64,000 bases of DNA from Grammothele lineata (lineage: Eukaryota; Basidiomycota; Agaricomycetes; Polyporales; Polyporaceae). Under the pieces are notes generated by a model. That model saw nothing but the letters and a program-made list of their open reading frames with translations, did no database searches and had not been told where the DNA came from. The position numbers and the translations under genes are program-made. Shown here in pieces: positions 1 to 64,000 of this stretch; the first letter of the stretch is position 1; each line of letters opens with the position of its first letter. The stretch lies in the NCBI GenBank assembly GCA_002150815.3, contig NDFF03000035.1, forward strand, positions 62,001 to 126,000, given 5' to 3'.

Positions 1-2159
1 CTCAGCAGGCGTGCTGAGCATAACTTGCAGACCGTCCATCCGCGGAGTCTCCACGAGACCTTGAGGCCGAGGTCGGAACATCTCCTTCACACCCGCCAGC
101 GCGGGAGTTCCCGTCTCCCCTTGTTGCGCTCTGCCGAAGACATGGCGAAGGTCGGACATATGAGGGGTCTTCGGAGGCTGACGCGCCGCCGTCTCAGGTT
201 GGTCGTCGTGCTTATCCTCATCGTCGGCGTCGGCGTCCTCTTCGATGAGAATGCGCGACGGACGGTGCGTGCCAGCATGGTTTGGGGCGAGAAGGGAGAA
301 GCCTCCTTCACGCTTGCGTGGGCTGATGCTGAGACTCTGGCGGCCGAGACTCTGGCGCTGCTTGACGCCTTCGACCATCTGCTTCATCCGCGCAAGGAGG
401 ACGGCCGTATCCTCTTCTTCATTAGCTTTCGTACTGGACGAGGACGAGGAGGTTGCAGATGACGAAGTCGCAGTCGACGACACGGCCTGGGGCATATTCT
501 GAGCTTCGGAGGTGGATGGGGCCGACTCATTGGTTTGATGGAAGTTGGGGGAAGCGAGAGGCGCAAGCGACGGGAAGAGCTTGCGGCGCGAGCCTGGCGC
601 CTGGCCCTTGAAGAAGTTGTCCGGGGTCGCCAGTGCGGACCGCCTGCGAGCACGAATAGCCTACAGCAATACTGAGCTACCTTCAAGGTGTTGGGTACAT
701 GAAGTGCGCTTACCTCGCGTTCTTCGTCGGTGAGCTTCTCTCTCTTGGTCGGCGAACGAGGAGTCGCTTGCGGCTGCACCCCACTTGGTACATGACTGGT
801 CCCTTCCTCTTCTTTCACAACCGGCACCTGTATCTCGCTGACCTTCCACGGTGCAACCACACGTACGCGGCGCGGGCCAACATCCGCACCTACACCCATC
901 GAGAGGCGTGGCTGTTGCTGAGCCCGTGGTAGTTGTGGGGACATGAATTGGCCCAGGGGACGCGGTGCCTCCATCTCTTGGACCTCATCTTCCTGTTCGT
1001 CGTGATCGTAATCTTGCTCTTGTTCGGCATAATTGTCATGTTCGTAGCCATCTTCGACATACATTTCTTCGCCTTGTTCGTCCATGTCCTCAGGGATACC
1101 TTGCGGTTCGTCTTCGTCCAAAGTAGCCTCTTCATCTTCCTCCTTCGGCTAACGGGTGTGGCATTAGTGGGGTCTGAGAACAGTGATGAAGCCACATACC
1201 TCAACAGATAGTCCGCGGAACGCCCACCCAAGGCTGCCTTTGACCATATCCAAGCTCTTACGCCAGCTCGAGGGCTGAGCATGTCCGTCTGGCGGGGGAA
1301 CTTCCTCTACCTCCTCCTCCCCTTCCTCAGTGATCGCATCGATCGCATCCTCGACCTCCTCTGCGTCCAGCTCCTCCTCGAGCTGGATTTCCCTCTGTAT
1401 CGCCGCCCGTTGTGCTGAGCGGATGAGGACCGCCCGGTGTAGTGACGGGCGCGGCCTCCTAACGGGGGTTGCCGGGTATTGAGACGTCGCGGGTAGCGGC
1501 AGGGGGAACACCGGGGCCGGCTCGGGCTCCACCTCGTCAAGGATAACCAGGTCCTTGTCTTCCTCCACGACACGGGGCGTGTTGCTCTGTACGAGTACGA
1601 TCTCCTCTTGCTCGCGCGCAAACGGCGTGCGCAGCGGTGTCTGCAGTACGCGTAGGTTCTCTTGAGGGTCATGACTGGGGCGCGGGGTGAAGACGTGCGC
1701 GCTCGCGATCATGGAGAGGCGTAGCGGGCGACGGGCCGGACCCCCTGGAGTGCCGGCGACGCCGGGGGTGGCTCGCGTCGGGGTGTCGATGACGGCTGCG
1801 CGGAGATGCTTGGGCGGGTAGGAAAAGCGGAACCGTTTCTTGTGGATCTCGAGTACGGAGTTGTTCTGGAGGGGGACGGTCATCGGTCCGGCAGCGGTGG
1901 ACGCGGTGGGGAAGAGGGGCTCGTCGTCGAGGAGGACGCCATTGGTGCCGAGTACGACGAGGAAGGCTTTGCGGTCGGAGAAGGTGATCTTGGCGTGGAG
2001 GGACGAGACGGCGGGGTAGTAGAGGCGGAGAGAGCAAGACTGGTCGCGGCCGATCGTGATTTCTTCGTCGTCGATGGGGTATGATGTCACGACAGACTCG
2101 GTCGCGTCTCTTCGCAGCAAGGAGAGTGTCCCCAGCCGCCCAATGTCGCTCGCATCCAT
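1..2159 (-). CDS. FHA-domain protein with C-terminal Ki-67-like repeats (partial)
   Basis: Exons 2159-1200, 1148-714 and 660-1 (open at the window edge); introns of 51 and 53 nt with GTATGT and GTAAGC donors. The 685 residues visible start with a forkhead-associated domain (about residues 8-95): GR at 37-38, SSLH at 52-55 and a GTNG loop near 71-74, the phosphothreonine-binding layout. A long acidic, low-complexity middle follows. The C-terminal part carries spaced TP-containing motifs (TPHMSDLRHVF, TPALAGVKEMFRP, TPRMDGLQVMLSTP) resembling the LxGFKELFQTP core of Ki-67 repeats. FHA plus such repeats suggests a chromatin or mitotic-chromosome protein (inference). The ATG at 2159 is chosen because the FHA domain begins right after it; an upstream in-frame ATG at 2321 would add 54 basic residues. 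Confidence 0.75.
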
Positions 2160-2348
2160 AGTAGTTATCGTGTCGCCGTCGGGCGGGGTATCTACAGTCT
2201 GTCGCTGATGGTGTCGCGAGCGGTGGCGAGAGGCAAGTTCAACATCAAGTCCAGAGCGAACGCGTCGGCCGCGTGACCGCGATTCGGTTCGCGTGGGACC
2301 GCGTCTCCGATGGCGAGCCATGTTAACATTATGTAATCGCCATAATAA

Positions 2349-2422
2349 GGCCGACTAGCTCAGCTGGTTAGAGCGTGGTGCTAATAACGCCAAGGTCGTC
2401 GGTTCGATCCCGGCGTTGGCCA
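2349..2422 (+). tRNA. tRNA-Ile (anticodon AAU)
   Basis: A full cloverleaf can be drawn. The acceptor GGCCGAC pairs with GTTGGCC (one G-T pair), the D arm is GCTC/GAGC, the anticodon stem TGGTG/CGCCA encloses CTAATAA (anticodon AAT), and the T arm carries TTCGATC. The discriminator is A. There is no intron. It lies 189 bp upstream of the FHA gene start, divergent from it. Confidence 0.95.
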
Positions 2423-2947
2423 TATAATTTATTCTTCCCTGTACGGTACTTCCATCAACTTTTTTGGCGTGATTCCGACCAACAAAACACGCCGTTGAAT
2501 ATGTCTAAGCAAGAAACAAGCGAATGTCTTTTTCATTCATACTTTCGTAGCCAGAAGACAACGTCAGAGACACGGCGGCACGTAAAACAGTAAGGATACA
2601 GTTGGGGGTTCCGAGACCACGAGACGCGTAAGTAATACATTGGGGTATGCACGATCTGGGAGAAGGGATGCGGGATGCGCGGACGCAAGAGACGAATGCA
2701 GCAGATCAAATGAGCCAATAGCAGAGCTGTACGATTAAGCGAATATAAGGAGTCCGAAGCCACCGAAAAGACCACGAGCAGGAATAATTGTAGATGAGGA
2801 GGGGGCATTGCTGTAGAGTTTTGGAGAAGATGCAAGACGAATCGAGACCCTTTTCAATGCAAAGGCAGAAGCAGGAGCAAGTGAGGGACCGCGCACGAGA
2901 GCGCACAGCGCCGTCGCCGTGCCGTCTCCTCCACTGGGCCCCGCGCC
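2423..2947. other. Intergenic, no gene seen
   Basis: Space between tRNA-Ile and the stop of the Clp1-like gene. Only short unsupported frames; the right part is probably the 3' UTR of the Clp1-like gene. Confidence 0.5.
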
Positions 2948-3976
2948 TCACGCCTGGTTGTCGCGGACCTTGGTCATCGCGGCAAGTATGACCTCCCATG
3001 CGAGGTCCATGACGTTCCACAGCTCCGCGTCGAACACGCCGAGCGCACATGCGTTTTGCCAGAGCCCGTTCACCACCTTGACGTGCCCCATGAGGCCCGC
3101 CATCGCGCCCTGCGGACCCCCACGCTGGAAGGCCGTGCCCGCGAGTGCGTGCGCGAGGCGCATGAGACGCTCCGAGCTGAACTGTGCGGCGTACACCGGG
3201 CGCGCACCCGCGGCGCTGCTACTGCCGCTAGAGGGAAGGGAGGGGAGCGCCTGGGCGAGCGAAGGCAGAAGCGCGGCGAGGAGCGTGTCGGGGCGCATAG
3301 TGTGGAGGTACGCGTGTAGGAGCGGGTACGTCTCCGGGCTCGGGACGGTGAGCGGGACGATCGGGAGTGTGAGCGCGGCGCGGCGGCTCGGGCGGTGCGA
3401 GGACGGGAGTGGAGGCAGAAGAGAGCAATGTACGGCCATGACGAACGCGGACGCGGGATAGAGCGGGACAGTCGTCGACGGCGGGAGGGAAGCGCGATCC
3501 GCAAAGGACGCGGCGGTGGGCGTCGTCGCGCATGACGAACGCGAAGAGAGGATGGCGAAGACGTGCGTCGGGAACGACAGCGCGTCGAGTACCTGAGATG
3601 TCGGGCGCAGGGGCGCGTCGATGGTGGGTGGGAGGTGCGCGCACGGGAGAGAGCTGGGAACTGTCAAAAGAGACAGGGCGGCGATCATGCTACGCGTGGC
3701 AAAGGAGGAAAAAGGTTAGCTTGTGCCAGGGCGGGGAGTGCGCGGGAGAAGCACGTACTCATTAGCCTTGCCAGCAAGCATTTTCCTAATGTACTCGAGC
3801 GGGACCTGCGCGAGGCCAGGGTCGAGGCGCGCGATCGCGTCGTGCGAAGGCTCGGAGAAGCTTGGGCGCGCCAGGCGGCGCGGAATGTTGAGCCTCTGCT
3901 CTAGAGGGTACTGGTAGTGGGCGGCCGAGAGGTTGAGAGCCTCCGGGGCGTTGGGGCGAGAAGAGACGTGGAACAT
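2948..3976 (-). CDS. Clp1-like protein (regulator of sexual development)
   Basis: Exons 3976-3759 and 3689-2948, joined over a 69 nt intron (GTACGTG donor, GCTAAC branch, GCGTAG acceptor), giving 319 residues. The N-terminus (MFHVSSRPNAPEALNL), the segment VPLEYIRKMLAGKAN, the SQVLDALSFPTHVFA stretch, and the closing block around VKVVNGLWQNACALG and MDLAWEVI match what I know of the Clp1 family. Coprinopsis clp1 is needed for clamp-cell formation downstream of the A mating-type genes, and Ustilago Clp1 acts after plasmogamy. No enzyme motif is present, so a regulatory protein fits. A polypyrimidine-rich leader lies upstream. Confidence 0.7.
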
Positions 3977-6900
3977 GACGAGGCGGGACGTTGGACGAGG
4001 AGCGGGAGCGGGAGAGATATTAAATGCGGAGGGTACTAGGACCGGTATAGTCGGACGACCGAGACGGACAATAGGATATGAGGGTGCGTAGGCGCGAGGA
4101 GATCGACACGGGGTGGGCGCGAGGCGGGTTGAGGAATGGAGAGGCGCGTTGCGATAGACGACGCGCTCGGCGAGGCGATGTTGTTCTGGTTGGCGAGATC
4201 CTCGCGCACAACTCTTATACTTTGTCGTCGCGGTGCGAGCTCAGACACCCTGCCCTTTCCAGCACAAAGTTGGCTCCGCGGCCAGAGCCTGCACATGGCG
4301 AACGCTGGCGTAGGGGAATAAGAGGACAGACAAATCGGGCAGCTCGTTTGTGATGTTTCTAGTTTTCCCCACACACGTGGCGCGCCATGGCTCCCGGCGC
4401 TTGCCCCAATTGGGTATGTTTGTCACGGCTGTGGCTCGTCCGCCCTCTGTCGAGCCTTCCTGCGCCCGCCCGATCTTGACTCAGATCCAACTCTACGCAC
4501 CATCACTCGCAGAACAGTCCTCTAACCAGCCGTAGGCGAATCGCGCGCCGCGGGAACCTTCTGTAGCCATCGCGACAACCCCTCCTGGCGCGTCTTGTAC
4601 TTCTCTCTTTCCATCTTGGTCGAACAGTATACCGCCCCGCCCCCCGACCTCCTGGGCTCACCTCATCACCCGCTATCGCCGAGCCACGCTATGCTCAAAC
4701 TTCCTCGACCTTTGTCTTCGAGTCGCGCTCCCGCGTAATCTTCACGTACCCACCAGCCTCGACGCATGTTAAGGGCTTCTGATGTAGCATATCGCACGCC
4801 AGCGCGTGTCTGATGGCGCTGTGACTCCCCCCTTCACGCTCACTGGCGAGCGCGAGGCGCGAACCCGCTTGGGGCAAGTGCCGCGGTCGTGCGACAAACA
4901 GGTCCGTCTTCGGGTGATGCCACCAGCGTCGATGCAGCCGGCGGGCGCTCGCGCTAGATGTTCAGTAGGATGCCTCGCCCTTCGAACTCTGAGACAAGGG
5001 CGGTCCAGGTAGGCTCGCTTGGGCGCAAGTGAGAGGATGCAGGTGTGTGCATTAATGATATCCGTACTCTCGCGCGCTGATGTGTGCCCAGTGCGGGGCT
5101 GGCCGCCGGTGCTCCGCTCAGGTCAGGTACAGAGGCACAGCTGTGCTAACGGGGGTACTGCGTATGTTCGCTCATGGGATCGACTGGCCTTCGACATCAT
5201 TCCACCAAATTGTTTTCCGGCATGACGTTGCGGGGGGACACGCAGGAACATATCAAGCGGAGCGATGAGTCTGGGGTCGTAAGTGCAATGGAATTTCATT
5301 TTCTGACCGTGGCACAGCAGGCAAAAATGTCCTCGAGTTGCAGCTGAGTCGTGACTGGGCATGCTGTAATGTTACCGGGTCGGCATTCGAGGTCTTCACA
5401 GCATGCTGGTACGGGTACGCGATTGCTTATTGTCTAGCCACAGTGCCCTAATTCGCTTTTGTCGCGCACACAGGAATGTCTGACATGGGAGAACACGACG
5501 AACATTTCAATATGCACCAACGAAGCGGCTATTCGGGTCTGTCCAAGTAGAGTATAGCAATCTCAGCGGTACCAGACAGAGGGCGGTTGTTTGTAGGCGC
5601 AACTGTGGGTCCAGAAAGGGACGAAACGCTGATAAAACCCCCCACGCTGCATTAAATTGCACGCCAAAGTTCGACGTCCGAGTCGAGGCACGGCAGGAAG
5701 CTCATCGCCCCCGCCCGAGCTCGAGTCAGCGGCAAAACAACGGGGGCCCGATTCGTTTCAAGGGGTGGAAGAGGTTTAAGTTCGAGCACATCTTCTTTCA
5801 GTGGATCTTCTCGCGTCGGAGCGCGGCTTCTCTGGCCGCGGGACTACGGATGCGTCCCGGTGAGGAGCTCGGGACTCGTGTTGCTATCCTAACGCTCACA
5901 TGCGCAGTAAAATTTCCTTAGGCCGATATGAATTGTTCCGCTCGAGAGGCGTCGGACGTACTGTTGAGAGGGGCGGCTCGAGTGAGCGGGCGCGCCGGTT
6001 GTGTAAGATCCGAACACGCCCTTTCCGCCCATTTCCTCGACACCGATGAAGAGGGCCGAGAGCTGATAAGTGTTCTCAGGCGCACGCTGACGTACGTCTC
6101 TATCCCGAGTCTCCGAGCAGTGGGCGCGGGTGAGAGCTCGAGTCATAAGATGTGGTTTTACGAACCTTTTACAGGTCCGGTCGCGACTGATGCCTCCGCT
6201 GCGGTCGGGGAATGTGCGGATGAGTGGTCTTCTGTGGGTAAGAGCTACTGGCTTGGAACTAGAAAGATTGTGGTCGAATGACGACATAGAAGCGACAGAG
6301 TCGCACGCCCTTGTCCCAGTATGGTCGTCTTTGTTAGACGCCTACTATACGGTGCTTCCTTTTCCTGTCGTTGCTACATACTGCACTCTGTATTGACCAA
6401 CGATTGGATACAGGTGGATTTGTTCTCGTCCCCTTCCTAGACTGCGGTCTGATGCATTGACTTTACCGTGGTCACCGTCGAGGCCCAACTCTTTCGCGAG
6501 TTCCATCCCCGGTGACGTCCCGGGCTGCAGAACATTTCGAAGCGGGATCTTCTTCACTATGTGTCACCGAGGTGGTCCACGGCGATGTTGCGGAAAAGAA
6601 ACCGCTCAATGTCTCCACTCTGTCGCCAAATTACGGCTTGAAAGCCTACGGACAACACGCAACGATCGGTTATCCTGTCGGACAAGCCAGGGTCGCGATA
6701 GCATGCCCACTACACGCGTTGTTCTCGAGGACGACTTCCCCGCGTAGCGTGCACTTGAGAGGCTTCCGACCGCCACGGCTACGCGCCAGCTTGGATGGGC
6801 GGACTTCGCCGGCGAGAGCGCAAATAGGGCTCTGGTCCTTGTCTTCACATCGCTAGCGGCATGTACAATACCTTTTCAATCGATATATGCGCTCAAAGTT

Positions 6901-8605
6901 TCACCTCACGAGGACGTACGCTCTCCCATCGGACACACGGATTGTTTAACCGATATCCAGTCTTCACCTATCCGTAATACGACCCCTTCTCGCCGGCCAC
7001 GATGGGCGTGCACCTCCACTCTCGTTGTCAAACCCGAAAACAATAGTGAACGGCGAAGGAATTCCCGAGTCGGACCACAGAGACGTCCGCAGTTTCCATC
7101 TACGGTACGTCCACTATGCCACATCCCTGCTCTCGTCCTTCCCCCTCATCCCCCCTACTCGTAGAAGATCGACGCCTCCGCCCTCTCGCCGAAGTTCACT
7201 AGCACCAGCTCATCCATGCTCACGAAAATTGGCATCCAGGTTATAGAGCGACGATCGCCGTTCGGTATCTTGCGATCAGGCCTAGGACGATGCTTACAAC
7301 ACAGGACGTCTCAGCATAGGAAGCATATTTGGAGTCATGTCTCCGCGGAGGTTGGATGCGCATTCAAAGGGATCATGTGGAATGTACCTGGTACGCTGCG
7401 GTCCCCCGTATATCGGGTGCGTTGGAAACCCCTCGAAGTCCAGCGCCGTCACGACCGCTGTATTAAGAGCCCGCAGTCGTGGCATCCACGGACGACGAAG
7501 CGTGCACCCATGCATGTATCCCGACGACGATGATGCAAAAAGTGTATGGAAAGACATCAGGAAGCGGTTCATGTCCGGCTCCGTTGATGTAAGATTTCAT
7601 CGATGCCGACTGGGTGCAGACTTGGGTACTGATCCTATTCGTCACCTTTTTTCAAGACTGGATCTGGGACCACCCCTAGAAGGTGCATGAGGATCAACTC
7701 ATTCTCGAGAATGTTTCGCGCGTTGCTCCGTTTACCACGTCACGACAATTTTGCAGAAGCATTTACGAAGTCCGGTATACAAGAATACTTCCGTGCCCAC
7801 CCCCGAGGAAGTCGCGATCAAGCCCTTGTTCTCATGTAGGCGCGCCCGCGACTCCGTGGCAGAAGCACTACCCCGGACGTCTCCTCGATGTCTCGAGTCG
7901 GTCGTCGCGTATCAACCATGGTTCCCGATCCTTAGATTGACTTTCGACGCTCCAGCCTTAGCTCCGCGAACAAGGGCGCACTGACCTCCCGGTGTCGAGT
8001 AAGGTCCGTCGACATCACAACCCGCGCTCAATCCCTTGACCTCAGCTTGGACTCGTCGAGAGGCTAAAACGGGTCCTCAGGCTCGAGCAGACTGGCCCTT
8101 CGAAAGTGACCTTTGATATTCGAGAAACATCGTCGACGTTGTCCCCGGAGGTATCTGCATCGCCTGAACCTTGTGCCTTCAAACTCTCTGTCTCTAGTAT
8201 GTATACATCGGGACGTTATCCAAGATGTGGTCGGGGTTCGGGTCCGTGTTGTCCTACGTAGATTCAGCAACCCGCAGTACCTAGTCTATAAACGAGCGAT
8301 TGAGAGGCTGTGAATCACAGAGGAGCATTCGATTGAACGATAGCGAAACGACCGGCACCCCTCGTGTTGTTGCATGCCACGCGGCCGCGAAAGGCGGGCA
8401 TTTGTACCGCATACGGTCAACCCTCAAGCAACGAAGACGAAAGAGCAAATTTCAAGGCACCGCGGAGTGACATCGTCGCGCATCTAGGATGAATTACATC
8501 GCATCAAACGCCAAAAGACAGTAGACCATACGATACGAGCGTCATCTATAGGGGTTCAAAACTCTTCGCGGGGTCTTTCTACGGTAGGGTGCAATGGTTC
8601 CGGGA
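3977..8605. other. 4.6 kb stretch with no supported gene
   Basis: Between the Clp1-like start and the F-box gene stop. The first few hundred bases (to about 4,650) are the likely Clp1-like promoter and leader. The rest has only short frames without conserved motifs or consistent splice chains. Minus-strand pieces near 7,200-7,570 (e.g. WMPIFVSMDELVLVNFG, MPRLRALNTAVVTALDF) faintly resemble F-box/LRR proteins and may be relics of a paralogue of the neighbouring gene. No tRNA, repeat array or terminal repeats were seen. Confidence 0.4.
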
Positions 8606-10522
8606 TCACTCGAGGACCCACCAGCGACTGCAGGACGAAGGGAAATCAGCCCAACGCACTCTTGTCTTGCAGATCTCGAGACGCACCTTCTCTCTCCACT
8701 AGGATCCAACTGCGCACCAAGCGTGTCCACAACTTCCCGCCATCCGCCCGCGCCACCGCGTCCATTCGCACTAAGGCCAACGGGGTCAAAGGGAAGCACG
8801 ACCCGAAGCGTGTCCAGGTGTGGGAACGCCGCAGCCAGGAATGCGGCGACGTCCGCGGGCGCAGGGTGCACGACCGCCCGTGTGTCGTCCTCCTCGTCCG
8901 AGATGAGCTCGTACTCTGGATCGAGCGGAGTTGCCCACAAACCGAGCTTGCGTATCATGGATCCACTCCAATCTCCCGGAGCATCTGGCACGGCTTCAAG
9001 GGTCCCTGAAGCGGGTCCCGGAGTAGTTGGAGACGCAAGGAAGACTGAGCGCACTGGTATGCGCAGGAGCGTAAGCGCGGGCAGTGCACGCAGGAGCGCG
9101 CGCAGACCATCGAGCGTCGGGAAGAGCTCGGTGGTCAGCGGGGACGCGTCGTAGCGACGCGTGTGGGGCGCGCAAAGGCTGAAGCACTCGAGGCGCGGGA
9201 AGAGCGTTGCTAGACGAGCAAGCACAGCGTCGTCTGCGGGGATCGGATGCATGTCGTGCTCTACGCAGAGGTGGGTGAGCTCGCTGAATGCAGCTGGAGT
9301 GGCCTCGACAGACTCGAGGAGGTCGGTAAGTTGGAGGGGCGGGCGCCGAGAGAAGGACGCGTCCCACGCGAGATAAGTGTCGTCCTCGTCAGGTGGGGGG
9401 TCAGAGAAGGTGATCGAGAGAGCGTGTAGGGAGGTGGCGGGCGGGAGGTGGCGGAGGTGGTACGGGACGAGCTCGCTGGCGCGCCTCGGGTTGGCGATTG
9501 AGGGCCGGATGAAGGCGAGCTTGAAGGACAGGAGTGAGGTGGAGGGATGAAGGTAGTGCTGCATGATAGGTGGGAAATCATCGCTGCCCCAGTCCGATAT
9601 GTAAATGCATAGATCGCGGAGATGACTGAAACGGGGGATGTCAGTCGGAGGGGATATAGTGGGCGCATCTTGCCCAACACACGACACTGTGAGCGAGACC
9701 AGGGTATGCAGAGACGTGAGGTGTTGTAGAACTCTCTCGTCTTGGAGAAGCAGAAGCGGCGTGGCGAATTCGCGGAGTTGATTGAGAGACAGCAGTCCCT
9801 CTATAAGACAGCCGAGGACCACAGGGTCGGGGAAATGTTGAGGAACAGTTAGGCGACGCAAACTGGAGGGAGGGGCACGGAGCCATTCCCGCTTGGAGAC
9901 GGAGTCTTCGCCTAGTCCCAGGCAGTATGACCACCGAATGCAGCGCAATGACGAGCCACGTAGGAGGTCTATGTATGCGCTGTCCATCCACGACTGTTGC
10001 CATATAACTTCTACGAGGTTGGGGAAGAGAGGATGCCGGAAGTCAGTAGGACGTTTGGTGCTCAGATATGCGGCTAGTGAAGCCAGAGTCGACGTAACGT
10101 TCACTTGGTGGTAGTTTGGAGGTAGATGTGGGAATGGTGTACCAATAATCTTGACCCTCGTAACGAATTTGTCGAGGTGTCGCCATTCATCGAGGGTAGG
10201 CTCCCGTTGGAACGACTACAGGAAGTGTTAGCGCGTGCTCATCCCACCTCACTGTCTGTGTACGTACAAGGGTGGTCGTTGTAGATCGTACGACGTCTTC
10301 CGGAAGAAGATGCGTTAACAGCAGTTGCGGGCTGGGTATCTCTCGCCAGAGCACATCCAAGGCGGGCTCCTTGAATATCTTGCACGTTCGGGCCAGAGCA
10401 GCTAGTGTTCCGAGGGATGTGGCCGTACGAGCCGGAATGTCGGGGCCAGCACTACATTCGTGTATGTCGACATCGTTAAAGATTGCATGCAGCACTTCTT
10501 GAATGTACAGACAATGATGCAT
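8606..10522 (-). CDS. F-box/LRR-type protein
   Basis: Exons 10522-10268, 10215-8687 and 8627-8606; introns 52 nt (GTACGT donor) and 59 nt (GTGCGT donor, CTGCAG acceptor). The product is 601 residues. An F-box-like helical segment occupies about residues 1-70 (YIQEVLHAIF, LAALARTCKIFKEPALDVLW), the usual SKP1-binding position in agaricomycete F-box proteins. The rest is leucine-rich with repeated L..L.I stretches, a likely substrate-recognition solenoid, and the protein ends GERSRWWVLE after the last 22 nt exon. By family analogy it is an SCF ubiquitin-ligase adaptor; the substrate is unknown. Such genes are strongly expanded in Agaricomycetes. Confidence 0.75.
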
Positions 10523-11446
10523 GATCGTGTATCCTATGATAAAGTGGATGAGTACCGACAATCTACGTAGGAGAGCGGAGTTGGACACTGGCCGGGTGAC
10601 AGAATCCTCGATGTCGTCCGTCGACTGTAGTCTAGGTGCCTCGGCATTATAAACACCTGCGGAGGGTCGGTGTTCACGGTCCCGCCCTTTGGAAGCGCCC
10701 TTTGTTGGACGTCGGTTTTGCAAGGGCCGTCTAACCCGGACGGAGCTATTGCTTGTCGGTTGCGGCGAGGCTCGAAAGGCCGTACGACATGACTCACTCC
10801 CCTGCGGTCAGGGTCGCATTATCTGTCATACAGCCGCGGTGGAGAAGGGCGGACGATATAGAACAGTGAGTACGATGGCGGCAAGCCTCGAGCTTACTCA
10901 GAGACGACCCTTCGCGTCTGCTAGCCACGCGGCATGCACCTCCGACGAGGGAGTGTATAGCCTGCGGATCAGCCGCGCATGACGATCTTACGAAGACGTG
11001 AACGCTAGCGAAATGAGTCGGAGTGGGCACGTGTGGTCTTGGGTGAGCTCTGTCAGATTCTAAGGGGGTCGCAGTCGAGGAAGAAGGGAGGCCGCGTCAG
11101 TCATTACGGCAAACCAAGGTTGAATTCTAAACTTCTAATGGCTTTTGATGTCAGACTAATTCCTATTATCCGTTCGTAGTCTAGCTAAGAAAAGCCACCG
11201 GCGCCTGTCCTGGGATGGCTTACTAACAGTTACTAACGCGGTTCTAGTCGCCGGTCGGCTAACCGGCGCTGCAACCTCCCCTGTGACGTTAACGTTTCCC
11301 GCCCAGCTCGGACACTGGCAGCATCGCTACGCTATCGCATCGTGAACGGAACGCTCGACGACCTCGGAGGCAGTGACTCGTAGCCCGAGCTGCTTCCTCG
11401 GAATTGCCCTGCGGGGCTGTCCAATGACAGGCCCGAGGTGGCGACG
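10523..11446. other. Divergent intergenic region
   Basis: Lies between the F-box gene (leftward) and gpi1 (rightward) and should hold both promoters. No further gene or RNA recognised. Confidence 0.5.
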
Positions 11447-13951
11447 ATGAAGACCAACGTCATCCTTTGGCCCGCCGACGTCTCAGCCCGAGACGGGATT
11501 TGTTATGGCTGGGCACATCCACTCACGTGCATAGCTGGAATCCTTCCACCAGGCAGCAGATCTGTGAGAGAACTCAGGTGATCTGAGTGAAGTTTGCTGA
11601 CGACTGGAGTCAGGAAGCAGAAAACGTCCTGCATGCTGTTGTGTCCAGCGCGCAATGGCGCGCCGTGCGTTCCATGTTTTCTTCAGACCCGGTCATACTC
11701 GGTGGTTATCAAGCAGATGGATTGGTCCCACATACTTCACCGGCAAAATTTGGCGCCGGATTTGGCTTCGTTGAGTCCGGTTGGTGATGCGAGTCATCGA
11801 GAGTCCGTGGAGTTCATGCTAACGTCGAGGCGGCGCGTTTTCAGACGAAGTGCAGCTTGTACTATATCAACGCCATAAACGCCACTCAATGAGATTCTAC
11901 ACCTTTGACTTCAGCGACATAGATATTCTGCCTTCACAAGGGCCAAATGACTCTACCTCCAGATTAGGGCAAACTCCTATCGACACCAACCTTGCTGCGG
12001 ACTTCACGCGAGAAGCCCCGCCTGTGCATGAGAGAGTTACATTCAATGGGGAGGTTCTCTCACAGGTTAGCATCCAGTCTTCATGCAAAGTTTTACGATC
12101 ACTGATGGAAACGAGAAGGTAAACCTTGCCCAATTCCTTGCGGTGTTGGTAGAGCGTGAGATGAAGATTGTCGACGCGGCACAATCGCTTCCAGGAACAC
12201 CCGACCTCAGTGGACGCCATCCATCCGTCTTACCTAAACTTGGGGCTCAAACATCGGGCAAGAAGATTGCTGGGTCGCTGAGTAATATAGTCCACCCAAT
12301 CTACAGATTCTCTCGCAAAACTTCGGCCACTGGTAAGCCAAACGGCTTCAACGTAGGACCTCAAACCATCTCACATCACTTTGAACAGCGGAGCAGTTTG
12401 ATGTGAGATACGAACAAGGCGTTTACGTCTTTGGAGAACTTCCATACGTCTACCATGACAAGGCGCGAACGGTCCGGTCTATCTCCAAGTATATCAAGTA
12501 CGTATTTCCTCCTTCCACCCCGGAAGTCTCTCACTTCCTGTCTTCAGGTTCCACAATTGCGTTTGGCTCGTACTAAACGATATCATCATCGGTGTCGCGT
12601 TTGGGTCATTCCTATGTGAGAATAATCGCATACTTGGACAATGGTTGCATTACGGTCTAGAGGTGAGCTCATTAGCGGAGTGAATCTTTCGATGCGCCTG
12701 AAACTCAGCCTCCGACAGATATACCTGGTGGATGGCATACAACACATCCTCCTTTGGCTCAACAACTGGCCTGCAGGTCTTAAGCTGAACACTGAGCTCA
12801 GCCAGTTCTATTGTCATTCACTCATTGGCGTCGTTTCGATATGGGGATGTAAGTACCCGTCTATCTCAGATAGCTATGTTTGTTTTGTTGATCCCGCTGG
12901 ACTGGGGTAGGGGTTTTGGCGTACGCTGCCCCGTACTTCCCGTCCCTCATATGGCTTGTCGGTGCCGCGGGGTGCTCTGGGATGGCGACGCTCGTGTCGC
13001 TTCTCTCTGACGCCCTAAGTTTACTCACTGTCCACCTATACGTGTGTTACATTATCAGCGCGACTGTCTTCAGGCACCAGCTCAGCTTGGCGGGATCGCT
13101 TTGGAACCTCTTTCGCGGTGCGTCTTCCGTATCTTATTCTCCCATGAGCTACCGTCGTGGGATCGCTGATAGCTGTTCAATGCTGTAGGAAAGCGATACA
13201 ACGTCCTCCGCAATCGGATTGACACGTGGGACTACGACCTTGATCAACTCCTCCTGGGGACGATCCTCTTCACTTTGCTCGCATTTCTCTACCCCACGGT
13301 GCTCACATATCATGCACTTTTTGCCCTGGTCAGCACACTTTCTCCAACCCCATTTCTAGTTTGGTTGGGACTAGAGTACTGAGCCGACGTGGGCAATCTC
13401 ACAGGCGCGTCTGGCGGTCATAGTCGTCCACGCCAGCTTCGACACAGTGACGGCACTGTTGAATCACTTCCCACTCTTTGCACTTATGCTGCGCATCAAG
13501 GATCCACTCCGTTTGCCAGGTACGTAGCGAAGTCCCTGCGGCGTGGTATGACTCTCACCCACCCGAAAACGCGATCCAGGCGGTGTGTGCATACAGCGTT
13601 CCACCCAAGGCCCGCTCGTTCTTGCCGTGAGTCTAGCTTTCGTCACCGCCCTCTGCCGGTCGGGTTACTTACAGGCACCGCACCGCAGAGCCAGCCAGCC
13701 TCGCTATCATCTATCTTTCGGCACTACGGTGCGTCGTGTTCCTACACATCTCTGTTGCCATCGACTGAAGGAAGCTCGTAGCGCACTTGACGGGAAGGTT
13801 GACGAGTCACTATCATCCCCTCCGGATGTTCCGCCAACTTGCAGCTGGACGACTGTTGAACCCCATCCCGCACGCCTCTATTCGTTTCAGCATGATTCCT
13901 GCGGATGACGGCATGAGGCAGGTGAACCTTTCGTCAAGACCAATGCGTTGA
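11447..13951 (+). CDS. gpi1: Gpi1 / PIG-Q, GPI-N-acetylglucosaminylt transferase subunit
   Basis: Thirteen exons: 11447-11563, 11614-11779, 11845-12065, 12116-12332, 12389-12497, 12548-12662, 12719-12848, 12911-13117, 13189-13328, 13405-13519, 13580-13626, 13689-13728, 13782-13951; 597 residues. Gpi1 is an ER-membrane subunit of the complex that adds GlcNAc to phosphatidylinositol, the first step of GPI-anchor synthesis. Diagnostic conserved blocks: LLWLNNWPAGLKLN, QWLHYGLE, SLAGSLWNLFRGKRYN, DTWDYDLDQLLLGTILFT, LNHFPLFALMLRIKDP. Several hydrophobic membrane segments lie in the C-terminal half. The exon 4 acceptor could also be 3 nt later (12119). The donor at 13329 (GTCAGC) is atypical but required by frame and conservation. 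Confidence 0.92.
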
Positions 13952-14227
13952 TAGAGTTCCAGGAATTCACATCGTATTAGCGCGACGATAGAAATGGGTA
14001 CATGTACACGTAGACCGTCCAGGAGGAATAAGGGATACCAATAATATGAAGCATAGCATACGTCATCCGGACTCAAGGTCAAGAAGTCGATGGAGGCACC
14101 ACCGCAGTGCACCGCCCCGCGGCTTCCAATGCTACCGCTTCTTGAATCTTCCTCCACGCCTACAGGTCATTCCAGTCAGTCACATTCGGCCTGACGCCGG
14201 AGACCGGGGTTAAAAAAGATTGATTGC

Positions 14228-16629
14228 TCACTCAGCGTCCTCGGCGACCCGCGCGCGCTTCCGCGCATGCATCCGCGCGGCCTCCGCGTTCATCGCCGCG
14301 ACCTCCTGCGTGTCCGGGAAGCCGATGTCCCAGTACCGCGGCGGCGTCTCCCCGCGCGCCCAGTGTGCGCGATGTCGCGAGATCGCTTGCTTGTGAGCTT
14401 CTATCTCAGCATCCTTGTCTCGCCCGTCTGTCCCGCGCTTGGCTGGGGAGGTTGGAGGTGAACGCCACAGAGGCGGTTGCGGACGAGGTGGGAGGGGTCC
14501 TACCGCCTCGTAGTACTGTCATAACGTTTACTGTCAGTTCGGAAAGCAGGGTATGAAAACGGGACAGGAAACACCCACATCGCGGCAGCATTCGCAGTCA
14601 CCTCCGTGCATCTTCCTACGACGTTCCTTGTCGCGCACTACCTCGTCGTACTGGAAGCCAACACCACCGTTACGCTCGGCATCGATCTCAAAGAGCGCAT
14701 TGATCGTTTCCTTGGCGGCCCTGTATCCCCGTCACATGATACTTATCAGCTGGGCGAGCTCTCCAGTGAAAAGAGGAGTGCGGAAACGTACTTCGCCTCT
14801 GCACCGTACCGCCCACGGCCCTTATAGATCGAGTAGTCCACAGGACGCTTTCTCTTGCCTAACCCGCTGGGGCTTGGGCTCGTAGATGATTTCTCGACGT
14901 TCTCATCGTTCTCGTCTGCCCGCGCCTTGCCCTTCCCTTTCTTCGGTGAGCGAGGCGTGGACAATTTAGGCGTCTCGGTAGCCTTTTCACGTTCCGGAGA
15001 AGGTATCACCAGAGGAAAGGGGTCGTGTGAAGACGAGGAAGGCGGAGGGGCGACCGATGCCCTGATCTCTAACGTCGTGGCTTTACTCTTGGTAGGGGGT
15101 TGGCGTGGCGCCGATACCGGCGTCGTAAGGTGTAACGCAGCCAGACGGGAGCTGGAGGAGGGTGTAGGTGTCCACCCAGCCATTTGCGCGGGGGTCAAAG
15201 GCTCAATCTGGGAAGGGTATAAGAAAGTGGTCTCTGGGTAAATAGGTCAGCTCATACAGGGGTAAGTACATTCGGCTAGATGGATCTTACGTTGAGATTC
15301 GATCTCCGTATCCGAAGAAATGAGCTCTTGGGGCTGTTGAGTTGGACGCTTTGGAGATTGCTTGGAAGTGACATCCAACGTGGATGCATATAGGAAGGAC
15401 ACCGCTAAGAGGGCGTCAGCAACTCCTCAAGAGATGCAGGGGAATATCTTACGTTGCGAGTCTGGCTCAGTATCTGACGAAGCGGGGAGAGCTTCCTGGG
15501 GGCGGGTAGGGAGTCGTTTGATGATCCGCTTCGTTGACGGTCTGCTCGTGATAGACCCAACTTTGCTCGATTTGGATGGGGTTGGCATCCCGGAAGAAGA
15601 AGACGCCGCGTCACTGTTGAGGCTGCGGAACGTTAAGACGATGGGTTGGTCTGAAGGTTTGCTAGGTGCTACCAGAGTGCGCGCATACGTTGACTATGGC
15701 TCGCCATGACAAAGGAGACAGTACTCACAACTGGGCAAATCCTTCACCACCGCCGATGATCTCGGGGTCAGCTCGAGGGCCTTCTTCCTCAGCCGGCCAA
15801 GCGTAGACTTCTTCGGTGTCTTGACCACAGAAGCATTAGGGTCGACCTCTTGATCCTGCACGTCCTTCTGCTCTGACTCAGCGTCTTTGCCCTCCAGATA
15901 CAGCTTTCGGCGTTTGGCGACACGCTCTTCGAACAGCCACTGCTTGAACACCCTCCATCGCCGATAGTCGTCGGCATGCTTCGCGTCCGCGTCCTCCTTC
16001 GCCTTTCGTAGGTCCGCATACTTCTCTTTCAGCGCGGCCAGCTCTGCACGCGTGAATGCGAGTTCGTCGAACTCCCCTTTGGGCACTCCGTCCTCCGCTA
16101 TCGCTCTCACTTCTGCTTCTGCTTCGTCCGCCCGCCGCCTCTCCCTCGCCCACGCCTCTCGTAGTCTCTCATTCTCCTCCTTCATCTCCCCAAGTTCCTT
16201 CAGGCCATCTCCCAGCGCCTCGAGCGTCGCCTTGCTGAGCCGGACATGGTTCGCCAGTTCCGCCTGCAACGTCTGCACGTACTCCGCGAGCTCGTCCGCC
16301 GGATACTGGCTCACGAGCTCCGCACGCTGACTCTCCTGAAGATCGACATCGATAGCCTGGGTTGCTAGTGCGGCCTCGGCGGCGTCGAGGTCGGCGTAAC
16401 CGAGCTTGGCTGCGAGACGGTGCCCGCGCTGGATGGCGGCGAAGATCTGCTTATTGAGGTCATCGTTGACCCAGCGGAGCTTGTTAATCTGGAGCGCAAA
16501 CCCATGAGATTGAAGGGTTCATTCATCGGATATATGCGCGTGTTGCGGGGCAGATGGACAAGTGAGGAAGAGCTCATTGCTCACCTTATTCTCGAGGAAC
16601 TGAACACCTTTGTTCCCCGTCTTCGTCAT
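14228..16629 (-). CDS. ctp1: Ctp1/Sae2/CtIP-family DNA end-resection factor
   Basis: Seven exons: 16629-16585, 16488-15729, 15668-15453, 15404-15291, 15233-14792, 14720-14579, 14515-14228; 668 residues. The family activates Mre11-Rad50-Nbs1 to clip double-strand break ends and start homologous recombination. The N-terminal third is coiled coil (QINKLRWVNDDLNKQIF then a long heptad region), the usual oligomerisation part. The C-terminus has the family signature: KRKRPVDYSIYKGRGRYG, a CECC zinc-type motif, then SRHRAHWARGETPPRYWDIG and FPDTQE. Exons 3 and 4 end with near-identical segments (SSDTEPDSQ, SSDTEIESQ), each followed by a GTAAGA donor, suggesting an internal exon duplication. The first exon is short, and an extra upstream exon cannot be excluded. 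Confidence 0.88.
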
Positions 16630-16980
16630 GCGAGTGATTATGTCGCCAAAGATACCCGATAAACTTCGGGAATATCACAGGCGCGTCTTGAAGTAAGAAC
16701 TATGGTCGGACAGAGCGGATCGGGGAAGAGATGAACGCGAGAAGCGCGCACGAGACGCGAGAGTATGCATGACCACCCTTCACGTGACCGTAAACAAAGG
16801 GGCATTCGAGGTCACTCAGATTGGCCAGCTGCGAGAAGTTCGCGTTCAGGCATTCGCGATATCCATCGACTAGAGTGTGCGACTCATTATGCGTACGACC
16901 GTAGTATACATGGAAGCATAGTAATACACCGAGTCCGGTACAGAGGTATGGATGTAAATCTAGGGGCGCAACTAGGAAGA
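16630..16980. other. Short intergenic region
   Basis: Between the Ctp1 start and the Syf2 stop on the same strand; holds the Ctp1 promoter and Syf2 3' end. No other feature seen. Confidence 0.5.
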
Positions 16981-18190
16981 TTATAGAGCGGTACCGCGCT
17001 CGAAACTCGCGCGGATCTCCGCCGTGTATTTGTCGTAATACCTGGCAATCTATGAGGAGAAATGTGAGTAATATTCTGACGAAGTATATGCGTCTTCAGC
17101 TCACCTTCTTGTTGAACACACGGTTGCGCTCGTTGATGTACGTGACGTCGCCCTCGTCCTCGTTGTGCCGCTTTCTCGAGAACTTGCTCTTCTTGTCGAC
17201 ACTAGAAGGCGATTAATGAATTATGGTATGCGGATAGTCAACGGGATGACGTACTCTTTGTTGATCTTCTCAATGACACGGTCAATTGCGTCCTCGCTCG
17301 GCTTGTTATCGGCATACAACAAGCTGTTCGCGTCCCGATAGAGGCTTTCAGCAGCAAGTTGTTGCTGAAGACTCGTGGGCGCCACCTAACGGCAAGAACA
17401 TGACATAAGAAGGACGTTTGCAGGATACTGGGAGATACGCACCTCCATAGCGCCACTGGTGGGATCGAAATTCGTCAGAGCAGACGAACTGCTGCTCGCA
17501 CCCTTCTTCGACAGACTCCCTGCAGCCAAACCAAGCGCAATCTCCTTCTGCCTGTTATAGCTCTCCAAATCAGGCTTGAGGTGGTCCAAGTCTTTCTTAT
17601 ACTTTCTCCTCGCCGCGTCCGCGTCGTCTACCCGCCCCGTCACGTCAGCTGCCGATCCTTGACCACCAAGCATCTCAATTCTAGCTACGCACCATTGAAC
17701 GCAAAGTCCGCCCTCCGCGCTTTCCGCGCAAGTTTCTTCTCCCACTCATCGTTCTCCTCGATCGTGTACTCCCAGTTCTTCTGCCGCTCGATGTCTTCCC
17801 CGCGGTCTTCCGCGTCCGCCTTTTGGCGCAGTGTCTCCGCAAGCTTGCGCTGCCGCTCCATACGGGCAGCCTCACGTGCTGTGATTTTCGCCTTTGCGGA
17901 CTCCTCGATGACAGATGCACGGTTCGCTTGCGCAGAGGACCTCTGTGGAAGGACACCGCATCGTACGTTGAGGAGTGTGCACGATGGAGGGGAACGGGGG
18001 GACGTACCATGCGCTTCCGCAGCTGCTCCAGCTTCTTCTGCCTCGCATCTAGAGTGCCAGCTGGTTCCTCGCTGCCTTCTTTCGACGCTGCCTCTTCTTC
18101 CTCGGGGTTCATCCCGTCGACAAACTCGTGGGCGGCATCGGAGATGTTTTCCATTGCCTCAGCAACAGACGTCGAGGGTCCTGCAGACAT
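16981..18190 (-). CDS. syf2: Syf2 pre-mRNA-splicing factor
   Basis: Six exons: 18190-18008, 17942-17693, 17627-17443, 17385-17255, 17201-17105, 17049-16981; 304 residues. Syf2 is a spliceosome component of the Prp19/NTC group that acts around the catalytic steps. Conserved stretches are visible in order: LDARQKKLEQLRKRMR, ARMERQRKLAETLRQKA, RQKNWEYTIEENDEWEKK, DDADAARRKYKKDLDHLKPD, KFSRKRHNEDEGDVTYIN, and a tail ending IARYYDKYTAEIRASFERG. The second intron acceptor (GGGTAG) was chosen because it gives the conserved DDA...ARRKYKKD join. Confidence 0.93.
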
Positions 18191-18555
18191 TACGGAATAG
18201 TCTTGAAGCAAGTCTTTGTGTATGTGATGATCCTAGCGTGGCGACGGAGAGAAGCAAGAGGTCTAGAGAGAGGAGCGGCAGCGAGCAGGGCGTCACACTC
18301 ACGGACGACGGCCAGGCGCCGACAGAGCCATGTGTTACGTAATGAGAACCCAAGAAAGGAAAGCGGTTTATAGTGCGTATTACACCGGATCCGTTGTAGC
18401 CTCGAACCTCGACCACTGGCATCGTCTCGCTTGGTCGGAACACTTTTTGTTCTTCTTGGGAGGCCGTTATCTCTCTCCTCTTCTACGGCGCGCATCCTTG
18501 GATACCTCACTCTAGCGCCCTAACCAAAAGCACTCCCGCCAAACCCCGCTTTGAC
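18191..18555. promoter_or_regulatory. Divergent promoter region syf2 / kinase
   Basis: 365 bp between two divergent start codons, with pyrimidine-rich tracts near 18,440-18,550 before the kinase ATG. No clear TATA box. Confidence 0.45.
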
Positions 18556-21203
18556 ATGGACGGGCTGGACTGCGAATACGCCGCGTGGGCGGTCGCTTCG
18601 CAATACTTCGGCGCATCACCACCTCCCTCCCCAGGTCCAAAGCGCAATGGGATGAAACGCGTATCTCTTTCCCAGTCTCTGTCGGACGACTTCTGTCTTG
18701 GCCCAAGTTCACGCGGAATCCATCTTCCTCAGCCACCGGCGGAGAACGTTTTGCAACCTTCTGTGTCGGCTCCTCTCATGGCTCCTGATGACGCTTTGGC
18801 AACTAGATCTGTACCATCACATTCTAAGGCAACAATTCTGCCTTCTCTGGAGTCAAACAATGTATCTCTTCCGTTGAAAGCATCTCCTCCTGCTTCTATG
18901 ATGTCTTTCCCTCAAGCATCTACAGGCTTGGCGGTAATTCTACCTTCAGAACCTATCTCTTCAACATGGAGCACCTGCGATATCTTTGGCGGTAACGCTG
19001 ATAGTCCCGTAGGGCGGTTCCAACTCTCTTCACTACGCTTCCTGGGGACACTCGGTCGCGGCGCGTACGGCAAAGTCATGCTCGCTCAGGCCTCTGCAAC
19101 CAGGTCCGGAGACCACCTCTCCCAAGTAGCCGTCAAGGTCCTCGGGAAGAAGGATATGTCCAAAGATGACGCTCGTGAGGTCAAATCGGAGATTCGAATC
19201 TTACGGATGCTCTCCGGGGGTGCAGCGCGCGGAGATGGGTCGGCCTTCATCCAGAGGATGTTCGATGCGTTTCAGACGAAATCACACGTCTTCATCGTTT
19301 TGGTGAGTAGTGCAAACGCTTCTGTGTTGCGAAACGCGGGAGATCTAAGCGTCGTGTATATCACAGGATCGTCACTCGATGTCCCTCGCGCATCCTCTGA
19401 TCAAACATCGGCTCCGCCTTCTCCCCGAACCCGACTCTCCCGTGCCTTTACCCAATTCTGTTTCGCTTCCTACGTCCTTCCCGTCTTCGGCGTCGATATT
19501 CCTTCCTCACGAAGAAGCCCTAGCCACCCTCCAGCTCCTAGCTGCTGAGCTTCTTCTCGGACTGCTCTTTCTTCACTCGCTCGGGATCGTACACCAAGAC
19601 CTCAAACCCGCCAACGTCCTCGTCTCTTTCGAAGGACACGTCGTCATCACCGACTTCGGGTCTGCGCGGTGCATGCCCGTGTCCTCGCACACCTGGTCCG
19701 CATGCGGCACTGAGCTCGACGAGAGCCCCGACTTCTCTAGCAACGCCCCGTGGACGAAGCGGAGAGCCGAGGGGACGATCTTCGGCTCGATAGTCTTGCA
19801 CGCCGACGACCAGGTGTCGTACACGAAATGGTACGCGGCCCCGGAGCTGCTCCATGCGCCCGCGGGGCTGGAGGGAAGGAACGTGCTCATCTATGACGAG
19901 CGCGTGGATTTCTACAGCTTGGGCGTTATGTTGCGCGAGCTAGCATATGGAGAGAAACGCCGAAACGGTGACTGGGAGTGCCTCAGTGACGGCGGATGCC
20001 GAGATGACGAGATTGACTTCAACTCGGCGTTCGCCCATTTCACGGACGAGGTGCGTTCGGTATGAACCTATGCACTACGTGCCTGACCTTACGTCGACGG
20101 TCTAGCTGGTCTCTCGCAATCCCGAGGAACGGTTGTGCGGCCTCCAAACCAAAACACACCCATTCTTCGAGCCCTTGCAAGACTCGTGGGAGGACGTCGC
20201 GGCCCTCAAGTTTCCGCCTTTCTCTCGCGGACTCATCCCAGAAATTGACGCCGACGTCGGACTCGATCTGCGCGCATATAGTGGTGAAGATAGCGAAGAC
20301 AGTTTGGTTGGCTCTGCTTCTAATAGCTGTCCCGCTGAGCTTGCCGACATTCCTTATGACGGTGACCGCTCCTCTCCTGGAACTTGTTCTGCTAAGTCCT
20401 CCTCAACCGAACCAGTGGTCGTTCTACCTGTCGCAGATGTCTACATGACACCCTCGGGTGTCGGCGCAGAAGAGGACACTCACTTGCACTCCCCGCTTCC
20501 TATATACCCCGAATGGTCTCTGTCGCACTTTCCCACCATTCCAAGCCTTTACTCTTCCGAGTATGCGTCACCCTCGCCCCCGCAGCATTCCCCTCTCATC
20601 AGCGTTCTTCATTATCCTGGCCACCCAAGTACTACATCTAACGTCGACTTCAAACCCCTTCTGTCCCCGCCGGCGCCCCCCACCCTCTCACCACCTTCGC
20701 TGCGGCGCCGATGCGTCGTATACGACCTTCGGAGCGCGTTTCACGTCACCGATGTCCCCAATCGTGGTCGCGGACTCGGTTCCGCGTCCCTCGGCCCGCG
20801 GGCTGCGTCCGCAGCGCCCCGAGCGCCCTCCGCCTCCGCCTCTCGCCGCCGCTCGATCCCCCGCCGCTCGAGCCACAACGTCCCGGTCAGGAGGCCGGGG
20901 CCCCGCCACGGCCGCCTCTCATCGACACCGCACCTCCCCGCCCAGACACTGTCGCCCCCGCTCTTATCGCCGACGGCGGCGACGTCGTCTGCAGGGTGGG
21001 GCTTCGAGCAGGAGATCACGATCGCGCTGCTCGCGACGATGGGCCAGACGAAGGGCGCTGCGCGGGTGAAGAACACTAATTGCTTCGCTCGGAGTCCGAC
21101 GGCTGCGGCGGCGGTGGCGACGGTTCACTGTGCCGGAATGTCAAGTGCGAGGCCGCGGCCCCGTAAGCGGTCGAAGGTGCAGGCTATCGTCTCGCGCATC
21201 TAG
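18556..21203 (+). CDS. Serine/threonine protein kinase, 3' end altered by a transposon insertion
   Basis: Exons 18556-19302, 19367-20050 and 20106-21203; 842 residues. A ~150-residue low-complexity N-terminus precedes a kinase domain: glycine loop LGRGAYGKV (about 165-173), VAVK lysine 194, HQDLKPANV at 325-332 (HRD is HQD here), DFG at 345-347, and APE in KWYAAPELL. A long insert separates the two lobes (about 260-300). The segment VSRNPEERLCGLQTKTHPFF matches the end of AGC-like kinase domains. The basic, proline-rich tail has no domain I recognise. The stop codon TAG (21201-21203) is the first three bases of the inserted element. Downstream of the right target duplication the same frame continues for six codons to TGA at 28219-28221, so the pre-insertion protein was probably six residues longer. 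Confidence 0.85.
21192..21200 (+). repeat. Left target-site duplication
   Basis: TCGCGCATC, identical to 28192-28200. It lies in frame in the last codons of the kinase gene. Confidence 0.93.
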
Positions 21204-21272
21204 GTTCGGATCAAGCCGCCTGCTCCGAACGAATTTTCGCGCTCCGCGCGAGCCTTCGGAGAAGGGGCTTGT
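21201..21272 (+). repeat. Left terminal inverted repeat
   Basis: Two-block TIR: outer block 21201-21217 and inner block 21252-21272 (GCCTTCGGAGAAGGGGCTTG). Between them lies a hairpin-capable pair TTCGGA (21205-21210) and TCCGAA (21224-21229). The spacer is about 15 nt longer than in the right TIR. Confidence 0.88.
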
Positions 21273-21758
21273 ACCAAGGTACCCGGATTCAGCATGATGT
21301 TGGAAGTCTTAGTTCTTCGCGATAAAGACATTGACAGCCTTCCAATTTCACAGAGCTTGTCTTGATATGCTACATGATACGAAGCTCTATCTATATTGAC
21401 CTGGGATTGAACCCTAGGAGGATACTCAGGGTCGGAATATGGGCTTCGGGGGCCAATAGGGGCTTCGTGTTTCCCAACGGTCTTGAATATTTGACACATC
21501 GTATCATAGCAAAATAGTTGCACGAACATTGAATATACTATTTCTTCTACCTTCCTGTGAAGCCGCTGGTCGATCCGACTTCTACACCGCGAGAACGAGC
21601 ATCCGCTCTGGGATGCGGGGTCGTGGTGAATAGGAAGCGCCGAAGACGCGTCCTGTGTAACGCGCGACGCGACGCGTTTCAGGCGCTTAGCCGTGAGCTT
21701 CTCTGCACGGCTTCACCTCGTGCTCGGGTCACACTTCTTTCATCGCCCCGTGTTGACA

Positions 21759-24646
21759 ATGCCCGCGCGTTCTTCGCTTTCCACGCCGTCCACGGTACCG
21801 CGTAGGAGCCAACGAGTTTCTTCCCCTCTCCCCCAAACCTCTCGCTCAGGTTCAACTCTTCGCCCGACCTCTCCTAACTTCCGCCCCTGTACCCCGAGTC
21901 CTGTCGGCCATACCCCACAATCATCCTCGGGTGTGCCATCCGCGTTCCCATCCACCTCTCGTGCGCCCACCAGCTCTTCCTCTGAAGCCGCCCATGCCCC
22001 GCAAGATGCTCATCCTCCCCGCCCTTGCACACCCTCTACCCAGGGTCCTGCTCCATCTCGGCTTCCTCACAAGCAGCCCCAGTCTACCGGTCTGCAAGGC
22101 ACGAGACCACTTTCCCGCAACCTCGATCCGGCCGTCCTCGGCTCGAAACTCCAGGAGAAGCTGAAACTCTCTTTCACCCCGGACCAGTGGCAGCTCGAGT
22201 TGCTCTCTCGTCTCTTGCGGGGCTTCGATAGCATCGTCTGTGCTGGGACCGGTTATGGGAAGAGTCTCCTCTTCGAGGGGCTTGCAGTGCTAGGTGGAAA
22301 GAATAAGGCTGTCATGGTAATAAGCCCACTGAAGGCCCTTGAGCGAGACCAGGTGAGTGATGGGCGTGTACTCACGGTGCTGTGCGGAGGCTAAAGGCGT
22401 TCTGTGTAGATGTTGCAGGCTACCGCCAAGGGGATTAAGGCGATTGCGATCAACGAGGACAACTCACACGACTCGACGGTATGGGAGACAGCTCGCAAGT
22501 CTGCGCAGCTCATTTACCTGTCGCCCGAGATGGCCCTGTCAGACGGGTTCTCCAAGCTGTGGAAGGACTCGTCCTTTCGAAAGCGTCTCGTGGCTGTGGC
22601 AGTTGACGAAGCACACTGCGTTGAAGAGTGGGGTGATGACGATTTTCGTCCCCTCTACCGCTCGCTAAGCGTGCTCCGCCACTATACGGGCCAGGATATC
22701 CCCTTCCTCGCTTGTACCGCAACGTGCTCGACATCGACATTCGAGCAATTGTGGAGTAGCCTGGGGTACGGATACCGTCCATTCTGGGGTTTAGATGTAG
22801 GATGCGACCGTCCCAATCTCTTCTATGAGATTCGAGCTCTCCAACAGCCGAAAAAGCCCATCCTCGACATTCTCAATATCCTCCCGCGCACCCTTGAGGC
22901 TACCACTGCCCGTGATGCTATCCCGAAGACCCTCATCTATTTCGATTCCGAGCAGGCTTGCGGCGAGATGACAGATACCCTCCGAAAATGTTTACCCCCT
23001 CACCTTCGCGACACTGTCTACGCATTTTCGTCCTCGCTTTCGGCGCGCGCGAAGCAGCAAGTTTGGGACAAGTTCGCCTCCGGCGAGATTCGAATTATCT
23101 GTGCCACGGACGCCGCCGGGATGGGATGCAATGTTGGTGACATCCGCTACGTTTTCATCATCAACTGCCCAAAAGCTCTCTCGGTAGTCGCACAACGTTG
23201 GGGTCGTGCAGGACGCGATCGGAAGACGAACGCTACCTGTATCATGCTGGTGCCAGCATGGGCTTTCCGCCCGACAGTTCCAAGCATGCCAGTGGCTCAT
23301 GCGACTCTCCAGCGGCTCAAGGGCAGACAAAAGGCCCTGATTGAACCGAAGCGGCACACAGAACAGCGTGCTAAACTGCCTTCGGAATTGGAAGAGTTCA
23401 TCAATGCGGCGTCTCTCAATACCTCTACGGAGCGCAAGTCAGTCGGTATGTGGAATATAAGTGCTTTGGCACCCTGTTGACCCATTGTAACCCTCTAGCC
23501 GGATGCCTACATTCGTACCTGCGGCAGACGTATCGCCCGGAGACCTCGCTCACAACATACACGGATGTGGCAAACAACACCCGCACAGCCACCGGGACGC
23601 GCACCTCACGGTCGGCGTTCTCACTATCCTGGACGTCATTGGACCTCAACCGTCACCCTCCGAGTACACGATGCTGCTATCACTGTAACCCCAACCACGT
23701 CCATCGTGTTTTGCCTGCCTCGCCAACAGATCCACGGCTCACAGCATTCGCAAGTGATTTCCTTGTTCCTGTTGCAGTACCCCATCCCCGCCGTCCCTCA
23801 GTTGGTTCCGCATCGGCCTTATCACACGACTCAGCAACGACGTCCTTTGAGCCCCTCGAGGGTGATCACACGGTCAATTCAGACGAGCGTGAACGCCTCC
23901 GCCAGGAGCTTGTCGCCTGGAGGGCACGCCGGCGCGATCCAAACGCTGATTACTTGTTTACATCGGCTGCAGTTGACTTTCCCGATAAGCAAGTCAAGCA
24001 GATCGTGTCACAGGCGCACGTCTTCCTGTCCAGGGCTGAGGTCGTAGCGACTGACGTCAAGAAGATTGTTCAGTGGGACTCGGCAACGACAAACGATCTC
24101 GAGGAAGTGGCGGGTCTCATTGCGATATGGCGCATTGGCGCAGCTTTGACGGCTACGCCTAAATCACAGCGCCGTCCCCGCAAGAAGGCGCGTCGACCGA
24201 GCACATCTAGCTCTCAGTCCACCAGTTCATCACCTTCAATGCGTCCACTCAAGTTCGTGAACACGAACCCCTCAAATGGCCCCTCAAGTTCTCCTCCGTC
24301 GATGCCCGATGACGCGACTCCTCGGCGCAACACGACCGTGCCCCCACTGAGCACTCTTCGGTGGCAGACACCCTTAGGCGCTTCGCATTTTTCGCCAGCG
24401 TTGAACACTAGTACAACACCCACTCCTGCTGCACTGCTACCTATGCCAATGCCTCCCTTCGTACAGCCAGCACCCGGCGTGGGCCAGCCCTCGCCTTCTT
24501 ATGCACAGGGCCCTTGGCCCTACCCCATTCCTTCGCCGTTTTTTGGTTTTCCCGCACCTGTCTGGGTAGCCGCGACACCACCTGGGTCGTCACCTTACCC
24601 GACCGCATCTGGCTCTGCAACGTACATGCCACGTCAGCCTCATTGA
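21759..24646 (+). CDS. RecQ-like superfamily 2 DNA helicase of the transposon
   Basis: Exons 21759-22352, 22410-23445 and 23499-24646; introns 57 and 53 nt; 925 residues. After a ~130-residue Ser/Pro-rich leader come the helicase motifs: Q-type FTPDQWQLELL (about 139-149), motif I AGTGYGKS (162-169), motif II DEAH (264-267), TAT (301-303), motif V ATDAAGMGCNVGDIRYV and motif VI QRWGRAGRD (460-468). A cysteine set follows (GCLHSYLRQTY near 545 and CCYHC near 602), placed like the RecQ zinc-binding domain. The C-terminus is Pro/Ser-rich. Inside an element, a helicase could unwind ends or support DNA synthesis during transposition (inference). Its stop lies 39 bp from the stop of the convergent DUF6589 gene. 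Confidence 0.88.
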
Positions 24647-24685
24647 GGTACGTTACAGTTGATATCGTACATACCATCTATTTGT

Positions 24686-27614
24686 TCACAAATGCTCGCT
24701 TGCAGCTGTATACTCACCGCCGCCACCAAGAGCTCCTGATGCTGCTGCCGCCATATCTGGCGTGGTAGTGCTGTCCCCATGGAGGTCTTCATAACTGTCC
24801 TTCTCCAGAACATTAACTCGGCAGTTATCGAAAGCCGTATTGCTGTTGAGGCGAGAATCGTGAGAGGAGTCCTGCTCGAGGGTGACGGGGTACCCAATCG
24901 CTGGGTCGAACGTTGTCGTTCGTAAATATTCGGCGAACTTCCCATTCTGCCAGATCTCGGCACCAGTCACCATGACGTCCACAATGGCTGAGCGGGCCTC
25001 AGAGGTGTTCTTCTTCTTGCTCACTGGCTCCGGTACGAAATGTTGCCCCTTGCCAAAGATGTGTGACTGACGGTTATTCATTTCCTCAACTAGGACACGC
25101 ATGTCCTCCTGAAATGCTAGCTCCTTCGAGCGCCGCCGACGATCATCATCTCCAAAGAAGTTGGCCATCAGGTGGGCAGTGTCTCGGAAGGCTTCGACGC
25201 ACGCTGAGCCTTTCTTCATGATGTACTCGATAGTGATCCCGCTACCGGAGGCAATAAATACTCGCTGTGAAGATGTGAGTATTGTACTACTGCATTGTTT
25301 GTAATTGCTCACATACTTTGACCCAGAAATTGCACTGTTCGAGATACAGATCTGATGCGATCCACCGCCGGCGAAGTCCCCATCGATTGACAAACCATGT
25401 GCGCTCGAGCGCGTTTCGCAGATCGTCGGTGAGTTCATACTTCCATCGGAGAAGCACCTCTACACACTCGCGTGCATAATTGTGCTGACTTGCGCCTCGA
25501 AAAGACAGAGCCCAGAACTTGAAGATGCGCAGTACTACACCAGCATCTGCATTGCCAACTGCGTCTTCGAAGACCAGGAAGAAGAGAGCGTCTCGCATAA
25601 AGTAGATATCATGCGCGAGCCAATCGTCCTTCTCAGCCTGAGCCCGTTCGGCCTGCGGAGTCGTTGTGAAACGTTCTTGGATGGTGCACGCAATCTTGCG
25701 AACGTCTTCGGCGGCAGGCTTCCACTTCTTCAAAGAGTCCCAAGACGTGTATCCTTGAAGGACCCTGCAGTGAGTGTACATGAGACGATTTGGTGCAGCC
25801 GTGAAGTAATGCTGACTTACATAACACACCGTAGCAGTCGTGCAATCAAGGAATGACGTATCAAGGCCTTCGCAGCAGCGTAGTTCGGCTTGTTTGCATC
25901 CCATGTCCGCCGGAGAAGACCTTTATGGGCAGCAAGAGAGCTAGGGTCCATCACTGCGTTGCCAAAGTGCGTTCGCATGATCATGTGGCTGGCGTTCAGA
26001 GCAAAGTGCCATAACGCTGGGATCTCAGCACAATACTCAGCCCGTTCCATGGCATTGATGTCGTCCTTGCGCTCCCGGCGTGCCGTACGGAAGTTGTTGA
26101 CGGTGAGCCAGTCTCCTTGAATGATGCGAACCTTGGACGACCAGTCCTCTTCTGATAGTGTCGACTTCTTCTGCAGTTCTTCAAGCACCTGCAGCAGACC
26201 CTTTTTCGAACCCTCGTTTACATTGAGCACACCGAACGGGCGGGTGTCCGAGACCTCAGGCGCCAAGGGTCGGTCACGTGGGATGTCGTTGATGATTGCA
26301 TCTAGCATCTCAGCTCGCCCTGTCCAGTTGGAACTCCCAGGTGTGTAGCGGATAAGTAACTCTGCAATCAAGCACTCAAACGCGCGCTTCATGTGCTCGC
26401 CATCCTCAGGAGTTGGACGGATGTCTTTGAATGTTGCATCCTTCCGCTTTCCACGATTTTCGAGCAATGACGACAGATTCTCAACCTTCGCGGCATCGCC
26501 TTCAGATATAGCAATGACGGCGACATTTGTAGCATGAATCATCGAGTGACGGTTCGTGATTCTCTCCTGAAATTTGCGAAGGTAGAGATTGATGTTGTCG
26601 AAGATGATGTAGAACAGTGTCGAGCCCGTGATGAGGTCAATGGCTAGGGAGACTGCGTCCGATGAGATACACTCCTTCAGCCTCTCGATGGTGTGGACGG
26701 AAACTGATAGGCCAATGTTGCTGAGAAGGGTGAGGACTCGATCACTCGTACCAGATATTTTGAAGAAAAGTCCTAGTGGCACAGCAAGGACATTTGTCGC
26801 ACGATTGCGCACAAACCCGCATAGGCATATGCACACCATTATTGCCTATTCTCTGCGTAAGCCATTGCTATTTTGTCACCCTGGCGCTGAGTGCTATGCT
26901 GAGACTTACGTAGACCGGATTCCGTGAGAACCCTGGAAAGTGTTGCCTCCAGTTCGTACCCGCCTCGCTCTCAATCTCGTCCTCAACTTCACTATCCTCC
27001 CCACTGTCGTCCTCTTTTGCAGTCTCCTCGTGCCCGTTGTCCTGGCCTGGAGTGGTTGTCGCAGGAGGTTCCCCTGATCTCGCTTTCCTCCGGCGATACT
27101 TGTTCGGTGAAGCCGTGAAGGCCCGTAGCACTGCATACATGAAAGGCGCCAGAACTTGAATCTTCTCCAGAATCACTGACGGTTGCAAGAGCCGCTTCAT
27201 GTCCGCAATCGTGAGTGTCTTAACCTTGATTTGAAAGGCCGGCTCCTGGATGATTCGATCACTCTCCTTCAGGGCAATTTCCTCGGCACAGGGCTGCACA
27301 ACATGATCATGGAGATGACTGCGAGCTTGAGGCCATCTATCATGCCATAGACGATACAAGGTACGTGGATAGAAGACTCCCTCTTCGTCCTTGGCCTTCG
27401 AGTTATAGCCTAAGAAAATTGACGCTCTTCTCTTGACAGAATCAATGTTGGAAGAGAAGATGAATACGAGCAGATGGTGGATAGGCACAGCCAAGTAGAT
27501 GACAAGCGAGATGATCATGTGAAGTTTCGCGTCCAGGGTTTGCGGAATGAGGTCAGGTGGTAGAGCCTCCTCCCAGAGACCGGAGGAGTACATCAGGCCG
27601 GTTTCGACAGTCAT
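24686..27614 (-). CDS. DUF6589 protein, candidate transposase
   Basis: Exons 27614-26910, 26845-25821, 25764-25317 and 25264-24686; introns 64, 56 and 52 nt; 918 residues. Hallmarks of the agaricomycete DUF6589 family are clear: SVKRRASIFLGYN, LWHDRWPQARSHLHDHVVQPC, FYIIFDNINLYLRK then NRHSMIHATNVAVIAI, FGVLNVNEGSKKGLLQVLE, IIQGDWLTVNNFR, AEIPALWHFALNASHMIMRTH, AAHKGLLRRTWDANKPNYAA. Asp318 (FDNIN), Asp480 (GDWLT) and downstream acidic or His residues (Glu509, His515) are spaced as in an RNase H-fold DDE nuclease, but I cannot prove this by eye. A Glu/Asp-rich linker near residues 200-225 divides the N-terminal part. The final exon could splice again at a GGTGAGT near 24,715. Confidence 0.82.
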
Positions 27615-28134
27615 GGTGAGCAGCAGGCCTCCCTCCACTCAAAAATTGTTCTCTACATTCACATTTGCCTCCGCGCGCAGGTACCGATCATGTTGAGCGG
27701 ATGAAACTCATCCGCCAACGAGCTCGATCGCAAGCCCGACGTCTGCGACGTGCGGTAGTGTCACACATGTCACACCCTATCAGTGGTGGTGACCTCGGTC
27801 ACTTCCACCACTACAAACGAGATTTCGGTTATGCCGCACCAAGACGTTCCACATTTATGTTCTCGGGTGATTTTGTAACATATTCCCTAGCGTACACAAC
27901 AGTTTGATGTGAGGATGCTCTGTTATGCATGAGATTTTGGATAATTTCCTCCAGTGCCCGTGACAGATGGTGCGGATGTCATGGAATTACTCGGAGGGGC
28001 GGAAGAAATCAATAAAAATGTGTAACACATTCCGAAGCATGTCTATAATGCTACTCTAAATGCCGAAGGGAAGGGGGCTAGTACTCATACGAGGGCGGCC
28101 AGCACGAGATCATGCCTATTCTAGTGACTTTGTC
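27615..28134. other. Non-coding right flank of the transposon
   Basis: Between the DUF6589 start and the right TIR. It holds a near-perfect inverted repeat at about 27782-27812 (AGTGGTGGTGACC / GGTCACTTCCACCACT) and no gene. It probably contains the DUF6589 promoter and possibly protein-binding sites needed at the element end. Confidence 0.6.
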
Positions 28135-28191
28135 ACAAGCCCCTTCTGCGAAGGCGCGCAAGCGCCGGAGCAAGGGCTTGCTCCGAACCTA
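28135..28191 (-). repeat. Right terminal inverted repeat
   Basis: Reverse complement of the left TIR in two blocks (28175-28191 and 28135-28155). It contains the perfect palindrome GGAGCAAGGGCTTGCTCC at about 28168-28185. Confidence 0.88.
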
Positions 28192-28200
28192 TCGCGCATC
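28192..28200 (+). repeat. Right target-site duplication
   Basis: TCGCGCATC, identical to 21192-21200. The bases that follow (28201-28221) continue the kinase reading frame to a TGA. Confidence 0.93.
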
Positions 28201-28805
28201 GTGAAGGGTCTGGCGTTCTGAGAGACAGGCGTCGTGTCTCGGCCGACCGCGCTGGTTCGGGCACCGTGCAGTTCGCGGCGGGACCTATAATTACGTTGGC
28301 GCGCCTCTATTTTAGTGTCGGCTACCTTATGTTTATTTGTTGACGCTCGGATATCTGAGTAGGTTTCAATTTGATGAGGGGTCGTTTTGTAGGCTCGTGT
28401 CGTGCAGAATGAAGAGATACGTCGCTGCGCGCGGGTGGCTGGGTCGTCTGAACTAAGGAGCCATAGAGCTCCACCTGCGGGTGACGCGGTGGAACGCTCT
28501 GCCTGGCTGCGCGGCGCGGCGACCGACGCTCAAGCGGTGCGACGTGCGCGTTGATCGACGGGATATTGCCTTATCGGGGGTCAGGAACGGGAGGATTGAA
28601 TCTCCGCCCGGCCGCGCATACATATTCGGTTGCCAGGCCAGTCCGGGCTCTCTTCCCATCCCGTCCCCCGACGTCTTTTTAGCCAGCCTTCCGCTCGCCC
28701 TCCCGGCCCTTTCGCCTCTCCTCCCCCTCGCCGCCTTCCAGCGCACCCCACCGCTCTTTAGCACCCACACTCCTTCCTCGTTACGAGAAAATCACTCCAT
28801 CAGAC
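28201..28805. other. Displaced kinase 3' end and promoter of the next gene
   Basis: 28201-28221 is the detached last coding stretch of the kinase (six codons plus TGA), followed by its likely 3' UTR. 28,650-28,800 is pyrimidine-rich and is the probable promoter and leader of the wall-protein gene. Confidence 0.55.
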
Positions 28806-29994
28806 ATGTTCTCTGCCACCAAGCTCTTTGTCCTCGCCGCCGCCGCGGCCCCCGCCTTCGCCACGGTCTACATGACTGCGCCCGTCGGGTCCACGTCCTG
28901 GGCCGCGGGCACCTCCCAGACGATCACCTGGCAGGACGACGGCAGCACGCCCGCTCTCGGCAACTTCGGCTCGGCGTCGGTCGGTGTCTACGTTGGTAGC
29001 GTCAACCAGCAGGTGAGCCTCTTTATCCTAGATGATTACTCCTATGGGTTTGGGAGCATGGGCTGCATCACAGTTGAGGGTGATGGGGGCGGTGGACGGG
29101 CATAAGGCGCACGCTGTTGCAGTTGGTCGGTGTCAAACTGCATCATGCTTGATAACGACATCAAGCCTTCCTCGGACCCGCTCGTTCGACACTCCGGCTA
29201 CGGTCGGAGCGACGAAAAGTTCTTTTTGACACGTCCACGTATGTACACGGGACCGTGGGCGATTCAAGATGCTACATGCTTTTCTTTCGTCACATTCGTC
29301 TCTCGGCACCGGAGTTGCTCCTGACTGAGAAGCGAATTTGTGTGCTCGCGTCTCAAAACACTTAAACTTTGCTTGATGCAATTTGATATGCGAATGTGTG
29401 GCTGATCACAATTTGTGCTGCAGACCTTGGTCCAGTCTATCACCGACAGTGTTGATGTCGCGACGACCAGCTCCATCGTCTTCACTCCCGATGCTAGCGT
29501 TGGCGAGAACGGCCAGTACTAGTAAGTGTCATCCCTTGAAAGAAAGATGCCGAATAATGTGATTGACTCGATGTATGCAGCTTCGTCCGTTTCACGTCGC
29601 TCAACATGACCGACTCCTCCACTGGCTACCCCATCCAGGCGTTCTCGTCCAAGTTCACGTATGTCAACTTGCCTGTATGGGCCCTCTCATACCTTGGTGC
29701 TGACCATCTCCCTCCAGCCTCTCTGGTATGACCGGCACCTTCAACGCGACAGTCTCCTCACAGATCGCCGCCGCGAGCTCAACGTCGGGCGCCGCCTCCT
29801 CCACCTCTGCTGCGAGCGCGACCTCCTCCAAGGCGTCCTCATCCGCGTCCAAGTCGGCGTCGAGCACCAAGAGCTCCACCTCCGCGACCACCTCCGCGAG
29901 CGCGGACACCAGCGGTGCCGCGGCGCTCCCTATCAGCGCGCTCTCGTGCGTTGCTGGTGTCGCCATCGCCGTCTTCTCCGGCATGTTCATGTAA
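28806..29994 (+). CDS. Kre9/Knh1-type GPI-anchored cell-wall protein
   Basis: Exons 28806-29012, 29424-29521, 29581-29658 and 29718-29994; 219 residues. A signal peptide (MFSATKLFVLAAAAAPAFA) is followed by a ~95-residue beta-type domain with the Kre9/Knh1 N-terminal pattern (TAPVGSTSWAAGTSQTITWQ, then VYVGSVNQQTLVQSI, FTSLN and YPIQAFSSKFTLSGM). Next comes a Ser/Thr/Ala-rich stalk, then a C-terminal hydrophobic tail (ALPISALSCVAGVAIAVF) suited to GPI attachment. It probably acts at the cell surface in wall glucan assembly or as an adhesin-like coat; direct function in basidiomycetes is unclear. The first intron is 411 nt, far longer than its neighbours, with the join confirmed by the conserved VNQQ-TLVQS sequence. 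Confidence 0.82.
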
Positions 29995-31921
29995 ACGTGC
30001 TTCGGATCCGGCGCCTGCCTATCTACCTTCGATCATCTACCTGGGCACGGTCGGCCCCCACGGACAGTTCATACCTCCCACTAGGGCGGGGCAGGCTCTA
30101 TGCTCGCCTCGTCGCTCCTGTTGTTCCTCGGCTTTTACTTAGCTCTTTCCGTACCTTCCATTCGGTTTCAAATGTGCTGCGCCCCGCTATCATTCCCAGT
30201 ACTCCCTGCTAATCACCGCTACCGATGACGACGGGAAAAAGAAGTACAGGATCGTGCGTTTCCCGAGCCGACCACCGCGGGTCCCTGTTGCAAACCGCTT
30301 GCGCCGCATGCTGCCGTTGTTATTCCCTTTGAGGAGGATCTCGGCTCGACTTTAGACGTATGGATGCACGACCGCTGCACGACCTTTTTTCCATGCATGA
30401 CGAGACGTACGTTGTACATCTAGAGTATATAGCATAGTGGCGCTGGCGCGGGACCCTCCGCTTACGCTCTTTAATACACGACCTCTGTCTTCTGGCATTC
30501 GCGTCCCGTCTCCGTGTGTCTCTTTGTTTGAGTTACTCGAGGATACCCAACCGGTCGTGCAGGATGACTGTCCATGGGGTTGCTCCACTCCTTGGCTCGG
30601 CGCTTAGCAATATTGATCGCACTCGCCTTGGCCGTCAGCGTTTTTTTTTACCGCCAGGGTTTCTCAAGTAGTTCCTTCACCAGCCCTCACTGCGCTCTGC
30701 GGTTTGAGGATGTACGTCATTCGTTGCGACACTATCCTGGCCTATATCGATTGCGGGCTCAAGGGGCTCTGTAGGCTCTACACCATTTGCGCCACGGAGC
30801 CAGTGGAGCCAAACTTCGTCGAAGTGAGTCCGACTTTTAACATGTTTTGAGGAAGCGTCATCTGAGACGGTTACGCAGGTTTCACCCATGCGTGCCCCTC
30901 GCGATAATGCCTAGCACGAGCCTACTCCATGGGATGAGAACATGTTTACGTTGTGGGGGCAGGTCGATGAACACCCTCTACAAGGAAAGAAAGTCATACT
31001 GCTCGACTTCCAGTCTTCCGCGCTTTACGCTTGAGCTCTTCCTGTTTACGCTCACCTAACTACTGGCAGCTAGAGAACGCTCAGTTCTACGGCATGGCTA
31101 GTACGCGCACTGCAAGAGCCGCCGTACCGGCTAGCTTCTGCTATCGCCGCGATAAACCCTAGGCGCGTCCCCTCTGCACGGAGATGACGACCCATTTTCG
31201 ACTCTGGACTCACCTCAGGTTGAGTCCATGGGGCTCGATGGCTCCGATGTCCTCGGATTTGACTCACAATGTTCTTTTCGTGGCGGCCGGGGCGCCCGAA
31301 GCTACTAGATGAGTCTGGGGAATCATAGTTTCATTTATTTTGCTGACCCTCCATTCACCCTCTGTCTTTCTTTCCCCTGCCTGATTTATCTAGACAGTCA
31401 CTATGTTCCCCATGTGATACAATTCTTGTGCCACATCTATACTTCACTATGCATTCCTTCCTCAAATTCGCATTTCACGAGCGCGTCATCGATGCAGACG
31501 CCGACCACACATTTCAACTCAATCGCAACGCATGACGGAAGGAGAGAGCTTTGCTCCGCGGAGTTCTCCAATTCGGTAGGTCAGCCTACACCTCGCGCGC
31601 TCCCGATGACGCTAATCGCGCTTCGTAACCTACTGTAGGACCGCTGATCGTCCTTTGCTATCGAGGCGGCTCTTGTCGGAGGCCTTTGGAGAGTTGGTGC
31701 TAGCATAAATCCGCAAACGATCCCCTCGGACCCAAATTTTTGTGCGGTCAGCTGCTAACTCAGTCGGCCCCTCCCTTCCCCTCGGCTCTGGTGACACATG
31801 CTTTGATGTAAATACTAGTCTCTCCAAGTCGCCAGCGCGCGCTTTCCCTGTCCAGAGACTATACATAATGAAAGGTGAGACCCGTCCGAAATCCAATTCC
31901 TTGAGATAGGTTACCACCACC
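29995..31921. other. Intergenic region with a possible gene relic
   Basis: 1.9 kb between the wall-protein gene and the first P450. Apart from the weak candidate at 30574-31034 nothing is supported. The last ~100 bp should be the promoter of the first P450 (TATACATAA at about 31860). Confidence 0.4.
30574..31034 (+). pseudogene. Possible small membrane-anchored protein gene or relic
   Basis: Weak. An ATG at 30574 opens a frame with one hydrophobic helix (LARRLAILIALALAVSVFFY) and then CALRFED, followed by a GTACGT donor. Further on, LYTICATEPVEPNFVE ends at a GTGAGT donor, and after an acceptor near 30913 a protein-like stretch (WDENMFTLWGQVDEHPL, KKVILLDFQSSALYA) runs to a TGA at 31032. The N-terminal helix plus short ectodomain vaguely recalls UstYa-type oxidases that sit near P450s, but the defining HxxHC motifs are not visible. 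It may equally be a chance assembly. Confidence 0.2.
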
Positions 31922-34051
31922 ATGTCCATCCCTCAGATAGCGTACTATGTTCTCCCCGTGGCCGTCGTCCTCATTCTCGCATACCACAAGAGCAGAAGGC
32001 GCAACACACTACCGCTTCCCCCCGGACCTCCTCGACTTCCGCTCCTGGGCAATGCGCTTCAGATTCCCAAGCACGACGTATACGTGTCATTTCGTGATCT
32101 CAGCGTCACTTATGGTGAAGTCACGTTCTGTGTTACTCCCCGTTGTTTCTAGAGCCTGACACGAACCCTTCGTATTAAGGCGATGTCGTGCACTTGGACG
32201 TGATCGGGCAGCCCATGATCATCCTGGGCTCCCAGGAGGCCGCCGTCGATCTGCTGGGGAAGCGCTCTGCGAACTACTCTGACCGGGTGCCCTCTCCTTT
32301 GGTTGACTTGTACGTTAAGCTTTGTCTCGCTTTTCCCCGGCGTCGAGTCGGCGCTGAGAATACCTACGGGGCTCTGCCAACAGCGCGGAATTCGATTGGG
32401 CCCTTTCGGCGCAACGATACGGTCCAAAATGGCGGCGGCACCGACGGGCGTTCCACCAGTATTTCAACCAGACGGCGATCCAGGCGTATCGGCCGGCACA
32501 GATGCTCGAGGCACGCCGCTTCGTACGGCGGCTTATGGAGACCCCGCACGATTTCCTAGATCACATCCGACAGTGCGTGTCTCTCCTCTGTCCGGGTAGC
32601 TCAGAAATGTCCTCCCATTCACGCATCCTCTGCTCCGCGATAGCCACTTCGGCGCTACTGTCATGCGCGTAGCATACGGGATCGAGGTCGACGAAGAACC
32701 TGAGCGCGGGTATCTCGAGATCGCGGAGGAGATGATGGAACGATTTTCGTTCGTCTTCACGCCCGGAAAGTATCTCGTGGAGACATTCCCTGCCCTTCGC
32801 CTCCTGCCGTCGTGGATGCCTGGTGCGGAATTCAAGCGCGACTGCGCGGAGCTCAAGCAATCATCGGACAAGCTCCTAAACGTCCCTTGGGATGCGACTA
32901 TGGAGGCCATAGTGCGTCCCATTCTTTCTATTATGATGTAGGGGCGTGCTGACAACTGGCCTGCTGGAATAGCGCAATGGCATTGGGCGCCCTTCCCTGG
33001 TGGCAGATTTAGCAGAACGCGCGCGCACAATGGATGCTGTCAGTGCGGCCGAAGAAGAGAACGTTATCAAGGAAACTGCCGCCGCCGCTTACAGTGCCGG
33101 TGCCGACACGGTGCGTCTTCTGTCTGTCGCGGCTTCCTGCTACGAAGCACCGCATCCCGACGGATCACGTATTGACTACACCGGCGTCCAGACACACTCA
33201 ACCCTGCAAACATTCTTGGTCGCCATGATGCTCTTTCCAGACGTGCAGCGCAAGGCGCAGGCGGAGCTCGCTGCCGTCGTAGGCCCGCACCGCCTACCCG
33301 AGTACGCTGACGAGCCCGCCCTCCCGTACATACGCGCACTCGTCCGAGAGCTCCTCCGCTGGCGCTCAGTCGTGCCCCTGGGCATTCCGCACCGTGCCCT
33401 GGAAGAGGACGAGTATAGGGGCTGGCGGATTCCCCGGGGTGCGATTGTGATGTCCAATATCTGGTGAGAATCTGCTGCTGGCCCCTGCAAATGGTTGGTA
33501 CCTTGGATACTGATGGCGACGGCGCAACGCGTGTAGGGCGATCTCGCGTGACCCAGCGGTATTTGCGGACCCGGAGACGTTCATGCCCGAGCGGTTCCTC
33601 AAGAACGGGCAACTCAACCTTGACCGGGGAGATCCCACCTCTATTGCTTTTGGCTATGGGCGCAGGTGAGATTAGACAGGCTACCTCCATTCTTCAAGAT
33701 ATCCCTCATATTGAACTTATGTTATACTGTGCACACAGGATCTGCCCTGGCAAGCACTTCGCCGAGTCGTCCCTCTTCATGGTTGTCGCGAGCGTCCTTC
33801 ACACGCTCAGCGTCGGTGCGCCCATCGGCACAAATGGCAAGCCTGTCCTCCCATCGGGGAAGATGGTTACCGGTCTGCTCTCGTGCGTCGCGCGGACCCT
33901 TAATAAGTTCGTGAATATGTCATGCCATTACTGATCTTCAATGACTAGGCATCCGGAACCGTTCGACTGCGTGATCAAGTCGCGGTCCTCCGAGGCGGAG
34001 ATGCTAATCAAGACGGCTAGTAACGAGCGTAATGGGGTGGGACCCGGATAA
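31922..34051 (+). CDS. Cytochrome P450, copy 1
   Basis: Nine exons: 31922-32114, 32180-32309, 32384-32572, 32644-32911, 32973-33110, 33192-33463, 33537-33665, 33739-33882, 33949-34051; 521 residues. An N-terminal membrane anchor is followed by the hinge LPLPPGPPRLPLLGN. The I-helix has AGADT (302-306), the K-helix ExxR is ELLR (359-362), PERF is FMPERFL, and the heme loop is FGYGRRICPGKH with Cys442 as the thiolate ligand. It is an ER monooxygenase needing an NADPH-P450 reductase; the substrate is unknown. It resembles the O-methylsterigmatocystin-oxidoreductase-like (CYP64-type) group expanded in wood-decay fungi. First of five paralogues, and not paired with a small-gene module. Confidence 0.93.
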
Positions 34052-36087
34052 TACTTGTGCATTTGTCTGGCTCCTACCATGCACACTACTCACTCACAGG
34101 TGTGTTCTATAAAGCTATCGAACTGATGCCACGTACTTGTGGTCAAACTTTGCACCGCTCCCGGCGAACTGCACTAAAGCGCTGTCCTGATCACCACCCC
34201 TCCTGCAGTCATTGTACATCCACGCGTTCATTATAATAGCCTACTTTTGTTTGTGACCAGTCGGGGCGGCTTCCGTTCAAGAAGCAACTTGAAATTATTC
34301 AACCTGAGATTCCGGGGCACAGTTCAAATTGGACTTTGCAGGTGTCCTATTCAACATGGGCACAAGCCGGTCAAACATATGTTGTCGTTCAGGTGACCTC
34401 GCTCGATTTTTGGGAAGCCGAGAAAGAGCAAGAAAGCTAGCAAAGGTGACCTACTGCCGCTGGTGGTCCGCCGCAGACGAGTCCGAAGAGACCGAAGAGA
34501 CCTACCAGTCGAAGCGCCCACAGTTGCGTTGTTTGGTTCGTGTTTTGGACAAATAAGATCACGTGTTAACCTAACTCTCTCGGCACCGCGAGTTTCTTGC
34601 GACTTGTGGCCGCTAGCGGCCGAGAGGCTCTCAGCCTGTTCCTGCTCTCCATCTTGCCTTCCGTAGGCCGTCGCATACCGGCTCTCATTCACCATTAGAA
34701 CAATCAGTACCATCGTGCCCGGTTCTCAAGTCCGCGATATTTGCCACGTTGGTGAAATCGTATCCAATGATTGCGAGCGAACCTTCTGTCACCTGTACGC
34801 ACTAGTAGTGGAAAGGTACGGGCCGCCCCATCCTTGGACACCACCCTCATTCATAATGTCGCCCTTTAGCGCCTACATCACACCTATCTACATGGGCAAC
34901 ACACTTATCGGACCGGTCAAATGCTATGGTTTCATTCTCTAGGAGGCCGGATCAACCATATTTCCTTTGGTTTTGTAGTCCCGCCGGTACACGTGCACTC
35001 GAAACGAAGCCCATGCTTTGACAGAAGCCCGCGCATGTCCTGTGTTTCAACCTAGCAATCACTTTGAGCATGGGTCTATTACTCGAGGAGATTTCTCGGA
35101 GGAGGACAGACGATGGCAGGAGGTGGGTTTGACTGAACCTCAGAGTCGTAAATGACGCCTGCTAAAATGTCGCGCTAGAAGCGAACTAGCTGAGTACGAG
35201 CCCATAGCATACCTACGTGCACGCAGACATACTGAAACCCGCATATCAACGCCGTGTACGATTTGTTTAAGAACAACGTTCCTTACTAACTCCGCAAGCA
35301 CGAGTCAACGCCTCGGCTTCACCTTGCATACTCCTTTTCGCTCACTCAGCTGACCATCGGATGCATCTGTCTCCGTTCTTTTCACACCGCCCTCAAAAGT
35401 CCTCCGTGCTTCCATGGGACCCTTCAGGAAGAAGAGTCGGGCTCACATGGTATCTTATCCTCCGGCTCACCTGTACATTCAGTGGCGCTCCCCACGCAAT
35501 GTCATTCCTATACTTCTTGTTCTCACATATCTTCCTCAAGCTCGGTATTAAACCTTGCAGTCATTCCTGCTACGGCGTCATATACCGGATACTCCAGCGA
35601 ATCAAGAAAGTTGAGCAGAATGGCCGGAGAGCTAAACACTAAACCTCGGACCGTGGACCGTGGACGTTGCCAATTTGGTGGGTCAGAATGCCCGCCCGCT
35701 CTCTTGACGGTGCTGACCATGCTCCGCGGCAGAGCATTTATTCAGACCTCTCATCGCCTTGTGCTATCGACCCGGCTCCTGAAGTGCGGCTCGCCGACAT
35801 GGAAAATTGTCAGAAGCCAGCCGATGAGCCCCTCGTGAGCTCATTTTAGTGCGATCATCTGCTAGGCCAGCCGGGCCCCTCTGTCCTCAGGATGCCGTAT
35901 CGGTATGTCACACGGAGTACAGCAATCTATATTCAAGTTGATACCGCATGTCACTATAGGATAACCGCCGTCCGGTTTGGCAGTTCGGCTCGCCCGCGCG
36001 TCTTCCCCGTCTACGCCAGAACGTATATAAAGAACGACGAGGTTCATTCAGCCCTCACTCCGCCAGCCCAACTCTTTTATCGATATC
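34052..36087. other. Spacer between P450 copies 1 and 2
   Basis: 2 kb with no supported gene. A TATATAAA box sits at 36024-36031, 56 bp before the ATG of copy 2. I saw no copy of the 68-residue gene module here. Confidence 0.5.
36024..36031 (+). promoter_or_regulatory. TATA box of P450 copy 2
   Basis: TATATAAA, 56 bp upstream of the start codon; position and sequence are matched by the other array members. Confidence 0.6.
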
Positions 36088-38231
36088 ATGCTGACCTCTC
36101 GGGCAGTGGTCTATATCCTCGCTGTGGTCGCCCTCCTGACTTACGCACACCGGAGACGGAAACAGCGCAGCACGTTACCTCTTCCCCCCGGTCCTCCTCG
36201 ACTTCCGCTTATAGGCAATGCACTACAAATCCCCAAGCAAGACGTACACGAGATGTTCCGCAATCTAGGGTCCACCTACGGTAAAGTCTCCTTAATATCG
36301 TCGCTCTCTTTGCGAGCTGACTCCTGCCCTCATATTAAGGCGATGTCGTGCATTTGGACGTGCTCGGGCAACCTATGATCATCTTGGGCTCCCAAGAGGC
36401 CGCCGTGGACCTGCTAGAGAAGCGTTCCGCAAACTACTCTGACCGGGTGCCCTCGCCTCTCGTCGATATGTACGTTCGCACATATCATGTTCATCGGCGC
36501 GTTGTTCATAAATCCGACGACCGCCTGCCGTCATGGTTTCAAATAGCTCAGAATTTGAATGGGCCCTGACAGTGCAGCGGTACGGGGCGAAATGGCGGCG
36601 GCATAGGCGGGCGTTCCACCAGTATTTCAACCAGACGGCTATCCAGGCATACCGGCCAGCGCAGGTGCTCGAAACACACCGGTTCGTGCGGCGCCTCATG
36701 GAGACGCCCCAAGATTTCCTCCATCATATCCGGCAGTACGTGTCTGTCCTTGATCCCCGACCCCAATGTCCCAAGACACGGGTCAGTACCTCGTTCACTC
36801 ACTGACCCTACTTTATTTATGTCAGCTACTTCGGTGCTGCTGTGATGCGTGTGGCGTACGGAATCGAGGTCGACGAGGGACCCGACCGAGGGTACCTAGC
36901 AATTGCGGAAGAGCTGATGACCAGATTTTCGTTCGTCTTCACGCCGGGCAAGTATCTCGTAGATATTTTCCCTATCCTCCGCTTCTTGCCCTCGTGGATG
37001 CCCGGTGCGGGCTTCAAGCGTGATTGCACAGACCTCAAACAGGCAGCAGATAAACTTCTCAGTGTTCCTTGGGATGCAACGATGGAAGCCATAGTAAGTC
37101 CCACCTCTAGGATCGAAACGTACGTAGGAAATGATCGGCACGCTAACGACCGACGTGCCGGAACAGCGGAATGGCGTCGCGCGCCCTTCCCTGGCGTCAG
37201 ACCTGGTACAGCGTGTACACACAATGGACGCTGCAAGCGCGGCGGAGGAAGAAGACGTAATCAAGAATACCGCCGCCGTCGCTTACGCTGGCGGAGCTGA
37301 CACGGTACGTGCTCTTCCCAGCAAACTCCTCTCTGACAGTGGAGTCGCTGATGCGCCACTATGTCCTCTAGACGCTCTCAACCGTGCAAACTTTCTTTGT
37401 TGCCATGACGCGCTTCCCAGACGTGCAGCGCAAGGCGCAAGCGGAACTCGCGGCCGTCGTCGGCCCCCACCGCCTACCGGAATACGCGGACGAGCCTACG
37501 CTGCCGTACGTGCGCGCGCTCGTTCGGGAGCTCCTTCGCTGGCGCTCGGTCGTGCCCCTTGCTGTGCCGCACCGTGTGCTCGAAGAGGACGAGTACAGAG
37601 GCTGGCGAATTCCCAAAGGAGCGATCGTGATACCCAATATTTGGTGAGTGCGCGCTGCGGGTTACTCCGAATGATCGGCAGTTCAGACACTGACAGCGGA
37701 GGTGAAATGCAATAGGGCTATCTCACGCGACCCTGCGGTGTTTGCGGATCCGGAGACGTTTATGCCCGAACGATTCCTCAAGGATGGCCAACTCAACGTG
37801 GATGGAGGAGATCCTACCTCTATCGCATTTGGTTACGGACGCAGGTGAGGGGCATTATCGCTCGATGAATTACTTCATGTCCTGAGGACTTCGCTTATAT
37901 TTAATTTGCGCATAGGATTTGCCCTGGAAAACACTTCGCCGAATCCTCCCTATTCATGATTGTTGCATGTGTCCTTCATACGCTCAGCATCGGTGCGCCC
38001 ATCGACCCAGACGGCAAGCCCGTACTCCCGTCGGGAAAGATGGTGACCGGCCTTCTCGCGTAAGTCTTGCAAACTATGTGTCAGGTGAGAGAGTTGTTAT
38101 CATGGAACTGACTTCCTTTGAACAGATATCCAGAACCGTTTGAGTGCGTGATCAAGTCGCGGTCTCCTGAAGCGGAGGAAATGATCAAGATGAGCTGCAA
38201 CGAATATCAAAGTAGGGCTGAAGACGTGTAG
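36088..38231 (+). CDS. Cytochrome P450, copy 2
   Basis: Nine exons: 36088-36280, 36340-36469, 36547-36735, 36826-37093, 37167-37304, 37372-37643, 37716-37844, 37916-38059, 38126-38231; 522 residues. Exons 1-8 have exactly the lengths of copy 1. Motifs: hinge LPLPPGPPRLPLIGN, AGGADT in the I-helix, ELLRWRS in the K-helix, FMPERFL, and heme loop FGYGRRICPGKHF. All expected catalytic residues are present, so it looks functional. It converges with the 68-residue gene at 38949-39155, the same tail-to-tail pairing seen for copies 4 and 5. Confidence 0.93.
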
Positions 38232-38948
38232 CACTGGTTCTTCCCAATCATCTGATAGGCTAGCTATTCGAATTGGTTCCTATGGAGTAGTTAATGGTAT
38301 CTAACGAATATCGGTTATGTTTTGCAAGCTTTGCTATGCCTGATCATATTGAAGTATTTGACGAATCCTCGTTAACTTCAGTCGACAACGTCTTTCCTCG
38401 TGGACGCTCCTGTATATACGCACGTACCACGCATTGGACGCCTACAAGTCGGCGACACGAATCAGCCGCAGCTTGCCTCGTGTCACACTGGCTTTTTACA
38501 CAGATCGGTGCCGTGTGATGACGCTTATTATACATACTGTATGTCTAGGATGTGTCCGGGTACAAATACAACGCAGATACAAAACAGTAACATGGTCCAT
38601 AATAGTCCGACGAGTACAAGAAATGCAGTGACCTCTCGAGGCCAGTTCTCCATATCCAACAGGATCTCTTGGAGAGGGGTGGGGAGTATTGATGCCAACT
38701 CGCGAGGTGCAAGGTTTACGGCGGCGTGACGCAAGAGCGGTTGAGCGATGCGTATCGCTTGTCGCCACACAGATGCGTAGAGATTGAGCGCAGCCGCGGC
38801 GAGTGTGACGAACACGAAGAGAGATGGGACGAGGTCGACCATCGACAGTGAGCCGGGGCGCGATCCGCAGACCATCGGCCGCCAGGCTTCGTGGTAGAGA
38901 GATAGCGCTGCTCGAGGACTGGCCTGCGAGCACGATGCGCGAATGCGT
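38232..38948. other. 3' space between P450 copy 2 and the small gene
   Basis: Includes the downstream half of repeat unit S1. On the minus strand a frame (about 38875-38528) with two hydrophobic segments (FVFVTLAAAALNLYA, FLVLVGLLWTMLLFCICVVF) is open here but broken by a stop and a frameshift in the copy at 43.6-43.9 kb, so I do not call it a gene. Confidence 0.4.
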
Positions 38949-39650
38949 TCACAGTCCGAGGTATTTCTTCAGCCCGCCCTTCGTCGTCTTCCGCTGCCCG
39001 GCCCGTCCGTTCGACGGGCATAACGTCTGCCGCGCGTCTTCATAAAGGTGGTAGGCATCGCGGGGCGATTGGGTGGATCCGAAGAGAGCGAAGGTGTTGG
39101 GCGATGCGGGGCTAGCCGCGAAGAGGGAAAAGGTGGAGGTAGAGGAGTAAGACATCGATGAAGTGATTTCGTGGATAAGGAAGACTGCGGTGGTATTGGT
39201 GGTAGTGGTAGTAAATGCGAGTGTGAGAGACTAGAAGTCGATGACGGGGCTCGAGAAGATGCAGACTAAGTTGGCTGGCGATGAGGAATCGAGCTCCAGT
39301 AGTTGCAGCTTAAATACATGACCACAGACGTCCGATTGCTTCTCGTAGTCACCATCCTGCAATCCGCATGTTCGTGAAGAGGCTATCGACCGGTCCAGGC
39401 GACATGCGCCCACTGGAACTTGCCGTAGCGAGAAGGTGTGGGTGTCCCAGTAAATAAGTGTACAATGCACCGCCCACAGAGACCGCTGTCGCTAGGTTAC
39501 GAGCCCGAAGCGAGGTGTATGAGAGGCGAGAGAGCCAATGGAGGGGGGAAGGGCGTACAATGAGGTGAAGGAAGAGCGTGGGGTGGAAGCGCCCGAGACG
39601 CGTTATTTGTCTCGCGAAGGACAAACAAGACCACGTGGTCGAGAACTGGC
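38520..39650 (-). repeat. Repeat unit S1 (small-gene module)
   Basis: About 1.1 kb, homologous to 42840-43930 and 46975-48040. It includes a GACCACGTGGTC palindrome at its 5' end, a shared leader, the 68-residue frame and a conserved 3' part. Boundaries are approximate. Confidence 0.8.
38949..39155 (-). CDS. Conserved 68-residue protein, copy 1
   Basis: Single-exon frame beginning MSYSSTSTFSLFAASP and ending in the basic tail KTTKGGLKKYLGL. It has no signal peptide, membrane span or family I recognise. The second copy (43330-43536) differs mostly at third codon positions, with a few amino-acid changes (T/A, A/V, G/S, L/F), which argues that the frame is translated and constrained. A TATTTAAG box lies about 160 bp upstream. 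It converges with P450 copy 2. Function unknown. Confidence 0.65.
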   Translation of the reverse strand: MSYSSTSTFSLFAASPASPNTFALFGSTQSPRDAYHLYEDARQTLCPSNGRAGQRKTTKGGLKKYLGL

Positions 39651-40538
39651 GCCGCCCATGAATCGGGAGTGTCGCGGCCTTTCAACTTAGAGTCCAACTT
39701 AACGTTCAACGTCAAGCCTTCGACCGAGTTCGCCTCGTCTCGTCTACGCCTCAGGTAAGTCTCTCAGAAGTAATGTATCCTGTGGAATGGCAGTAACGCG
39801 CACTGCTGTCCTTATAGCTAGTCCCGACTCCCAAAGTCAATCCGGCAATGATCACGATACTACATCGTCAACGGGTTTATAGCAACTGCAGCGACGTCGG
39901 ACGACACCATTGCGTAACCGTTGGCTTGAGGTATCAGATTGGCACCATATCTGTTTACCGTCTCATCCACGGCGGTTTGCTACCCAACGTTACTATATCT
40001 GAATACTCGAACTTTAACCGATTGTACCTCGCAACAGTCAACCTCGGCTTCGTAACTGCCGTACTCGATTCAATCGTCCGGGCCCGGGAACAACACCCGC
40101 GCTTGTCCCTCAGACGAAGAAGTAGAGTCGCCCTGGCTTGCAGCTCGGCTTCTTCGCCCCTCGCATCCCTTGATGCACCTTTCTAGTTAAATGCCGCGAT
40201 CTAACCCTCCTCTTCGGAAAACCGATCGACCTTTTGCGACCGGCCATGCAATTCTTCCGGCATATCTACCCTCAGGGAGGCTCGTGTTGTGGAGCTCACA
40301 GACGTCGCGTGTCGCGACTAGGAAATGGACTGAAAGCTCTCGGCATTTTCACCGGGCTATCTGTTGATTGGCCCTTCTTCATGCCGGGACATCAGGTACG
40401 TATGCTGTTCTCTTCGCGTTACTTGCTGTACCGTTGACAGGGTCTGAACTTACTTTTGCGTCTTCCTCTCAGGGTAGAGGTCTATAAAAGATCATACGAA
40501 CCCAACCCGGCACACCCCAGCCACGGACATCGTTCATC
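39156..40538. other. Divergent space between the small gene and P450 copy 3
   Basis: Left half is the promoter part of repeat S1 (to about 39650), including GACCACGTGGTC with an adjacent inverted GTTTGTC/GACAAA pair. The rest has no gene except the P450 promoter (TATAAAA at 40483-40489). Confidence 0.5.
40483..40489 (+). promoter_or_regulatory. TATA box of P450 copy 3
   Basis: TATAAAA, 49 bp upstream of the start codon. Confidence 0.6.
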
Positions 40539-42647
40539 ATGCCCACCACTCACACAGCTCTTTGGGCCTTCGTTGCAGTAACGATCTTCATTCTTTCTCG
40601 CTGGAGACGCAAATCTCGTAATGAGTTATCCCTTCCCCCGGCTCCTCCCCGGCTCCCGATCCTGGGCAATGCACTCGAAATCCCCCAACGCGATATGCAT
40701 GTGACGTTCCGCGAGCTGAGCGTCAAGTATGGTGAGGCTGCCTTAACACCACTGCTCCTCGAGGCTGATGTATACTTTCTGCCTAGGCGATGTAATGTAC
40801 TTAGATGTGTTCGGGCAGCCCATGATCATCTTGGGCTCTCACGTAGCCGCTGTCGACCTCCTCGAGAAACGTTCCACAAACTATTCGGACAGGCAGCCCT
40901 CGCCCCTCGTTCCTAGGTACGTACTATGCGTATGCCATGCTCTCCCCCCTTCAAATGCTCACTGACCCTGTGTCTGATCCAGCGCGGACTTTTATTGGGC
41001 CCTCCCGGCACAGCGGTATGGTCCCAAATGGCGGCGCCATCGGCGGGCGTTCCACCAGTATTTCAATGCGACCGCCATTAAGACGTACCGGCCTGCCCAG
41101 GTGCTTGAGACGCACCGATTCGTGCTGCGCCTCATGGAGGCGCCCCATGACTTCCTCCACCATATCCGGCAGTGCGTATCTCGACCCTGCTATCCGAAGT
41201 CCCCCAAAACGCTCGCTTACCCTAGAACCCTGTTCGTCCGCCCCGCCCCGTAGCTACTTCGGTTCCTCTGTGATGCGGATTTCTCACGGGATCGAAGTCG
41301 ACGAGGAGCCGGAGTGCGACTACCTAGCGATTGCGGAAGAGATGATGGCGGTGTTCTCGTCCGTCTTCACGCCGGGAAAGTATCTCGTCGAAACCTTCCC
41401 CGTCCTCCGCTTCCTCCCAGCGTGGATGCCCGGTGCCAGCTTCAAGCGAGACTGTGCAGAACTCAAACGTACGTCAGAAAGGCTCCTCTCTATCCCTTGG
41501 GATGCTACTATGGAAGCCATAGTGAGTCATAAGTCGTCTCAGGCTTGGCGAGGTGAGGCATGCTAATGATGGAGTAATGTGTACAGCGCAATGGCAAGGA
41601 GCGTCCTTCGATGGCGGCGGACCTAGTGGAACGCGCGAGTACGATGGATCCCACTGCGGCGGCAGAGGAGGAAAAACTAGTGAGAAGCACCGCCGCGAAT
41701 GCTTACGCCGGCGGCGCCGACACGGTGCGCATTTGCGTGGTCTACATGGCACGATTCTAGCCCTTACTTACTCGCTGCTCTTTTCTCCGCTGCCAGACAC
41801 TTTCCACCGTGCAGACATTCTTCGTCGCCATGACGCTCTTCCCGGACGTACAGCGCAAAGCACAAGAGGAGCTTGCCGCCGTTGTCGGCCCCAACCGCCT
41901 GCCCGATTACACGGATGAGCCTGCCCTGCCATACGTGCGCGCGCTCATTCGAGAGCTTCTCCGCTGGCGCTCGGTCGTGCCCCTTGCTATACCGCACCGC
42001 GCGCTCGAAGAAGACGAATATAGGGGCTGGCGGATCCCTAAGGGTGCGGTCGTGATCTCCAACATTTGGTGAGCCTCGTTCCTGAAGGATTTATAACCAG
42101 CCGTTCATGCTAACGATGGCTGGTCCGTAGGGCGATTTCCCGCGACCCAGCCATGTATCCCGACCCCGAGGAATTTAAGCCCGAGAGATTCCTTAAGGAC
42201 GGGCAACTCAACCTGGACGCGGGCGACCCCGCCTTAATCGCTTTTGGCTATGGGCGCAGGTGGGCTTGTTGATCGGCCGTCCTGAATGCCTTTATCTTGC
42301 ACTGACACGATTAGTACCGACTCGCGTTTGCAATAACAGGGTCTGCCCCGGAAGACATTATGCTCAGGCTTCGCTCTTCATGATTGTCTCGAGCGTCCTG
42401 CACACGCTCAGCATCTGTGCGCCCCTTGGAGCAGACGGGAAGCCTATTCTCCCGTCCGGGAAGATGGACACCGGCCTTCTTTCGTAAGTTACCGAATCCT
42501 GTCCGTTCACGTCAGTGTTGTACCTGATTGCGAAATGACAGTTATCCGGAGCCCTTTGAGTGTGTTATCGAGTCGCGGTCACCTGAGGCGGAAGCGTTGA
42601 TTAGGGAGAGTTGTGCTGAGCTCAATGGGGTGCTGGTCATGCAGTAA
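40539..42647 (+). CDS. Cytochrome P450, copy 3
   Basis: Nine exons: 40539-40731, 40787-40916, 40983-41171, 41254-41521, 41587-41724, 41797-42068, 42131-42259, 42340-42483, 42542-42647; 522 residues, with exon lengths identical to copy 2. Motifs: hinge LPPAPPRLPILGN, AGGADT, ELLRWRS, PERF, and heme loop FGYGRRVCPGRHYAQ, where copies 1, 2, 4 and 5 have GKHFAE. The wider replacements (e.g. ISHGIEV for VAYGIEV, NATAIKTY for NQTAIQAY) make it one of the more divergent members. It stands alone between modules, with no convergent small gene. Confidence 0.93.
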
Positions 42648-43329
42648 CTGGTTTCTTAGGTTCCAGAAGCATACGCCTTGGCGCAAGAGGGGTAAGAATG
42701 TCTCAATATTTGTCTTGAAGAAATATATATGTGCCTTCTATCTCATGCTATAACATCTCTGCGGCGCGTGGGAATTGCCAAAGTCTACATCCCCTAGATG
42801 GCTGGCCACGACATTTACTTACATGTCGCGACTCGGACGTTTGAGTGCCACACGTGGCATTATTTGTTCCACAAGCGAGACAAACAACGCGTCTCGGGCG
42901 CTTCCCCCACGCCCTCCTCCTGCACCTCATTGTACACCTCTGCCCCTTTTCATTGGCTCTCTCGCCTCTCGTACGCTTCGCGCCGAGCTTGTAACCTAGC
43001 GACAGCGGCCTCTGTGGGCGGTGCATTGTACACTTATTTGCTGGGGCCCCCACACTTTCTCGGAATGGCAAGTTCTGGTGGGCGCATGTCGCCTGGACTG
43101 GTCGACAGCCTCTTCACGAACACGCGGATTGCAGGATGGTGACTACGAGAAGCAATCGGACGTCTGAGGGCATGTACTTAAGCTCCGACCTCTACGACTG
43201 GACTCTCCATCACCAGCCGACTTGTTCTGCATCCTCTCCAGCCTCGACATTGACTTGCAGCTGCTCGCACTCGCATCTACTATCACCAGTGTCGTTGCCA
43301 TCCTCATCATCCTCCAGAACACTCCCGCG
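42648..43329. other. 3' end of P450 copy 3 and promoter part of repeat S2
   Basis: From about 42840 this is the upstream part of repeat S2 with a CACACGTGGC site and the GACAAACAACGCGTCTCGG stretch shared by all three copies. No gene. Confidence 0.5.
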
Positions 43330-43930
43330 ATGTCTTATTCCTCCACCTCTACCTTCTCCCTCTTCGCGGCCAGTCCCGCATCGCCCAACGCCTTCGCCCT
43401 CTTCGGTTCCACCCAGTCTCCCCGCGACGTCTACCACCTCTATGAAGACGCGCGGCAGACGCTGTGCCCGTCGAACGGACGGGCCGGGCAGCGGAAGACG
43501 ACGAAGAGCGGACTGAAGAAGTACTTCGGGCTGTGAACGCATTCGCGCATCGTGCTCGCAGGCCAGTCCTCGAGCAGCCCCACTACCACCACGCCTCACG
43601 GCCGACGGTCTGCGGATCGCGCCTGGGCTCACTATCGATGGTCGACCTCGTCCCATCGCCCTTCGCACTCGTCACAGTCATCGCGGCTGCGCCCAGTCTC
43701 TACGCGTTCGTGTGGCGACAAGCCATATGAGTCGCTCGCTCGCTCGCGCGTCATCCCGCCGTAAACCTCGCGCCTCGCGAGTCGGGCACCAACATTCCCC
43801 ACTATTCTCCAAGAGATCCAGATGGATATGGAGAGCCGTCCTCTCGAGACGCAACTGGACTTTCGCACCTGTATGGGACAACTATGGACCTTTTTGCTAG
43901 ATGTATTCTCTGTACTTGTATCTCGTCACA
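42840..43930 (+). repeat. Repeat unit S2 (small-gene module)
   Basis: Second copy of the 1.1 kb module, in direct orientation to S3 and inverted relative to S1. The downstream hydrophobic frame seen in S1 is broken here. Boundaries are approximate. Confidence 0.8.
43330..43536 (+). CDS. Conserved 68-residue protein, copy 2
   Basis: Same length as copy 1, beginning MSYSSTSTFSLFAASP and ending KTTKSGLKKYFGL. Roughly 16 of about 20 codon differences from copy 1 are silent by my hand count, so the frame appears constrained. It converges with P450 copy 4. An upstream TACTTAAG could serve as its core promoter. Function unknown. Confidence 0.65.
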   Translation: MSYSSTSTFSLFAASPASPNAFALFGSTQSPRDVYHLYEDARQTLCPSNGRAGQRKTTKSGLKKYFGL

Positions 43931-44108
43931 CCTAGACGATCGTTATCATTACTGCATTTCACTACAAAGCTGTGACAAATTCAAGGTCTAGGATTCGTTT
44001 CAATACGTCAGCAAGTTGCTCTCGACGCATACCGGCTGGGCGGCAGCGGTCTCGGCAAGATGTCTGGGTGCAGGGCTAGCAGAAGTAACACCAGGAACAA
44101 GTCAAGAG
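43537..44108. other. 3' space between small gene copy 2 and P450 copy 4
   Basis: Downstream part of repeat S2 and the 3' flank of P450 copy 4. No gene. Confidence 0.5.
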
Positions 44109-46253
44109 TTATTGCACTGCCCGCACGCCATTCAGCTCTTTGCAGCTTTCTCTGATCAACACCTCTGTCTCGTGCGACCGCGACTTGATGACGCACTCGA
44201 ACGACTCCGGGTGTCTACACGGCGCGCAAGGGTAAATACACCATCAGCGTTTATGTGTCGGAATGCATCACTCACGAGATGAGGCCGGTCACCATCTTGC
44301 CCGACGGGAGGACAGGGCTTCCATCAGAGTCGACAGGCGCGCAGATGCTGAGTGTGTGCAGCACGGTAGCGACAACCATGAACAGCGATGATTCGGCGAA
44401 GTGCTTTCCAGGGCAGACCCTACATGCGTAACCGCGAATCGGATACGAGCACAAGGTCAACGTCTGACGGTGTCGGGCAGTGGCCACTCACCTGCGCCCA
44501 TAGCCGAACGCGGTCGAAGCGGGGTCGCCAGCGTCCAAGTTCAACTGGCCATCCTTCAGAAACCGCTCCGGCGCGAACGCCTCGGGGTCGGGGTACATGT
44601 CCGGGTCGCGCGATATGGCCCTAGTAGTGCGCGCGAGACAATTCATCAGATCAACTATGCGGCCCCCGAAGTCGCCGTCCTGCCGCTTGCTCACCAGATG
44701 TTCGCAATCACAATAGAGCCCTTGGGGATTCGCCATCCCCTGTACTTGTCCTCCTCGAGCGCGCGGTGAGGGACACCCAGAGGCGCGACAGACCGCCAGC
44801 GCAGGAGCTCACGTATGAGTGCGCGCACGTACGGCAGTGCAAGTTCATCCTCGTACGTGGGCAGACGTTGTGGGCCGACGACGGTGGCCAGTTCCGCTTG
44901 CGCCCTTCGCTGAGCATCGGGAAATAGTATCATTGCAGCAAAGAACGTTTGCAGAGTTGAGAGGGTCTAGTAGCAGGCGATGTGTGAGTGCAGAACGCGA
45001 CCCCAGATGCACCTATGTCGGACGATGCGCACCGTATCCGCCCCGCCCGCGTAGGCGACTGCCGCCGCTTGCTTGATCACTTCTTCTTCCGCTGCAATTG
45101 CGGCATTCGTTGCGCGCGCGCGTTCGACTAATTCCATTACCATTGACGGCCGCGCCACACCTTTCCGCTGTTCCAACAGACCATCGTGAGCAGTTTCTTC
45201 CCTTTTACGCTACTCCAGGTTAATGCAGTAGACGCACCATTGCTTCCATTGTCGCATCCCATGGGGCGTTGAGGAGCCTATCTGCTAGTTGCTTGAACTC
45301 CACGCAGTCACGCTTGAAGCCACCGCCAGGCATCCATGCCGGAAGGAAGCGGAGGGCGGGGAAAGTCTCGACGAGATATTTGCCAGGGGCGAAGACCGAC
45401 GAAAACGATGTCATCGTTTCTTCGGCCATCGCCAGATAGTCGGTCTCCGACTCGTCGTCAACTTCAATTCCGTACGCCACACGCATCACGGCGGAGCCGA
45501 AGTAGCTGTTCGACCAGAAGGAAGTGAGTTTTTCAAAGTTCCGAGGTCAGTCAAGGCATTCGAAAACGTGGTGTAGTACTAGTAGGAATATAAAACGCAC
45601 TGCCGGATGTGGTGGAGGAAGTCATGGGGCATGTCAATGAGCCGCTGGACGAAGCGATGAGTTTCGAGCATCTGCGCGGGCCGATACATTGCGACCGCTG
45701 TTTGGTTAAAGTACTGGTGGAAAGCGCGCCGATGGCGCCGCCATCCGGGACCGTATCGTTCCAAGGGGAGCGCCCAACCGAAGTCTATGCTGCAGTCATA
45801 GATGGGGGTTTTGAATTTGGTCGTCAAGGTCTTAAAAAAGCAGTGTAAAAAATGCGAACTTACATGTCGACCAGCGCCGACGGCGACCTGTCTGAGTAGA
45901 TGGCAGAGCGCTTGTCCAGTAGCTCGATAGCCGCCGCTTGGGAGCTCAAGACAACCATGGGCTGACCCAGCACGTCGAGGTAGAGCACGTCGCCTGCATG
46001 TGAACGAAAATTCAGCCTCAAGAGACGGCGATCGTAGAGTGAGCAGAGGCAGACCGTATTTAGCACTCAGGTTACGGAAAGCTTCGTGCATGTCACACTT
46101 GGGAATTTCGAGCACATTTCCAAGGAATGGGAGCCGAGGAGGACTCGGGGGAAGGGGCAACAAATGTCGCACTTTTATCTTCTGGCGAACGAGAAGGACG
46201 GTTACCACACCTGCAAATGTCCAGAGTGTGATCTCGAGCTGGATAGTCAGCAT
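44109..46253 (-). CDS. Cytochrome P450, copy 4
   Basis: Nine exons: 46253-46055, 45993-45864, 45789-45601, 45505-45238, 45167-45033, 44966-44695, 44620-44492, 44419-44276, 44214-44109; 523 residues. Exon 1 is 6 nt longer and exon 5 is 3 nt shorter than in copies 1-3. Motifs: hinge LPLPPSPPRLPFLGN, AGGADT, ELLRWRSVAPLGVPHR, FAPERFL and heme loop FGYGRRVCPGKHFAE. Intron 1 has an unusual GTCTGC donor; copy 5 has GTCAGG at the same place. Closest to copy 5, with which it shares about 450 bp of promoter sequence. Confidence 0.93.
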
Positions 46254-47404
46254 GGTGTTGGCAATGAAGTTTGATTGTGGGAGCGGTTGAGACAGGCCTC
46301 GAGCTGCCTTTATATAGAGATCACCAGATAAGAAGCAGTCGCAAGGTTCTAGTGATTCTATCAGCGAGTAATCAAACACCAGCGAGAATTCGCCACACAT
46401 CTAGTACTGAATTTGTGCGACATCCGACGGGCGATCTTTTGCAAAGTTATAACAGATTGAGTCGTGCTTGACGGTACCCCGAACGCCCGACAGCATGCGT
46501 CATTCCGAGGGCATGAATTCAACGACAGCCCTACAGCGACCTGGGATGTACAATTAGCACCTTTCTCAGACGAGAATGCTAAAAAAGATGCATTCCCCCC
46601 TCGTACCGCTCCTTTCGGAGGAAGCAGCCCATCCGCCCCCACGCCATGGCATGTGCCACCCACGAGAAACCAATGACGAGCTTGTGCGCTATACACGAAG
46701 GCGAACCTAAAAGCTCCGGATCCGGCCGCACGCAAGCCCCATCCGCAAGCTGGGACTAAGTACTAGCTGCGAAGATAAGTAACAGTGCACGTGTTACTGC
46801 CACTCCACGAGATGTATTACTTCTGAACGGCTTACCTGAAGCGTATACGAGACGAAACAAACTCCGTCGAAGGCTTGTCGTTCAACGTCAGGTTCGAGCT
46901 CGAACTCTCCTGAGAGACCGCCGCCGCTGCGGCCGCGCTCCCAGTGGGATGAGTTGTGGCGCTAGTCTCCTGACCACGTGGTCTTATTTGTCCTTCACGC
47001 GAGACAAATAACGCGTCTCGGGCGCTTCCACAGCCCTCTCCCTTGGCTCTCTCGCCTCTTACACGCCTCGCCTCGGGCTCGTAACCTAGCGACATAAGAT
47101 ACTCTGGGCCGTAGATTGTATATATACCAGCTGGGATACCCACACTTTTTTTGAATGGCAGGTTTCAGTGGGTGTGGCATGTCGCATAGACTAAGTAGTC
47201 AACAGTCTCTTTGGCACGAGCATGCAGATTGCAAGATAGTGAAGCAATCGGTCGCCTGAAGACTTGTACTCTACCCCTGCGACTGGAACCTACCACCAGC
47301 GGACTTGTCTTGCACCCCCTGAGCCCTCGAGGCTCGAGCTCGACTTCTAGTCTCTCGCACTCGCAGCCACCAGCGCTGTTACCATCCTCATCATCACTTC
47401 CCCA
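46254..47404. other. Promoter of P450 copy 4 and upstream part of repeat S3
   Basis: 46254-46720 is the P450 promoter, homologous to 50273-50740. From 46975 the sequence is the upstream part of repeat S3, starting at GACCACGTGGTC. No gene. Confidence 0.55.
46307..46316 (-). promoter_or_regulatory. TATA box of P450 copy 4
   Basis: TATATAAAGG on the minus strand, about 54 bp upstream of the start codon, matching copy 5. Confidence 0.6.
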
Positions 47405-48040
47405 ATGTCTTACTCCTCTACTTCTACCTCCTCTCTCTCCTCACAACCAGCCACACATCACCTCACGCCTTCTCCTTCTTCAATTCCCCCCCCTCCCAAT
47501 ACCTACCACCTCTATGAAGACGCGCGCCAGACGCTGTACCCGCTAAACAAACACGCTAAGTAACAGAAGATCACGAAGAACGGGCCAAAGAAATACTTTG
47601 AGCTCTGAACGCATCCGCGCATCGCTCTCGTGGGCCAGTCCCCGAGTACCGCCATCTCTCTACCAGCTCGCCTGAATCGCACCTGGGCTGGCTATCGATT
47701 ATCGACCTCGTCCCATCGCCCTCTCGTCACCCGCAGTCACCTGCGTAGCGATCAAGGCAACACATTCCGCCCGCTGGCGCCCTCACACTGCCATAAACCT
47801 GGCACATGTCGTGAGTCGGCAGCAACACTCTTCAAGACATCCAGATGGATATGGAGAGCTGGCAGCTGCCCCTTGGGATAGACTCGGATTTTCGCGCCGG
47901 CACCGGACTCTCGTGGACCTTGCTGCAAAAATAATCCCACTGTATGTGTACTGTGGCACACCTTTCCCAGTTATCATCATCATCCTCACAATGCTCACTA
48001 CTATCCTTAACGAATACCAAACTCGATTACGCTGAGCCAG
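46975..48040 (+). repeat. Repeat unit S3 (small-gene module)
   Basis: Third copy of the module, the most diverged, with an interrupted small gene. Boundaries are approximate. Confidence 0.75.
47405..47608 (+). pseudogene. 68-residue gene, copy 3, with premature stop
   Basis: Starts MSYSSTST and keeps the core TYHLYEDARQTLYP, but has a TAA at 47561-47563 within the basic tail. The frame then resumes with ITKNGPKKYFEL before TGA at 47606-47608. The N-terminal half is much diverged. It may be a pseudogene or encode a shortened 52-residue protein. Confidence 0.6.
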
Positions 48041-48139
48041 TCATTCACGCTTTCTGTACGTCAAACAAGTCAATGTTGGCACGCGCCCGTTCACGGAGAA
48101 CGGTCTTGGCAAGAAAACCGAGGGCAAGGCTGAACGAAA
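47609..48139. other. 3' space between small-gene copy 3 and P450 copy 5
   Basis: Downstream part of repeat S3, decayed relative to S1, then the 3' flank of P450 copy 5. No gene. Confidence 0.5.
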
Positions 48140-50272
48140 CTATTGCACGGCCCGCATCCCTTTCAGCTCGTTGCAGCTCGTTCTGATCAGCGCTTCCATC
48201 TCGTGCGACCGCGATTTGATTACGCATTCGAACGGTTCTGGGTGTCTACACAACACGCACAGATAAACACGCCGTCAATGTGTGTCCACATGTGTCGGAA
48301 TGCGCCACTCACGAGAGGAGGCCTGTTACCATCTTGCCCGATGGGAAGACAGGCTTCCCATCTGAGTCGACAGGCGCGCGGATGCTGAGCGTGTGCAGCA
48401 CAGTAGCGACGACTATAAAGAGCGACGACTCGGCGAAGTGCTTTCCAGGGCAGATCCTATGTGCATAAGCGCAAATCGAATAAGAGCACACGGTCAACGT
48501 TTAGGAGCCTAGCGGCAGTGTCGGGCAATGGCGACTCACCTGCGCCCGTAGCCGAACACGGTTGAAGCGGGGTCGCCTGCATCCAAGTTCAGCCGGCCGT
48601 CCTTGAGGAATCGCTCCGGCGCGAACGTCTCGGGATCGGGGTACACGTTCGGATCGCGCGAGATGGCCCTAGTGCACGTGCACCGAATACAGGTCAGCCA
48701 TTCGGTTCTCCAAGCCCTCACATTGCTGCATGCTCACCAGATGTTCGCAATCACAACAGAGCCTTTGGGGATCCGCCATCCCCTGTACTCATCCTCCTCG
48801 TGTGCACGATGTGGGATACCCAGAGGCGCGACAGACCGCCAGCGCAGGAGCTCCCGAATGAGCGCACGGACGTACGGTAGTGCAAGCTCGTCCTCGTACG
48901 TGGGCAGGCGTTGTGGACCGACGACGGTGGCCAGTTCTTCGTGCGCCTTTCGCTGAGCCTGAGGGAAAAGAATCATGGCAGCGAAGAACGTCTGCAAAGT
49001 CGAAAAGGTCTAGCAACAAGCTGGGTGTGAGCACAGAACACGGTGTCAAATGTATATACACGATGCGCACCGTGTCAGCTCCGCCCGCGTATGCGACTCC
49101 TGCGGCCTGCTTGATCACCTCTTCTTCTTCGGCTGCAGTCGTGACATCCGTCGCACGCGCGCGTTCGACTAGGTTCGCCACCATCGACGGCTGCGCGACA
49201 CCTTTCCGCTGTTCCAACAGACTATCTTGAGCCCTTCTGTCGCGCTCTAGTCTAATGAGGTAGACGCACCATCGCTTCCATTGCGGCGTCCCATGGGGCG
49301 TTGAGGAGCCTATCTGATAGCTGTTTAAACTCTGCACAATCGCGTTTGAAGCCAGCACCAGGCATCCACGCCGGAAGGAAGCGGAGGGCGGGGAAAGTCT
49401 CGACAAGGTATTTGCCGGGAGCGAAGACTGACGAAAATGATGACATCGCTTCCTCCGCCATCGCCAAGTAGTCGGTCTCAAGCTCGTCGTCGATTTCGAT
49501 CCCGTAGGTCACGCGCATCACAGCAGAACCGAAGTAGCTGGTTGAAGGGAAGAAAATGATGATATGAGCGAGAGATGAAAGTTCTGGGGTCAGTCAGCGT
49601 GCTCGGGTCCGAAACTCACTGCTGAATGTGATGGAGGAAGTCGTGGGGCGTGTCGATGAGCCGCTGTACGAAGCGATGAGTTTCGAGTACCTGTGCAGGT
49701 CGATATGTTTCGACCGCTGTTTGGTTGAAGTACTGATGGAAAGCACGCCGATGACGCCGCCATCCGGGACCGTATCGTTCCAAGGGGAGCGCCCAACCGA
49801 AGTCTATGCTGCAGTCACAAAAATGAGGAAGAAGTAGGTCATTAACCTCTTTGGCGAGGAATAGAGCACTGTGCGGACTTACGTGTCGACCAGGATCGAG
49901 GGCGGCCTGTCCGAGTAATTAGCAGAGCGTTTGTCCAGTAGCTCAATTGCCGCTGCTTGGGAGCTCAGGATAACCATGGGCTGACCTAGCACGTCGAGAT
50001 AAAGCACATCGCCTGCATGTAAACGAGAAATCAGCCTTGAGACGCAGCGATTGCGAAATGGATAGAGCCTGACCGTGTTTGGCACTCAAGTTACGGAAAG
50101 TTTCGTGCGTATCGCACCTGGGAATCTCGAGTGCATTTCCTAGGAAGGGGAGGCGGAGAGGGCCTGGGGGGAGGGGTAGCAAGCTGCGGGTTTTGGTCTT
50201 CCAGTGAAGTAGAAGAAAGGCGGCTGCCACTCCAGAGATCCAGAGAGCGATTTCGGGCTGGATGCTCGACAT
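48140..50272 (-). CDS. Cytochrome P450, copy 5
   Basis: Nine exons: 50272-50074, 50012-49883, 49808-49620, 49537-49270, 49208-49071, 49009-48738, 48668-48540, 48456-48313, 48245-48140; 524 residues. Motifs: hinge LPLPPGPLRLPFLGN, AGGADT, ELLRWRSVAPLGIPHR, FAPERFL and heme loop FGYGRRICPGKHFAE. All expected catalytic residues are present. It is the sister of copy 4: same exon 1 length, same odd GTC-type first donor, homologous promoter and same convergent neighbour type, so the whole unit was duplicated in tandem. Confidence 0.93.
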
Positions 50273-51076
50273 GGTACTGGCGATAGACTTTGTCTGTGGG
50301 GACTGTTGTAGCAGGCCTTGAGCTCCCTTTATATAGACCATCCGATAAGCCTATGCGGTCGCAAGGTTCTGGTGACGCCGTTAGCAGTTGAATCAACGTC
50401 AGTGACGATACCAGCCGCATACTTACTAAGTAACCTGTGGGACATATGGATGGGCGATTCTTCGTAAAGTTACGACAAATTGAGTTTCTTTCACCCCACA
50501 AACCCTGTAACATGCGCAATTCCGAGGATGCAAGTTGATCCGTAGCTGTACAGCGGCCTGTGAGGTACAGTTTATGCCTTTCTCGAGGATGCCATAAAAT
50601 AATTCACTCACGGACGCCACGCATTTCGGAGGAAAGGGCTCTGCCACCCCCGGGCCCCCCACTACGACTCCATGTGTCACCCACGAGGTGGGTTGAAACA
50701 GTAATGCCCCTGCACGCTACACGCGAAGGCGACCTAGAAGCTCCAGAACAGAGGCTCGTGCATATCTAGGAAGCGAGGAAACAAAGTAGTGCGGCGAGAA
50801 GGTGTGATCTATAGAGGAGAGGAAGCGTGGGTACCCGGGCCATCGCGGAAGAAGCCGGCGATAGACTTGTGCCAGGGAAAAGAGATGATCCTACAACGTA
50901 CCAATCCTACTTAGAAAGGGCCGAGGAGCTTTTAAGCCGCAATTGCTGGGTCTGAAATTGTAAGCACTGTGAAGTAAGTCTATTTCCTGCTGTTCGTGTC
51001 TAGTAGCGGAGTACATCAGAGACGCTATGAGACGATATCCCAATGCAAAAAAATCCATCAAACGGGGTTATCGGAG
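50273..51076. other. Promoter region of P450 copy 5
   Basis: 50273-50740 is homologous to the promoter of copy 4. Beyond about 50,770 up to the tRNA the sequence is unique, without a gene. Confidence 0.55.
50326..50335 (-). promoter_or_regulatory. TATA box of P450 copy 5
   Basis: TATATAAAGG on the minus strand, about 54 bp upstream of the start codon, in the conserved promoter block. Confidence 0.6.
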
Positions 51077-51147
51077 TGCATTAAGGGGGAATCGAACCCC
51101 CGGCGGGTCGATGGCAACGACCCAGGTTACCACTACCCCATTAATGC
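51077..51147 (-). tRNA. tRNA-Gly (anticodon GCC)
   Basis: On the minus strand the acceptor GCATTAA pairs perfectly with TTAATGC, the anticodon loop TTGCCAT gives GCC, and the T arm is GGGGG/CCCCC around TTCGATT. The discriminator is A. 71 nt, no intron. It marks the edge of the P450 array. Confidence 0.95.
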
Positions 51148-51925
51148 GATGTCAGCTCTTTAGTCACGCAGTAGTATAACCAGCGAATACACCACCTTCC
51201 GCGTACGGACGGATCCGTTGGAGTCGTGGCTGCGGAGACACTGAGCTTGGCACACGACGCGTTGCGCACCTATGTACCAGTACGTCTTGCCAGGCTGGAG
51301 CACGATTTGCTCCTCCCGTCGAGTTCCATTTTTCGGTTACTTCTACAATGGTATGGAATCATGAATCTTCGCAAGAGACCCCTCTTTCGTCAAGAGCTCA
51401 TCTCCAGGCAAGTGCAGAGACTGCGTTTTACTTATCCCTAACTCGAGCCTCCGACACTCGCTTACGTGTGTTGTAGATAGCGGAATGTAGCCTCTCGTGA
51501 GCTGCACTGCTTTGCATTTTGCGTGCGATCCGCCCCAGCCGGCGCACCATGTTTTACCGCGCCCCGCGACGCTCGCCCAGCACCCGCCTTCCGCCCGGAT
51601 CATCGTGAAGGTGGCGCCCAGCCTCGCCCAGCATTTGTCTCGGGTGCCCCTTTGATGTCAGCCTCTAAGTACCTCTCTTTCCCCGCACGGTCACGATCGA
51701 TCAGGGTCGGCCTCTTGTCACCGCGCTTGCCTTGCTCCTGGGCTGCCTGTCGCTATATCATACCGCGCGCTGGCAGCGCGTTTAGCTTTTCCTTCCTTCT
51801 GGCCTCCTCTTCATTCTGGTCACCTCTCTTCCGCCTCTCGCATACGAGTTCTCCGTACCTCTAGCCGCTGTCGCCGGAGGCCAGCTGTCTGTCCTTTCTC
51901 TCTGCGCTTCTAGTTTCCTTCTGCG
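51148..51925. other. Upstream region of the alginate-lyase-fold gene
   Basis: No gene seen. The last ~300 bp (51,640-51,925) are strongly pyrimidine-rich, typical of the leader and promoter of a highly expressed fungal gene. Confidence 0.5.
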
Positions 51926-54413
51926 ATGCGCTCCTACGCTGTTGTCCTCGCGCTCTCCGCGACGTCCGCGCGCGCCTTCACAAACTACGCGAACGACTTC
52001 ATCGACCCTCAAATTATCCTCTCCAAAGATTTCAGTAATATTACTGCCATGGCGCAGGAAACCATCGTTAACTGGGCGGACCAGCTTGCAGCCATGGGAC
52101 CGTGGAGTGGGTATCGCGCCTCTGTGTTTATGGTGTGTCGCGCGTACGCGCGACACGATCGTTCCGGACCGCCTTTGACATACGCCACTGTGCCTTGTAG
52201 ATGTAACGAGCAAACCGTTTACGCCTCCGTCGGGCACCAAGAAGGATTACATGAGTTTTGCGCCCTAGTACGTCCCCCCACCCTTGCACGTTTGCGCTGA
52301 CCGTGCTGACAATGCTCAACGTTCTAGCTGGTGGCCTGACTGCTCGAGTGTTGGGAACACGACGGAACTTACGCAAGAAGAAAGTTCGTCGTCACTGCGT
52401 ATCCCTGTGTATTCCGCATCTGACCGCGCGCCCATCTGAAACAGTCTGGACGACGTGCCCGTATGTCGTGCGCGACGGGCAGTTCAACCCCGACGCGCGC
52501 GAGGTGGACGACATCGGCAACTTTGACGACATGGCGAACGCTGTACTGTTCAATGCCCTTGCCTGGGTGATTAATGGCTCGGACAGCTACGCAGAGAACG
52601 TTGCGTCCTGGGTCAACACCTGGTTCCTCGACGACGCGACCGGCATGAACCCGAACCTCAACTACGCCCAGATGCAGCGCGGTCCCACGGGCCAGAACGG
52701 CACACACACGGGCATCCTGTACGTGTTTTTCTCCCCCTCTTTCCCTTGCTCTCGTCTCCCCTGCGATCAAGACTCGCGCTCGCTCGGAGCGTCGTCATAT
52801 CTGTAGAGCGATGGGCCTCTGCTGCGGCTGCGGTCGCACCCGCGCCCCCGTTTCCATCGCCCACACTGGCCGGTCCTCGCGTCCACATCCGCTACTAGTG
52901 GAAACGCGCGCGCTGCGCGGCGTGCCTGCTAAGTGCGACCAGATAAGCGCCTATCTCCCCGCATTGCGCGATCTCTATCGCTTCCTGATCCGGCGCGCCG
53001 TGCTGTGCTGCGCTCTCGGCTCGCGCTGATCGCCCGCTAATGACCCTTCATGACGCTCATGATCTCTAACTCCGCTCGCCTGCAGGGACCTCAAGTGCAT
53101 GGCGAAGGTCGTCTCGGGCGTGCTCGTCCTGCGCGAGGGCAAATCCGCGGCGTGGACGGACGAGCTCGATAGTGCGCTCAACAGCTGGACGGAAACATAT
53201 ATCGGATGGCTCACGAGCGCCAGCATCGCGCTCGAGGAGAAGGCCGCGGCCAAGTGAGCGTCTTTCCTCTCCTAATCTCTTGACATATCCCGCCCGAGGC
53301 GCGAGCGCGATCTGTCATGTTTTCGAGCTTGGCACTAACCTCCCTTGGTTGCGTTTGTCCTCATGCCTCTCATTGCTGCCGCCTCTCACGCATCGCCGTC
53401 ATGCCCGCGTCGCTCGCTCGTGCGTCGCAATCGCGCACACAGCAACCACGGCACGTTCTACTATAACCAACTCGCGGCGCTTCAAGTCCTCATCGGTAAC
53501 AATACGGGTGCGGCGGATACCGTCGAAGAGTACTTCACCGGGAAGTACAAGTCGCAAATTTCTGCCAATGGCGACCAGGTGCGTTCGAGTTTCGCTCTCG
53601 TCTCGGGTCGGAAGACGTACGGCCCCACACCGGCTTTGTCGCTCGCATGCTATCGTCCCGGAGCGGGACCTATCTGCGTGTGCAGCCGATAGCTGACCGG
53701 ACTTCCTTCGCTCGACAGCCGCTCGAGACCGCGCGTACACGCCCATACCATTACCGCGCATACAACATCGCGGCTATAATCGTACGTCGCCTCGCTTGTC
53801 TGCTCCGTCGTTTGAGCTGGGCTGAGTATGCTGCTTCCCACCACCCGACTCCACCACTAATCCACGCCAATTTCGTGTCCGCGCGCTCGACGGTTCCTTC
53901 AATCTGCGCTCACCATACTCGTCACCGGCTCGCCCGCGCGCCCACTCATGCACGCATTTCACTTCCTCGACATGCACCCGCCTCCCGGACACGCGCACAC
54001 AGACGAACGCCAAGATCGGGCAATACGTCGGCTACTCCGCCTGGAACCTGACCACCTCCAACGGCTCCACGATCCAGTCCGCGCTCGACTACGCCATGAC
54101 CCTCCCGGCAGGGGACGAGACCGCGTCGGAGCTCTACCCGCAAATCGTTGCCGTCGGCGCCGTCTACGGCGACCCTGAGGACAAGTACGCGCAGTTCATG
54201 GCGGAGAACGCGGGGAACGACTACCCCGCCGACGCGCAGTTCCTCTGGAACCAGCCCTTCTCGGACTCGGGACTCGTTGCGGAGAACGCGGCGAACTCGG
54301 GCGGGGCGAGTGTCCGGACGGGGGACAGTGCGGCGAGTCCTGCGGGCATGCCGCGGAGTGCGCTAGTTAGCGCGGTTGCGCTCGCGCTCGGCGCGGTCGT
54401 GCTTAGTGCTTAA
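51926..54413 (+). CDS. Secreted GPI-anchored alginate-lyase-fold protein (candidate polysaccharide lyase)
   Basis: Eight exons: 51926-52106, 52201-52267, 52328-52383, 52445-52718, 53086-53253, 53443-53578, 53719-53781, 54003-54413; 451 residues. Signal peptide (MRSYAVVLALSATSARA), then an alginate-lyase-type (alpha/alpha toroid) domain: NVTSKPFTPPSGTKKDYMS, YWWPDC, TTCPYVVRDGQFNPD, NNHGTFYYNQ at 249-258 and TARTRPYHYRAYN around 299-308, whose Asn, His, Arg and Tyr residues are the likely catalytic set. A short Gly/Ser stretch and hydrophobic end (SALVSAVALALGAVVLSA) suggest GPI anchoring. It probably cleaves uronic-acid polysaccharides by beta-elimination; PL38 (glucuronan lyase-like) is a possible family, not proven. 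Introns of 367, 189, 140 and 221 nt are long for this window. Confidence 0.78.
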
Positions 54414-55208
54414 GCCGAAGTGCTCTCTCGCCCCCGCCAGCCGTCTCGCTCGTCTCCAGCGAGCCATTACACTACTTACTCTACATCCTGTTCCTTGTTA
54501 TACTTATCACTCTCTGAAATGCCCGGACTACTCCGGCCTAGCTATTTTTTGGACATTCCCTGCTACAGTTCAGGACTCAAGTCGATCTGAGATCCATCAG
54601 CATAGTTTACTCTGCATTACTATCATCCGTACGCGTTACCCACCATGCATCTTATATTCGCATAGTGCATTACTATCCCGTCCAACTCCAAATTTTGCCC
54701 CATTGCTCTACATATTTCCCTTCTACGTATCCGGGACGAGTGAGTGCACTGGGAATGAAGGCTATCCTGCATATCGGCTGTAGGCTTACTTTACCATAGC
54801 ATTACATCGTGAATGGAGTTCCGAGAGTGCTAGAATGCAACATCGGCATCAACATGAAGAAGCATTCTCACTCAGATACCGCAGCAGTGCGTACAATCGC
54901 ACACGTGAAGTATTCGACTCGGCCTCGAATGAGCGACATGTCCAGATCAATGCAAGTCCCATTTTCGTGCGATTTTCTGCCCCAAAGAGTATCGTACAAT
55001 CCAAAGATCAACAATATACAACTACAACGACGCACCAGGCCAGCCAGGAACACGCAACCAAAGAAAGCAGAGGAAGACGCCCTAAGCGGGAAAGGAGGGT
55101 GGACACGGGGGTATAGGTATGCGTAGGAGTGACAGCTAGTGGGTATATAGGCGTGCGGATGCCTCCTTATGGCTTCGAGGACTTCGACTTGAAAGGGCTT
55201 CGGTGTCC
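54414..55208. other. Convergent 3' space
   Basis: Between the stops of the alginate-lyase-fold gene and the polygalacturonase gene; 3' UTRs, no gene recognised. Confidence 0.5.
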
Positions 55209-57335
55209 TCACTGGGTGAAGCCGGAGATGCCCGAGAAGTTGATCGGACCGGCGGAACCGCCAGTGACCTTGAGCGCGGACCAGTCCCAGGTGCCTGACG
55301 GGAATGGAGAAATGTAAGTCACAGCGATGGGCAAGAAAGGGTAGTAGGGAGAGAAGAAGGCACGCACCGGTGCACGAGCCGGAGCCACAGTTGACCGCGA
55401 CGCGCTGCGCGTCGGAGTTCACGGAGATGGTGTTCGTGGTGCCGACGAAGTTGACACCCTGAGGGGCGCGGGAGCCGGGGAGATAGAAGGGGATAGAGCG
55501 GGCGTGCGGTTAACAACTCGACCCCTAGTCAAATACCGCGAGTGGGCACTTACCGAGAGCTTCACGCCGTTGCCAGGAGTACCGAGAGTGTCGGGGTAGC
55601 TCTACAAGCGTGAGCAGCCTTAGTGTTGTTGATCCTAGGGTTGATGGGTGGAGAGACGCACCTGGTCAATGAGAACACCGAACTGGCGCATGCCGGTGGC
55701 AGTGTTGCCGGAATAGGTGATGTTGGAAACGGTCGAGTCAGTGGAGGCAGCCTTGGTCTTGATGCGGAGCGCCTGGTCGCTATTCAGAGGGCATTACAGT
55801 GAGCTCGCGGGGCCATCGCGGTCAAGGAGAAGAGAGCGTACTTGTCCTGGACGTTGTTGTTCAGGATCTGGATACCGTTGACAGTCACGTCCGAGTCAAT
55901 GGACCCCTACAGTCGTGGAACAAATAAGGAACCATTGGCGAACGGTCTACGGAGATGGGAATGCAGGTACGTACTACGGAGATACCGTGACCACCAATGC
56001 ACGTGTTGCGCTGGAAGATGATGTTGCTGCCCTTGTTGATTGCGAGACAGTCGTCCTGGTTATGGATCGTGCTAAGCAGAAAAACACCGTTGAACATGGT
56101 ATATCCTTTGGCTAGCCGAAGTTACAGATACGCACCTGTCCTCAATGGTCAGGTCAGTCGTACTGACGTCGAACCCATCGGTGTTGTGTCCAGCAGCCTT
56201 GCCGTCACTCTTGGAGTTGGGTGCGTCACCGGCCGCTATCAGCGACGTCACCGTCAGTACACACCACGTGGATTGTGAGACGTTGTGAACTCACAGTCAT
56301 CGATCGTAAGCTGGGACATGGTGAGCGCCGCAGGGTTCGACACGCTGTACACGCGCGCAGGCGAGTTGAGGACCTTGACGTTCTAGATCGGCGCAGCCCA
56401 ACTCAATCAGCTCGTATGGACAGAGAAAGGGCATGCTTTGCGTGGCTTACGGTGTAGGTTCCGGAGATTTTGATCCTGTGAGGAGACGATGACAGGAGCT
56501 TGCTAAGTATATCAAGAGAAGGTTAAGTGAACGCATGCGTACTTCATCATTGGTGCGGGCTTTGTGACACCACCATTGCCGCCCTGGCCATCCTGCGCTT
56601 CCCGTCAGCCATGACAGGTCTCCGGGTACGTACTGATCTCAGTACTCACCCAGTAGGACGGGCCGTTGCCGTCGAAGGTGTGGCCGTTGCCGTTGACTGT
56701 ACGACACCGGTGGCGTGTCAGCACACCCAACGGAAAGACTCAGCAAAAGGTTCCGAAAAACACCCACAAGTGATCGATTTGCCGCTACAGACCGAGGCAA
56801 CCGCGGGTCAGCGTCCAAGTCGAGGCATGCGGGACACACGATATGACGTACCTGACTTGGAAGAGCGGTCCTGCCCAGTCCTTCACAGCGAAGGTCACGT
56901 CACCCTCTACACACGCGTGCGCGGGGAGCGAAAATAGAGTGGGAACGTGTACCCGGTCAGCCTCGCCCCAGCTAATTATTGCACCGCCACTGCAGCCGTG
57001 CACCGCTCGCCCGCTACGCTTAATGCAAGGCACCCCAAGGTCGGTACCTGAGACATTGCAGACGCGCAAGCACGGGCAAGCGAGGGCGCACGGGCACGGG
57101 AGGTGCGGGGAGGAGACGTACCCATGTTGACCGTCGTGCCGTCTGCGAGGTCGAGGTTGAACGTCTCGCCGGCGGGGACGGTGAACGAGTTAATGTTCAC
57201 GGTCGTGCATTTGACCGCGTCGTCGACGTCGTCCAGAGACGAGATCGTGCCAGTGCAGTCGGTCGCGGCGGGGGCGCCGAGGACGGCCTGCGTGACGGCG
57301 AGGAGTGCGGCGAGGCGAAGGAACGAGGACACCAT
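55209..57335 (-). CDS. Endopolygalacturonase, glycoside hydrolase family 28
   Basis: Fourteen exons: 57335-57122, 56906-56852, 56784-56768, 56696-56650, 56592-56543, 56475-56451, 56382-56295, 56235-56136, 56071-55975, 55906-55842, 55779-55662, 55601-55554, 55458-55368, 55294-55209; 366 residues. It hydrolyses alpha-1,4-galacturonan of pectin. A signal peptide ends near VLG-APAA. The catalytic set is complete: NTDGFDVS (183-190), NQDDCLAIN (Asp205/206), GGHGIS (His227) and RIK (258-260). Parallel beta-helix features such as [19 protein letters not shown] are present. Exon 3 is only 17 nt (giving SGKSIT across its joins) and is needed to keep frame between [11 protein letters not shown] and NGNGHTF. 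The first intron is 215 nt. Confidence 0.93.
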
Positions 57336-60300
57336 TGTGAGTGCAGAGGAACAGACGAGTGCGGCGGTCGTGCTGGGACAGAATGCAGAGGAAGCTCGAC
57401 TGGAGCGGTGGAGCACGGTGGACGATGGCGGCGGCCTTATATCCCTCCTTGAAAGTGCACAACAGGGCTTCCACTCTTCTCGGAAAAACATGCGGGACGA
57501 AGAGATGTGGGGGAAGCGCACGTCCATGCCGGCGGAGAGCACAGTCATGGGGTTCGAGAACGTGAGGGCTTCGCGCACGCGTCACATCTGCGGCGCGAGC
57601 ACATGCGACGGTGTGAACGACGGGGGTGAGCGGGCCACGACGGTGCGCCCGGACGCGACCCGACGCGTGAGCCACCACAGGTGACGGTCACCATCGAGAT
57701 GCGAGGGTCGCGTACCGGGAAAAAGCCTGGCTTGCTAGATGGGGCGTCCGGAGGGTAGGAGGCCCGACCGAGATCATCAATTGTTTGAATTTGTATGAGG
57801 GTCGGTGCAGCAGCGTCGAAAGTCACGTCTCCCCAAGGGATTAATGTTTACGCCGACGCCTTACTCGCCAAAGACTGCAAGATTTCGTCTTCGAGCCTAT
57901 GCAAGAAATTGAGCCGAGCTTACGCCAAAGAGTAGCACTTGCGGGGGCATGACAAGCGCAAAACAACGTGGGCGGTCAGCGGGATCGCCGCTAGAAGCCT
58001 CCTGTGCTCTTCCGCAGGGAATGTGAGAACCGATGGGAGAGGGCCATGACCCCCGCTGACCTGTTGATGACGACGGCTGCGGATTGTATTAGGTGCCAAA
58101 TCTGAGCATGGTGCATGGAGGTCAGAACCGCTCCCGACGGGAATACATGTCACCGTAAAATGAAAAGTCTCACACCTGGGTCTGGGCTGTCGTTCCGTGC
58201 CGTGAACAATTTACGGAACAGGATTAGGGTCAACGGCGCGTGCCATGACGACGCGGCTGGCACATGGGCCAATATTGCAAGGCCTGAATGGCATGTGCGT
58301 AGCGTTGGCTGACATCAGTCAGACAACTACCGAGCATTATGAGATATCAGGAACATCGACTCGCAAGACGAGTGAAAACGGTATATGCGGCGATGAGCAA
58401 GCGGAGAGAGGCGGAAGAGTGAAGACACGAGGAACTTCATGACTGAGGGACGTGCGCCGTGCGCGCCGTGAGCGCCCGTGTCGGGTTCGAACCCACGCCT
58501 CTCGGAACCGCCCGGCGAGCGCTCCGCCTCCAAGGTTTTACTTAACGCCTGCCTTGAATAATCCCGCCACGAAGGTTCCTCACACACGGTTCCTCACACA
58601 CGGTTCCTCGTGGTCCCTGGTCATCTTTAGCCTCTACGCACCCGGCCGGTCTACCGCCTGTGGCCTTTTGCGTCCCCAACGCGTTCACGAAAAAAGTACC
58701 GAACGGCCCGCGCCACCCTGCAGAGCGGCCCGCGAGGATCAGAAGCCACCAACAAGCCCCGAAGTTGTTGCACCCGCATTGCGACCCACCCACCGCCTCC
58801 CTCCTTCGAAGCTCAAGCTTTGTGCGCGGAGTATCGCTCATGTCGCTTCCGCGCCACGACCCGCAATTCACTATCCTCTGTCGCGCGGCTGAACTCTAGC
58901 AGAAGAAGAACGCTGTGCGCGGTCCCGACCGGCATTACCCCGTCCTACCATACACTCCTCCAGCACAGCGTGCACAGCAAGCCGGCCCGCCCCCACGGCC
59001 CGTGCTAAAAGCTCGGAACTTGTAGCGACATTTTAGCCTTTTCGTGAGGGTCATGCCCGTATTTGCGACGGACCAAGGGTCGCAGCAGCACATACGATGC
59101 ACGATGCTCGAGACGTGTGCATGAGGGCGTACTCACAGAAATAGAGTCGGACGCGGGAGCCTCGGCTCGCGAGGAAGCTTGAGGAAGTGAGTTAACTACG
59201 TTCGTCGGTCAAACTCTTGCGCGTCCTCCTATGGAGGTAGGACTCCGGACTATCTCGCCGCAAACATGGTTGGCGTTCTAAGTTCTATCAGAACGAAACC
59301 AGGAGCGAAGTCTATATTTCGGCCCGGACGGGGACCTCAGGTATACAGCCGCAGCGCTGAGTAGCGAGTAGTGATACACATAGGAGATAGGAGGGCAGAG
59401 GCAGGTAGACCGGCAGGCACGAACGAACACGAGAAACGAGAAAGGGGAAGGGGAAGAGGAACAGAGATCCAGCATAAGCCCAGGACGGGAGCAGAAGGTA
59501 GAACGAGACCGACGAGAAGCTGACTACGGACAAAACAAGACGACGGAGAGGAAATAGGATAGGAGAAGAAGCATATGATGGTCGACGAGAGGGAGTACGA
59601 TCGACTACCGGACACGCGTCGGGCTATAACGCCAGACGACGCCCCGGGGCGATTTACTAGTTTACACTGTACGGGTGAGCAGGAGAGGGGGACGTGCATA
59701 GGCGACGAGAAAGGGCGCCACTACCGAACCAACCTGCCTCGGGTCATTCCGGCGCAGGAACGCATCGAAGACCGGGAAGCGAGAAAGGGAAAGAAACAGC
59801 AGAAAAAGAAGAGCACGAGAGTTCCGAGTCAAAGCAGCTACCGTAAGACCCGCCCGCACACTCTCCCCAAACGCAGATCAAGAAGAAAAATCGACGCTAG
59901 ATTGAGGACGGAAGAACGAGCGCGGCGTACAGATGGGCAGGGTAGGTAGAGCATGCGTAGATGTATGATTGTATGTACGCATGGACGTAGTCACACTAGT
60001 AATGTAGACAGGGCCCGGCAGAAGACAGAACGAAGCACAGACAAAGGACCAGGGTGTGTGTGGGGTACACAGCGTACATGTGTGTACGAAAAAGGACGAA
60101 GGGAGGGAGAGAGGAGAAAAGGATGGAAGGCGGGAGCAGATGGTGAGGAAAAGAACGACGTGTGCAGGGGGAGAGGAGAGGGGGGACAAGGATAGATCAT
60201 AGAGCAATATGAATAAATACGCTTAAGCGACAGCGGCGGGGAAGCCGCGGCGGCGCGGTCCGCCGTGCGAGCGAGGGCGAGGACGACGAAGGCGAAGACG

Positions 60301-60387
60301 AGGAAGGGCCTACAAACAGCCCCAACCCCCCCAACCCCCCTCCTCACCCCGCTCCTCCCCCCACAGACCCACCGTGCGACCCCCACC
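57336..60387. other. 3 kb stretch with no supported gene
   Basis: 57336-57500 is the polygalacturonase promoter. At 58574-58609 a 14 bp unit (GGTTCCTCACACAC) is repeated about 2.6 times. A tRNA-like T-arm (GGGTTCGAACCC) at about 58481-58492 lacks a supporting cloverleaf. 59,300-60,200 is purine-rich on the plus strand, probably the long 3' UTR of the transcription factor gene. Confidence 0.45.
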
Positions 60388-63300
60388 CTAAGTCGCGTAG
60401 AACTTATAATCGTTCCACATCTCCCCAGCAGGGTCGCCCTGCGGGGGCGGCGGCGGCCACGCGTGCATCGCCTGCGGCGGGAGCGCGTGGCCCTGCATCG
60501 ACGGATGCGACGGATGAGACGGACGCGAAGCGTGTGACGGATGAGAGGGATGAGAGGGGTGCGACGGATGTGCGTGTGGGTGCTGATGTGAATGCGGCGG
60601 GAGCCCCTGCTGCTGCTGCTGTTGTTGGGGCGCGTGCGGATGAGGCTGGTGCGACCGATGATGCGGCGGCGGAGGGGGCTGCTGGAACTGCGCGTAGTCC
60701 TGCGGGTGCGCGGGATGTGACGGGTGCGAAGGGTGCGACGGGTGCGAAGGGTGCGACGGGTGCGAAGGGTGCGACGGGTGTGAAGGGTGCGACGGGTGGT
60801 GCGCGAGCGTGGTCATGCTCGGGGCGATCGCGCCCTCGTCCATCATACCCAGCGTGATCGTCGTCGGCCCGTCGAACTCGGGCGGCGGGGGCGGGTACGG
60901 GAGGTAGAACTGGCCAGGCGGCGGCGGGGCAGCGGCGTAGTTGGGCGCCTGCGACTGTGATTGCGCTTGAGGAGGCTGCGCGTACTGAGGCTGCTGCTGA
61001 CCTTGCACCTGAGCAGGATCGAATGGCGGAGAGTCAAACGCCATCGCGTCGTCCGGCGAGCTGTACTGCATCGCATAATCCTCCTGCTGTGGCGCCGGAG
61101 GAGGGGGCGGGCCGGGGAGCGGAAGCGCATACGGCTCAAAGTTCGCAACAGCCGGACTCTGCGGGACCGACGTCGACGCCCGCGCGCCCCCATTGCCCCC
61201 ATTGCCCGGCGGGGTCGTCGTCGTCGTGAGCGGGCTCGGGGGCGGGAGCGCACGCCCAGGCGGGCTCGGCCCAGCTCCAGCCCCGGTCGCCGAGACAGGG
61301 GCGCTCGTGGGCGCCGTCGACACGCTCGCGGTGCGTTGCCGCCTCGACGGGCCCGGCTGGCCCGTCATCGCGCGCATGCGGAGCGGGCCGCTGTACCCGT
61401 TCGCGCCGGAGGCCTTGTCCTTGCCGTCCTTCTCGCGCGCGTCCTTGTCCTTCGCCAGTTTCTTCGCCTCGGGCTTCGGGTTGCCCTTCGCGTCCGCACC
61501 TGCACCGGCGGCGGCACCGTCCTTGGGCTTCGCCCGCGCGCGAGGCGCATCGGGGCGGGACGAGCTCACAGCGACGCCAACGAACGGGAGCTGGAAGCTG
61601 CTCCCCTCCGCGCGCGCACCGTGTTCCCCACTCTCCAGCTCCCCGTGTTTCCTCTTCGTCCCCGCGCTGTTGCTTGCCGGGACAGGGGACACCGGCCCCC
61701 CGCGCGCCGCCTCCGCCTTCCTCTTCATCGCCTCCACGATCCTCACCGCCTCTCCCCTCCCATTCCCTCCCCCGCTCCCGCCCCCATGTGCGCCCCCATG
61801 CACGCCCTCGACACCCCTCCTCGCGTCCCCAATATCCCTCAGTATCCCCAACGCGCACACCACATTCTTCACCCCCTCGCTCGCGATGAGGCTCATCGGC
61901 TCCTGGACGACCGCGTGCGCGCACACGACGGCCGCGTCGAACACCGCCCGTCCAAAGTCGTAAAAGTCGAACACGGCCGGCCGCGTGCGCGCCCAGACGG
62001 CGTGCAGCGCGCGCGCGGCGGCGACGACGCCGTGCGCGGCGCTGATGCTGCCGTACACGGCTTGGTGCGCTGGGGCCCGACGCTGCCCGGAGGATGTGGG
62101 GGAAGAGGAGGAGGAGGAGGAGGAGGAGGAAGAGGAGGAGGAAGAAGAAGAGGCTTTGAGGAAAGGAAGGTACGTCTTGAGCACCAACCTATTCGCGAGG
62201 AGCGCGAGCTCGCACTTCTGCGCCAGCCGGAACGGCGAGCCCACGAGGGGCGCGACGGGTTTGGAGATGTCCGGGGTGACCTCGAGGTGCCACGCGGGGG
62301 GCAGGTCCGCGAGGAAGGCGGCGACGTCGGCCTCGAACGCGCCCGCCTGGTCGAGCGAGAGCTCCGCGGTGGGGTCCTCGGCGAGCGGGTCGCGGAAGGT
62401 CTGCTTCTTGACGCTCTTGACGAGCTGCGCGAGTTTGCACTTGAGCGCGAAGTAGGCCGAGGAAGAGTCCTTGTCTGGGTTCTCGGGTGTGGGTAGGGAT
62501 GTGCATGAGGGTGTGAACTGGTCCTCGTCGACGTCGGCGGGGAGACGCGTAGTATGTGTGTTGTCCGCAATAAGGGGCGGGTGGCCCATGCAGTCCGCGA
62601 CAAAACTGTAGAATTGGTCAGCACGAAGAGAGACAGAAGAGAAGATGTGCTCACAGATCATAATAATAAACATCCCACCACACCCTCCTCCTAGTCTCCG
62701 CCTCAAACAAGTTATAAGTGCCCGGAAACTCGTCGGGGTCCATACCGAGCCCCATCATGCGCGCGACGTTGACCATCTTCCCAACCTTCACATCCAGCCT
62801 CAGTCAGTACCAGCACACCACCCTCAACCAAACTCGGCGCAAAACAGGGAACTCACCAACGGGAACACGCTCTGCGCCACGCTCATCTGACCCTCATGCA
62901 GCATATACAGCACCTGCAAGATCATCGCGATGACCGAGTCCAAGTCGTACGCCGACGTCTTCTCGAACAGCCCCAGCGACTGCTCCGACAGCGCGAACAG
63001 CATCCCCGGCGTCCCCGCGCTGTCACCCGGGCTCGGTGGTGTCCCGGGTTGAGGTTGGTCCGGATTCGAGTTGGAGGGGTGCGGCTGCGGCTCGCCCGAC
63101 GGGGGATCCCCATCCCGCGCAACGAGAGCCCCAAGCGCGAACGCAGCCGAGGCGGCGGCGAAGAAGCTGAGCGTCGGCTTGGGCGCGTTGGACGCGCCCG
63201 CAGCGCCGTTCGCCCTGGACGAGCTGCTCGGTTTAGAGGATGAGAAGAAGATGTCGCGCGCGAGCTCCTGCTTCGTCTTTGGCTTCGACCCATATGCGAG

Positions 63301-64000
63301 GACAACGGCGGCGTTGGCGGCGGTGGCAGAGACGGGCGAGCTCTCGCCGCTCTCGGCCCAGCTGAAGATGGCGGCGATGCGCTGCTCAAAGTGCGGGACG
63401 TTGAAGCAAGGGTGGAGGAGCATCGTCTCCCGGAAGGCCTTGAGATAGCGCGAGCGCGCGGTCTCGGACGGTAGATAAGCTATGAGCGCGGCGGTGACCT
63501 GCGGTAGGGCGGTAGGACCGGCGGAAGGTGGTGGCAAGAAAGATTCGTAAGGCGCGGGAGGATGTAACGAGTTAAACCCGCCAGGAGGGATGTGCACGCC
63601 AGTCCCGGGAGAGAAAGACGATGACGACGAGGCAGGAGGGATAGATACCGGGGTAGGCTCCAGCTTCACGGTCGCTGACGATGTCGACGGACGCATAGAA
63701 CTAGACGCAGCCTCCGAGGGCCGCGACGGCCTCTGGAAGAATTCATCCTCGACTTCCGAGAGCCATAGACCGGCAACGTCGTCGAGACTGATAACTACCG
63801 AACTCCCGGACGCGCCCTGCGCCAAGAGCGCACGGTCGTTACAAGGGAGGCCCGCCATGAGAGCAGCGCCCGCATGTGTGCCGGAAGGACCGGCTCTGCT
63901 GGGGCCAGCGACAGCATTCGGCTGCTTGAGGGAAGGGATGCCAGCGAGGACGGCAGATACCGACGCAGGGGACGACGATTGGAGCTGGGCGAGGACCCTC
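60388..64000 (-). CDS. Fungal-specific transcription factor domain protein (partial, N-terminus outside window)
   Basis: Exons 64000-62857 (continuing past the window), 62785-62655 and 62605-60388; introns 71 and 49 nt. The middle homology region of fungal zinc-cluster regulators is clear: AYLPSETARSRYLKAFRETMLLHPCFNVPHFEQRI, GKMVNVARMMGLGMDPDEFPG, then EAETRRRVWWDVYYYDLFVADCMG, and LPADVDEDQF. The DNA-binding zinc cluster would lie upstream, beyond the window, so it is not seen. The C-terminal half is long, disordered and low complexity: a serine run (about 62101-62152), Ala/Pro/Gln tracts, repeated PSH triplets (about 60540-60800) and a Q run. It ends GDPAGEMWNDYKFYAT. Target genes are unknown; nearness to the pectinase is only suggestive. 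Confidence 0.82.
60712..60800. repeat. Tandem 9/18 bp repeat encoding PSH triplets
   Basis: Units of GGGTGCGAAGGGTGCGAC on the plus strand, in frame within the transcription factor coding sequence (Pro-Ser-His repeats on the minus strand). A slippage-prone coding microsatellite. Confidence 0.85.

What the first reader, a model, noticed from the sequence alone, without database searches (positions are those of the whole stretch)
21192..28200. Apparently undescribed DNA transposon: TIRs, 9 bp target duplication, RecQ-like helicase plus DUF6589 protein
Directly seen: two-block TIRs starting TAGGTTCGGA at both ends, a perfect TCGCGCATC duplication, and exactly two intact, convergent spliced genes inside. 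DUF6589 proteins are common and unexplained in Agaricomycetes, so this copy gives them a concrete context as cargo, and probably transposase, of a 7 kb element. A dedicated helicase is unusual for a cut-and-paste TIR element and raises the possibility of a replicative or peel-and-paste mechanism.
Basis: partly seen in the sequence, partly recalled or inferred. Interest (0 to 1): 0.95.

Follow-up and report, generated by a model that had tools for sequence, protein, structure and literature searches.

The report
Helicase-carrying fungal DNA transposon (likely AcademH)
A seven-kilobase DNA element with inverted ends and a duplicated insertion site, in the genome of a fungus that is likely a polypore relative, carries a RecQ-type helicase gene and a gene of the unexplained DUF6589 family whose product is predicted to be its transposase; it likely belongs to the already described AcademH transposons, which would give a job to many unexplained mushroom proteins.

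The parts
21192..21200 (+). target site duplication, left copy (TCGCGCATC)
21201..28191 (.). whole element, 6,991 bp, TAG...CTA
   Evidence: only full copy found in the genome
21201..21272 (+). left terminal inverted repeat: outer block TAGGTTCGGATCAAGCC, inner block GCCTTCGGAGAAGGGGCTTGT
21759..24646 (+). RecQ-type helicase gene, 3 exons (21759-22352, 22410-23445, 23499-24646), 925 aa; Walker A GTGYGKS at residue 163, DEAHC at 264, QRWGRAGR at 460
24686..27614 (-). DUF6589 gene, predicted DDE transposase, 4 exons, 915 or 918 aa by choice of one donor site
   Evidence: models of homologues
26597..26599 (-). codon of D318, predicted first catalytic Asp (motif FDNIN)
   Evidence: equals D330 of P0001 in strand 324-335
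26111..26113 (-). codon of D480, predicted second catalytic Asp (motif GDWLT)
   Evidence: equals D492 of P0001 just after strand 487-490
25338..25340 (-). codon of E716 (719), predicted third catalytic acid (motif DLYLEQ..N)
   Evidence: equals E731 of P0001 in helix 726-742
28135..28191 (-). right terminal inverted repeat (ends TCCGAACCTA)
28192..28200 (+). target site duplication, right copy
20106..21203 (+). last exon (by reading frame) of a host protein kinase gene that the element appears to interrupt; the element's first three bases (TAG) are its in-frame stop

Best explanation
The stretch 21201-28191 is a DNA transposon with inverted ends and a 9-bp target duplication, most likely of the AcademH lineage, in which the DUF6589 protein is predicted to be a DDE transposase and the RecQ-type helicase likely assists it. 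How it would work: DUF6589 transposases bind the two ends (the 56-bp mini-element suggests that about 36 bp of the left and 18 bp of the right end are enough), cleave at TAG/CTA, and join the 3' ends to target strands nine bases apart, which gives the 9-bp duplication on repair. The helicase, made from the opposite strand of the same element, would unwind DNA at the ends or at the strand-transfer junction so that cleavage, gap filling and resolution can finish. Shown: element, duplication, gene pair, its recurrence in this genome, helicase family. Predicted: DDE fold and catalytic residues. Inferred: the AcademH name, cut-and-paste, and the helicase's step.
For: (1) Anatomy. (2) Recurrence: six DUF6589 loci in the genome (18 exon matches); five, the window's included, lie in TAG...CTA elements of 6.4-7.7 kb with a perfect 9-bp duplication (TCGCGCATC, CGCCCTCCG, CTTCGGCTC, GCGGGCGAG, ATCCCCGCA). 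Over 11,653 TAG/CTA pairs: five perfect 9-bp duplications, none of 7, 8, 10 or 11 bp; the other 63 trinucleotides average 0.32 of 6 loci, at most 2. (3) All 8 helicase matches reported at E <= 0.001 (15 candidates scored) fall in these five elements; Pfam finds a helicase domain over its cut-off in each of the four others. (4) 56-bp mini-element with both ends and a perfect 9-bp duplication. (5) Models: P0001 pLDDT 83.1, pTM 0.80; P0121, 23% identical, pLDDT 68.8, pTM 0.71. The first 18 rows and the first 25 are all DDE transposases, RAG or an integrase. (6) D330, D492 and E731 are present in 60, 56 and 59 of 62 aligned proteins; of the 11 misses 9 are gaps. (7) Helicase: best PDB match WRN E 1.5e-35; RecQ family profile 1.8e-39, though below its curated cut-off. 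(8) AcademH: 9-10-bp duplications and a helicase (PMC10045372 passages).
Confidence: 0.85

Rival explanations
1. A lineage of its own, not Academ: a DDE superfamily with DUF6589 transposase that acquired a RecQ helicase independently, as KolobokH did.
For: No relation of DUF6589 to any named transposase profile (Pfam: only DUF6589 above its cut-off for three proteins; NCBIfam none for two); no PDB sequence match up to E 1; no held paper names DUF6589.
Against: Helicase, 9-bp duplication, low copy number and (likely) basidiomycete host all agree with AcademH as quoted in PMC10045372 and PMC10799480.
Confidence: 0.1
2. A helicase-assisted replicative element (copy-out, paste-in, or peel-and-paste).
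For: A helicase is present in 5 of 5 complete elements; one of the fold matches, ISCth4, belongs (recalled) to the IS256 family, which moves by copy-out.
Against: No HUH or Y1 domain reported by Pfam for the window exons or three DUF6589 proteins; 9-bp duplications and TIRs are ordinary for cut-and-paste; one full copy of this family speaks against efficient replication.
Confidence: 0.12
3. DUF6589 and the helicase are cargo of an element moved by a transposase encoded elsewhere.
For: The mini-element, which has no gene, must have moved in trans.
Against: DUF6589 homologues have a predicted DDE core, and DUF6589 and the helicase are the genes that recur in all five elements; other small genes in the four other elements were not excluded.
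Confidence: 0.03

Closest known systems
AcademH (Academ superfamily; Kojima 2020, Mob DNA 11:15, not held, seen only as quoted)
   Same: DNA transposon with a helicase and 9-bp target duplication (9 or 10 published), low-copy, in Basidiomycota
   Different: No difference found in what could be tested; transposase and end sequences could not be compared, and the name DUF6589 is in no held paper
KolobokH
   Same: Fungal DDD/E transposon with a RecQ helicase (PMC9587614 passages)
   Different: Its helicase lies downstream of the transposase domain; here it is a separate gene on the other strand. Kolobok duplicates TTAA (recalled); here 9 bp of differing sequence
hAT (Hermes) and P element
   Same: Among the closest solved folds of the DUF6589 models, RNase H core with a helical insertion before the third acid
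   Different: No helicase and 8-bp duplications (recalled); no sequence similarity detected
Nonautonomous Academ elements of Marasmius oreades
   Different: Their sequences were not seen; the 56-bp mini-element here is tied to a full copy by sequence

Membership tests
AcademH | encodes a helicase | tested here: met
   RecQ-type helicase in the window element and related helicase ORFs in the four other complete elements
AcademH | 9 or 10-bp target site duplication | tested here: met
   9 bp, perfect, in 5 of 5 complete elements and in the mini-element; feature quoted from PMC10045372
AcademH | terminal inverted repeats (recalled as a feature) | tested here: met
   window element. Others: outer 16 bases match at 7-12 positions; inner blocks in C34b, C41 and C20, none in C52 by the same scan
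AcademH | transposase homologous to Academ transposases | not testable with these tools
   Repbase not held; Kojima 2020 and Muszewska 2017 not held
AcademH | DDD/E transposase (Academ is listed among DDD/E superfamilies in PMC9587614) | tested here: met
   by predicted models of two homologues only:
KolobokH | TTAA target duplication (recalled) | tested here: not met
   five different 9-bp duplications, none TTAA
[quoted passage not shown]
   separate gene on the opposite strand; one rhodophyte Kolobok has it on the other strand
Helitron | HUH/Y1 transposase, no target duplication (recalled) | tested here: not met
   9-bp duplication; no Helitron profile among the Pfam matches
hAT | 8-bp target duplication (recalled) | tested here: not met
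   no perfect 8-bp duplication at TAG/CTA ends, 9 bp in 5 of 6 loci
MULE (MuDR) | MULE transposase profile | tested here: inconclusive
   no match up to E 1 for three DUF6589 proteins, but distant members can be missed

The most novel reading that the evidence does not exclude
DUF6589 elements are DDE transposons that move with an obligatory helicase of their own: the RecQ enzyme peels or displaces a strand at the ends, so that transposition is at least partly replicative, and the many unexplained mushroom DUF6589 genes are the transposases, or tamed descendants, of this machine.
Probability: 0.13. Interest if true: 0.75.

Novelty: new member of a known kind. Interest (0 to 1): 0.42.

Why it matters
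It gives a concrete, testable function to Pfam DUF6589 (PF20231), annotated only as of unknown function (178 homologues in one capped search): predicted DDE transposase of helicase-carrying transposons. It names the three residues to mutate, shows that the Pfam model begins after the first of them, and supplies an open two-gene element plus a 56-bp natural minimal substrate for an assay. If it holds beyond this genome, repeat annotation would remove many 'hypothetical proteins' from the host gene counts of mushrooms.

Tried and rejected
Looking for the ends of the other DUF6589 loci with exact 10-bp inverted seeds gave 0 of 5; inner TIR blocks and then the TAG/CTA plus duplication scan found 4 of 5. 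TAGGTTCGGA alone is not enriched in the genome: 37 sites against 75 for the reversed control, so the short end sequence by itself proves nothing. Of five short end matches, C139 is a mini-element with a perfect duplication; C89 and C11 look, by eye, like decayed mini-elements without one; C150 and C35 had no partner end with a duplication within the about 5 kb read on that side.

A search for long DUF6589 proteins, to find helicase fusions or animal relatives, gave one protein (P0121, DUF6589 only) and no fusion. No relative of DUF6589 in viral contigs and none in the 14 control genomes; Foldseek against viral models gave nothing at E <= 0.001. Whether DUF6589 occurs in animals, as AcademH does by its title, was not settled. 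The host's own RecQ helicases did not appear, so that search is not a full list of helicases. Frames of the four other elements were not checked for being whole. NCBIfam and Pfam offer no transposase name. Nine paper searches (DUF6589, 0 papers; AcademH, 7; Academ with helicase, XPG, RNase H, TIR; RecQ transposons) showed no paper that names DUF6589; papers were seen as listings and passages only, Kojima 2020 not at all. 'Not in print' is claimed only for that library and those searches.

Full report
WHAT IS THERE. The element runs from 21201 to 28191, 6,991 bp, between two perfect copies of TCGCGCATC (21192-21200, 28192-28200). Its ends agree at 15 of the first 16 bases and again in an inner block. 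It holds two convergent spliced genes without internal stops: a 925-aa helicase on the + strand and a 915/918-aa DUF6589 protein on the - strand. The helicase is of RecQ type: GTGYGKS, DEAHCVEEWG, QRWGRAGR; best solved relative human WRN at E 1.5e-35; RecQ family profile E 1.8e-39 for its main exon, below that profile's curated cut-off.

THE SITE. Joining the flanks without the element and with one duplication extends the upstream reading frame from ...VQAIVSRI to ...VQAIVSRI-VKGLAF-stop. A kinase domain lies upstream: Pkinase E 4.7e-22. The only two homologues found (among 7,991 candidates scored) end ...SILRKLKGLVSQ (P0122, unnamed) and ...AIFRKLKAMVRVP (P0123, Ganoderma sinense), that is, they seem to run on past the insertion point to about the same length. 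BLAST did not extend to these tails (its alignments stop at residues 88 and 316 of 371); I lined them up by eye. In the window the element's own first codon, TAG, ends the frame six codons early.

OTHER COPIES. The genome (41.8 Mb, 252 contigs, unnamed) has one full copy of this family and five short end matches. DUF6589 occurs at six loci (18 exon matches). Five, the window's included, are bounded by TAG...CTA with a perfect 9-bp duplication: C34:83201-90191 (window), C34:497144-504862 CGCCCTCCG, C41:232442-238838 CTTCGGCTC, C20:65298-71838 GCGGGCGAG, C52:47052-53423 ATCCCCGCA. The sixth (C239) has none and lies near a contig end. Control: over six loci, 11,653 TAG/CTA pairs give five perfect 9-bp duplications, one in each of five loci, and none of 7, 8, 10 or 11 bp; the other 63 trinucleotides give on average 0.32 loci of six at 9 bp, at most two. 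TAG was taken from the window copy, so four of the five are an independent test. Against: the outer 16 bases of the two ends agree at only 8 (C34b), 7 (C41), 12 (C20) and 9 (C52) positions; inner inverted blocks were found in C34b, C41 and C20, not in C52. Between elements blastn finds only short patches (41-168 bp, 68-80%) and none with the window's, so these are old, separate families keeping one plan. All eight helicase matches reported (E <= 0.001, 15 candidates scored) lie in these five elements; host RecQ genes are absent from that list, so it is not complete for helicases. Pfam finds Helicase_C or DEAD over the cut-off in each of the four others. The pair is convergent in four elements and divergent in one (C34:497144-504862) (coordinates). 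Whether the four others are intact was not tested.

A MINI-ELEMENT. C139:121975-122030 is 56 bp: 36 bp matching the left end at 35 positions, joined to a piece whose last 18 bp equal the right end, between perfect copies of CATGGGGCC. It is the only place in the genome with the exact 10-base ends 20-50 bases apart (control 0). This is a second insertion with these ends and suggests that the ends alone suffice in trans.

WHAT IT IS CALLED. PMC10045372 (passages) says that AcademH generates 9 or 10-bp duplications and AcademX 3 or 4, and ties this to a helicase against a nuclease. PMC10799480 (passages) says AcademH is low-copy in Basidiomycota, Ascomycota and Mucoromycota. PMC9587614 (passages) lists Academ among DDD/E superfamilies and describes KolobokH with a RecQ helicase. 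PMC8290104 (passages) reports widespread putative nonautonomous Academ elements in a mushroom. PMC12730594 and PMC12210899 (passages) and PMC9970103 (reference list only) added nothing. The original paper (Kojima 2020) is not held and I have not read it. The element meets the AcademH features I could test; the homology of DUF6589 to Academ transposases is untested, so the name is inferred.

MECHANISM. Most likely cut-and-paste by DUF6589 at TAG/CTA ends with a nine-base stagger, aided by the helicase. The stagger follows from the duplications; the chemistry is predicted; the helicase's step is a guess. Copying mechanisms are possible, but nothing here requires them.

VERDICT. The new part is the link of PF20231 to a predicted DDE transposase, supported by recurrence in one genome and by two models.

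Noticed in passing
window 18400-21203: A protein kinase gene whose last six codons appear to be cut off by the element; the first bases of the element (TAG) serve as its stop.
   Followed up: partly
P0001 residues 324-381, the DUF6589 homologue; in the window the stretch around and after D318, codon 26597-26599, - strand: The Pfam DUF6589 model begins after the two strands that carry the first predicted catalytic Asp, so the family boundary cuts the predicted fold.
   Followed up: partly
window 32000-50000: Many related repeats in both orientations, 71-85% alike in the 25 pairs shown; one exon (37372-37644) matches cytochrome P450 (E 2.8e-22), so probably a P450 cluster.
   Followed up: partly
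C89:117115 (L045) and C11:323261 (L047): Two further short sequences built of the right end joined to the left end, about 60 bp, without duplications: probably decayed mini-elements (by eye).
   Followed up: partly
window 2349-2422 (+) and 51076-51147 (-): tRNA-Ile (aat) and tRNA-Gly (gcc) predicted.
   Followed up: no
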